A stretch of 64,000 nucleotides of DNA, from contig NC_089732.1 in the NCBI RefSeq assembly GCF_035083965.1, forward strand, positions 10,121,424 through 10,185,423, in the 5' to 3' direction. The DNA is from Branchiostoma lanceolatum (Eukaryota; Chordata; Leptocardii; Amphioxiformes; Branchiostomatidae). The position numbers and the translations under genes are program-made. The notes under the pieces are model-generated. The model saw only the letters and a list, made by a program, of their open reading frames with translations. It was not told the origin of the DNA and made no database searches. Shown here one piece after another: positions 1 through 64,000 of this stretch (its first letter is position 1; each line of letters opens with the position of its first letter).

Positions 1-1024
1 GCCGAACTGGCCGATCCAACCACACAGTCCCCCAGACAGAAACCTGAATTTTCTGTTTCTCAGCTCAAAATCGACGCAAAATATAAAGTTGACTTACTTT
101 TCCCTTGCTTGGTTATCCGAGGGTACAGTGCTACCTTTCCCCTTGGCGTACATGCTGGATAGCTGGACTGTCACGCACCTGTCAACCCATCAAGCCCCAG
201 CCCGACCCGGTAACCATGGAAACACGATGATGACTTGTCAAAAGGTCTCCGCTGATTGGTCTATTTGTTTGGCGGGAGACAGCCCAAACTTGAAGCTATA
301 AATTTCAAAACCCACGTGACTGTAAGTTGATACCTGATTGGCTACTGTTGAATTAGCCACTTCATTGATGGTGCTGTGCATTTCTGCAATGGCTCCCCCG
401 TCCTTGTACGTTTGTAAAATATTATATTGCCATTCCTTGATATCAACGAAGAGCATGTACCACAGACATATAGCAACCATGTCCTTTTGCGTTTTTAATA
501 GTATCCGCTATATCTTTCTGAGTGGTCAGGATTGCAAGAAACCAAACACCAACGAAACAACAAAGATATCGGGAGGTAGCGCCACTGATTGGAAGAGCCA
601 AGTTTGTGTAGCGCAACACCGCTAATACTTGCTGGGATTTTGTAACTTTATTTGATAATTTGTTACAACCGTAGGGTTTCCCTTTCCCCTTCCTGAATCA
701 GATATACCATGACGAAGCCTTCCTGTTTGTGGGCTTCATGAGTACAATGAGCGCGCGCTGAACGGTGTTATTTCCTGGCGTCCTGCGCTACGAGCCAAAA
801 AATACAGCCCGTACTGAAGAAAGCCTCTCGCTCCCTTCTCCAGCGAGCTACTTGTGAGTATCGGTCGGAGGTCAGCCGCTGTTTTTATCGATTTTGCGGG
901 GGCGTCTGGAGACAAATATTTACCTCACATGATAGGCAACTCCCCTTTCCATTCGCCAAAAACTTATTAGCTATTGAATCTACACCGCAGCCTCCCTCCG
1001 GGGTTAGATCATTTCCCCTGCAAG
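1..1024. other. Upstream intergenic region and presumed ATG10 promoter
   Basis: I see no convincing coding exon here; the open frames are short and lack domain logic. The last ~300 bases are richer in GC and CpG (for example GCGCGCGC near 750) than the surrounding AT-rich DNA, which fits a promoter and 5'UTR of the ATG10 gene starting at 1025. An in-frame ATG at 974 would add 17 residues to ATG10. I did not choose it because the downstream ATG has the better context and gives an N-terminus of the usual family length. Confidence 0.4.
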
Positions 1025-4000
1025 ATGGCCGCCGGTACCCTGACTTGGTGCCGGTTCAAAGATGAAGCTTCCCAGCTTCTGAGACATTCAGATCGAATAA
1101 AGGACGGCTGGGAATGGACAGAAGTCGAGGTAACGACACATTCTTTCGTACTGGCCAGACAGAATGTTTCTGTGTGAATCAGATCGTGTGTTAAAAATGC
1201 GAAAAGGTGTACGACCGAACGGGTGTTTACGAGTTGGTCGCACCATTTCGGGGTCACAGCGAGTTCGGAATGTGCCATTCATTGTGGTGCGCGTGTACGG
1301 CTCCATTCTCCTTCCCGCTGCCCTTTGGAGCCTGACCTTGGGAACACTTCAGCTGTGGCACGCCGCGTGTTTGGGACATTACGTGCGCGCGACGGAAGAA
1401 CACGGTTGTCGTCAGTAAGGAAGGGGGTGGAAACAGAAAGGTCTGATTTGCCCAAAGTTGGGTGTGTGGGGCGGCGTGGGGGTGGATATGGAGTGTGGAG
1501 TGAAAGTTCAACCGTTCATGGTTCAACGTCAGAAAGTGAAAGTTTGCACTGTCCACGTGGGTTGGTCTAAAGCTTGGATCAATGGGAATGGAGGAAAGTT
1601 TTATACATGACGGCATTTTTATTTCCCTCCCCTAATCCTCCCTAATATTCAAAACTCTTATGATAACATGATAAACATTAATGCAATTATGAATTTGAGA
1701 AAGTGGTGAAAACATTGTGTATTTCTTGTTATTGAAAAAAATGTATGAGTTATGCTTTGGGAGGATGATGTGATCACACTCTATTTTTTTATTTAGGATA
1801 CTTAGGATTCCTATGTCAGTCATAAACTGTCCTGTTACTTATTTATTATCATCCAGGCACAGATGTGTATTCAAGGGGGCGGGGTCATCTTGGCACTAGC
1901 GGTATTGTTTACAATTGGACATTGTGTAGTATTAACACCTAAGGCTATTGTTCTTCCAATCAATAAAATTAAACCAGTTAACTTGGTTTGTTTTGTAACA
2001 ATTTGTTAAATTAAAAATCAATGAATATCATTGATTTGAAGTTTACCAGTTATTTGACCATAAAATTTGTTCTCTACTCTACTCTTTGATAATTATCCAG
2101 AGGTCTTTCACAACTGTTTGTGTAGATGGGTTTTGTTTAAAAATCAGTATATGAATTATGATGACAAACTTGTTGATTTTTAAGCACTGTGTTGTCCAGG
2201 ATCTGTTTTACCATTGTTTTGAGAAAGTATTTGTTTACTACATTGTCTTCATATCAGGACATTTCTAGCCAGATGAAATTGGGTGTATCATCATATTTTC
2301 AAGGCTAGAATTTAGTACTGCAAGGCATGCCACATGACCTCCAGTAACCCTGCATTGTACAGATGATTGACATGATCACATGACCGTAGCATGCTGCTGT
2401 GTGGAAGGTAATCATCACTGAGGTTCTTCTCTCTTTTTATCCATCAAAAGGTTGTGAAAGGGGTTATAGTAAAGTAAGTATACTTGAATCTTTTGAAAGT
2501 TAGAGTTTACCACTTTGCAAAACATTTCGTTGGCTTAATTTGGGGGGGGGGGATTTATACTGGGAAAAATACACTCAGGTAACAAGCCTGTTTTTCAGGT
2601 ATCTCTGGTATCAAAATCTAAAAACACAACTAGCACTAAAAGCTTGGCCAATATAATTGTGTTTTCAGGTTTCTAGCCACATCTTGGTTTTAGAATCGGA
2701 GGAAATACATGTATGCTCTTTTGTACTCAAAGGGAAATGATAATTATAACACATGACTTGTTTTCAAAACACATGACTTGTTAGTATAAATTATTCACCT
2801 GATGGTTTTGTCAGAGGATATTTGTTACATGTCCTTGAAATAAAATAAAGACCAGTGCAATTTGACCCAACTGTAACACATGTGTATGTAATGCTTGGTG
2901 AATTAGCAAGATTTAGTCCAATAAATAACCAATTTACTCATGAAAAAGAATGAATGTGTCAAGAAGAACCAAGAAATATGAGAATATTGATATACATTGT
3001 ACATTGTATGTCTAAATGTGTGACATCTGAATGCTCCTTATGCAAGAATATTTTAAGGATTATTTGATATTCAGTTTGACCAAAATAAACAGTGGGCTGC
3101 CCAGGCCAATTAAAAGATCTTGATACGCCAATGGGGACAAACCTATCTTGTTGGTATGCTTCCAGTTTGGTTGGCAGTTTTATTGAAAAAGCTGCCACTT
3201 TAAAGCGAAAAAGTATATTTTCAAAAATGACATTTCATCAAGTAAGTGCATCTTTGAGGAAAAAATAAACATTCAAGATTATTTGTTATTTACACAAGAG
3301 ACTCATAAACATATGAGTCATGGAGTGGTGTTGGATTACTCTCCAAGCAGAGGTTTGGCTTCGGCTGGTTTTTGACATGTTTCTTTAGGCGTTTTTGTCA
3401 GGCTTTCTATTTTGTCCCGTTTTCTTTATGGCGGCTGTACCTCTTAAACACCTCTGCTTGGAGAGTAGTATTGGATCTCTTGTAACTGTCCCATTTACTA
3501 GTTGTTGTTGCCAGCTTCGCTCTGGGTGTGAACTAACATACTGAGTGTTTTTAACGCAAGTGAAAATGTCAGCACCTGGTTGGACCCACCCCAGAATTTC
3601 CGCTGTAATCACAGCTGTAGAAGTGCACGTTACTTGGCAAAGCCCTTGCATCCGAGCTGACGGTAATAAACAATCTCTCCCGCGGGCAGGCAGCCCAAGT
3701 ACACTAAATTAAGCATTCACTGCACAGTTTAGAACGGGGCACAAAAATAATCGTCACACTTTGTGTTTTCTGGTGATATGATCAGGAATTGTGTCCAATG
3801 AGTGCACACATGATTATTATACATGTATTATGCCGTGATCTTTATCTGGGTCAGGTCCGCTGGGGGGCATTGTGCTGGTGGTCCCAGGTGGAAGCTACCA
3901 CCTTATCAACTGTGTATCCACAGATACATGATCTGTGTAGAAACAGTGTCAACCTAGACTTGATCCCAGAACTACATGGTTTAGGATGTGTGCTGACTGA

Positions 4001-7000
4001 TAGTGGAGATTTTGATATGGTGCTTTGTTGGAGGAGTTAGTTTAAGTTCTTCACACTTACATAGATGCAGATATCATTATCTGCCTATTTTGTCTTTCTG
4101 TATTTCCATCCATACAAAAATAATTCATTATTCCAGCTTACTGGTATATGCAACATTTACAAGAAAAGAACTGCTTGTAAAATATACATGTGTTGCTGAA
4201 GTAGAGAGAACTCTATAAAAAAATGCTAAATCTGATGATGCCTGTTGTTGTAACTCTGTATTTGTTTCTAATTTACAGTGGAAAAATTAGCGATAATAGC
4301 GACAGCATTATCCACAAGCAATACTATAATCAATAGATTCCCTGGTGAAAATTACATAGAAACACATAATCATAAAATCAACTTTAACCAAATAGAGTTA
4401 AGTAGTGCTGATGAAAATGAGTAGATTTACCCGACACTAAGTGGGTTAAAATGCCCCCAGAAGTGCCAAATTCCTGTAATAATCATGATTTATTCTTCCT
4501 GGAAACATTGATTCTTGAAACTCATACTAAGCTGTGACTGTGGTGGTCACATTCTTATCCAAGTTCCAGGAACTACCTACAGGTGCACCAGAATAAAATA
4601 TATGATAGAAATCACACATTGCCAAGGATGGGCTAGGAAGGATGTCCCATTGTGATAGTTAGATATTTAGAAGGTCAAATCATTTCCTGCATTATAGAAC
4701 ACCATGATTGTGGACCATGATTAGGTCGATTGGTTGCTTTTTGTAACCAGTATTTATCTCATAGATATGTTAAGTACTGTATTGCTTTGCCACAGTTTTT
4801 GTGACACAAAGTTTGATGCACTGTAGTGCTGGCCTTGGTGCTTAATTCTAAGTTACCATATCAGCAGAAGGACATCATTACAGTACATCACTGAATCACA
4901 CTCCACAGTGTTGTTGATTAACCACTGATTAGTGGTGCCCAACAAGTTGCTTACTGCAGTACATGTAGTTCCAAAAGTCACAATTTACAATAAACATGTT
5001 AGCAGTTAGCAAAACCTCAAAGGATTATTTTCAAAGTGATCTTCTATTACTAGTATTAGGTCCAATTCATTGTTCAACCTGCTTTGCATTTTGAATGTTC
5101 TGTAGCCAGGGTCTAATTTGAGGAAGCCATGTTGAATTTAAAAGGAAGTTCGAGGCGCTAAACTTCTCCATCACAGCAGTCTCTCTCTCTCCACACAGTT
5201 GGTGAAGTACCAGGTACTTAACCCTCTCCGACCTCTCGCTAGGCTGTGAAGGAATCCCTTGTTGCCATGGGAACAAAGCCCAGGTGTGCTATCATAGGGG
5301 CGGAGGCCCCTGGGTGGATGGCTTTATGGACACACAGGAAATGACCACCATGATCTTGGTAATCCTGTCGAGGCTGGGCTCTACCATTATCCAATTAGAG
5401 GGGTGGTATGACAAGTGTAAAGAGGCTGTGACTTGAAACAGAAAGGTGTTAAATTGTTAACTTTCTCTCACATTGTGATGAAGCCTAGATGGCGAACACA
5501 ATAGGATGGAAAAAGTACAGGCTTTTAATGGTTGTAGGAAAAAAGCTCTAAATTGATGACATTTGGGTCCATTGTCCCTGAGGTAGAAAATCCTATAAAA
5601 GGAGAGGTAATCAGCATCGTACAACCAGTCAATCAATTAAAGGAGGTCTCCCACACACAAACCAATCTTGTTGAACTCGTTTAGGAATAAGAGAGAGGAT
5701 AAAATACCTATAAATTTATCATGTTATCATTCATCCTTGAAACAGTTATATCGTTAATGGCTTATGTTACAGAGAGATGCTCCTGTTCATCTTTTGACAA
5801 AATTTATCATATCTGCTAAACATGGTGCTATAGCATCAGGGTTTTGGAATCGTAACATTTGCTAATTGAAAATAAATGGAAATGTTACATGTAGGTGCAG
5901 CATGGCAAAAAAAAACTAGGATTGCTGAACAGGATAAAATGTTGCCATTTTGCCAGAATCTAACTTTGAATGAAAATGTGGATATCACACATGTGTTGTA
6001 ATCTCAGAAAGTGTCTGAAGATATCAATCTGTGCTGCATTTCTATAAACAGGCCCTTGGACAGGAATATGGGTAATACAGTACTCCCAAAACACAGTGAC
6101 GAAGAGGCCACAGTTGTACAATTCTGATTATTGACTGCTTGGATTCTCTTAGATGGGAAGTCATAACGTTTTATAACTGCTAGAATTCTCTGAACATTAC
6201 AATCTTCTGCCCAACATCTGCTTGGACATTAGATGAATTAAACTATTACATGTTCTTTGAGGAGGTTGCATGTTGTTCTCCCGATTCTTTTGAACCGATA
6301 AGGGGAAATAAAGCCACCACATTGTGTATCTGTGGTCCAGAGTATTGGGAAAACGTCAAGTTAGTGTCTCATCTTCATTTGTCAGTATCGGGGTGTGAAG
6401 TCACCAGGGAGCGTCTGCCCACCTTTAAACTTGACCTTCACACCTGTTGTGATGATCTCTTGGCTTGGCTTCGTGTAGGAAGATGTTGTGACAATACCGT
6501 ACTGTGAAAACCCATCTAAATGGGATCTCCAAGCAGATACAAGGGCGATCAACACTTTTTTAGTCATATCCACATGTTGATTAAAGCTTAATTAGCCCTT
6601 TTTCTGTGGTGTCGATCAAATTTTACAAATGCAAACCTTTTCTCAGCATACTGTAACATTTGCTGTGTTTCTAAGTTTGTGGTTTCTACAAATTCGAAAA
6701 TTTTTGAGAAGTTTCCTCCATAGTATTTACCGGCTTGAAATGTGTACTTAAAAGATCCAAGAAATCAAATTGGTGTGGCCTGATGTACTGATACTAATCA
6801 TTGTAATGGGACTGTAGAAACTTGAGACAAGACCAGTGTCTCTCCTCCAGATCATCTTGGAGACACTCATTACAAAGATGGGATGTTTGTCCCAAGAATA
6901 TCTGCTTTACTGAATTACTGCTCAAGCTGCACGGATTTAGTTAAGTAATGTGTTCGTGTTCTGTTTTATCATTGATTTTTAGGGACCATTCATATATGAA

Positions 7001-10000
7001 AGTAAGTAAAATATATTCTTTATTATTTGTGCAATGAGATTATTAAAACTGCATTGCTGATTAAGAACATGTTTCTCTTCTGGTGTTTGTATCATTTTAT
7101 TTATAAAACATGTTGCAGAACACCCACTGTCTGTGTAATACTGTAAATCCATTTATGTTCATGGTGATTTAATTTCGTGGTAGGGAGAAAATGGAGTGTT
7201 CATTTTTTTGGTGGTTGAAACAAGGTGGTAGGCAGGTAAAAGGCAGAACTAAAAAATTTTTGCCGGTTTTAAGTCAGTGATGAAGAAGTTACTATGAAAA
7301 AACGACCGTTAAATCATCGCAAACATTAAATGCATTTACAGTAGTACCACACACATACACTGTTGGAGAACTGCATCCCCCCTCTTCCCACTGCCCCCAT
7401 GGTACGGTCTGATTTGTAATCTGGGCAGCTTGCCAAAATCGATACTGGTGTTTTCCCACTTTCGCCCATATATGGAAGTGATGCTTCCAGTCCAAGTGAC
7501 CGTGGAGGCCTTTCGAAAGAACTCCTGGCACAATGGCAAATCTACCCTCTCCATCCCCTGCACCTCTACACACAGACATTATATACCCATTAGGTGGGAG
7601 TAACTCATGGTGACAATTATAAGGGCGTAATTACAAACTTGGCTTCCTTCGACAAAGCTTCATATGAGATTATTTCCAGTTATTTTACCATATTGAGAGA
7701 TATTAATTTGCTTATTTTTTTCCACCAATGGGCTTGGTCAAATTGAATTATCTGTTTTCGGAATAAGCCATTTAGAGTCAATAGCCCGTGGCAATGGTTG
7801 TAAAGATGAACATTTTGACAGGAATGTTACCACAATGTTCTGGGTATGGGTAATAAATATGTTGGAAATGAATGCGATGGAGTGAATTGATTGCTCCAAG
7901 ACCAGGTTAGGTGCTGCGGAGGTGCAATATGCCGTACGCCTGTGGCTAGCTAATTGCCTAATTAATGGGGAAATTAGGAATGCTGTCTATAAATTGTTGG
8001 CACAATGCGACATTTGACAACATTAGGTCTGGTTTGCAGTGCGCCTGAGGGAAAACAACAGCGACGTGTTAAATGCCTCGCGGGGAGAACGCGTACACGC
8101 GGTCTGCGTAGCCAGCAACAGGGCCCTGATGTAATCATCTACATTCCCTTCACTATAAATCTCTCCTATTGGTGTATTTGGAAATAAAGGTATCCTCATT
8201 GAGTATTCACTGATAATATCTTGATCCATGATTTAATTGGTGAGCATGCAGTGCACACAGTTTTCCTGCCAGTATATGTGCGCATGTAGTTTCTTCACAC
8301 ATTCAACACGTACTTGTAATTTATCAGTTATATGCTTGTATATTTTATATCATTTTCCATGGGGGTGTTGCCATTTTATGCACCAATTGACCCCTGCCCT
8401 CTACAGTTATAGAATGGGCTGTGGTCACTTTGATATCACTGACGGACTGTAAAAAATTGGGATTGTGAGGAATTTTTTCTCAAATGGATTTCTTTTTTAT
8501 ACATAATTAGTATTACATGTACATTTAATGTTTACTTTAAACTATTAAGAAACATATAAAAGTCTTTCCTGCTCCCATTTAGCAAACATTTAATGATCGC
8601 ATATTTCACATCATGAAATATTATAAATTACATTGTGTTTCTAACAATCACAATAAACAAAGCTTGCATGATTTTCCAAAAGTATTTTTGTCACAATACA
8701 GTAGTACGGAGAACCACGTTCCTCTTTCAAGCAGCCCAAAACGTAGGTGTCCTCTGTAGGGACATATACTGCCTGTTGAAAAGTATTTCTGAGGGAAAGA
8801 AAAGTTTGGAAGAAAGAGGTAGAAGTTGTCATTCTTTCCAGCAATGTAGAAGCATTATGTGCTGCTGGATTTGGTGTCACAACTCAAAGCCATTTTTGAA
8901 AACCTTTTGTCCTGCTCAATGAGGGTTTGTATGCTATTTTTCTATTTTGATTTCCCATAAATTCATAGAGACAGCCGTGTTGCGTAATTCGTAGCGATGT
9001 GACCGAATTCTGCGTAATTGCCATCCTTGATTCTAGCGTAATATGTAGGGGGGTTCTTCTGAATTCAGCGTAAAGCATTTTCGTGACCCCCCATGCAGAC
9101 CCTCATAGAGTTGTGTGTCCCAGCCCAGAAATAAAGTTTTTCCCTTTTTTGTACCACCCACATTCACAGTCTATGTGATTCAGCTGATAGTTTTGGTATT
9201 AATGTACAACGTGTGACATCCAGCCATAAACACAAGTCCTAATGTATCCCCCACTTTGTAACAAGCGTCGGTGGCGAAAGACACGTTGCAACTGGGGTAG
9301 AGGTGTGGAATGTGCGGTATCCGGTGTTCTTTCCTCGCTGACATGCAACGTTGGCAGTTTTTGGCCGAAGGGGAGCAGGTTGGAATCTGGTGGCATGCCA
9401 AACATTCCTAGGAAGCAGGGAACAGTGAGACGCATTCCCAAGGGAGCACTTTACCAACTCAGAAGCACTCTGCCAAAGGTGTTCTTGGCTTGAAAGTTGA
9501 AACTCAAACTTAGTCAACACATATCACATTCTCTAATGACAAGTTTTTGAAGTTCATTTAAGAATTATTGGAAGGGCAAAGACAAACGCCCGGTGCTTTC
9601 TATTCTGTTTCTCGATACCATTTCTAAATTTTTCCCCAGATTTTCTCACTTCTTAAATAAACCCTGTCACAGTTCTTCTCTTTGCCCTCTCCATTACTCT
9701 CCAAGCAGAGGTTTGGCTCCAGCTAGTTTTGACATACTAGCTTTTTAAGCGTTTTTATTGGGCTTTCTATTTTGTCCCATTTGTCACATGTACATGTAAA
9801 GAAAAGGACAAAATAGAAAGCCCAACAAAACGCCTAGAAACATGAAAAAGAACTAGCCGGAGCCAAACCTCTGCTTGGAGAGTACCTATTCCTTGCTTAC
9901 GAGATGAAATGAAAGTAAAAGTCAGTAGGGTTTTAAAAACTTTATTATAACAATCACAATTTGACATAGGAAAGATGCTTATTGTGTATTCAGCATACAC

Positions 10001-13000
10001 TGCTGAAGAATTCCTTTGAAAGGCCGAGACGGATATACATACAGTGACTGGCAAAAAAAGAATTAACCTGGGAAAAATCTCCCTGACATTTTCACACTCA
10101 CTCACACAGCAGTCCTTTGGTTCGTGTTTAAAAATAACACCAGTTCCTAGTAAAGCTGACTTCCCTGCAAGGTATTCCTTCCTAGACGCAGTGGGGAACA
10201 TTCTAATTGATGTGCTTGAATTGTCCCTCAGAAAGCTGTCTTCAATCTGAGCCATGTTGGATGCTCTCCACAGCAATTCTGTGTTGCGTATTTTAAGATA
10301 AGTTGAAAATCTTGGCTAGTTTTCAACATCTCTGAATTGAAATGTGAAGTTAATAACCCCATGATATAATACTCTCAGGGAGGCTTGTTGTCTTACATAA
10401 ATGTCTTGGAAAATATGAAAGGAATCATTCTTGCCTAGGTTACGAGGGAAAAACTATTCCCAACGTGTTAATATATCAACAGATATAAAGATTCTGCAAA
10501 CATTTATCATTGTTTTTTATGTGCAAGGAAATTGAAGGAAACAAATTTGCTATCAATAGTCAAGAATACATTATATTGTTAATTGCATAGCATAAAAACT
10601 GTTTGTACTAGTTCGTGATGAAAGTTTGACGCCCAGGTAGAGCATTACGTAATGCAAAATACTGTAAATTCATTTAATATTGCGGTTGGTAACTTTTGCA
10701 GATGGGGGGAAAGGGAATAGTTCATTACATCTAATTTTAATGGTATCAACAAAAATCACTGTCTCAAATGTTAGTGATCAAATGTTTGCGATTATGAAAT
10801 TTTAGCAGTTGACTAGTAACCATGAAAGTTACTGAAATTAAATTACTGTTACGGTAAATCAGGCAAGTGGGTAAAAAAACAACTTGAGAAAATTTGCCCT
10901 GTTGCTTGATATATTTTGTATTACGTAGTACACTACAACAGGGCTCGAAATAGTGGGTGCATGTGCACCTGTGTGCACCCAAAAGTGTGCACCTAATTTT
11001 TAACTGTGGGTGCACCAGTGCACCTAGATATTTTTGTAGGCTATAGGGTAGAGGCACTATAATTGTACAATGGTATACAAAACATTCTTGAAATTCAAGT
11101 ACAGTATCTGAAAAAGTAATATAATCTTTGTTGTACTTTGCTTAATGCATCACTTGTTTGAAATTTTGAAGTTAGCTATAGAATTACAGATGGAAGTTCA
11201 TAAGAGCGTTAAACTTAAAAATGTACTTAAAGATGTTTTGCTGACATTCAGCTTTATTTTATGTTGTGTACCCAAAATTCTTTCTGTGCACCTAATTTTT
11301 TTGGTTGGGTGCACCTATTTCCAAAAATGAATTTCGAGCCCTATTAAGTACATGTAACAAGTGTCTTTCTTTTTATGTTCTAACATAGATGTGATAGCTG
11401 GTAGAAGGACTGCTGTAGATTGTTTGCTAAATCTTTGAGCAAACTTCCATCCCCAGCCTGAAGGTAAACCCCTCTCCCAGGTGAGTTGAGAAACAAGCGT
11501 CAGCCCCGCCCAACTGTTCCACAGACAAGCAGAAGGCCAAGCAATGTCACTCCATAACCAGGGTTGCTACGGCAACCAGCCGGACCTCTTGACCTGGGAG
11601 GGCTGTGATTGGCTGGCTGGCTGATGTGTACTTAGTTCACATGTGTATGCAGTTTTCCCTGCACCAGACAAGGCCACCCCAAGACTGGGGAGGAATACTA
11701 ACTAGCCCAGAAGAGGTTTCCTCCCTGGCAAGAGTATGTGATTTGAATTCGTAATCAGGAGGCCACGGACTGGTGGGTTTTGCATGCAGTTTGATCTATT
11801 GGGGGTAAACAAGTGGTGTTAAATGCTCCTTTATGCCTTGTTAAGTGCCTGTGAAAGAAAATGCACAACAATGTTATTAATCCGGCTCTACTCAATAACA
11901 GTCTTTCAATTGGATGGATGTAATAGCCATGAAATAACACAGTTAATCTATAATGAAAATAAATAAGTTTACGTCGACTAAGCATATATATCAAAGGCAA
12001 CAACTCATTTTGTCGTTGTGTTTACTTAAGATGTCTTGTCAAAGGTCTTACTTTCAGATTAATACTTTGTGTTGAATTTGTTACTGTTATTTTTCTTAGC
12101 TTTGCAATGTGAAGTGTCATATTTTGTATCATTTCTATATTTTTGGTTGACTTGAGTTTGGACCTATCAGATTCCTACAGACAGAAGAAAAAAATCAATT
12201 GTCATTTGGGTGTGCTATCAAATGTTTCAGTGCTGCAACCTAGATTTTATGATACCTTGCTCCAGGAAATTGATTGAAGTGCCTTTCTGTGCACAGCTCC
12301 CACCAGACAGTGGAAGATGTGGGGAAAGTACATTATTTAAGTAGAGGAAGGGAGTGATGGTGGCGATGTGTGCTTGACAGATATAATTAACCTGAATATT
12401 GTAATCAAATGACTCAAAGATAACAGTAAAAACACAATCAGGGAGGAAAGATGTCACTTTTGAATATTATTGTTTTTTGTAGTGCACATTCATTTGTCGT
12501 TTGTTAGCAGAACCCCAAAGCCGTGATTATTGAACTGTCCTGTACATTTTTAGCGAAGGTTTTGCCCTAGGAAATATCTGGTAGTCAAGTATTAACACAT
12601 GAGATTTAGCTATGTTCTTCGGCACTTAGTTGCTTTAATCCCAACTGTTATTTCGTTTCTGCTTAAGTTCTCCCAAAGAATCAAATTAGATGGTAAATTG
12701 TTTCCCTATCACTAGTTTGATATACACATGTATGGATAGATTATATGTCATTAAGCTCATTTTATATGGGTAAAAGAGATGTTGCCTCATAACTTGATGG
12801 AAATTAATCCTCTGTATTTTGTATTACAGTAAGTCATTACCAGCAATATTAGGACTTGTGGTGTATTTGTATGAACAACAGCCACTATAATCTCAAATTG
12901 TTCTTTAGCAATTTTATAAGGGTTGAATTAAATTAGTCTCTTGTTTACTCTAGAACTCCTTTGGAATTTCTCATTAATTACCTACTTACTTAATTACTGA

Positions 13001-16000
13001 TTGATGTGGGATGCCTGTGGGTAAAGAAGTAAAACAGATTATTAGCATTTTTAATTATCTTGTACCATTGGGTAATAAAGCTTTATGCTGTATAGACTTT
13101 ATTTAAGAATTGTGGTAAAGAAAAACAAGTATTTGCATATTTTCGGATTGATCACGCCAAGGAGGCTATATAACCTCCTTGATCACGTCTAGGAAAATAA
13201 ATGATGTTTTTCTAGGTTACCTAACCGAACCTAGCAAAAACCTGCCCAAGCCTTTTTTGGGGGGTCTACCACTGGCAATCGACATAAAATTTTCGAACTG
13301 ATATCTGAATGATGAAAACGTTAGAGTCGTTTTCCAACAATATGCCCTCATTTCTGATTTTTGTGGCAATTGGAAATTTTGCTTGTATAGTGTTAACATT
13401 ATCTGCATAATCAAAGTAGTTAATCAGTGTCCTTATGCATTTCAGGGTTACATGTTCAACTGTATTTCTATTTGATGAATCACTTCGGCGAAATCTTTTA
13501 TTTTCAACCCCTATTTTCTCAAGACTGTGATCGGAAACACATCATCAATTTTCCTAGGCCTCAGCATATTTTGTTAGTTTTCAATTCTCATATTACATGC
13601 TGAGGGTGGTTATGACTGTCATAAGTCTTTGGCATGATGATAATTGCCGTGGCAACAAAGATGTTCTATCACTACATCAAAGGATGTTTTGCTGGACATT
13701 AGAGGCAGCACAATTGGCTTTTCATTTACTGGACACTTGTAAGAAAATGTTTCAAGTCACTCAACCAGAGTTAAGATTGTCTTCACCCCTTGTGGGAACC
13801 AAGCCAGTTTGAGCTGATATTTCCACACAAGGGTTTCAAACAACCCAAAATGCCACCAAAACATCAACTGGGTGTCACATTTCTGCATGTCTAGACGCTT
13901 GGCTCAAATCTGTTCTTATCTGTCCACTCTTTCCACCTTATCTGATGACCTTTGGCCTGGTTGCCTAGCAACTTGGGTCAGATTGCACCTGCTTCTCAGT
14001 GCCCAAAGTATTCAAGGCTCCAAGTTTGGCTCTTAGCTTGGCTCCTCCTGGGGAAAACTGGTGGTATAGGGGGCAAGCAAGCCCACAGGGCACAATTGTT
14101 CTATATAAACAATCTGTGCACTTGTCTTACCAAAAAAATTTAAGTTTTATGACTATTTTATCTGCTTCTAAGTCTTTTCTCTGATTCTTTCAAGGACTAA
14201 AGGTAGAAGAACACTGTATTTATCTGTGACTCTCGGGGTCTATGATGCAGGTGCAAAAAGTAGTACGACCAAGATACTTGAAGACTGGGTAGAAAGTTAT
14301 ATGTAAGAGGCTTGCAAGTGTAAACTGTGGTGTTTTATCAGTGCATGTATAAAGGTCAGCTCCGAATGAGCCAGCTGCACTTCTAACCTATAGCTATAAC
14401 AGTCTTACGTTGTAGTAATTAAGTTATAGCTAGGTCAAAGGTCAAGTTATATACTAAACTTAGTATTTCTTACAAGCACGCTGGTCAAACTTCTGGAATT
14501 CGCTTTTTGAAATACACAGTACTTCCAAGTAGGTGAAAAGGCATCAGTTGACAGAGTTCAACTAAGTTTTACGAGATGTTTGTCGATCTCCAACAGTCCT
14601 CGCCAAGTAGGTCATTCCAGGTCAAACTGCTCTTCCTCATGTAGAAACCAGTGCAACCCCATTTTAGGGCTTCCTTTAGTTTGAAAGACCTATGTGCTTC
14701 ATCCCCATACAAATGGCACATTATGGAGGTATGCATCATACTATATTGGGCCCAATGCTCACAAGACAACCCAACCCAACAGAAAGTTAGCTTCCTTTGC
14801 AGGCCTTCTACTAGTTCTAGGCGGCGCCGTCGTCTATTTTTTTTTGGGGGGGGGGGGGAGAGCTGATTCCTGATTTTCAACATATTGGGGCCAGGTTTTG
14901 CTGTGGAAATCTTATTGCCGCCCGTTGATTCGCGATTTTCAACATATCGGGGTCAGGTTCTTTTGCTAGAGAAATCAAATTGCCGCCCTTGGAAATTTGG
15001 ACATCCTAAAATGGTTTTGGACAAGGTGATTTTGTCCAGAATCTATGTTTCCGAGACAAGGTTGTAGTGCTGCAGAAAAGGTCTATAAGATACCATCAAC
15101 AATTGCCTTGGCCAGATTTTAAGACCATGTATTGAAAGTTAATGCAACGAACATTTCATGCAATTAAGCTAATGCATCGTAGTCACAAAAATTAACCTAG
15201 CCTTGCTTTTTCTTTACTGTTTCTACAGGAAGATCAGGCTGGTGGAAGTTTTCTGGTAAAAAAGGATGTCATACGTCCAGTCGGTGAGAGAGTTGATGTG
15301 AAAGATTGTGTGCCATTGGAGGAAGCTGAAGATGAAGACAATTCTGATGTCCTGGGTGTGGAATACAACATGGTAAGTTTATAACTGTCTAATAACTTTC
15401 AAAGTACATTTCGTATTGTTTTCATATTGATCCTCCTCATTATCTCCAAAGACTTTCTTTACAAATAACAGCAAAAAAAGTTCTTGTTACTCATAATTCT
15501 GAATATTCACGAAAGTTATTATCGTATTGCACAACTGTACATAATACTTGTCAATCACATGTTAAGACTTTTGAGTAAGTGCTTTAATATGGAAAATATT
15601 AGCACTTGTCAAAATGGGAATTCCAAACTTTAAGTTTAACTGGAGACTGTTTGAGTTTTCTATTAAAGAAATTGGGGGTACACACAGAATGCAGATGCCC
15701 CAGCGAATATGAACTCACTCTCATGTGCCTTATGAAGGTCTAGAAAACTGAAACAGGAAATCCAGAAACTAAGAAATTTTGTGACACGGTTTTCCCAAAA
15801 TACGTTTTTGCCAAGAAAGTCCTGTTCGGCAGTCAAATATGTATAAAGATAAGGAACATGGCAGGCGATATACTTTGCTAATGATGACCGTCCGCCCTCC
15901 CCCAGCAACTACCGGTAATTTAGTGTCTTCAGAGTCTAGTAGCCCAAGAAGGTGTTTAGGTCAAGGTTGTAACATACCTATCCCTTATTCTAGGGTCCTA

Positions 16001-19000
16001 TGGGCCAGCTCACAAAGTCACCCAGAAAATGAAATTACATTTTCAGGCTAGGAAAGTAATTACTTGTGGAGAATTTTTTATCTGTGCCCTTCACCTTCAA
16101 TGAAAAATGCTAATATTTCCATAGCTTGGAGGACTAGGGATGGAAAGTTTTAGAAAACTAAACTTCATGTACCCTAGATTCAAAGGCTGTTACGTATCTT
16201 ATTGGCTGTCCTATTAAAATGTGTGTAGAATTGAGTTATCAAACAATATACGTGTGCATGTGGCACGGGGATTAGCGCCCAGCAATAAATATTTCAAATT
16301 ATTTGGAAAACTGCTTTACGGTTTTAGAATATTACAAATAAAGACCACTTTCGACAACAGGTTTTGAAGTTTTAGTTAAACTACAGAACTGTTTGGAATA
16401 AATTTCCCTGCATTCTTCACACTTTTTCGAACAGAATATAAAGGTTTTTAATAGTTTATAACAATTTGGAAATAATCCGAATCTATTACAAATGTAGTTA
16501 AAAACCTGTGTTGTAACTTGGAATGGACTCTAGCATCAAGTACAAATTAAATGTTAATGAGTTGAAGAGCTAATCAGGATATTGTATTTCAAAATGGCAG
16601 GGAAGTATGGATATATTCTTGAGCAGTTTTAAGAAAAAGTATGTTTTTTTCTATATCAGCTTCTGACACTGATGCAAAATTACCAGACACTGAGGTTTGA
16701 CACAAGCTAATAACTCTTAAGGGGTGAAGACTGAAAATGTATTCAAAAGCTGAAAAAAAGCTCTAGCGTGCCTTTTATAAAACAAATTGTTTTAGTTATA
16801 TATATGATTATAGAATAAACAAGTCAGTAAAAATGTGCACCGTGTAATTAACTATAGAGGGTATGTAGACAATGCCATTGTTCTCAAATTAGTCTGGTTC
16901 ATGTCAATATCATTTTATGACATAACGTTGACAATGAAAATGTTTTGTCGTTGTTTTGTTCCTTGTTTATAGGAAGAAGCTGACACCAACACCGTTCCGT
17001 GTGAGTTGAAAGAAACCGAGTACTACAGATACCAGTATCATGTACTGTACAGTACCAGCTATAGTGTACCAGTGCTATACTTTATAGCATCAAGACCAGG
17101 TTGGTGGTATACCATACTTATCATTATTCATCATAATTATATGTCTGAGGCAAAAAAATATGTGCTTGATGGCAATGTCAATGAGTATTCTGGATGAGAA
17201 AAAATATGACCAAATTTTATTTTGGACTGATGTGGCCAAAGATACCAGAAATAGCTGTGACAGGTATGACCATCTTGAATTTTTTTTACAGAAATGAGTC
17301 AAATTGCCCAAATGATATTTTCTTTCCATCATGCTCCTTTTTGTTTTCCCTATTTTTACTATTTTAGAAATGAAATGACAGTTTGCATGTGCAATTTCAT
17401 GTTTTTGTTGTATTATGCAGTGCTTGAAACTGAATAAATCAGTATTGTCCTACCCTCAACAATAGTAGGTAGTAAATATAGCTGTAAATAATGATGTTAC
17501 ATCACATGACTTCATTTGCATACTTAAATTAAAAAAACATTTTCATCAACCTTATGTAAGTTATGTGAACACAATACTAGTAGTCTTCTGCATATAACCA
17601 TTTTTCCAGGTAGCAAAAGGACAAACACATGTAGAAAGATCGGTCACAATGATGCTCACCACAATGATATTAATATGTACATACATACATCATAACTCCC
17701 TATGGACATGGTATCAAAGGATGACCTCTGACTTGGCATATTTGCTGTGTATATTATCTTAAATGCTTGCATTCTCATGACAAGCCTTTGTGCTCATTTC
17801 ATTGAATAATGTAATAGAAGGATGCAAAAATTTAGTTTAATTCCATTTGTAGGGGTGTTTGAAATGAAAGAGGGTCTGTCTACGCCCTTCTCTGACTTTG
17901 AAAAGGAATGGTACAGACATCGTTACTTCTGCTAGCTTTGGCATCTAATATGATTCATTTTTGGAATTCAAAATACATTTTTTGTCATATTTCATACACA
18001 TTCTGACCACAATGTTGTGATTTTGAATGATGCAACAAACTGGACATAAAAAAGAAAATTCAATAAAACAAATCCATGCACGTGCCTCTGTCATTTTGAG
18101 TCTTTTTCCCCTTCCTTTACATGTAGTGTTTACTCTTTATGTCCTTTAATGTTAAACCTTATGTAAATGGATGCCAATTTTGTAATTATCTCTCCTGAGC
18201 TCAGCTGGGTGGCTAGCAGGGAGCAGTTTTGGCGAGCAACTCCCCGGGGAGTTGTAAAGGCAACACGGGGAATTGCGGGCTGGATCGCCATGTCAACAGC
18301 AGATGAAAATTGGGATGTGTATGCCCTGCAGGGATCTGGCAATGAAAAGAGGAGGAAAATATGATACGTGCCATAATTCACTTGCTAAAGAGACATCTGC
18401 CAGAATGTGGCCCCAGGTTATGAGCAGAATTTTCATTCAAAACATTCAAGTCTTGACTTTTTACAAACACTTGACCATGTCAAACCTTACAAGATAAAGT
18501 GAAGAGAAGGTTCCTGGAAACAAGGAAGAGGTTTTCTGAAATTCATGTTTAAAGATATACCTGTACATTTTTGATAGCTACAAATTATCTGCTGTCAGTT
18601 TCAATTAGTGAGAGTAGACCAAGGCGCTTAAAACAAAAACAATATGGCACGTTTAAAGACATCACTTATATCTGTTATAACCTCTGATGCTAGCATTTAG
18701 TATTAATAACATTTTCTTTCTGTTTTGTTGCCTATACTTATAGCCTGGGTGTTATCCGATTACTACCAGGGCTTCTACACTTGCTGCCCTGATAGTTATA
18801 TAGCCTACTTGTCATTCCAAACAGAAATATTCCAGAGAAAAGACTTCTGTATAATCGTCATACACGCGGCCGTGACATTAATCATATGCAAATTGCATAT
18901 AAGTGGCTGGCAGTTCTGTGCATGAACATGATAAATCTCTGTCTCTATGAAGAGTAAAACTGTCGACTCGTGCATGATGCTTCCCTCTATCCCTTGTGTT

Positions 19001-22000
19001 TTATTGTCATAGTGGTTTCTACAGTTGGGACGTCATAGGGAGAACAATGTGTGGGATGCTCCTTTGCTGTGGAGCAGTGATAAGGGGTGCTAGTTGTGGA
19101 GGTGTATTGTGACCATAAGCCCTTTAGCTGCATCCTATTCACAGTAGTATCGTAAACTTCATTTGTGCAGGTATTGTCTAGGCACAGTCATGTTGTAAAA
19201 GGTGTGTGTGTACTTTTGAGAATAGTCTCAAAGATATTGACCAGGATGTAAAAAGCAGTGATTTTGTGGTCCAGAAACCCTTAATCGTATAATTTGTCGC
19301 AGTGATTTTTGGAATAACATGTTTACTTTAATGACTGTAAATCTATTTAGGTACAGTACTGGGACATCGATGTTACGGTACTTTGGACCTGTATATAAAT
19401 GATTTCTGCGGTACTTTAAATATGGTAAACATCCTTACTTGTGACCATTAATTGCAGAAATTCCACTACATAAGGCAGCAGATGATTTAAACTGCACCAA
19501 TTCAATTGTTGTTTATCGAATTTTAAAAAAGGACAATGCTTAATGAGCAGAGCCAGAGTTTTTGTTTAGGTCCCCTCTTTTATAGGGAGTGAATATATCA
19601 AGATACAAGTTTCGTTTCCTGCTAGCACTTTGTTTTATCTTGTCCTCCTCACTTGCTAAATGTCTGAAAACCAAGTAGATAAATAAGTGTGGCCTTGAAG
19701 CAACATGTGCTGTACATTACCTGGATGTCAATACTTGTTTAGGACGCATGCATCTCAATGATATTCCCTAACTTCCACCACTGCTAGTGCAAAACAATTG
19801 CTGTCATGGCCGGGCATGTGATTGAATCAGGGATTGCTTGATGGCTGTTACCACCGGCACCAGAGTCGACACATTCATCACCGTGGTCCTGTCTGTTTCC
19901 CCTGCAGCAACCCTGCGGCCAGCCCGGGTTCTTAACGGGGCCTGTCTATCTCTACACAAGTCTTACGCCTGGTGCCACGCTGTCTAGCGCCAGAGCCCTT
20001 CCATAAATTGGGAGCGCCGTCTCGATAAAAACACTGCTGTGTTACAAGATGATGCAAATGTATTGTAGAAGATATGCTGGGTGTATTGTACAGATCATGA
20101 AGAGAAGGAATGCAATCACCATGGCCAGATACTTCTGTATGCAACACACTTGTTCACTAGCACCACCATACTGTTTTTGTTAGTACTGCAGTTGTGTTCA
20201 ACTAGTTAGGCAATTTTGTGTCACATGTTGAGACCTTCATATCCAATGTCTCCCATGATTTAACCCTTTCAGTGTCAAGGCTGATTAAATCTAGGTTTTA
20301 TAACCAGCCCATGACAAGGGGCGTATTAAATCAGGCGTACGTCGGGGGATGAATTTGGACGTCTGTCCCGTGTAGGTGAATTCTTAGTAGCTGACGAAAA
20401 TAATAGAGTTGGGATTACAAATTCTATTGCAGGCACGTCCAATTCCATGTACAGACATGTGAGGAACATTTTATTTCCGTGGCAATTCTGCCAATAAAAT
20501 AGGTTTATGCACATGACAAAAGAAGCTATCTTGAACTGCCAATATTCCATTTCACTGCTTGAACAATTTGCCTAAATTTAGCAGTGGTGTATTCTTCCAA
20601 TTTTTCAGTGTTTAGTCTATTCTCATGGTCACAATGTGTCTAAAATGTAGATTGCATACAGAATTGAAAACGCTTCTTCTGAAGTATTTCATTCTGGTCA
20701 CTTTGGTGTGAAACCCTTACTACCGATATGATCAGTAAAATCCTTTTCCTCTTGTTTTCTAGATGGTAGTTTGGCATCCCTGGATGAGGTGTGGTCCATT
20801 GTGCCCGGTAGCTTCCAGTCGAGACTTCAAGATGACAGGTGGACCTTCCTCACACAACAGGTAATTGCTAAGACGTCTTAAAGGAAAGCAGAACTTCAAA
20901 TTGAAAAGCCTACTATACGGTATACCATGCTAAATATACCCCAAAGTTCGTCATAGTTCAGGGCTCTCTGACCGTTTGCAACTCGCGCTGTGCTAACAGC
21001 TACTCGACTGACTGATTGAACTTGGTGATGTGAGATGGTGTCATGTCCCTATCAGTTCTGATATATCTGAATAAGTCGAGGAACTGTTAGCACAGCACTG
21101 GAGTTCCAAACAATGGGAAAGCCCTGAACTATGACGGACTGATGACTATCGGAGTATATTTAGCATAGTACAGTAAGCTTTCAATTTTAAGTTTTGCTTT
21201 CCTTTAAGATGTGAAGCAGACTTTACCCTCCTCAAAATGACATATTATTGCAGTCACAGGAGTTGATTATACAGCATTTCAGAGACTTAATCGCACATGT
21301 AATATTTAGACAATTACCCGTTTGATTGAAATGTTGGCAGTATTCAAAGTGCAGCACTCTAAAAACTCATCAGAAAAGAAATATTTTAGAGTGTGTGTAT
21401 GATTGACATCTCTGCACAGCAATTAGGACAAGTTGACCCACATTCTACAAAGGTGGTGGTTAGATGAACTGCATCAAACACTTATATAATAGATGTTCCT
21501 ATTATGTTGTCCTAGTTGGATGCGTGGCCTAGAAACACATTCAAGTAGGGCATCTCGGCATGTTTTTGCTGGACTATAAAAAAAGCTTATTAAAGTATTT
21601 TCCTTTTATCAATCTTTATCAGTCAATAACATGCTTTGTTTTGTAGGAGCACCCTGTGTTAGGCTGCCCCATGTTTCAGCTGCACCCATGCCACACAGCC
21701 ACCATGATGCAACCCCTCATGCAGGAAACACAGGACAAGGACAGGGGGAGGTAGGTTAATAGGTAGAATATCAGGGGAGTGCAGAGTGGGAAGTCTCCTG
21801 AAGAAATGATGAATGATATGTTACATTATGTATGTGTTGATCATATGGACCCTTTACCTGCATTTTAGGTATTAAGTCAGAATTATAATATGTTGGTATA
21901 TCTTATGCTTTTCTTTACTTTGAACTGCATTACTTGTGCAAAATAAGATCTTTGTAGAATATATCTATAAAATCAATGATTTTTTAATCATCTTCAAGTT

Positions 22001-22251
22001 TATTCTTTGCATTTCCACACGACATTCCCACCCAAAATAATACACGTACCCTAAAACACACACACACACACAACAAGCACACACACAAACACACACGCAC
22101 ACACTTGTAAACATGTTCCTTAGGTTGACTCTTTCCCTCTCTGTGTTCTTGTTGCAGTTGTAACTACCTGGTGAGCTGGCTGAGTTCAGTAGGACCAGTG
22201 GTGGGACTCAACCTCCCCCTCAGCTATGCACAGATCGGCCATGTGACATGA
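1025..22251 (+). CDS. ATG10: ATG10, E2-like enzyme of ATG12-ATG5 conjugation (six exons)
   Basis: Exons: 1025-1129, 15229-15372, 16973-17099, 20763-20860, 21647-21750, 22158-22251. They join in frame to 223 residues (human ATG10 has 220) and all introns are GT..AG. Known of the family: ATG10 receives ATG12 from ATG7 on a catalytic cysteine and passes it to ATG5, building the ligase-like complex for autophagosome membranes. Seen here: an N-terminal DGWEW motif (human DSWEW), the block [18 protein letters not shown], an exon ending FLTQQ followed by EHPVLG, the active-site motif LHPC with Cys173 (codon 21689-21691), and the C-terminal block [14 protein letters not shown]. Exon 3 ends in phase 1 so that its last G forms the Asp of DGSLASL. 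The start was chosen for its Kozak-like context (CAAGATGG), which also overlaps a YY1-like AAGATGGC motif. The enzyme looks intact; it acts in the cytosol. Confidence in identity is high; exact 5'UTR is unknown. Confidence 0.95.
3337..3467. mobile_element. MITE-like palindromic element, copy 1 (internally deleted)
   Basis: A 131 bp element has terminal inverted repeats starting TACTCTCCAAGCAGAGG and ending in the reverse complement. It is flanked by GTGTTGGAT on the left and GTATTGGAT on the right, a near-perfect 9 bp direct repeat that may be a target-site duplication. The interior matches one arm of the longer copy at 9695-9884. It has no coding capacity, so it would be non-autonomous. Confidence 0.75.
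8919..9106. mobile_element. Inverted-repeat element, ATGAGGGT family
   Basis: The 188 bp segment begins ATGAGGGTTTGTATG and ends CATGCAGACCCTCAT, imperfect terminal inverted repeats of about 15 bp. The interior repeats short words such as GCGTAATT and AATTC and has no open frame of interest. It is most easily read as a MITE-type non-autonomous transposon in the ATG10 intron. Confidence 0.55.
9695..9884. mobile_element. MITE-like palindromic element, copy 2 (full hairpin)
   Basis: The 190 bp element shares its ends with the copy at 3337 (TACTCTCCAAGCAGAGGTTT). It is close to self-complementary along its length: the left arm word GGGCTTTCTATTTTGTCC is answered by GGACAAAATAGAAAGCCC on the right. 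Single strands could fold into one long hairpin. A right-end remnant of the same family lies at 26654-26686. Confidence 0.8.
10940..11342. mobile_element. Element with perfect 12 bp inverted ends (AGGGCTCGAAAT)
   Basis: The segment starts AGGGCTCGAAAT (10940-10951) and ends ATTTCGAGCCCT (11331-11342), a perfect inverted repeat. Just inside each end are GGTGCAC/GTGCACC words that recur several times. No transposase is visible in the ~400 bp, so this would be a non-autonomous element or the closed remnant of a larger one. Confidence 0.6.
13150..13187. repeat. Small hairpin with flanking direct repeat
   Basis: CAAGGAGG (13158-13165) and CCTCCTTG (13174-13181) form a perfect 8 bp stem around CTATATAA. 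The stem is bracketed by the direct repeat GATCACG at 13150-13156 and 13181-13187. No function can be assigned. Confidence 0.5.
14815..14992. mobile_element. Degenerate inverted-repeat element related to that at 32548
   Basis: The words GATTTTCAACATAT(C/T)GGGG and (C/G)AGGTT(C/T)T recur twice in tandem here, beside a G13 tract, and match the inner arms of the hairpin element at 32548-32691. This looks like two decayed pieces of the same MITE family inside ATG10 intron 1. Confidence 0.5.
18237..18254. repeat. Perfect 18 bp palindrome
   Basis: CAACTCCCCGGGGAGTTG reads the same on both strands. It lies in ATG10 intron 3, in a locally GC-rich stretch. I cannot assign a function. Confidence 0.5.
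20878..21207. mobile_element. Inverted-repeat element in ATG10 intron 4 (TTAAAGGAAAGC ends)
   Basis: The ~330 bp segment starts TTAAAGGAAAGCAGAACTT and ends GTTTTGCTTTCCTTTAA. The inverted arms extend well inward: TCGTCATAGTTCAGGGC on the left pairs with GCCCTGAACTATGACGG on the right, and GCTGTGCTAACAG with CTGTTAGCACAGC. It starts only 17 bp after the exon 4 donor. It is a non-autonomous transposon by appearance. Confidence 0.7.
22055..22104. repeat. (CA)n microsatellite in the last ATG10 intron
   Basis: Imperfect CA repeat with AACAAGC and AAC interruptions, ~50 bp before the last exon. A similar CA tract (27017-27060) borders the duplicated ATG10 3'UTR fragment, so this tract may mark a duplication breakpoint. 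Confidence 0.7.
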
Positions 22252-22518
22252 CAGGACAGGGATACAACACAGACACCACTGATTCATTATTTCTGTTAGT
22301 CCGACACTGAACTAGTCTTGGTGAATCTCCAAGGCGGAACCTGCATTTTCTGACGAGCAGGTGTCCTATCATCAAAGGGTTGTGTATGAGGGAATTGTGC
22401 AGTCAAAATAAGTTAAAAGGAAAATATGTTACAATGTGCCCTACCAACATCTACTTGGAGATTTAAGCCTCGATGCCCCCAACATAGGGAGTACTTAGCC
22501 CCGTGTGGCAAAATGTGC

Positions 22519-22524
22519 AATAAA
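22519..22524 (+). terminator. ATG10 polyadenylation signal
   Basis: AATAAA lies 268 bases after the ATG10 stop codon, preceded by TGTGC, and is directly followed by a TTCA/GTCA microsatellite. It is the first canonical signal downstream of the gene. Confidence 0.65.
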
Positions 22525-22528
22525 GGTC

Positions 22529-22594
22529 TTCATTCATTCATTCATTCATTCATTCATTCAGTCAGTCAGTCAGTCAGTCAGTCAGTCAGTCAGT
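22529..22594. repeat. Compound microsatellite (TTCA)n then (GTCA)n
   Basis: About eight TTCA units switch by one base to about eight GTCA units with no interruption, immediately after the ATG10 poly(A) signal. The homologous place in the duplicated copy near 27310 lacks it, so it expanded after the duplication or was lost there. Confidence 0.85.
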
Positions 22595-22895
22595 TGAACA
22601 TTAGCCATGTTGCTACAGATGGAGAAGAGCAACTTGCTAAGAGCATAAATACATGGCACCTCTAGATATTGCCAGTTTCTACTTTGTTGAAGAAATTCAA
22701 GATGTTCAAATGACAATATGAATCCTTTGAATTTTCCAATGCTCTCTTATAAGTGCAATGCGTAGACATTAAGGAAGCCATCCTGGTAAGAAAGAGTATG
22801 AATATATTTTTCAATAAACAAATAACTGACCCTACTGAGTTTTATTTATTTCCTCATCACAACAGAAAGTTGACAACACATTTGACACTGCATCC

Positions 22896-22901
22896 TTTAT
22901 T
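22896..22901 (-). terminator. Poly(A) signal of DED-3CxxC gene A
   Basis: The plus strand reads TTTATT, giving AATAAA on the minus strand ~590 bases after the stop. The sequence around it (AATAAAGGATGC) is conserved at 27635-27640 downstream of gene B, which supports its use by both copies. Confidence 0.6.
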
Positions 22902-23486
22902 GAAATTTACCAACAAATTCTTCAGCCATTGATATAGAACATACAGTAGTGACACCTATCTGCTATGAAATGACATAAAGCCTGTCACAAGTTAATTGTT
23001 GATATTCATAATTCACTGATGATAGAACTTGAAAAACTTGTTAACATCAAACTAAACCTTTTAAATTTGACCTTTATTTGCCTACTTGCGGCTTATGGAA
23101 TGTTTATTTGATCATATCGGAAGGTCTGACAAAGAATTACTAGTATTACATTTGTATTCACACAGTGCATGGTAATGAATCTTCAACACACTGCATACCA
23201 GAGGAAAAGACACAAGTCAATCAGCAACACTGAAAGCATACCCCAGAAGTCCACACACCTTCCTAGGGCATTTGTGGGCATTTTGTTGTTCTATACTGTA
23301 CATGTATATAATGTATTTGCAACCTATAAATCAGACACAGATTTTACCAGAAAAATTCCATGAAGAGAAAAAGGCTGATCTGCCCAAAACATTGAGACTT
23401 AACTAGTGTATGATTTGGTAATCATTTAGTGATGAATGCATCCTTTACAAAAATCGTACATGCTTTTATATGACAGAACAGGATAT

Positions 23487-26062
23487 TTAATCCCTAACCA
23501 TCTGCCTACAGATGCCCAACTGACATGCTTCACAAAGCTCAGCCACTTCCTGATTGCTTTTCATATTTGACTTTTTTTGACCTTCATTCAGCTGCCTTGG
23601 CAGAGTGTCATCGGTATAAAACTTCTCAAAGATCTTTTTCTGGAGATTCTGCATTACTTTAACCATCTCATCCCTGTACCACTCAGGAGGCTCAAAGGTT
23701 CCGAGATGTTGGCAAGGTCCACATTTTTGCCCTGGTAGGAACATTCTCACTTCACCCACTTTCTTCAACCCTTGTCGCTGCAGACGGTAGTGGAAGATGA
23801 CTCGTCCCTTTATGGAGGTCCAGGTGTTTTCACAGTTACTGCACTCAAACCGAACCTGCCGATATAAATGTGACAACAACATAAAAGGTCTTGAATTGCA
23901 GCTAACTATCAATTTATATTTACTAATTCAATACATCGGTGTTACTTCACCCACAAGGCCCAAGGGAGTCAATATTGTGTGTGTGTATGTTTGTGTGTGT
24001 GTGTGTGTGTGTGTACATGTTTGTGTGTTTATGCGTGTGGATGAATATAAAACTAGGAATAATGTGTGCCATCCGATGTGAAGGTGAACATTGTAAGACA
24101 AATCATGCAAATCAGGGCCACATTTACATAATTTATGAAGAAATTCTAGTAGTCTTCTTTGTTAAGACTTTCATACTTTGAACAACTTGTGTTATTTGTG
24201 TAGAGAAGATGATCAACTGAAATGATTCATGCTAATGACATTTGGATAATCAATGGGAAATATTTATGACAGTACTTGACTCAAAAAGCTTGATACATGT
24301 ATCATTTGTCAAAGGTATGAGGTCGTGGAACTCTACGTTTTGGAGTTTGTTTTGTACAAAGAAGTCAGCTTGTTTTCATTCTTAAATCTGACCTTGGCTT
24401 TGTCAGTGAATTGCTTCCACCCATCATTTCTGGCTTGGTTGATGTCAGGTAGGTCATAGGCCTCAGTCAAGGTCCAGTCGTCTTCGAACACTGTACAGAT
24501 CTCTGTTTCAAATACTTCATTCCAGTCTTCTGGTGCTCTACCCACTGTCATGTCGTTTCCTGTTTAAAGTATTTGCAATATTGAATTATCACATATTGAA
24601 TTATCAATTCTGATTGTTGCATGGTGGTGATGAGTGGTGACCATCCAAGTGGGCATAAGGTGACCAATATGGCACCCTCTGACAACCTAAAAGCTGGTGT
24701 TTACAGAGACATTCTGTACTGATTTCTCTAATACCAACAAATTACATTGGACTGGCCTTGCTACACTTACCTGGGATGAATGTTGGCTAAGACTAAAATC
24801 GAAAAATCCTCATCATTTAAAGAGAGGAAGTTAATCTATTTGCTAGTTGATAGATGAAATGTGTAACACTCACCATCCTCAAATGGCCCATCCTCCTCAG
24901 ACTCAATACTGTGAATCCCGCTAGCACTAGTCTCTGATTCAACTTCATCACTGAGTGATGACGATGATGAATCTGTATCATCTGCTGCAGTTTTTCCCCA
25001 GTCCTTTGGTAAAGCAGTAGCTGTAGAATACAAATTTCATGGCTTGAGATTCTCAGGATGATTGCGAACAATGTCAGAAGAGACAATGACAAGATTGAAG
25101 GAAATGATTGATGAGTATTCACTCACATAATCCTAATTATCCTCTCAGTCAAAAGGGTTTTCGTATCAATGAAGATGGTACCATAGTTGAAAACATTACT
25201 CAAACTGAAATGATCTGAGACTCACCATTCTGAAATAGGCCAACCTTCTCCTCACTGCACAGCCCACCGCTGATTTGCAGTGACCCATCGTCACAAGGTA
25301 CAATGTCACTGGATTCCTCTGATCTGCCCTCATCACTTGGAACTCTAGCTAACTTTGATGAAACATCATCTGTACCTTCTCTTGCAGGGCTTTTCCAGGG
25401 CTGTGGAAGAGCAGCAGCTATGATAAAAAGTTGTTATACATTAATTTTATAGGCTGAGGCGTTCAATAAGATTTTTTGTACTATTAACAATAAGATTTTT
25501 GTACCTGTCAATGAAAGATGTTTTTGCACTATTGACAGGATGGCCATAATCCTGTCAGTCCTAACCCTAACTCCTTATATAACTTTAACCCTGAGTATGA
25601 TCTTGTAAGATACATGTATGTCAATCTTAAAGATGATATCTGTATATCTCACTGGCTAGCTGCTGACATAAGGTGTGCCCAAGTCTGTAATGGCATTTTG
25701 TTGTCACTGTAGATTTTTAAACGTTCACCGCCTTTAACATGATCAAAAATGCACCTACCCTCTTTTTTCTCCACATCATCAGCTTCAGCTGCTAATTGTG
25801 CTTTTTTGAGGGCTCTCAATACATCCTTCAGTAGGCCGAGGTTTCCCGGGCCTATATTGCCATCAGCTTCCAGCATGTTGAAGATTTCATGTGGTGTTGC
25901 ATTCTGAACTCGTCCTTTAGCAATCAGATCGTCAGTAATCATCGACTGTCGCAAGCTCTCTACTTCATCCTCAGACAAACTTGCACTGATCCTCATGTAC
26001 AGCTTGTTACGATCGGAAAGCTTCAGCTTGGCAGGTTGCAGTTCACCCTCTCCAGACTCCAT
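23487..26062 (-). CDS. Death effector domain-3CxxC zinc finger (RTP4-like) fusion protein, gene A
   Basis: Exons, read on the minus strand: 26062-25759, 25417-25226, 25020-24874, 24559-24393, 23855-23487. They join without stops to 392 residues; phases are 1,1,1,0. Residues ~15-95 match a death effector domain: two early helices around [18 protein letters not shown], then [20 protein letters not shown] and [10 protein letters not shown] followed by ADDVE, much like the FADD DED. Residues ~102-215 are two related linker exons (AALPQPW.. and TALPKDW..), rich in Ser, Asp and Glu. Residues ~220-392 match receptor-transporting proteins: [21 protein letters not shown], then CSNC, CGPC and CEAC pairs with FHYRLQRQG and FEPPEW, ending [10 protein letters not shown]. 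Known: RTPs help traffic GPCRs, and vertebrate RTP4 is interferon-induced and antiviral; DEDs assemble death and NF-kB signalling complexes. No C-terminal membrane segment is present. The start at 26062 has a good context (ATCATGG); an upstream in-frame ATG at 26083 is weaker. The fusion is supported by phase and frame only; a separate short transcript starting at 24551 is the alternative. Confidence 0.8.
23970..24028. repeat. (GT)n microsatellite in the last intron of gene A
   Basis: GT-rich repeat with TATG and ACATG interruptions between the two zinc-finger exons. The matching place in gene B (28680-28740) holds only a degenerate GT-rich tract. Confidence 0.7.
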
Positions 26063-26261
26063 GATGGTGATCCGACTATGCATGAAAGAAAATTGGTTAT
26101 TAATAGCTTCCTGGGGGTCGTTTTCGTCAGGAATGACCAACGTTGTAACGAATTGGGCTTGGGACACAAGACACCGATTCCACCCTCATGCCATCTGGTA
26201 CCGACCACAAAAAACAAACTTTTCTACCGTGCCGTACATGTAAGTGTACCCTACCAGGTAA

Positions 26262-26455
26262 CGCCCGAGAAGACGATGAAGTTGTTTCCTCCGTGTGTAG
26301 CAACTAAAAAGTCACTGCGTCAGGTCGATCGCAACACAAAAGGTGTGTTGAAGTTAATACCCAATACATGTAACCTTTGACAGCTAGTGGTATGGCCAAC
26401 CAGAACCTTAACAGGTGATGTCATTTGTTTAGACAATGTCACATGATCAAGTTCA
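26262..26455 (-). promoter_or_regulatory. Duplicated upstream block of gene A (presumed promoter/5'UTR)
   Basis: The block lies 200 bases upstream of the DED start codon on the minus strand. It shares ordered words with 29905-30118 upstream of gene B: CTGCGTC, then GCAACA, then AAAGGTGTGTTG, CCTTTGACAG or CTTTGACAGG, AGGTGA, and CATGATCA. Because both genes carry it at the same relative place, it probably contains the shared promoter or first exon. No TATA box is evident. Confidence 0.5.
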
Positions 26456-26653
26456 GTATCCTGGCAATAACAATAGACCAAGCCCTTTATTTCTATTCCA
26501 TCGTGCGGTACCAATGGTCCTTAGTTTGTCCAAACATGTGCCATTTGGACAATTACAGAGACCTAGACAAGCTAATGACTGCTAGAGTTTCAGGGACATG
26601 AGGGAGTTACTCTAGTATGGATATATCTATATGACTGCGCTAGCGTTTGCTTC

Positions 26654-26686
26654 TACTAGACCCCAACCAAAACCTCTGCTTGGAGA
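26654..26686. mobile_element. Right-end remnant of the TACTCTCC MITE family
   Basis: The words ACTAGACCCCAACC and AAACCTCTGCTTGGAGA match the right arm of the element at 9695-9884. Only one end remains. Confidence 0.55.
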
Positions 26687-27016
26687 ATTTGTACGGTTTT
26701 GTGTTACAGTCATGAACCCCACTGAGAGCATCACATCTCTTTGAAATCTCGACACTCTGAAACGCTATCTCCTGCGTTTTGAGGGGACAATTTTGCTGGA
26801 AAAGTAAGCTAAGTTTAATGACATCTCTGAAAAAATACAGAAGGGTTCAGCTTGCTTGAGTTTTTGGGGGCGACGCCCTCCCGACATATTCTTCGCCGGA
26901 GGCACGACATGCTCCCCCGGGAGAATTTTGAAATCTCGATCTTGACCCCCTGAAACGCAAATTCAATTTGGGCATCATCACACAATCTTTCCATCCCTCA
27001 AAACACACTCATTTAC

Positions 27017-27060
27017 GCACACACACACACACACATGATGCACACACACAAACAAACACA
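27017..27060. repeat. (CA)n tract at the start of the duplicated copy
   Basis: CA repeat with ATGATG and AAACAAAC interruptions. It directly precedes the sequence homologous to the ATG10 3'UTR, while in the original locus a similar CA tract lies ~150 bp further upstream with exon 6 in between. Confidence 0.7.
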
Positions 27061-27634
27061 CGAAATACAAGGACACCTCTGATTCATCATTTCTGTTAGT
27101 CAGATGCTGGACTAGCCTTGGTGAAGCTCCAATCTTATGATGAGCAGTGGTCCTAGTGTCTACGGAAAGGGTTGTGTATGAGGAAAGTCAAGTCAAGTCA
27201 AGCTAAGTCAAAATTGTTAAAATAAAAGGGGAATATGTTACGATGTTCCCAACCAACACTTACTTGGAGATTAGCCCTGATACCCCAAGGACAGGGATAA
27301 TATTGATCCAAAGCCTGGCAGAGCCCAGTCAGTTGAACATTAGTCATGTTACAACCGACGAAGAAGGGCAACTTGTTAGGAGAATAAGTACATGACACCT
27401 CCAGATAAGTGACAGTTTCTACTTTGCAAGAAGAATGTTAAAAATTAATGTGTATCCATTGTACTGTATGTTCCAACGTTCTCTCAGAAGAGCAATGCTT
27501 AGATATTAAGGAAGCCACCCTATTTAATAAACTGACCGATAAACAAACAAGTGACCCTACTCGTATTGACTTTTATTTGTTTCCTCGTCACAAAATAGAG
27601 TTGACAAGATCTTTGAGCCTTTGACACAGCATCC

Positions 27635-27640
27635 TTTATT
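27635..27640 (-). terminator. Poly(A) signal of gene B
   Basis: TTTATT on the plus strand gives AATAAAGGATGC on the minus strand, the same context as downstream of gene A, ~545 bases past the stop. Confidence 0.6.
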
Positions 27641-28183
27641 GCCATTTACCTACAATATTTCAGCCATTAACAGCAGTAATAACCTTTAATCCCAACTAGA
27701 TACAACTGTTGTTACAATATTCACTAAGCTCTGCTATGACAAGAAATATCAGCCTATCACAAAGTGATTGTTATTCAGATAATTTTCAAAAAAATCCACT
27801 CACTTCACTGATGATGGAAATTGTTAACAACTTTAAAACATGTATAGTTATCGTTCTGCGTTTGAAGTTTCATTTTTGCCTACTTGTCGCACATGGCAAG
27901 ATCTTTGATTTGAGTATATAGGAAGGTGTGACTGAGATTTATGAGCAGTTGTGGGCATTGTGTTACTCTGTGCTGTACATGTGTATTTGAAACCTATAAA
28001 TCAGACACTAACAGATTTTACCCAAAAAATTCCATGAAGAGAAAAAGTTGATTTGCCCAAAACATTGAAAATTTGGCATTGTATGGTTTGGTCATCATTT
28101 AGTGAAAAATGCATCCTTTACAAATTGTACATGGTGTTGTATGACAGTACAGGGCCACAATTCAACACTTCATAGAGAAGTAT

Positions 28184-29248
28184 CTAATCCCTAACCATCT
28201 GCCTACAGATGCCCTTCTGACATGCTTCACAAAGGTCAGCCTCATGGTTGCTTTTCATATTCGCCCTTCTTTGACCTTCATTCAACTGCCTTGGCAGAGC
28301 TTCATCGGTGTAAAACTTCTCAAAGATCTTTTTCTGGAGATTCTGCATTACTTTAACCATCTCATCTCTGTACCACTCAGGAGGCTCAAAGGTTGGGAGA
28401 TGTTGGCAAGGTTTGCATTTTTGCCCTGGTAGGAACATTTTTACTTTACCCACTTTCTTCAACCCTCTTCGCTGCAAGCGGTAGTGGAAGATGACACGCC
28501 CCTTTATGGAGGTCCAGGTGTTTTCACAGTTTCTGCACTCAAACCGAACCTGGTAACATAACAACAACATAAAAGGCCTGGAATAGCTGCTAGATACTGA
28601 CTTATATTTACTTATTCACACATCCGTGTGAAGCATTCTTTTTTTTTTTGCCTCTCCCCCTCTCTCTCTAGTTCTCTCTCTGTGTGTCTAGATGTGTGTT
28701 TGTGTAAATGTGTGTGTGTAAATGTGTATCTTTGTGTTTGAGTGCCTATTTATGCACTGTTATCCACAATCAAGGCACATCGATTGGATCAAGGAGCATT
28801 ATTGTAATGTATAGAAAAGCAGATATGGGAATAGAAAGAGAGGAAACCATCTGAAAACATAACTGTAATGTCAGTGTTGACATACCTTTGATTATCATTA
28901 AGGAGTATCATCTACCATAACGTACAGGTAACATTCATATCAAATATTCTTCGAGAACTGTAACGTTAAAACCAAGAACCCTTTCTAACTTTCGGGTGCC
29001 ATCCTAACCCATAAGGCCATCGTGGCTGTTACATAAATAACGTTACAAAGAAGTTTCTGTGCTCTTTTCATACTTAATTTGAATCTGACCTTGGCTTTGT
29101 CAGTGAACTGTTTCCACCCGTCATGTCTGGCTTTGTTGATATCAGGTAGGTCTTCTTCGACAGTCAAGGTCCAGTCGTCTTCGAACACTGCATGGATCTC
29201 TGTTTCAAACACGTCATCCCAGTCTTCTGATACCCCACCAACTGCCAT
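28184..29248 (-). CDS. RTP4-like 3CxxC zinc finger protein, gene B (no DED)
   Basis: Two coding exons on the minus strand, 29248-29090 and 28549-28184, join in phase 0 to 174 residues. The first exon is exactly the length of the matching part of gene A (53 codons). Seen: [21 protein letters not shown], then [13 protein letters not shown] and the C-terminal [15 protein letters not shown]. This is the 3CxxC zinc-finger layout of vertebrate RTP3/RTP4; length and order match RTP4, but there is no C-terminal membrane anchor. Known of the family: RTPs chaperone GPCRs to the surface, and mammalian RTP4 is an interferon-stimulated antiviral factor. The start has an excellent context (GCCATGG). A splice acceptor lies 22 bases upstream (CTTCCTACAG, exon from 29270) and the leader between holds an in-frame TGA, so no DED can be joined in this frame; the gene must have a noncoding 5' exon. 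Paralogue of the zinc-finger half of gene A. Confidence 0.88.
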
Positions 29249-29904
29249 GGCTGTTACTTCTGATCAGTTTCTGTAGGAAGTACATGTACATATATATCAC
29301 GAGTGTATCATGGAAGCTCAGTTGGTAGTAATCATAGTGCAAAGCTAAACTTTATTCCAACACTAAGGTATACACGGATCATATTTTCAACGATTACTGT
29401 CGCCTTCTTCAGGATCAATAATGACCAATCACTTCCGAATATCATGAGTGTGTTGGTATGAACAGCCTGACCTCTATGAATCTATTTCTCAGAGATGGAA
29501 GAAGTTTATGTGTATTATGTTTTAGTCGTTGCTCATGACTTTTTAATACCCTTCCGTGCAGAAAATGTCCAGGTGGCTGCTACTTCCGTATTGTAACGGG
29601 ATGCGTTAAAATACAGACTGGTTCCTTCCTGTTGTTAGTGTTTTGAGCAAGACCAAATAGTCGTGCAATAAAGTTCTTCTATAAAATGCAGCAGGAAGCC
29701 GACTAATGGGCAATTTACAAAAAGCACCACGGTATTCTGGATCGCCTTACCTGGGCAACGTTACGTCTATTCCACCCGGAAGTCCAGGACCCCCCTACCA
29801 TTTTTCTTGCAGTAATGTAACGTTTAGTACACATAACTAGTTAGAGAGAAACTTTTAAGCTGCCAAACAGTGTACCACTTACTTTACGTAGTTGACGCCA
29901 CTAA

Positions 29905-30118
29905 ATACGGTCTTCCTTCTTCAGTGCACCGTCACTAAAACATCGCTGCGTCACGAAGTAGCAACAGGAAAGGTGTGTTGGACGATGTAATTTCATATCC
30001 TAGATAAACAACACCTTTGGCTTTGACAGGGAAGTAGCCAATCGGCACTTGAAAAGGTGACTCATTTGAATACCAGGTTTCGACGAAACTTTGGCGTCAG
30101 CACAACATGATCACGGTA
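29905..30118 (-). promoter_or_regulatory. Duplicated upstream block of gene B
   Basis: Homologous to 26262-26455 (see there). It contains a CCAAT box at 30038-30042 and a perfect AP-1 consensus TGACTCA at 30058-30064; at the same place copy A reads TGATGTCA. A noncoding first exon of gene B is expected in or near this block, but I cannot fix its ends. Confidence 0.45.
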
Positions 30119-30235
30119 CGCAATATTACATGTATAAAGTTCGAAGTCCTGGTGGTAGCACAAGACTGAAACATTTGAAAATCTGAAAACAAGCTTTCGG
30201 CGACAAAACTAAAAGGCTGAATCTCTCACCTTTCT

Positions 30236-30345
30236 ATATGCAACGCCGCACAATACGCTCTTCTTCCTTTGTGTAAAGCGACTTAAAAGTTACTGCGTTT
30301 GCAACACTAAAGGTGCATTTAACAGCATTTTAAAACTGCATGAGA
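30236..30345 (-). promoter_or_regulatory. Orphan third copy of the upstream block core
   Basis: The words TACTGCGT, GCAACAC and TAAAGGTGCATT occur with the order and spacing seen in the upstream blocks of genes A and B. No RTP or DED exon follows it before copy B begins. It is either a leftover of a lost third gene copy or an alternative promoter of gene B. Confidence 0.4.
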
Positions 30346-30450
30346 AAAACAGTATACAGGTCAGTCTTTTTACCATGCCTATTAGATTGTTCTTGTCCTA
30401 GTATAGAGATAACGTTATGTATGTTATCTGTACAGTGTACCTATGTATAG

Positions 30451-30480
30451 TTGTGTGTGTGTGTGGGGGGGGGGGGGGGG
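30451..30480. repeat. (GT)n-(G)n tract
   Basis: About seven GT units run directly into about 18 G residues. No gene is nearby. Confidence 0.8.
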
Positions 30481-31035
30481 CGACGAATGTAAGCAACCTG
30501 CAAGCGGTCTGCCTGTTTGCAGCATAGAGTAAGACGTCGAATCAGCACCAGGGCAAACATGTATGCACAGGATGCTTTAAATCATACTTATCAATCGTAG
30601 CCAATAAATTGTCTTCCTTCTTTTATAACAAAAGGGATTATTGAGGGTTCAACATACATATAGGCGCCTCTGCTGGGATCAACACTACGTTCATTGCAAG
30701 TCAAGACGATTTCAAAGAGTTGCTTGACGCCAGGCATCATTTCCTTAGGTTTGTAATAAGATTAGAAGCCATAAGAGCTTTGTTATGCCATCAAAGTTAC
30801 CTTTATTGCATACTTTCCCTACTTCTCTCCGCTCAACAATGGAAAACAACACATTGGCTGCAATCGGGCAATTGTCACCTCTCCGCGTCTCAAGGGCGTC
30901 ACTATGCGGATTACAAAAGAATGGCACATAAATAATGTTGGCAATACGATTTTACATTAGATATTTAAGAGCGACTCCTAGCAGTCGATGAAATAAATGC
31001 CACAGATTGACTAAGGCTTCATAATAGCTGCACAT

Positions 31036-31068
31036 TGATTGGTCAATGAATTCTACATTGACCAATCA
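31036..31068. repeat. Perfect 13 bp inverted repeat carrying two CCAAT motifs
   Basis: TGATTGGTCAATG (31036-31048) and CATTGACCAATCA (31056-31068) are exact reverse complements around a 7-base loop. Each arm contains a CCAAT box on one strand, so it could be a paired NF-Y type site or simply a small hairpin. Confidence 0.6.
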
Positions 31069-32326
31069 GCATACAGCAGTGTCTGATGTGCGGTAGCATC
31101 GATGGTAAATTATCCGTATGTGTATAAAGAGAACTAATCAGCATCCATATTACCTTTGAGCCGAACAACACAGTATGTATCCGCGACTGAGCGATAGAAA
31201 AAATAGTACGACCGAAAACATTGAACCGTTCGTAAAAACTTTAACGTGAAAGCCAGCGAGGCATTGACTTTACTGTACGGTTTTAAAATAAGTCGGCTTT
31301 TAGATCGAGAAAGAATATGACGTTTGGCCAGTCGACCGCAGTGCACATGAGCGGACCGTTTACAGCTGACTGCTAGGGTGAGTCGGCAGAGGGCGGCAAA
31401 ATGTAAAATAACCATAACTTTTTTGCGTTTACTGTTATTTTTCGATTGTACTCTCAAATTCAGCATACTGATTTGTCGCGCATCTCCGGGTATCATAGAG
31501 TTATTTTATCCACGTCGGTGTCGGTCACTTTGTGGGCTTTAACTGTGGAAATCTCCATAGGCGAATTAAACTGTGTTCTGCTGCCTTGACAGATTAAGAT
31601 GTATTCTACTTTATTCCGCTAAGTGATAGTGGCGTCCTTGAACCGCAGCGAGTTGCCTACTCGAAATTGCTTGAACTTTTCCACTTATTAGCATTGTAAA
31701 AGGCAATTAAACACCATAACACGCTAGAAGAGCAGTTCGCAAGCGGGTTTACATTAATATGAACGTTCACAGGTATGTATGTTTCGATCAAATGTATTTC
31801 CAGGTATATACCACGGAGGAGAAAGGCTTGACGCCAAAGGAGACACGACCGAGGTGGAAAGCCCCCTAACTTCTACTGGCGATGGAAATTTGGAATGAAG
31901 CAGATGCTCCATAACGTGGGTTATGAAAGACGCCGCCCAGCGACTTGAAGAAGATGTGCAGCAAACCTGTCCGTCAGCATGAAATGCTCAAGGCTGAATC
32001 TTTGCAAGGAAGGTCTTTGACAAATTTAAACAAATTGGCAAAGTGCAAAATTGTTCAGGAAAAGCTTTCGACCTGTAGTATGGAACAAGACACACTTTCC
32101 ATACATGTATTTTACATGCCTCTTCAAGTGAACAGAAGAAGAAAAAACCCTTGATATTTGCAACAAATATTCATTCTACATCGATAAACATTGTAGGTTG
32201 GTATTTTTCATGTGATTTCGCATTTCAAAATCAATTCATGGATAGAAATACGTAAATATTACTTGTTACCGTTGCAAATGAATACAGCAACGTCTTACAT
32301 GTATATACCAAATTTTCTCTTTTCAG

Positions 32327-32494
32327 GAGGAGCCGGCATCGAGCAATTTCGCCAAGTACCGTAAGGTTGAAGTTCAGAACGAGGTGGAGGACCACTCCGA
32401 GCGCGCAGAGATCGCAGAGAGCTCCCTCAACAAGCTGAAATCCAAGAGAGTCGCGTACACCGTCAAGATCACACGTCATACTATTACTAACTAG
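32327..32494 (+). pseudogene. Isolated C-terminal exon of a class II myosin heavy chain tail
   Basis: After a good acceptor (CTCTTTTCAG) a 55-residue frame ends at TAG 32494. It contains SSNFAKYRKVEVQNEVED, then SERAEIAESSLNKLKSK, which matches the end of the myosin II coiled-coil rod, where the usual form is NLSKFRK..LEEAEERADIAESQVNKLR. The heptad pattern is kept and the GC-rich codon use is unlike its surroundings. No further rod, neck or motor exons are recognisable upstream on this strand, so it is most likely a stranded piece from a duplication. A functional short gene with unrecognised upstream exons is possible. Confidence 0.6.
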
Positions 32495-32547
32495 GAAGAT
32501 AGCCTGGCGACAAGACCATTCAGTAGCGTCCGTTACAGGCCATCTGG

Positions 32548-32691
32548 GTGGCGAAGGCGTTGGTTTTAGGGGGAGGCGCTGATTTTCAACTTATCGGGGC
32601 GGCAATACGATTTTCCAGCGAAAGAACCTGGCCCCGATAAGTTGAAAATCGCGAAGCAGACCGGCCCTCCCCCAATCAACGCCGGCGCCAC
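32548..32691. mobile_element. MITE-like hairpin element (GTGGCG ends)
   Basis: A 144 bp segment with imperfect outer inverted repeats: GTGGCGAAGGCGTTG at the left is answered by CAACGCCGGCGCCAC at the right. Inner arms GATTTTCAACTTATCGGGG and CCCCGATAAGTTGAAAATC are perfect inverted repeats. Related degenerate pieces lie at 14815-14992. It sits directly downstream of the myosin fragment. Confidence 0.75.
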
Positions 32692-34900
32692 TCAAAGGCC
32701 TGCAAAGGAGGCTAGCCATTCAGTCGGATTTGCGCCTGCTTACAATGCTCACAATCAGATACAGAGAATAAAAGGAGCATTCGAATGCACTTCCCAACGA
32801 CAGACGGCCACTGTGACCAATAGTATTTCTATCGGATGTCAGGGAATCCTTTTTATCGTTACTTTTTTATGACATTGATGGCTTAGAATTAGGAACGTTG
32901 TTTAGTGCATTGTAATGGCCTTTTCATTAGAGCAGCTAAACCTTTCCCTACTGCATAACCCCATAACGAATATAGAATCGGTAGCCAAACGCCTACTTCA
33001 GTGTACTAAAGGTTAAGATACACTGCTACATGCTGGGCGACAGTGTATGGAATCAATTACGTAAGTATTCACCAATAGTCTTATCAAACAATATAGAATG
33101 AAGAAGCTCCATGGGGTTTACCTTTATTGACGTTAATTGCAGTATGATTACATACTTTGTTTGCACTTGAAGTGTGTAAGTTTGGAAGAAGGGCAATAGA
33201 ATAAACTGCGGATATGCAACATTGATGGTGTGATGTCCGTTCTGTTGATTGATGGTACGAGTAGGTAGCACTTATCATAAAAAACCTTTAGAAATACAGA
33301 ATGTAACGAGACCGCAACAAGGAGGGGGAGAAACGACTGGGAAGCCAAGGCGGCTCCAAATTATACATCTGCTGTGAAACGTATGCTGTACATGATTTGT
33401 TTCTACTGCAATTACGCCACAAGTAGCTAATATGAAGAATAAGATCTGAATTTGAATTTATCATTTCACATCATAGTCTTTGAATGAAATTGTTAAAGGA
33501 TAGAACTTCAGATACTTTTGACCCCGCCATATATTCAGCTAATGCATACGTCCAATTAAGCAGCTCACACTGGCGACCATGGTTATATTGCACCGTTAAG
33601 TAATCCGCACACCTAACAAACATTAACAGGAAAATTGCTTCTACTGATAGACAAACAGACATAACCCGCGGCATAAACCAAAATTCTTCTTCCTTTTGAA
33701 AAATAGAATTGAAATTTGGATGAGATAGCACCTGATAAAGTCACAATTTACAGGACCACTTCCATTGATAATATGCAAAGGAAACATGTCATTTATGACC
33801 TAAGATCTCATTCTATTGTATGGTGAATGTTTTAGATATTATCATTCTTGAATCTAAATATTGGAATAATCGAAATAAAAGTCAAATGAGCCTAAAAAGG
33901 TAAAACCCTTTGCGAGCCTTTCACACTTTCCCCATTCCCGAAAATACCGAAATTTGTCAATTTGACGGTCGTCTTAGATACTTTTCAGGTCGCGGTCGGA
34001 AGCGGTACTGCAGATTAGGCTCTCAAAGGGTATGTAGTCCAGGCTTGTAAAAATGTGGAAATATACAAGACACTAGACTTAAAGCGAGTGACTCTTTCCT
34101 AAACAGGTCCACACGTCTTTACGCAGATTTAGAATGTCCTTTAAGACTTTTCGAAACAAGACTTGACATAAAAAGGATCGATTTGAAGACGCCGCGTGAG
34201 GAGCTAATGTATCACCGTGGGCGACCACTGAAGCGCCACCTATATTCATGTAGACATCACTTTTTGTTCCTAATTAGTATTTTAAGGATACAAATGTATG
34301 ATAACAAGATCATTCCTCTTGAACTTGGCAAAGAAATAAATATGACGTGGTTATGAAGACAAGTCACTTGACATTAAGAAGCTGAGAGAAGCAGGCGTTC
34401 TTTCAAGGTGAAGACAACCATTCTGAAGTACATCCCTCTCAATCGTACATCATTGGTATTATTTTCAAAATGATAACTGCTTTATGAAAACTGTATAGGC
34501 GATGTATCATGCATTAAAAGGTTCGAATTCGCTCCACCTTGTAATCATGGAATACAAACTGTGGGTTAAGTATGAAATTAGGACTGGATTACGTAGGGAA
34601 AATATAAACACCACCTCGGATAAGGCCATATTTTCTGATCATGTTTTATTCATACAAATCTTGAGACGCCTCTGAGATATCTTATATCGTTAATATCCAT
34701 CGGAGCCGGTTTCTTCAGGATGGATTTAATGTGAATAAATCTCTCGCCACTCGAGTCTCCGCAACTTCTGAAGGGCGAGAGAGTCACAATCTGCGGAACT
34801 TTAAAGGTCATGATATGACAAAACTATCGAACGTCCTGGCTAGACTAATTTGTTCATCCAATAGACCGTTACGGTAAGGACATAAGAACCTTTACGCTGA
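32692..34900. other. Intergenic, no supported gene
   Basis: Only short open frames without domain features or splice context. Nothing recognised. Confidence 0.5.
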
Positions 34901-34908
34901 AATGCCGC

Positions 34909-35225
34909 AATTCCAATAGAACGTATGACAAGGGCACCAGTGTCACCAAAATGAAAACAGATCTGCAGTGGATGTCACTTGAAGACAGAAGAAATATATC
35001 CAGGCTTTGCATGATGTACAAATTGACTAATAGACTTGTGGACGTACCGACTGATAGGTATCTAATGCCAGCTCAGAAAAGGACAAGAAATAGTTATGCC
35101 TTTAAGTACCAGAGTTTTATAAACAAAGCGTATTTTCCGAGAACCATAGTAGAATTGATTCTTTGTCATCAAATGCTGTAGGAACATCCTCACTAAATCG
35201 CTTTAAAGCTAGAACGGTGGCAGTC
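34909..35225 (+). mobile_element. 3' end of a degenerate non-LTR retrotransposon (reverse transcriptase C-terminus)
   Basis: The frame at 34951-35181 reads LQWMSLEDRRNISRLCMMYK, LTNRLVDVPTDRYLMPA and YFPRTIVE. This matches the conserved region at the end of many LINE ORF2 proteins (pattern L.W..LE.RR...RL..MYK..NGLVD.P). A one-base shift near 35155 moves the continuation to another frame, which reads DSLSSNAVGTSSLNRFKAR, as expected after REWN. Upstream RT and endonuclease parts are missing. It is a dead 5'-truncated copy. Confidence 0.75.
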
Positions 35226-37047
35226 AGATGTGCAAAGACAGTGTATAATGACCAGCTACTGCCTCGCCGCGTGCCTGTGAAGCTGGTGTGTTGCGCAGAC
35301 TACGGATACAGCACATCATGATCGGTTTGAAACAGCTTCAGTCGACAATCTGGAACGTACCAAAACTAGATATGTCATGATTTTACCATAAGTTGCAAGC
35401 AGTCTCTCACTCTAATTCAAATGAGTCCAATTTAAAGTTTTAACACACGTACATGTATCTCAAATTAGAACGTGTACGAACAAAAAAGACACTGAAACGT
35501 ACCTAAGCTAGATATGTTATAATTTCGTCGGTAAGTTGCAGAAAGTCAGGCGGGATTCTCTCTGTCACTTTCATTTTAATGAGTCCAATTTTAGATATTA
35601 ACACACAAATGACAAATTAGAACGTGTGGGAACACAAAAGATAATTCTTCGCTTAATATCTTACAATTGGAGTAATTCTCTGCGCTACACGCCCACGTCG
35701 CTATTACATGCCACCCACACACCAAGGGATTTCTTCGCCCGCCCCACTTACTTTAATCTTGCAACCGAATTCGAAGGCATTTCAAACTTTCTTTCCACAT
35801 TCGAGTAGCGTTGATAGGTTTGAATGCATACGGCGAAGTAACACTCAATGTGCTTTATTTCTCTCTATTTCTCTGTCTAAATGTTAACATGTTCTTGGGT
35901 AATTTATTCTCTATTCTTAACAGGATAGGGAAAGCTGTAGAGCAGTTTGTTTAGTAACAATAAAAAGACGACGGATTAGCATTAAGGATATGGGTTAAAC
36001 GTCACTGCTTTCTATCACTATAGAGTGGAACAAATTTAGATATTCTCAATTGAAAAGATCATAAGCGCGATATTTTGTGATAGAATTGTTGGGTTCTGAT
36101 TTGAAAGACTTTTCTTTTGCTGTAATTAGTGCTAAACTATACATTACGTTATCAAGTTATAAATAACTGCCAATGATAGCTGATTTTCTAATCATCTCGG
36201 CTGTATGTAGTTACTAGAACCGCGGAGGTGTTCCACAAACGTTGCTCTCTCTGGCTGCATACATACATGAGACCCAGCGGGGGTATATCTCAGCTATGTG
36301 TGGGTGTGCGCTGTGTGATTACAGAGGCTGCTGCGAATCGAAGTCTTCAGAGAGCGTCAACAGGCGGTAATGCACACACCTGATTGTCAATTATGCCCTT
36401 CTCTTTCTCTCTTGAACCGCCTTATTGGCAGTTACGAGCGCGAGCGATATATCATCCACTCAGCAACACAGGCTAGGGACCTTCGGTGAAACCGTAAGGA
36501 TTACTTTGACGTTACCTCGTTGGGCGAGCTGGTTTTAATCCGCCACGTCGCTATCGAGATGTGATTAATTCCGCTCGGCGAAAATTGATTTTGCGTTCTG
36601 ATGCGGCACCGAGAAATGCAGGCAATTGATTATAAGCGAGAAAATTAAACTGCTGAAATTAAGAAATGTGGAGGGAATATGGCAGAGGTAGTTATGATTA
36701 GTGTCTTAGTCTGTCGTGTTGTACAGAAACATTAACGTATATGCGGCTTGTCCTTGAAGTTCATTAGATGGTAGTTACTGCTATTTGATATCTATTCGAA
36801 GGAGTGATTTGCTGTAATGCTGTGTCAGCTGAAGCAAATAGCTACGGTATGGCGTATATTCAAATGAATTCGTGACAGAAGCTAGTAGTCTACAATCGAG
36901 AGATCTCTCATGAAATGGTGTAAAGAATGTCGTTTGCACGTCCGCCATGACACATTGACACCAAGGGTTAAGAAGGTCACGTAGCCCTTATATCCGAATT
37001 AGCTCGCATACGCTTGTAAGACAAACGGGATGTAGAATGCTTTACTT
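35226..37047. other. Intergenic, no supported gene
   Basis: AT-rich DNA. A partly repeated segment occurs at ~35385-35440 and ~35515-35630 (words such as ATGAGTCCAATTT and ATTAGAACGTGT). No gene seen. Confidence 0.45.
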
Positions 37048-37500
37048 GTTAAAGAAAGGTAAAGGTAGTCATACAGCTTTTTTGAGGCAGTAGGGGCAGT
37101 AAGTGGTAACTGCGTCTAGGGTAGGATATTGGAAAGTGGAGCCCATCCACGGCATGAAAACTGGTATTTAAGCATGATTAAACGCAGCGTAAACGTGATG
37201 TTTATTCACTCTTTCCGCAACTTAACGACCCCTATACGTCTGCTTAAAGATTGCCTTTAAGGTGCCATTTCCGGAAGTGCGTTCAGGTACGTTTCTTCAC
37301 TTCTTCACTTGTATCTACGCGACTATTCGACGCCTCCCGCCGCCTTTTACCTCACCAACTGAAGTCAGGTGACCCATTCTTACACCTTGGTGGAGTGAGG
37401 AAATTCGTGTTAAGTGCCTTTCCCAAGGGCACGACGTCTAGCCAGGAATGGCAAGAATCGCCGTTGAACCCGTGAACTTTCGATCTCGTCACGTTCGTTA
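37048..37500. repeat. SINE-like interspersed repeat, copy 1
   Basis: It shares the opening GGTAAAGGTAGTC and the word GGGGCAGT with the copy at 47446. Toward the end it has GTGAGGAAA, CCTTTCCCAAGGGCACGACG and TGAACCCGTGAACTTTCGAT, a tail style common in invertebrate SINE-type repeats. It has no coding content. Confidence 0.5.
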
Positions 37501-40500
37501 GCTTTACTTGTTGAATTATGAATGTTGTGCAGTTTTCGTCCACTACGCACTTGTTGGATTCCGTGTCTCCTGTGTTCCTTTAGTAAAGTGCAAGAAACGT
37601 GAAGTCCAGCCGAAATCCACAGTAACTTGGCGAATTTCCCTCAAATTTCGGATACATTCATCTTAATACTAACTTTTCGCCAGATACATTGCATGGTCGT
37701 CAGAGAGTCAAAAGGATGAGAGTAAACCTATTTTGTGAGCTATTTTGTTCTCACATCTTAAGGACACGGCATTTGCGATAACCTTAACGTAAGGGATGTA
37801 CCAGTCAGCCCGTAGCATCGACAGATGTACCGAAACCGCGACTCGTGACAAACTCCACCTTTTGATAGATCCTCAAATTTCCATGCCGGAAAAGTTAATG
37901 CAATTCGTCCACTTAAATCCTCGTTTTATGGCCATCATTCGCTCGACAGACGCTGGCGAAATGACAATTTCCTGCGGGAGTTTACGCCTAGATAGCACTA
38001 CCCCGATCGATCCTGCCCAATTTTGTCTTCATAAAGGAACGTGGTGACTATGGGAGAAATGTTACACACGGGACCAGAGATTCCATAGCCTGGATGATAT
38101 GCAAGACTCTCGATATCAGGATATAAAAAGCAATATAAAATTCATGTTGCAATTAGCCATCGGACAAGAACTTGCAATTTATGCAAATAAAACTCAATAT
38201 CTATATATCGTATAGGGTCTAAATCAGGGCGGACTTTTGTAGAATTTCCTTGGGGGTATGTTGGCCCAAGAGCCGAGGAGTTGGCCTGTGTTTGCCCTGG
38301 AAACAGTCTGGCATCCAGGCTAGGGATTCCACAGGAGATTTAGGCGAGGACATACAGTGAATAAAAGAAATCGTTCGTCGTGTTTTGTTTGCCAGAGACG
38401 AATTGTTGTCGATATCGGCAGCGACAATGACGTCCTGTCGATTCTACCTCTGACGAATTGAAAGCTTAATGCAACGAAAGGAAGGAGGCAGTTTGGTGCC
38501 ACTTTTGATTTGTGTGTGCGTAAATTTTGAATTTACATGATAAAATTATTCCCTTATTTGAACAATACGGATGTTTCAAAGAAAAACAACGTTACGGGTA
38601 TGCAGGGAGGACCAGACGCCTAGGAAAACATTTTTCATAAATATTATGATAAAGAAACAATAAGGAATACATTGAAGCTCAAGCATTTATGGGGAAGAGG
38701 TTGAAGGAAATTGAATAATATTTTTAGCATCAATGGAATATTGCTGTTTTTATGTGCTGATCCAATCTTTCCAAAACTAATCATTGCCTTTTTATATGCT
38801 CGTTAACTTTGAGTATATGTAGCTCTACAATCCCTGACATTCATAAATACATTTTTGCCCGGAGAGGTAAACTTTATTGAAAAGCTTTCAATTACCTGAA
38901 TCATCACTTCATATCGCCAGCGTGACACGATTATAACCAAGACATGGTTATTATAAACTTAATCTTAGCCTTTGTAAATTGATTCTAATAATCCAGTACC
39001 TGTGTAACAGCCATTGTGAAATGTCAATCGAGAAATCTTGAATCTTGATGATATATGCTGTACATATATAGGGTGTCCCTCTCAAGGAATGTGTTTACAA
39101 TTACTCAGATTTATTTTAGACTTAGGAATCTTCAAGGTTACCACCGTCTTCATCATTCTAGTCTGATGAATTGGCGTCAAAGAAATAATTCATAACTTTA
39201 TGAAGTTTAGGTTTGGTAGTTTAGAAATTGCTTTATTCGCCAGAGTCAAACGTTCCTGTGATATCAATGCGCCGACAAAGCCTGTTTGAATGCCGAATCT
39301 CTGCCAAAGTAAAATGGCGACCGTCGGTACTGAAATCTCGCGAGATTTTGAAGACGTTTGTAGCGAGATGAACCAAATATGGGCATGTTTTCATGACTAG
39401 GTCTTTGTCCTCACTTTTCGGTTGATAGTCATTGACACACATTGTACGGGAACTAGTTGTGAGTCCTCCTCATTCTGTACACTGTAGTTTGTTCCAATCA
39501 CTGTTATGTCTTTTTGAAATGTAACGACATTGGTTACAACTCTATATCCTATTAGGCGCCGACGTAAAGCTAACCACTTAACCAATACGCGTGGATTTCT
39601 ATTGCTGTTGATTGCCGCTGAGGTTGTTCAACCGTTTGAGCCTGCAAATGAATTTGATCACGGCCAACGGTATAACGCTGGCGTTTATGTTTTATGAATT
39701 GAGGCAATATGGTAAGCTAAACTCCAGCAAAACGATTTTTGCAGAGTGATTACTTGCTACATTTGGATAGAACTATTATTTTCATCATTGTAACGTGCTT
39801 GCTGCTTTTCATGGCGCATTTATTTATACCGTGCTTTCTCAGTCCACAGGCAATCGGAGAACGATGATAAAACTTGTGGATACCATACGTAAATCAATGG
39901 TTACTCTGACGAACTCGACCGATCAAACCGCCAGGAAAAAAAATATTTGCCATTGTCGTAAGACTTATAAGTCGTAACCATTGGATTTCCACGAATTCGC
40001 CACAAACAATCACACCCACAAACGTGTCCTGGGTACAGAAGTCAATGGGATTGATGAAATTGCTTGATTCTTATTTTCGACTGCCATCGATTGAAGTAAT
40101 AGGATACGCCCGGGAAGAACTGGAATCCACCCAAACGTCCATTCGTCATCTGATTAAACCGAGCACGAACATCGATCCGGGGAAAAAAAACAATAGTAAT
40201 CAAACAGAGCAGACCCCGGTCTCACGACCTCTGTACCACCGTTTGGACCGCCGCCATGTTTGTTTTGGTACAAAAACTACAACAAACAAAGATCACACCA
40301 GTTCTGGAATGTTGTACACGTGACTTTCGTCCAATCACCGCATCGCATACGATCTTAGGTAATCAACGACACAGTCTGTGACAAGTGGATCTCCAGTAGC
40401 TGCTTGACTGGTGAGATATGCATGGATACATGGGAAAGACGTAACACCGCCGGATGATAAGCTATTAATGGACTTGAACACACCGAGGTAACGATTTTCG

Positions 40501-42333
40501 CATCAGCAACCTCCGAGGGCTGTCATTTTCTAACTTGATAACGGAGATGCTGAAGATCTCTAAGTGGCAATGCACGTTAGCTGTCAATTCCTATTTCATT
40601 TTGACTGAAGCTATAACTTATATACATTCCCTCCACTGGGCCTCATATTTCCAAGCATTGGCTTTTTTATGAGCCAAAACTCGTTACGGAAGGCGCATAA
40701 GAAACTAAAGAAAGGCGCACAGTCATTCAGAGCGCAGTCGTCACCTACGCCCATGACGCTGGTAGACTGACGGCAAACGGATACGCATATTGACATCCTG
40801 CAGGTTGGAGGTAATGAATGATTGCTATATTCTGTATTCGCTGGAAATTAACCTACGGGCTCAATATTACCCGAGTCGAAATGAAAGGGCTGCACTGACT
40901 GGTCCGGACGTTTGAAGGTGACGGTCGCGGATAGTGTGTGGCAGACCCAGCTGTGTCTCCGCTGATGGTCTTGTCACGTCAATCACCGCCTGTCAATCAT
41001 CCGAGTACGTCCTTCAACAGTGCCAGCTGGGATATGCTTCTGAAGACCGCGTAAACATCTCCGTTGTAAGTATATATCAAAACCTTTCCTCGTGTATGAC
41101 GTAAAAGATGGACGCTTGGGTGTTTTTCCCGCCTATTGTACATCCTGGTGTCGTCTGTCATGTGTTTTTACCTGTCAGGATTCCAACCGTCTCTCGTTGG
41201 TTTGCCCAGGTCTCCAGAGGTTAGGTATGTCAGGAACGGCTTAGCACCTACTCTATCCTCGGCGTTTATTCTTTAATCACGCCGCCACAGACTCAGGAAT
41301 TTCTGCAGATCAGGGTCTAGACATTAGCTATTTATACACCCCTTAGGGGACTGGTGCATAGGTATTCTTTCGTGGCGTAAAAGAAAGTTGCTATCATATT
41401 AATGGCGGTGCATTTCGTGTTATCGATCGCGCTGTTGGATCTTGCTTGTTGACAGCCTCGCGCGTGAATCAGACCGAATGATAGAAATGATATCTGACGA
41501 CAAGTTAGCTCGTAGAGTGCAGCTTTGTTATGTGATTTCCCATAACGTTTCCCTTTCCATCAGCGGTGCCATCTCGTTAGGTTTATCCCGTCGTATTGCC
41601 TTGATTTTGACGAGTACGATTAACGCGTTTTGCTTTCACCCCAACGTTCCCTGGTGGAAAGAGAGGGAATCTGTAGGGGACTACAAGTTAGATCAGATGG
41701 GTGTTTGATTTGACGAAGGTACTGCTGTTCAAACCCCGGTCCATTTCGGTCTTATTGGGTGGATAGAGTGGTACGTGACCCGACTACTACTAACAAACCT
41801 ACCGGTATGCCCGTGTTCTAGTTATTACCCTTCTCGGATTAACATATGTCCCTCATCAACACGTTTACATTGCAGACATGTTCTCATCGTATCAACCGTC
41901 GTCTAGTCGTTGTCATTTGTCTTCTTGTACGCCAGGGGAATCCGAGACATCCCCGTACATTGACCTTGATAATCTTTATAAATTATTCACGGTAAAATTA
42001 TTGGAAAGATTGGGAAATATCACACGTCATCAAATTGGTTGGTACTGTGCGGGATGTTCGAGTTGATATATTTCCAGAGTACGCCAATAGACGTCGTGTA
42101 TATTCTACAGAATACTCCTACTTTCGTTTGCGGCTGTATTATAGTTGGCAGTATAAAAGCATACATAAGCATGAGATATTTCTGATGTCAGAAAGGTTGG
42201 GAACATTCCCACAACCCCGCACCTCAGATAAGTCCGTACAGGCAATGCACCGGACCGTGACGGGGGGATAGTATCAATTTGTCAGCAGCCGTGCACGTGT
42301 GTGCCTACGCTTTCCTATTTGTTTTAAGTGCAG
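37501..42333. other. Upstream region of the Ig-SH3 gene
   Basis: I find no supported coding exon. A strong donor-like CCGTTGTAAGTATAT at ~41066 could close a noncoding first exon, since an acceptor-like AAGTGCAG at 42326-42333 precedes the signal-peptide exon. This 5' structure is a guess. Confidence 0.35.
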
Positions 42334-42368
42334 GCAGACAGACAACCGTTCGACCGACAAGGGAAGTC

Positions 42369-45300
42369 ATGATGGCGGCCTTCTGTGCCGCGCTGTTCCT
42401 GACAGCCTTCCACTACACTACAGGTGAGATTCTTGCATCGTCTTTCAAAACTAGGAACTACAACATGTACGCTGTTCACGGTCGTGTTAAACTAACCACA
42501 TCACTGTTTCCTGGCAAATTCTAAATCATTAATCGGGGAGCTACAATGTAAGGGAATTACATTGTTATGGATGTGAGAAAAACACATTTAGTCCTGGAAA
42601 ACTAATTCTACTGAAGGACTATGACATGCTATATGATTCTTCGCGACCTGCGCTTGATATGATAGAATGTACCGTAACTTAGCCTTAACTTGGGTATTTT
42701 TAATTATTTGCTGTTGTAAAATGTTATATCTAAGTTATTATTTTTTGCATATATTGAGATGTTGAAAGTTGCAAGTGATCGACTACGTACTTGTGGGATA
42801 TTTTACAACAGGAAAGTCCCTCTTGAGTATGTAAATGCTCCTTTGATCCATTTACGTGCAGTGGATGGGAAATGTTCATTCCCCCGGTGGAGAAATCGAT
42901 CAATCGGAAACATTCGGGTGCCAATAAATAACGGCTGGCGTTCGCCACTGCTGCCGTTACGCAAGTGTGAAAAACGCCCCACATAAGCCATGTACCGGGT
43001 CAGTGTTCTCCATCAATTCAGTATTATACTGGACTCGATTTCCCCACAGATTAGCGTGTGTTTCGATTGTCCATAATGTCATCATGCGTTAAGGCTGATT
43101 TGGTCCTGTTCCGTTGCCAGCAAAGAGGAAGGTCTGTTTTAGAATGAATTCTTTCTAGAACGAATTCTTTCTAGAATGAAACCAAACGATACCAGAAACG
43201 GGACCTATTCGTTTAGCCGAGCGAAATCTGTTCTACCTCATGCTATCTGATGATGGGTTCAATACTTGATAAAGTCGTGATTCTATCTTTATAATCTAAC
43301 GTAGTGTTATCCATAATGTTTGTAGCAATGAATATGTGTGTTCTTGAGAAACAACGGACCGATACCATGGCCCCGCCCACCTTTGTCCATACGTAGAAAT
43401 GCAAAATGAAAATGTAGAAATGCAGAAGATTGACCAACATACAGCCAATCTCTTAATTCTGGAATGTTTGTCTATGTCAAAAGAAAGGTATACCAAAGAA
43501 GACGTATTCTTTCTTTTATTTTGTGAGGCTTACTGAATAATAAACAACAAAAACATAGAATTGGAGACAGAACGATATGTTATATACCGTGTCGATGAAA
43601 GCTTAAGAGTTATTGTTGATGATATCGTATCGTTTCTGCTATCTTGTATGTGAACAAGGTGGGCATTGCTTGAGCATCAGAAAGGCCTACGGAGTGCCCC
43701 CAGTCACCATTGACCCTAGACAATCGAGCCGCCCAGGTTATGTTATGGATGTGTCTTCCCTTCACTAAGTTTTAGGAGTTGTATGTTAACGAGTTTTTGT
43801 TGATGACATTTTATCGTTTATGTTATCTTTGTGAACATGTTGGGCATTGCTTGAGCATCAGAAAAGGCCCGAGGAGTGCCCCAAGTTGCCATTGACCCTA
43901 GACAATCGGGCCCAGGTTATGTTATGTATATGTCTTCCTCGTCTAAGTTTTGGGAGTTGTATGTTAAAAGAGTTAATGCTAAAGATATTGTATCTGTTAT
44001 CTTTGTGAACAAGGGGGGCATTGTCTGAGCAACAGAAAATGCCTTCAGAGTGCCCCAAGTCGCCATTGACCCTAGACAATCGAGCCGCCCAGGTTATGTT
44101 ATGTAGATGTCTCCCTTCGTCTAAGTTTTGGGAGTTGTGTGCCGCCGTTGAGGGTTACGATTGATCGAGGCTCTAGGTTTTTAGCGAACGACCCCTATCG
44201 ATCGGGGAAACCAATTCGTCACCCAAACCCTTTCCGTAGTTCTCGTCGCTACACGGGAATTGGAGGTAACAATTCATTCCGGTCGAATGGGATACGGCCG
44301 AAAGAAAGGCTTTACAAGGCCGCTTGCTCAGCGAAACATGCAGCGGTTTAACGTTTAACCTCCATTAACATTAATCCGCCGGGTTACATAAATCCGCCAC
44401 TTTGAAAAACAGTGTGTTCGATCGAGAGATCTGTAGTGCAGCACTCCCAGATATGCACAGTTTAAATATACAGGAGTGCATTATACTGGGCGATGTTGGG
44501 TTGGAAATCTGTTTGGACATATCTTTTCACTGAATTTCAGGGTGGCGGAATTATGTACCCTGTTGGAATTACGCTAGTAGATGTTGCTTGTGGAGAGAAA
44601 GAAGTAGAGCTGTTACACTAAAAGGGCCAAATCCGCAATTTACATTAATCTCCGACATTTGAATAAGTCGCTAACATCGTGTACATGCAGGCTGCCTGCT
44701 GGAGTGCTTGAAAAATCAGTGACTGGCGTTAACTATATCGCAATGCGTTTGGTAATAAGTTCTCCCTGCTCTTTCATTTACTACTTGGCTGCGTTTCGGT
44801 GGCGTTTGCAGCAATCGTAACTAATTACGTCTATGGTCTACTTCGCCTACTGTAATTCCAAAATATGAAGCACACAGTCTGTGTGTATGTGTGTGCAGAC
44901 TCCCATAGGGGAAGGGATAGAGCGGTCCCTGTATCAGCTATGGGCAGCAGTGAGCTGGCTCTGTCCTGGCCCCTGAATGTTGCAGGTTATTCCTCCTGTC
45001 GAGCGAGTGAGCCAGTCAAAGATGGATGGAAGTCATTATTGCCGTAATTGGCATCTTGTCTCGGGGCAAGACTCGCAGGCAGGCTAGAGGACGGGAAAAT
45101 TAGAATTGCTCGTGACCGTCCGAGGTCGTAACAGCCCGCATATTGGCGACATGGAAGTATTACTTATGATCTTGTTCTGTCGTGCGGAAAGGCCTGGATA
45201 GCGCGCCGCAGGTAAAATTGCCCAGCCTGCTTCGGGAACACAGCTAGCATGAAATAATCCAGACGTTGCGTTGCGTCTATGAATATGCTTTTACATGGAA

Positions 45301-46670
45301 GGATGGGCAAACTGGGTAAACCGTACCGTTCCCAAAATCATTAGATGAACTACAGTTATCATCGGAAAGAAAAAGGAGATACTGTTTTGGGTCTGTCTGT
45401 CTGTGTGTCTGTCTGTGTGTTTGCGTTTCTGAATTCTTGAAGTAAGCATAAATTCAGAACCTCTTGGTGTATTGAGATGATATTTGGTTTGTAGGTAGGT
45501 GTTGGGAAGACAAAGGTCAAGGTCGATTTTGGGACCCCTGGTATGTGACCTTGTTTTAGTAAAGTTATGATCTTTCCCACACCTATCGGTGTGTAGGGCT
45601 GTGCCCATCGCTGTTTCTATAGCCCTTGAGCCACACATCTGCTCTGATCTGTGGACTTTATTTCCTCTATTAAACAATAAGACTGCACAACAGCAGCATC
45701 CAGATTGATTCAAAATGGTTTTGAGTTAGAGTGGGTACGCCGTGTGTAGTAGTCAGTGTTTATATTCATTCGATATATTCGTGGTTACTGTACATGTGTC
45801 ATTTTCATGACATCTCTTTTGTTTTTGTGAAATCAATGTATTATGAAAATACACCATTATGTTAATATAATTCATGCAATGTTGATTGAATACAGAAAAT
45901 ATTGAAAAGGATTGACGCATGCGCACTACAGCTTGTGATGATATGTGTTCAACTACCATACTCTTCCCCATTACTGAAGATAAACTACGGTGTCAAGTGA
46001 AAAGTAAACTTGAATAAAATCTATGACAAGAACCATTCATCAAGATTCTTCACGGCTAGTCAGAAACTCTTCGTGGTTAGACGATTAAGAGAAAAGTAAT
46101 ATATAGCGAACTCATGCCTTTCGCTTCCGCATAGATATTAATCCTCTGTAATGTTTTAACCTTTCGCAGCTTGAGCCAGTCCTTAATTAACAGTCCCGAA
46201 CGAGTGCATACACCGCGGATTTTTAATCAACGAAATATCATGGGAAGATTAACAGTGGTGTTGACAATCTGCCTGTGATGTCATCTATGTGCATACACGC
46301 AGGGCTGAGTAAAAGTGCATGCATCTGATTTTCATCTGAGCAATCAAAGAAATTAAGACGATGATGCAGGCGTCACAAATTGCTTAGATTGGTGATTTTT
46401 GTAGCTTAGGGAGTAAAGCAATATGAAAATCTAAACCTCCATAAAATGTCAGAGATTTCTTTGTAATTGTTTAACCCAAACACAGAGTACGTGTGGGTGG
46501 GGCGTTGGGAACAGAAACTTATTTTTGTCCATGACCCCTAACGGGAAATGAGTTTCGAATCTAACGTGGTTTAGAGGTGAATCTTGATTTCTTGATAACG
46601 CCGATAACGTCTTTCTGTTTTTGGGGCGAAGTGTATGCGCGTGTGTGTGTATATGTATGTGTGTGTGTGT

Positions 46671-46725
<55 letters not shown>

Positions 46726-49700
46726 TATGTGCGTGCGTGTGAGATAGAGATAGTTCATTTTATCGTTGCTGTGAATGGCTTGACTTTCTTTTTTTCATCA
46801 GGAGTGACAGTGTCGCCAGGGTCCTACACCACGGTGACTGGCTTCGTGGGAGACACCGTCATCCTCCCCGCCAGTCACGGCCAGAACTACACCGTCTTCG
46901 CCGAGACCTGGAACAAGATGATCGGCGGCGTGCACGGAGTCAGGCAGGCCGTCTTCATGTTCTCCCCGGTCACCAACACCACCATGTCCCTGGGCCCGCT
47001 GAAGGGACGGGCGGAGCTGGGAACGAGGGGGTCACTAAAGGTCACCGACGTCAGACGAGAAGACGAAGGGCTCTACGTCCTCACCAGCCTGCTGGATGTG
47101 ATTGGACAAGAAGAATACTACGTCATCTTGAGGATACTGTGTAAGTGGCCACTTAAACACTAGTGATTGGGTAGGGCACATGTGCTCGACTGTTAGTGAC
47201 AAGGCGGTCATATGGACTTTCATTTCTATGATAAACCCCGGGGAAATCAACGGGAATGTAACAATTTCCACCTGTGATTATGATATGCCTAACATCAAGG
47301 CGATCTTTGACATAGAAATGAGCGACATTCCGTAGTGACAGTATGAGAGTTGAGTAATGAATACTCGGGAAGTGTTTTGTTCCCTTCGTTGAGTCTGAAG
47401 ACATGGTTGTCAGTCATGGTTCTACATGTAGATTGCTAGTATATAAACAAGGGTAAAGGTAAAGGTAGTCCCATAGCCTTTCTAGGATCGCAGGGGCAGT
47501 GGGTTGAGTGCTGAGCTGAGGAAAGTCCTGCAAAGTGCATCCTCTGACACAACATGTCAGAGGATTCTAACCCAGGACCTCTGGGTTCTGGGTCAAACAC
47601 CCAAACCGTTACGTCAGCACGACGGCACAGCTAGTATAGATCCAAGTCTAAAACATCTTATTCTAACAAATTTCCCATGTACATATGCATTTAATGGTAT
47701 TTGTTACAGTAGATCTACATCAGCTTCTTTAGTGATGGTAAACTTATTCTCTAAGGTGTACAGTGTGCATCTGACGATATCATTCTCCTTAGGTATTCCA
47801 GATTCATGAATCGATCAACAATCCCTCTTGTGTGTTGCTCACAATAGATCGTGGACAACAGGAGACAATGTTATCGAAGCACAGGGCAGACAACTTGGAA
47901 TCTACAGTCCCCAATGCTTGTAGTATACGTCACCTTGCATCTGTTGTGCTACCTATACAGTCATTTGTTACTGTCAATAGCCATCTTTGGGTGCAGCATA
48001 ACGTCCACAATCTGTGACAGCATGGATTAGCTTTGCAAACGTATCCCTCCAGGTGTTCCAAGGTGATTAGGTGTCCGGTTCAGTCCGTTCATGACACCGA
48101 AAGAGTTTAACTATCAGGCTATACAACAGCATGGTGTGATTTAAAGCCTTGTATAGCCGTGTAAACTGTATACGAGAAGAGGCCAAAAGACGCCGTTAAC
48201 ATGTTATTACCCGTGGGACAGTACTTACAAACCCGTCGCTATTTTGTGTTTCACGTCAGAAACAGCGCTTAACAATCTCTTTCCCGCAGTTTGATGAGGC
48301 GGTCTTTCGTTTTGGCAAGATGCATATGCTGCTGCATAGATAGGTTTCCCACAGGTTCGTGGAGTGAATATATGACTATGAATGTACAAAATACAAGCGG
48401 TTGTTGTGGACATTTTACATGCTGAATAGGACCTGTCTTAGAGACTGACGAATGATGCTTTTACGAGGCAACGGCATTTTCTGGTCATTCGGTGGAAACC
48501 GGACATTCAGAGGCTTTGATGGTTCCACTCAGAATACCATCATCCACGAAATCTTGTCACCATCGCACTTTGGCGGTCACAACATATGTCGGAACTTGAA
48601 GTGAAGCAAATCTAACGACTTTGGTCGTCACGCAGTTCAAACTCAACCAAGCTTGATGAATTACTAAGTTGTTGTTTTTTTCAACCAGAAACTGCCTAAT
48701 AGGTGATACATCGAATACATTTGACAGGCTGACCATTTATCTAGTATTAAATATATTACAATGTATCTGAAACTAAAAGAATCTGTTAACTTTTTTTAAA
48801 TTCCACAGCAAGACCTGGTGTAAAGATTGACTCCAAGAAGACAGTGGTGGCAGTCGAAGGGTCCAACGTCGTGCTAAACTGCTCAGTAAACGACAGCAGC
48901 ACACTCATCCATCCGCCATCTTGGAAACAAGATGGCCACAAAGTGAGGGGCAGTCACGTGGTTACTGGGAACGTGATTCGGGGCAAAGGTTACGTGTCCC
49001 GTCTCGTTCTCTACGCAGTGAAGAGGAACCAGGGAGGGAACTACACCTGCCAGGCCTTGCACCGTCACGGGAGAGAGTCAGATTACGTTCAGCTGGAAAT
49101 AAATTGTAAGCATTGACTTCTGATTCAGTTTTCACATGTAGAAGACGATGCCGAACAAATCAAGTACTTGAAGTGAAAATTGCATATTGCTGTTAACCAG
49201 ATAGCTAATGGATCGATAGCTTTTATATTACATGAATACAACACTTACAAGTTGAGTGACAAGACAAAAAAATGTACCGGTATTGTGTTTCTCTTCATGA
49301 TTGACACAGATTATGGGAAATTAGAATACTAAGTACATACTGCATTGTTACTCACAGGCTCCTAATGTCAGAGATATGCTTCCCGAAGGAACGGGATATT
49401 AGCACTCTTAGAAGCACCTCAACACATGGACGATTCCATTTATCGATCAACTGAAAACGAGCCAAAACATTTACTTGACATTCGTTGATGAATTGGTTGC
49501 TCACCCTGGTTTGTCTGTAAAAGGAAAAGCCAATCGTCGCACGTATGTCATTTGTGGCAAAAGGTCACACGGCTGTGATCGCTCAATTCCCCAGGCGTCA
49601 AACAGGGTCGATGGGGGTCTCATTAGAACGTTCTTCACACAAAAGTGGTGGTTGACTGAACGAACAATGGCAAGTTCACGAACTCTATTCGCAGTCAGCG

Positions 49701-52700
49701 GAGGAAGAAGATAGAGTCTGTTGTAATCCTGATGTTATTAAAAACCCGGGCGGGTGGTCGGCTACATACTGCCGTCTCAGTCCTTGAGGCGCTTGATTAA
49801 CTCGGTTCCACTTAAGTACCTCAAAATGAAACATCTACATCTTTTCATTCTGTCATTCTCACATGTGGCTATGGATCCAGGTGGTGTCCTCTATCGGTAA
49901 TGCTGTATAAAGCGACGGTAGACTCTACTTTTCAGTAAATCTTATATGCTGGAGACAGACACGACTTTCTCAATGCTAAGGGGGAAATTCTTTGGCATAT
50001 CAATTCCATCCTCTTGGAATAATTGTAAACAGTGGTCTTTTTGATACATAAAGAAGTGGATTGCATTTCTTTGTAAAAAAGAAGGTTTGTTGTGGGAAAT
50101 AGGGTGTCCTTTATTCACTGTACTTCGATTACCAAATTTTACCATGTTGTTTTAAACAAAGTTATTCGCTAATATTCTTACAGATCCAGGAAAAGTCATA
50201 AACGTAACCAACGTCAGCACCGATAGGAACACGGTTGCTCTTCGGTGCCTAGCGGAGGGGAAGCCAGCCCCGAGCCTGGCCTGGTATCGGTCAGGCTTTC
50301 CTCAAGCCATCCGGTCTCGACAGGGAGTCGAGAAAGTCGAGCAGCTCGTCCTGACCATTCCCAAGTTCCACCGGAACCAGAGCGGGGAGTATTCATGCGT
50401 AGCCGGCAACGGGATAGGCGGGCCGCACTCCACCGCCGTCTACGTATCGTTCGTACCCAGGCAACAGATGAGGAAACCAACGCCCGGGAAAAACAGGCAA
50501 GGTATTGACACGACAGGAAGATGCATGGCCAGCTAAGCCTGGATATAGGCATAACGTACCGTTCTAAATCATTGTTATTGACCTGCCAGAAGCAATTTCA
50601 GCATGTTATATGCTGACGGTACAAGAACATAGGGGATATTGATGTTATAAATCCTACTGCCAAATACTCTCTTCCGCAGATAGGCTTCGGTGTCGTCACC
50701 AGGGAAGATATCAGGCAGCATATCAATCATCCCAATACATGTACCATAAAACATCTGCGCGGGGACACGAAAATAGCCGCGCATTAGGTTTGAGAGTGTT
50801 TCAACTCCCTGTATCTTCCTCACGGAAGTTAGCTGCTTGTTTGTATTCCCAATTCGTAGCCAAGATCTTATCAAGCGTACCGGAGCGGACGTTAGAAGTT
50901 TTTACGACTCCCCGAACTGACTGTATTTCATCTGAAACTTGTCAACCTGTCACTAATGGCCGTTTTATCAATCCCTTGACGTGAATGTTAAAGAAGCGCT
51001 CATGGTGCCCACTTGCAAAAAGTATTTGAGAAAAAAAGCTTCATCCTCTCAAACTACTTACCGTACTCCCCAAACCGACTGCATTTCCTTTGAAACTTGT
51101 CAACATGTCACTAATGGCCATTATATCAATCCCTTGACGTGAATGCTAAAGAAGCGCTCATGGTGCCCACTTGCAAAACGCATTTCGAAAAAAAAGTTCC
51201 ATCCAGCTAGTCACCGTGCTTCTTCACACACAGAAGAGGACTACGTATCAAGGGTTTTATCTAAATCTTCATCCGACGTTTAGAATGCCAGTACATATTT
51301 TAACAGTCAACCGCGATACACAGAACTGACATCCTTCAAAGATATCTTTCCTGTCATCACCAGTTTCTTTGTTTTACCATTTTCACTGCATTATCTACGT
51401 CTTACAGGCTGACGCTTAGCGATACCAGAAGCTAAAGCTATAGAGATGTTATCAGAAGCAGAATGAAGTTGCCAACCGTTTGCATGAAGCTGCGACGAGA
51501 ATCACTAAACCTCTTGCGAAACGTAGAAGGCAATGGGAACGTCTTAAAAGCTGTATTTGTTCCGCCAGTGATTTCTTCAACCTGATTGCACCTTGCTGAT
51601 GATTACCTGAATTAATCTGTTTTGCGGAAAAGGGATATCTTTATGGAATAACACTAGCTGAATATGAAATCAAAGTCACAAAGTCATGGTGTCATTTGGG
51701 ATGCAAAAAGCTTTTACACTTGTTTCAACATAAAAAAACTTTGGAACAATTACTAACCTGGCGTTCCGTTGAAATACCTAAAAGTGGAATTCTGTAATTA
51801 GACTATGTTTATCTGAGTACTAACCAAAATAAATATTGTGACTAATTTTCTAAAATAAGCAGTGACGTAAATACTTTACCAACTGACGTCTAATGATTAT
51901 GAGACTGCCATGGTATCTCTTGACGTATACGTCTGTTTTCATGCTACGTTTATCTGAGTGCTTTACCAAAGGCACTGAAAATTCTGCAAACCGGTGAAGC
52001 GGTAACGTAAATCCTTCACCAACTGACGTCTAATGATTATGAGACTGTCGTGGTATCTCTTCAAACATATGTCTGTTTTCAGGCTCGGTTCTTGTCTGGG
52101 AAAACCAGCTCCTGCGCGTCATCGTGTTCTCCGGCATTGCCGCCTCCTCCGCCTGCCTGCTGCTGGTGATACTGCTGACGGCATTGGTTCTTTATCGGGG
52201 AAGGCAAAGGAGTCGAGCAGAGCGAGACAGCGATGATCCTCAGGCAGCTCCAGAAGCTCCGAAGAGGCCGACAGAAACAAATCCTGACGACTGCAAGAGA
52301 CCAGATGTTTGGCACACACCGAGCATCAAGTCCATCCCAGCTTCCATGTGTAGGTCACATAAAGCAGCCAACTTAAGTAAGTAACACGTTCTGTTTCGCC
52401 CGAAGCGATGTAGTGTCTGATGCATGATGTTTCACTGCGGCTTCTTGACATCCACTAAGCCCTCGAGAACATGAAATGGTATTTGAAGATCATGCCCTGC
52501 ATCTGTTTAGAATAGACAAGACTCTCGATGAGACTTCCAAGTTCAAAATTTTAGGAATCCTCCTTTGATTTTGACAGTTTTCAACCCATTGTTTCTTTTA
52601 AATTTTTGGTCGCCGGTGCAATGATGGTAATAAAGAATAAAAATTGAGAATTTCTTAAATCAGGTCATAATCAGAAACTGTCTCCGTCTGTTGACATTAC

Positions 52701-53295
52701 AGCACTCATCATGATAAAAGTTGAGGATAAGTCTACACGTGGATGTTTGTTGAGAACGAGAAAACAATCTTTAAATGTATACGTTTTCTAATAAAGTTGT
52801 CACCACGTTGCACTGAGAATACACATAAAAATGTTGGGCCTTTTCTCTCCAATCCATCAAAAGCTTCATTTCCTTTTGTAGTTTCATACTTCATATTATA
52901 ACAAAATATTGTAAAGTGAGGACATATTGCACGGTAAGTACAAAGGTCGTCCTAACCTTAGAAAGACTAGTATTCAAGCGTGAAATTGTTTTTCACGTTT
53001 ACCTATCCTGGCAACTATTCCACAAAATTACAGGTGGCACTAATGCGTCCCTTTAGAATATAGCGTACATTTTATGTCTATGAACAAATATGAAAAGGGA
53101 CACGGCTAAATGGGCAAAGTTGTAGTTACATGCCCTGATAGGTATAAGCGGTAGATGTTAGATATCCAAGAGACGACGTGATAGCATGATGATGTTTACA
53201 TATGCGTTTTGTGTGTGCGTGTGCATGCGTGTGTGTGTGTGTGTGTGTGTGAAAAATGACGATGGAATGTGTCACACACACACATACACATTTAC

Positions 53296-53328
<33 letters not shown>

Positions 53329-53882
53329 AGGAAGGAAGAAGAGAGTTTGTAGAGCAGCATTTATTTGCATATATTGACGGCTGTTGTGTCCTCGTTACAG
53401 GAAGGTATGTGGGGAAGGTGGTCATTCCTTACGAGTCAGGACAGCCCGGATTTCTGTCCCTCAAGATCAACGACACCGTGCAGGTCCTGAAGGCCAGTTC
53501 CTCGGGTTGGTTTTACGGCACCAGCGACGGCAAAATGGGCGCGTTCCCCGGTGCGTGTCTGGACATCACCAACCGTAGCTACTGCAACGGCACGGCCTGT
53601 CACAACGGCGAGCCAGAAACGGCGGACCACGTCCGAGCGCAGGAGAGACCCGACGGCCAAGAAAACGCTCCACGCCGTGGCAACAACAAAGATAACTTCG
53701 ACACACATCACTCGAGTCCGGACACTGAGAAAGAATACTTCGTAATTCCACTACAAAGACAGTCGTCTGAAATGTCTGAGGAAAAGGCGTGCAACTGCCT
53801 GGAGTGTAGAGGTACGGGCTGCTGCGACGAGGACAAACGAGAAGCAGCAAAACTAAGAGAGCGAAATCAAGTGCTAGACTAG
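42369..53882 (+). CDS. Type I membrane receptor: three Ig-like domains, one TM, cytoplasmic SH3 (Ig-SH3 gene 1)
   Basis: Exons: 42369-42423, 46802-47140, 48809-49105, 50184-50501, 52083-52376, 53401-53882. They join to 594 residues; every intron is phase 1 and GT..AG. Residues 1-18 are a hydrophobic signal peptide (FCAALFLTAF). Residues 19-131 form a V-type Ig fold with ETWNKM and REDEGLY, but both canonical cysteines are missing (VILPAS; LYVLTS). Residues 132-230 are a C2-type Ig (VVLNCSV..W..NYTCQA). Residues 231-318 are a second one (LRCLAEGKPAPSLAWY..GEYSCVAGNG). A transmembrane segment lies at ~349-373, followed by basic YRGRQRSR and a possible SH3 ligand PEAPKR at 393-398. Residues ~437-485 form an SH3 domain (IPYES, FLSLKINDTVQVL, GWFYG, GAFPGACL). 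The tail is acidic with a CNCLEC..GCC cluster. Start: two adjacent ATGs at 42369 and 42372; either works. An Ig ectodomain with its own cytoplasmic SH3 is not an arrangement I know from vertebrates. The ligand is unknown; adhesion or immune recognition is inference. Confidence 0.87.
43602..44141. repeat. Three tandem copies of a ~180 bp unit in intron 1 of Ig-SH3 gene 1
   Basis: Each unit carries GGGCATTG, then AGTGCCCC, then CCATTGACCCTAGACAATCG, CCCAGGTTATGTTATG and TTTTGGGAGTTGT or a close variant. Units start near 43602, 43782 and 43967. No coding frame is shared. Confidence 0.85.
45391..45422. repeat. (TCTG)n/(TG)n microsatellite
   Basis: Short TCTG and TGTG repeat in intron 1 of Ig-SH3 gene 1. 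Confidence 0.7.
46633..46741. repeat. (GT)n microsatellite before the V-like Ig exon
   Basis: About 110 bp of GT repeat with ATAT, ATG and GCG interruptions end 60 bp before the acceptor of exon 2. A coding frame running through it is an artefact of the dinucleotide repeat. Confidence 0.9.
47446..47625. repeat. SINE-like interspersed repeat, copy 2
   Basis: Starts GGGTAAAGGTAAAGGTAGTC and continues through GGGGCAGTGGG, GAGGAAAGTCC, TTCTAACCCAGGACCT and GGTCAAACACCCAAACCGTT. It shares its start with the copy at 37048 and lies in intron 2 of Ig-SH3 gene 1. Confidence 0.5.
50907..51208. repeat. Two tandem copies of a 158 bp unit in intron 4
   Basis: The words GTCACTAATGGCC, ATCAATCCCTTGACGTGAAT and AAGAAGCGCTCATGGTGCCC recur 158 bp apart with few differences. 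No coding potential. Confidence 0.85.
51803..52084. repeat. 141 bp tandem duplication that includes the splice acceptor of the TM exon
   Basis: Units 51803-51943 and 51944-52084 both end with CTAATGATTATGAGACTG, GGTATCTCTT and GTCTGTTTTCA. Only the second unit ends in AG and is the acceptor used for exon 5; in the first the matching bases are AT (51941-51942). Confidence 0.8.
53203..53322. repeat. TG / CA / GA microsatellite cluster before the SH3 exon
   Basis: A TG tract (~53209-53250), a CA tract (~53272-53291) and a GA tract (~53298-53322) follow each other within 120 bp, ending ~80 bp before the SH3 exon acceptor. TG and CA arms are complementary and could pair in the pre-mRNA. Confidence 0.85.
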
Positions 53883-54249
53883 CAGTCTGCAACGCATGTA
53901 AATAATGCTGCAGAAGATTCCTATGAGATGTATGATAAAGGGAATGGCTTTCTATTTTGTAATGTGTAAATTGTTGGACCACATCTGACGGTCTTCATTG
54001 TAATGTGATCAGGTCAAGCGCAAGTACGTACTTTCCTTCAATGCATCTGAACCGCATCTGAAATGTTGCTGCACTCGAAACATTTGTAGGGCAAACATCT
54101 CTCAGTGGAACAAATCATGCAACACGCTTGATGCACAGTGTGCAGTCTTGATGTTCACAGATGTATGTATGATGGCCTAGAAACTATGTGTTGACAAGCT
54201 TAGTCGCACGTCCTCCTACGTAATGTGACGTTGCCACTGAGTGGTAACA

Positions 54250-54255
54250 AATAAA
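54250..54255 (+). terminator. Poly(A) signal of Ig-SH3 gene 1
   Basis: AATAAA 368 bases after the stop codon; the first canonical signal downstream. Confidence 0.5.
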
Positions 54256-57200
54256 AAGAACGTCATCCTATCACGTCGAAAGCAAATACTCAGCAACTAA
54301 GACCCTCGTCGTGCAGATGACAATTGTTATGAAATGTCTTTGAGAACTTTGATACCAAGTAAAAGTAACTTTACCCGAGACTATTAAAGTGTGGCAGACG
54401 TAAAATGGCAGAGGACTTGTATTTGTTTTTGTCTATTGATATTTCAGAAATAGAGACAGAAGTTGTGTCTATTGAACTTTACATTGACATTCAGATCCAA
54501 GTTCTGGTGCCTATATGGCTTTTAGGAAAGATCAAACGACGTCAAGAGAAAATTGTCTTCTTTAGCATAGACGGCGTTCGGTGCAAGGTGCTGGCTAGGC
54601 TTTTGGCACTCCATACACGGACGGAATGATGAAAGATTGCGGCTGTCATTCCAGAGTCTATCACGTAGGGGTGATGCAACACTGACGAGACCATTAGAGG
54701 CCCCTTGAGTGCTGCTGTGTCACAGAAGCATGAAAGAAATATGCCCATCGTATCTCATGTATCTGTCAGGATGCCAATATATGAGCTTCCCCGGAAACTG
54801 TACACCTACCATTAGTGAAACCAAGGGAGCTCTAGCTCTTTTGTGGAAAATTGCGCTCTAAGATATAACGTGACCACCCAGGTACACTCTAACTACACGC
54901 AAGGGCATATGTCATGGTTAATGCACTGTCAACATAGAAGCTAACATTGTACTCTACCCATCTCAAAGCCACTCATTATGCCCCGAAGTCATACTTTTAA
55001 TCTAGCTGTTTTTCATGTCATCTTCCTTCGCTTCGAACGCTTGAGAGAGTCGAATGCATCTATTTTTCATTACTAAGGCGCAAGAGCCATTTCATAAGTC
55101 ATTTCATGCAGTGACAAAGGTCGTCCTCTTATCGGCGAATATAAATCACTCTACTTGAGGAAGAAGATAGGGTGGGTGTTTCCAATGCAGTGGCTGGCAT
55201 GGCCTTTTTGTGTGTACTAGAATAGAATTGCCAAATATATGTTTTTGTGACAGCATTCAACTTTGGAAGTTATATGTTATCAGAAACTGTATGAATGATG
55301 TCTCTGTATTCCCTCATATGTTTAAAAGAACTATCCTTCATATGATGATGTCTTGCACCGAACTACGGACGTTCACAATTTTTGCAGCCTCAAGGCATCA
55401 TTCAGAACATTTAGATGCTATAATTCAAAGACTTTGCTCGGATTGTATAGACGCTTCTTCTTAAGTCGATAAAAGCCAGTATAAAATTTTAAGAACACAC
55501 ATGATATATTAATATCTTCATGAATGAGATGTTAGCTAAACTACGACACTTAATTTTGGGGGACTATCTTGGAGTTACTAAAATGGTTCAAACTTCCCTC
55601 GCAGCACCTTATATTAGTATCAGGGGCTTAAAAGGTCATAACCTTTGACCCCACGTAGTGGCGCCATAAACACGGCGGTCTTCGCGAATGAAAGAGAATT
55701 AAATGTACACTTTAGTATATTTCATACCTAATCTACCAAAGATGATCAATTTGTTGACAAAACATCAAGTTAAATATCTACAATTGAAGGCATATTTCAA
55801 GAGAATGTAAAGTGGGGAGGTGAGCATCGTCTTCCCGGCAGCAACGAGCAGTCTACATATATACAGTATTTCAAATGTTTAAATGTAGACCTTACAAATA
55901 CTGTAGCCTGCTCTTTATGGGAGATTATGACACGACACAATACAAATCAGCCCCAAGCACACCTTAGACGTCACCAAATGGACATTTAAAACTTGTGCCA
56001 GGAAACTTTCCCGCCGCCAGAAAGCTATCGCAGCTGACCCCTGGATGATAGAGGTCAGACGTCGTGCACCTGATAACTCAAACATGTCGAAACTTGTTCT
56101 TCCTTGAGTTTCCACCAATGTGTATAGTTACTCGCGCTAAACACACCTTTGTTGAACTAATCTTGTTAGGACTATACACGGTACTCTCACGGCCAAGGTG
56201 GAGGCCTAAACGGACATTCAAAACTTCCCGTCACTAGAAATTTATATGACCTCTGACCTCAGGATATTAAAGTTCATCAACCAGATCCTGATTACTCATT
56301 CGTGTCACTTGTCCAAACTTGTCGAAACATGTTCTTTCTTCGAATTTGTTTTATCTACTATTATGAGACGCGAAGTGTCTTTACTCTTAGTCAACCATCG
56401 CTAATCAGAGTTCACCTCACAAACACTGAATCAGCAAACGAACCATCTACTCAACATTCTACAGACGGCAATCGGAACAGAAATGACAAATAGTTTGGTA
56501 GATGTCGCCGAACTAAATCATATCAAACCCAGTGATTCAATCTATTCATACAACATAACCCCTCAATACGATTTGGCGAAGACGTCCTGGCAGATCTTAA
56601 GTAGTCTTAATAGAATTGCTCCATTCCATAACCGCATACACTCAACAAGTCACCTCATAGCTATGGTGATAATAGAGAGGCTGGACCATCATCCGCTAAG
56701 ATACACGGCTTTCTCGTCTCCAGCAGGGCTTTGTGTAAGATGGACGTTTAAGATTCATGGTGGAATGAGAAGTTGTTGAGGGCAAGGTATGGGCGCTATC
56801 TGAACATGTACAGATCTGTTCGCTATCGTCTTAGCCGCGACCTGACGACAGAATCTGACGCACGGCTGCGAGGATGATACAAAATAAATGCTGGTACTCA
56901 TTGACCCTGTCGTCCATGGAGATAAAGCAGTCCCGCTTAACAGCGGGAGGCGTTTGATTTGAAGTCGTGTTGGACAAGAGGTCGCCACCGCGGGAAGATT
57001 TATTTCTGCGATAAGGCAGGTGCTGGAGACGGGCGATTATTTAACAGGGGAAGGAACAGGAAAGGTCTTCCTCTGGGCAAGTAGTGTATGCATGTGCTCG
57101 ACGGACCGTGCGTGTTGGGATTTCTGATAAACCACCGCCGCTCCGAGCAGAATTCAATGATTTTTGTGAAAATGCTTGGTTGCTGAGAAGATTTGAATGC

Positions 57201-57476
57201 ATCATATTTTTCTCTGATATGAGGCAATTCTTGAACATTCTTAAGGCGTTTTGACGACTACTTTTGTGTATAGACATTGCATGATTAACGGGTTGTTGGT
57301 AACCGGGTGCCATTGCCATAAACAAGCCGACTATAACTTCCCTTGAATCCATATTTTTCTTTTAAAAATCACTTTGCTTGGGGAATAGAACTAGTCGTCG
57401 ATAAAAAACGCTTAACTGACACAAATATATAGTCACCTACAGCCAGATGGACACGACGTCAGCGATATATATGACT
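54256..57476. other. Region between the convergent Ig-SH3 genes
   Basis: No supported gene. It holds copies of a dispersed repeat (listed separately). Short frames here lack domain features. Confidence 0.5.
55960..56345 (-). repeat. Two copies of a dispersed repeat, inverted relative to one at 63690
   Basis: Read on the minus strand, 56115-55960 contains CATGTTTGAGTTATCAGGT, TGACCTCTATCATCCAGGGG and GGCGGCGGGAAAGTTTC. The plus-strand segment at 63690-63830 has the same order (CATGTTTCGACAC, TAATCAGGT, TGACCTCTACATCCAGGGG, GCGGCGGGAATATTTC). A weaker second copy is at ~56228-56345. Confidence 0.6.
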
Positions 57477-57482
57477 TTTATT
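57477..57482 (-). terminator. Poly(A) signal of Ig-SH3 gene 2
   Basis: TTTATT on the plus strand gives AATAAA on the minus strand, ~545 bases past the stop of the paralogue. Confidence 0.4.
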
Positions 57483-58026
57483 CATTTTTCCCCAAAACAT
57501 GTGACAAAACATCAACTACAGGCACTACTGACATTTTCTTAAAGAGCAACTTTCACACAACAAATATAGACACTTGGCAAGCTGTCTCTTGTTGCAGAAA
57601 GTGCCCTTTTGGTCATAGTGTTTATCATACACTCTGTTCTCGTGAAAGTAGACTGATTAAGTACAACAAAATGACGTGACGGAGTACATTAATGAATGTA
57701 AATTCTGGCCTATCTGTAGCGTTACTGATCATGTTACGGTCATTTGCTAACGCATCAAGAAGATAGCAATCGTCAACACGGTCTTACGGCAACCCCGAAA
57801 ATTTCCTCCAGAAGCGTCTCACAAGACAGCGTTGTTTACAGAGACAAAAGCAAACTCACAAATTGTACCATTTGAGTGTTACAAACAAGACAATGATACG
57901 ATAGTCATGCTGTAGCGTGCATTTACTAAAGAATGATAGAATAGATGTACGATTGTTCTTTTGGTCCGGAACTTTGCTTTTTTTACGAATGTTCTGCTAC
58001 ATTCTCCCTCCGCCTAGATCATGTCT

Positions 58027-61000
58027 TCACGATTCCTCCTCTGCAGTTTTCTCGCCGCTGCGTGTGTGCCGCGGGTGGGCCCTGACGTCATCGCCCGCCG
58101 ATCGTCGCGATATCCGGACCACGAGTGACGCCTGGTGACCTTGCCTCTCCACGTACTTGGCTCGATCGGTTCTCCTGTTGGCGCTAGTCCTGCCCGAAGG
58201 CTCCACGCACGTGGCGGGGAACACTCCCGATCTGTCCCCGATCGATCCGTACAGCCACCCCGACGACGTCTGATCGATAACCTCGACAAAGTCGTTAATT
58301 TTCAAAGACAAGAAGCCCGGCTGGTGAGAGTAGTAGGGCACGATGACTCTTGCAACGAACGTACCTGTGGAAAACACGAAATATCTTCACCCTAATAAAG
58401 AAACACTTCTCATACATAACGCATCATAGAGGGCAGGCAGAGCGCATATAGTCGCGACTGTCTTAAAGACATTTAGAAAGCAATCTACTGCCGGCCAGTC
58501 AATTTTCCCAATTATGGGAGAAGAGAAGCTTTCATTTGCTGTCAATTACTTCTACTGGCAAGCTCAACTTCAAAGGTAAGTTCTTTGGGGATCTATACAA
58601 AAGAACAAGTGCAAATTTTAACAAGCATGCACTGCATTCGCCTTTCAAGTACCAAGGTTTTTGAACTTAAAGTTCGACTGTTGGTGACTTCATCTAATTG
58701 TTAGTGTACCAGAGTAGAAAATGGATGTGAACTGAATACAAATGGATGTGAACTGAATACAAAAGAACATGAACTACATATCAAGTGCAGGTTTTAACAA
58801 GCACTGCGCTTGCCTTTCAAGTCCAAACTGTAAGTGCAACAAGTGTACCGGACTCCCATATATAGAAAAATGGATGTGAACTGAATATAAAAGAACAGGG
58901 GCTACGTATCGAGTGCAGATTTTAACAAGCACCTAACTTGCTTTCGGGTACAAAGGTTTTTGAACTTTAAGTTTGACTGTTGGGAACTTTATCGGTGCAA
59001 CTGTTAGTGCAACAAGTGTATCGGAGGATGTGAACTGAATACAAAAGACCGAGGACTTAATTTCAAGTGCAGATTTTAACAAGCACTTCACTTACTATCA
59101 GTATAAGGGATTTTGAACTTAAAGTTTGACTGTAGATGACTTTATTAAATTGTTGGCGCAACAAGTGTACCGGAGTAGAAAGGGGATGTAAACTGAATAC
59201 AAAAGAACATGGACCACATATCAAGTGTAGATTTTAACAAGCACATCACTTGCCTTCAGGAACAAAGGTTTTGAACTTAAGGTTTGACTGTGGGTGACTT
59301 AATCAAACTGTTAGCGTACCGGAGCAAAACATGGGTCTGAACTGAATACAAAAGAACAGGGACCACATATCAGGTGCATGCAGATTTTAACAAGCACTTC
59401 ACTTCCTTCAAGTTTAAGTACAAAGGTTGTGACAAAGGTTGTGACTGTGGGTGACTTTATTAAAGTGTAAGTGCAACAAGTGTACCGGACTAAAACATGG
59501 ATATAAACTTAATGCAAATGAACAGGGAATACACAGTGCATGCAGATTTTAACAAGCACTGCATTTGCCCTCAAGTTCAAAGTTTTTTTAAAACTTAAAA
59601 GCAAATTTTGATTGTTGGTGACTTTATCAAACTGTTAGTCTACCGGAGCAAAACATGGATTTTAAATATGTTATTTTGGCTTTTTCACGAAACTTACGGC
59701 ATTGATAGGTGACTCCATTTCGAGTGGGAAGCGGAGAATTCCTAAGATCTGCAGGGCATATTACTGCCTGTTCGTCATTCTCCTCCCAATCAGGAGTAAC
59801 CGGAAGTGACGTATCGTTCTCGAACTGTTCCATGGGAATGTTCTCCTGCTCCCTTTGAGCAGCGATGTACTCAAACTCCTGTTGGCCGTACACGCCAGGC
59901 CTTTTCCGACAGAAGATGAAGCCAGCTAGAAGTACGACCAAGAGGAGACATAGGGAAGCTGCAGCAATGCCAGCTGTCGTAATGACTTGGAACAGACTTC
60001 CTTCCTGTACACGGATAATCCCTGAGAGGGCAAAGGGGCGGAAATTAGAAGACAGTCCACCAAAACGAACCCAATCAATCACCAAACGCTCCTAAGGCTG
60101 TGGAGGTGTGCGGAAGAAAATGAGATTTTCTCAAGACGTGGCAATATGAGAGTCTCTTTTGTGAGGCTCTCAATCATTGTCTTGTGCCTCTTTGATGTCC
60201 CGCTGATGTTTTGATTCCAGATGTCGCGATACGTCTACCCTCGGGGAATAAAGCTACTATTCCACCCAGAGGCCAGATCACGAACACACCTGCCCAACCT
60301 GGCGTATTCCCAAGTTTCTTTTCTCTGTCAATGTGTCAGTGTATTACAGATTGCTCACTGGTTAGTATGTCGTACATCAGACAATCCCCTGTCAACACGC
60401 TATCGCAGTGTTCTGTCACGGTAGCTTTACTCGCACTATCTCCTCCGGGATTTTCAAATGCCAAGATGTTCTGATTAGTTCTGGTAGATTTTCTTATATC
60501 TAGCGTGTAATTGTCTGACGGTCGACATTGTAGCAAGTACGCAGTGCCCTTTGCCGTGCATACTGATACTGTGACTGTGATGTCAAAGCTGATTGTGTAC
60601 GGTTATGTATTGTCTCGCCAATGATTGTTCTGTATCATCACGTCAGAACAATCAATAGCAAGGTAATATCTAAAAGCTAATTGTGTACGGTTCGATGTTG
60701 TCTTGCTACTGATTTTTCCGTATCATCGACATGCGTCAGAACTCTTCAACTTCGTATTGTTTGTGGTGATATCATGCGATCTAGTTTCTTTTTCTTAAGT
60801 TTGGAATGGATTTTGTAGATTTAGTTTTGTGGGAAGTTACAGAATAAGGTGAGATAAAATTACCATTGCTTTCGGCTGCTTCCACAATCGTAACGGCTCT
60901 CTGGTAGATGGAGACGTAAACTGATTTGGAGTCGTCCGCGAGCTTGTTTGAAGCCTGGCACCGGTACTGCCCGCTGGTCCTGTTGTTGTGTTTAGATAGC

Positions 61001-62811
61001 ACCAGTCCCAGGCGCTGGGAGGTGTCTGTGCCGTTTGTCGTGAGCATGGGTTTGAGACTGTAGCCTCTATACCAGGACACTCGAGGAGCTGGATTCCCTT
61101 CTGCAATGCAGTGGAGCACGACGTTGTTGTCGTCACTGCTGTCTTCAGCAATCTTGAGAATCTTTGCCGGATCTGTAGAAATCAACCGTTTTTTTTTATA
61201 GCAACATTCATTGACAAGACGTGATGACAACACACTCAAGCTCATACTCAAACAAAGGGCATTACAAAAGTACATTGAAACAAATACAGACAAGTAAAGT
61301 ATAAGAATAACAAAGTAACGTAAGATAGCCTATATAGTTACAAAAGTCATATGCAAATGCATTTCATACAAGTAAGTTATAAGCAGGTACTCCAGTTCAT
61401 TGGTCGTAAATGGAAAATCGAGCTTATTACCCCCTGAAAGTTGCGCCAATTCTATGTTGTACATGATTGACGACTTGTTACACATCTCCCTGTAAACCCA
61501 AAGTAATGTCACACATTGTACTATCCCCATGCAAGTTATTGGTCTCTCAGTAGCTACAGTAATTTGTGATCAAAAGACAATGGTACTGAGATAATGAAAA
61601 TCGAACGTTACGCAACGCACTATGGAAAGAAATGTACATTGTGCAAACTAACACGGGTAATCATATTACCTTGTAATGATACCTTAAAACAATTCCATTT
61701 CAATTTCATTCTGAATTTCTAACATTGCGTTTGAATTATGCATTCCCAACCGGAGAAAAGACTACTTGCTATTCTACCTTTCGTGAGTATGTTATGCGGA
61801 CGCCCTTGAGCATTACAGACAAAATCTTATCACATAAGAAGCACTCAGTTGTCACATTCCTCATTCCTTCCGCTATTCAAGAGGAGATTTGGGCTGAGTG
61901 CTGTCAAACTTCGTTGGCGGCGGAGTGGCTTACAAAGTTTGGGTGAGCCGCACTCAGGACGTATTACTGCACACGGGATGACGTGAGCGTACCGATCCCA
62001 TTAGACGGGTTTTTGTCTGCTCTACACAAACTGAATGCGAATTTGTGCAGTGTTAAGTTTATTTTTCTGTCCAGACGAAGTTGTTCTCTGCAAGATAAAG
62101 TTTAAGGTATGCTCTGTGTCACATTTCAATTACTTACTGATTTTCAGCCCAAATGCTTGTTGATACTCTTTTCTTATCCTGAACAAAACATTTAAGTTTG
62201 CTCTTTTCAGTTCTCTCCACATTTCGGTTTCACTCAATGGCATATACCTGTAAGGTAACTATTGCATGATAGGTTATTCCCATGATGACGACTTCACAAA
62301 GAATTCTACTACTATACGAATTTTTTCTGGACTTCCGGACACTCACAGATGACTCCTATATAAGTCTACTCTTTTGAATTATCTTCGCATTTCGGTTACT
62401 CTCAATGCAATAATGGAATATGCCATCTAGATAACCACGATAGGTTTTTCATATGATGCCCACTGGACAATAAAAGGTATAGATCTACTACGTATTTCTC
62501 CTGAACAAAGCACTCACAGATGACTCCTACATAGATTCTGTCAGACGTCTTTCCTGTCAGGTGCTCGGCCACGCACGAGTAGTTTCCCGTCTGATCTCGC
62601 GAGAATTTAGGCAGGAACAGCCATGGTGAGTAGCTATCGTCTGATTCCATGTTACCCAGGATGTGCGGGGAGACATCTTGGAGCTGGTCGCTTTCCCAAT
62701 ATGGCGGAGAGGTGAGAGCACTGGTGTGGTTGACGGTGCAGTTCAAGATGACGGAAGAGTGTTCCATCACGACAACTGGCTTCTTAGTAGTGATCTGGAC
62801 TACCGGCAAAA
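58027..62811 (-). CDS. Ig-TM-SH3 membrane receptor, gene 2 (5' end not found)
   Basis: Exons on the minus strand: 62811-62518, 61172-60864, 60021-59698, 58364-58027; all joins are phase 1 and open, giving ~421 residues plus a missing N-terminus. Exon order mirrors gene 1. The first is a C2-type Ig (VILNCTV..PPYWESD..GNYSCVAEHL). The second is a C2-type Ig (VVLHCIAEGNPAPRVSWYRG..GQYRCQASN). The third has a transmembrane segment (IAAASLCLLLVVLLAGFIF) and an acidic cytoplasmic stretch with EFEYIAA and TYQC tyrosines. The last is an SH3 domain (VPYYS, GFLSLKINDFVEVI, SSGWLYG, SGVFPATCV) with a basic tail ending TAEEES. The V-like and signal-peptide exons seen in gene 1 are not recognisable upstream; they may be diverged or lie beyond the window. 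It is convergent with gene 1, 4.1 kb between stop codons. Tyrosines in the tail have no clear counterpart in gene 1. Ligand and partners are unknown. Confidence 0.85.
58565..59655. repeat. Minisatellite of about seven ~150 bp units in the intron before the SH3 exon of gene 2
   Basis: Each unit contains GTGAACTGAATACAAAAGAAC, ATTTTAACAAGCAC, CAAAGGTTTTTGAACTTAA and GTTTGACTGT, with GTGCAACAAGTGTACCGGA at the border. Unit spacing is 130-168 bp. The last unit runs to within ~40 bases of the TM exon donor at 59697. Units differ by small indels. Confidence 0.9.
60022..60863 (-). other. Intron of Ig-SH3 gene 2
   Basis: Intron between the second Ig exon and the TM exon. A short duplication (AGCTGATTGTGTACGGTT / AGCTAATTGTGTACGGTT) occurs at ~60587-60690. 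Nothing else seen. Confidence 0.6.
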
Positions 62812-63311
62812 CTGAAGCACACAGAATCAATATGTATATAATAATATATTGAATTTGATATAGTACTATATCAGAAGAGATCATGGTACAAAAACAAAAT
62901 CTTGTACTGTATACGTCCTGCACATGACTACAATATCTGTTTACTGTATTCTACTGTCACTAGTCGCTAACAGGCCAATTTGAATCTGTCTCGGATACAA
63001 TGACTGCTTGGCGACGAGTCACTCACTATACATCCAGGTTTGTGTCCCTTGCCCACAGAGAGATATTCATTGCAAGCAGTAACGTTAGCTGAAACGACTC
63101 CAGCAGGGGTTCTTTTACGTGCAGCCTTACGCATAGTCAGTACTGGACTATACATAATACTGCAAGCGAAAAGGAGCCATTGGAGTCGCCACGGCTATGC
63201 CCACAGTAACTGCCGTCAATGTGTTCACAAGATTACCTCGCAGCGAGATCCTTGTAAATGCCAAGGTGGAGTAATGCTGTGAAGGTTAACAGACCCTGTT
63301 GCTGCCTACAC

Positions 63312-63509
63312 CTTTTAATGAGAACAAGCGACACAAGGACCCGGCGACCATCTGTCTGGGCATTACCGACGGCAGATTTGCTCCGCGGGTCAACATGTTC
63401 AGGGAGTTGTATTGATTCTCAAGGGCGCCCTTATTCACGCTGTACGTCCCTATTAGCACCCTGCCGTAACGGTCGCAATTTGTTATGTTCGGGTTCAACG
63501 AAGGTCCAT
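63312..63509 (-). CDS. Possible unassigned exon, 66 codons, phase 1-1
   Basis: An acceptor (ATTTTTACAG) precedes an open frame with coding-like composition that ends at a donor (AAAAG|GTGTAG). Both borders are phase 1, as in all exons of the neighbouring Ig-SH3 gene. The peptide contains NITNCDRYGRVLIGTYSVNK, then SLNMLTRGANLPSVMP and AGSLCRLFSLK, with two cysteines. I do not recognise the domain, and it does not resemble the V-like exon of gene 1. It could be a 5' exon of gene 2 or belong to another gene further out. Confidence 0.35.
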
Positions 63510-63689
63510 CTGTAAAAATTTGAATGGCGATTCGTGTGCCAGACGACTTTTTGTGCGAAAGTTTTGCTGGATCAGTACTTGTTGAGTACTTGTTGTTAGG
63601 GCCAGAGCTGTAGCTACCATAGAGAAATTTCACATGACATTTGCAAACCGAAGGAAAAAAACGTGTTCATGTAAAAGTTTGAGCAACCA

Positions 63690-63830
63690 GGTTCAGATAC
63701 ACTCATGTTTCGACACATTGGGGGTAATCAGGTTTAGGACTTGTGACCTCTACATCCAGGGGTCACCAGATGTGACCTAAGTTTCTAGCGGCGGGAATAT
63801 TTCATTTTTGGTAAGTCCGTTTAGGTTTCT
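63690..63830 (+). repeat. Dispersed repeat copy, inverted relative to 55960-56115
   Basis: See the entry at 55960. The two copies flank Ig-SH3 gene 2 in opposite orientation. Confidence 0.55.
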
Positions 63831-64000
63831 ATCGACTGTGTAAGTATGGGTTGGGAAAGTTATGTCTAAAAAGGTGTCTTCAGAGCTAGTTGTAATTGTA
63901 TTATGTCATTATCTCCCATTGAAAGGTCTGCATGACTGTAGATACTACTCATCACCGAAGAGAACGGAGCAGCCCCCCTTCCCACGTAGGTCACACACCA

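Follow-up and report, generated by a model that had tools for sequence, protein, structure and literature searches.

A gene that would join a death effector domain (DED) to an RTP-type 3CxxC zinc finger can be read on the minus strand of the window, by which we mean the whole stretch of 64,000 nucleotides analysed here. An RTP-only paralogue lies upstream of it on the same strand. We refer to the two as copy A and copy B, and their features are collected in Table 1. Copy A is predicted to consist of five exons with GT-AG borders and phases 1,1,1,0, running from 26062 to 23487. The exon lengths of 304, 192, 147, 167 and 369 nt add up to 1179, corresponding to 392 residues plus a stop codon, and the joined frame contains no internal stop. 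An earlier, sequence-only reading had proposed these five exons with the same junctions, phases and stop-free frame, and splicing the sequence bore the model out; its figure of 393 codons agrees with 392 residues once the stop codon is included in the count. Copy B has an intact open reading frame, is offset from copy A by 4.7 kb, and its stop codon lies 2.1 kb before the DED ATG of copy A.

Table 1. Features of the two RTP copies and of other parts of the window (positions in the window; a slash in a splice-site motif marks the exon border)
Feature	Position	Strand	Remarks
Copy A, gene model	23487..26062	-	junctions 25759/25417, 25226/25020, 24874/24559, 24393/23855
Copy A, 5′ end, promoter/presumed untranslated first exon	26216..26427	-	homologous to 30068-29849; possible donor 26255 (CTG/GTAGGG)
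DED exon	25759..26075	-	presumed acceptor before 26075, ATG 26062, donor AGG/GTAGGT, phase 1 end
Linker exon 1	25226..25417	-	phase 1-1
Linker exon 2	24874..25020	-	phase 1-1; looks duplicated from linker exon 1
RTP exon 1	24393..24559	-	acceptor ACAG/GAAACGACATG; internal ATG 24551, kept in copy B
RTP exon 2	23487..23855	-	stop codon at 23487; the three CxxC motifs are all in this exon
Nearest two AATAAA downstream of copy A stop	23073..23108	-	hexamer starts 23108, 23078
Copy B, 5′ end	29849..30068	-	homologous to copy A; donor candidate 29883 (AAA/GTAAGT)
Copy B, exon 1	29090..29248	-	from conserved ATG 29248
Copy B, exon 2	28184..28549	-	stop at 28184
Ig matches (Pfam)	48790-49113, 50156-50533	+
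Ig matches (Pfam)	60784-61329, 62405-62950	-
SH3 match (Pfam)	53253-53879	+
SH3 match (Pfam)	58030-58386	-

Splice sites were ranked by a simple consensus score against the GT or AG sites of the same strand. On this score the four donors of copy A stand at the 99.1, 99.8, 99.8 and 98.1 percentiles among GT sites, and the four acceptors at the 91.1, 97.9, 80.2 and 95.0 percentiles among AG sites, the weakest acceptor being the mediocre one of RTP exon 1. The presumed acceptor in front of the DED exon scores 5.2 (89.9 percentile), and the DED ATG has an A at -3 and a G at +4. From these features we infer that the DED and RTP exons are joined in one spliced transcript. An alternative is that the region holds two transcription units, a small DED-only gene, which may include the linkers, and a separate RTP-only gene that begins at ATG 24551. 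The weak acceptor of RTP exon 1 would fit such an arrangement, as would the DED frame, which runs into a stop after 36 further codons, at 25649, when read unspliced. However, the phases match across the junctions; RTP exon 1 has no in-frame stop 5′ of its ATG and is in phase 1, as the junction requires. Nor does a canonical poly(A) signal lie between DED and RTP: AATAAA and ATTAAA are both absent from the minus strand between 26062 and 23495, whereas shuffled sequence would be expected to hold 2.43 of them (probability of none, 0.078); among 123 window pieces of the same length, 2 are likewise free of them. An ATTAAA at 23491 overlaps the copy A stop codon.

The DED was identified by Pfam (PF01335) at residues 22-99 of the copy A protein, with an E value of 2.9e-9 and a score of 37.5 bits that exceeds the curated cut-off of 35.9 by a narrow margin; the match covers positions 5-81 of the 82 in the profile. 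In a scan of the unspliced open reading frame the score was 38.7 bits. Pfam found neither a death domain nor a caspase or NACHT domain in the copy A protein. When compared with PDB sequences, the DED matched FADD best (E 0.0034), and all nine matches at E up to 1 were FADD. Modelled from its sequence alone, the DED exon gave five helices, the last one long, where a death fold has six, but at a pLDDT of 52.6 the model is too poor to be relied on. A fold search with this model returned 22 weak matches, none at E ≤0.001, among which DED proteins account for nine, including ranks 1 to 5; the best of them is the FADD DED at E 0.2. DEDs carry an RxDL motif, which to our knowledge is not universal among them, and the assignment made here consequently rests on the profile. 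FADD RRHDL aligns with KKAQL in copy A, where RxDL therefore reads KxQL, and because of this difference the chemistry of DED assembly may not be the same.

The 3CxxC zinc-finger module of RTP4 binds viral RNA or replicase. The C-terminal part of copy A matched Pfam Zn_ribbon_3CxxC (PF13695) at residues 269-384, with an E value of 4.8e-16 and 59.6 bits against a cut-off of 23. Counted from the conserved ATG, which encodes residue 218 of the fusion, the RTP module is 175 residues long, and its CxxC motifs are found at positions 58, 98 and 161 from the module start methionine (58, 98 and 160 in copy B). Both the spacing and the distance from the start methionine are similar in vertebrate RTP4, for which CxxC positions of 57, 95 and 157 are given in the accessible text of PMC12431671, and the positions are near cysteines 55, 93 and 154 that were mutated in human RTP4 (PMC10470548). 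Of the RTP and ZAR1 branches of 3CxxC proteins, this resemblance makes the module a candidate for the RTP branch, and it has the appearance of an entire RTP zinc-finger domain placed behind a DED. A single-sequence model of RTP exon 2 (pLDDT 40.6) was likewise too poor to be relied on. Using the same exon to scan viral contigs, we found three stretches that fit a pattern, none of which was confirmed as a relative.

The copy A protein ends 11 residues past the third CxxC motif, with no long variable region, and no transmembrane (TM) helix was found in it (maximum Kyte-Doolittle mean over 19 residues, 0.53). Compared with vertebrate RTPs it adds the N-terminal DED and the linkers, and compared with amniote RTPs it lacks the C-terminal TM anchor, a feature that does not define the family. 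Fish RTPs without a TM segment are described in the accessible text of PMC8172065, which also reports that mammalian RTPs do not need the segment for receptor trafficking or for their antiviral role. A human RTP4 from which the TM segment had been removed likewise retained RNA binding and antiviral activity, according to the available sections of PMC10470548. In the same sections, binding of viral RNA was low for mutants of RTP4 zinc fingers 1 and 2, but so was their expression, and the authors could therefore not judge the antiviral activity of these mutants; the third finger was dispensable.

Between the two domains lie the linker exons, whose combined product is rich in Ser, Asp and Glu (47 of 114 residues). 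Each end of one exon aligns with the corresponding end of the other, and the splice sites fall within these alignments (67 columns on the acceptor side, 45 on the donor side); the two exons look like a duplicated pair. A comparison of linker 1 with linker 2 gave a dN/dS of 0.857 over 44 codons, at which protein-level constraint is not clear. Their codon-usage scores are 0.02 and -0.06, whereas open non-coding stretches average -0.21 and -0.24, with maxima of 0.17 and 0.27; the linkers are thus above the non-coding mean yet within the non-coding range. This score discriminates poorly, as even the RTP exons, when left out of the training set, receive -0.04 and -0.06. The order of DED, linkers and RTP-type 3CxxC finger that had been proposed from the letters is thus supported by the Pfam results for both ends, with the DED above its curated cut-off, three CxxC motifs in the finger and an acidic, Ser-rich linker between them. 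The description of the finger as RTP4-like also holds, at the level of the zinc-finger module.

The two-exon protein of copy B matched Zn_ribbon_3CxxC with an E value of 3.4e-20, and all three CxxC motifs are retained in both copies. The RTP modules of the two copies share 147 of 174 aligned residues, with dS 0.239, dN 0.084 and dN/dS 0.352 over 174 codons; on this ratio, they are under purifying selection since the duplication. Heterozygosity in lancelets is a few percent, and we rejected misassembled alleles as the origin of the two copies since their dS is well above that level. Similarity between the copies is collinear over the 3′ flank (22272-22490 with 27072-27297, 22587-22930 with 27326-27668, and 23012-23139 with 27804-27941), the RTP exons and the 5′ end, so the whole gene, including its 5′ end, was most likely duplicated in tandem. 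The two 5′ ends agree at 62% over 228 columns, with a local score of 49 compared with maxima of 22 in 300 shuffles and 20 among 290 other pieces of the window. A third, weaker copy of the shared 5′ element is seen further upstream on the same strand, at 30242-30322, and may serve copy B as another first exon.

From the shared 5′ end to RTP exon 1 the distance is ∼0.6 kb in copy B and ∼1.7 kb in copy A, where the interval holds the DED exon and both linker exons. No counterpart of the DED or the linkers was found in copy B by tblastn. Local alignment to 29850-29250 also gave no clear counterpart, the score being reached by 13 of 200 shuffles for the DED exon and by 172 and 47 of 200 for the linkers; for 32500-30130 the corresponding numbers were 45, 76 and 95 of 100. 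Copy A intron 1, one of seven pieces aligned, was slightly above chance against 29850-29250 (2 of 200 shuffles), and intron 3 (24873-24560) showed no similarity to that interval (45 of 200). The stretches just upstream of the two RTP first exons (24873-24560 and 29850-29264) are dissimilar, marking where the DED-bearing segment differs.

Because the DED and linkers are found only in copy A, where they follow the shared 5′ end and precede the RTP exons, the DED most likely lies inside one RTP transcription unit, and the existence of an RTP-only copy with a common 5′ end strengthens the single-gene reading. Two separate units are also opposed by the position of the match to the copy B 5′ end, which lies upstream of the DED exon, and by the dissimilarity of intron 3 to the region in front of the copy B RTP exons. 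Copy B does provide a precedent for an RTP-only gene, with an ATG homologous to that of copy A; if its top-ranked acceptor is used (score 7.9, exon beginning at 29270), a TGA stands in frame ahead of this ATG. The contrast between this stop and the open copy A exon favours a single gene in copy A; it is suggestive only, since a minor acceptor in copy B (first exon base 29259, score -0.3) would leave the exon open in phase 1 and is the one that pairs with the copy A acceptor in a pairwise alignment of the exon starts. Taken together, these observations make two transcription units unlikely in our estimation.

Two further explanations concern what a single unit would produce. It could be that the DED and linkers landed recently in one RTP copy, giving a non-functional chimera that is now drifting, as might be suspected from a DED present in one of two copies and from linkers without clear constraint. 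Against such a chimera stand five open exons with GT-AG sites, a DED above the Pfam cut-off and an RTP part kept under purifying selection since the duplication, and we think this origin improbable. Alternatively, one gene may give both products, depending on whether its presumed 5′ untranslated exon is spliced to the DED exon or skips ahead to RTP exon 1; the DED would then be an optional targeting module. The donor candidates in the common 5′ end of both copies, the conserved ATG (24551 and 29248), the phase symmetry of the linker exons and a reading frame that is kept when RTP exon 1 directly follows the DED are all consistent with this. However, conservation of the internal ATG may reflect only common descent or constraint on the residue, and we give the production of both forms a reasonable chance, somewhat short of even. 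It is compatible with the single-gene explanation that we prefer: with linker exons of phase 1-1 and a conserved RTP ATG, a linker-less DED-RTP protein or RTP alone may come from this gene as well.

At the level of the sequence, the exons, their phases, the domains and a paralogue with homologous 5′ end and RTP exons but no detectable DED are established. On this basis we lean towards copy A being a real gene, in which a DED and two duplicated linkers lie downstream of the shared 5′ end and upstream of the RTP exons, and which would encode a DED-clustered RTP effector of 392 residues.

Death-fold proteins fused to antiviral-type domains have been described in marine animals, lancelets included (PMC8195603). 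The closest in layout are the DED-TRADD-N fusions of lancelets, bivalves, cnidarians and others, in which a DED at the N terminus likewise precedes a C-terminal part that varies. In those proteins TRADD-N lies between DED and effector, whereas no TRADD-N match was found in copy A by Pfam at E values up to 10, and because of this absence we liken copy A to them only in how it may work. According to the accessible text of the same paper, a second clade, that of DEDD2, has 46-71 copies in cephalochordates and is fused to OAS, STING, AIG, GBP and TRIM in species that are mostly unnamed; fusions to RLR-like and other RNA-directed domains occur in cnidarians and brachiopods; and the Branchiostoma partner in the NCOA6 clade is a WD40 propeller, in contrast to the zinc-finger module of copy A. 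The term ‘RTP’ is absent from its main text. In amphioxus, caspases that carry a DED and ASC-like proteins have been reported in novel architectures (PMC3196919). DED-NACHT genes have been reported too, and some transcripts matching predicted hybrids were recovered (PMC2575513). Copy A has the DED in common with the lancelet proteins of PMC3196919 and with FADD/caspase-8 adaptors; its C-terminal part is instead a zinc-finger module. Death and death effector domains are the most enriched among B. floridae dispensable genes in the available part of PMC12373286, and a gene of this type may therefore vary between individuals. In the literature searched we found no description of a DED and an RTP/3CxxC domain in one protein, and no paper on a receptor transporter protein in amphioxus. 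Within that literature, proteins that combine a DED with an antiviral-type domain are thus already known as a kind, and the DED-RTP pairing appears to be new.

By analogy with known DED proteins, the DED of copy A would join or nucleate death-fold assemblies of the FADD/caspase-8 type. Such assembly could concentrate the 3CxxC module at a signalling complex, and the RTP module would then act as a signal-gated or clustered RNA- or protein-binding effector rather than as a free RTP, the free form being supplied by copy B. The broader proposal, that an invertebrate chordate gated an RTP effector with a DED so that death-fold polymerisation forms a clustered antiviral or translation-blocking body, we regard as possible but doubtful.

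An RTP pair in a lancelet would push the RTP family back to early chordates, and the fusion would show a module of vertebrate interferon effectors wired straight to death-fold signalling in one lineage. If the DED-gated reading is true, the RTP family would predate vertebrates and copy B would represent the ancestral, ungated form. Copies A and B would also constitute a natural pair with and without the DED in one genome, and hence a built-in comparison for what the DED adds.

We also scanned the 5′ regions of both copies for regulatory motifs. No ISRE, relaxed IRF or NF-kB consensus was found in 26076-26900 or 29271-30700, and interferon-type control of the two copies is consequently unsupported. 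The possible chordate-specific defence factor suggested in the earlier reading is a conjecture. One palindromic GAS-type match, counted on both strands, occurs at 30087 (copy B), compared with 0.70 expected. Rfam gave no match at gathering scores over the window. An Ig-like stretch without a Pfam match is seen at 46770-47138. Beyond it, the region 48790-62950 holds two receptor-like exon sets, one per strand, with Ig and SH3 matches in Pfam and, by eye, a hydrophobic stretch between them.
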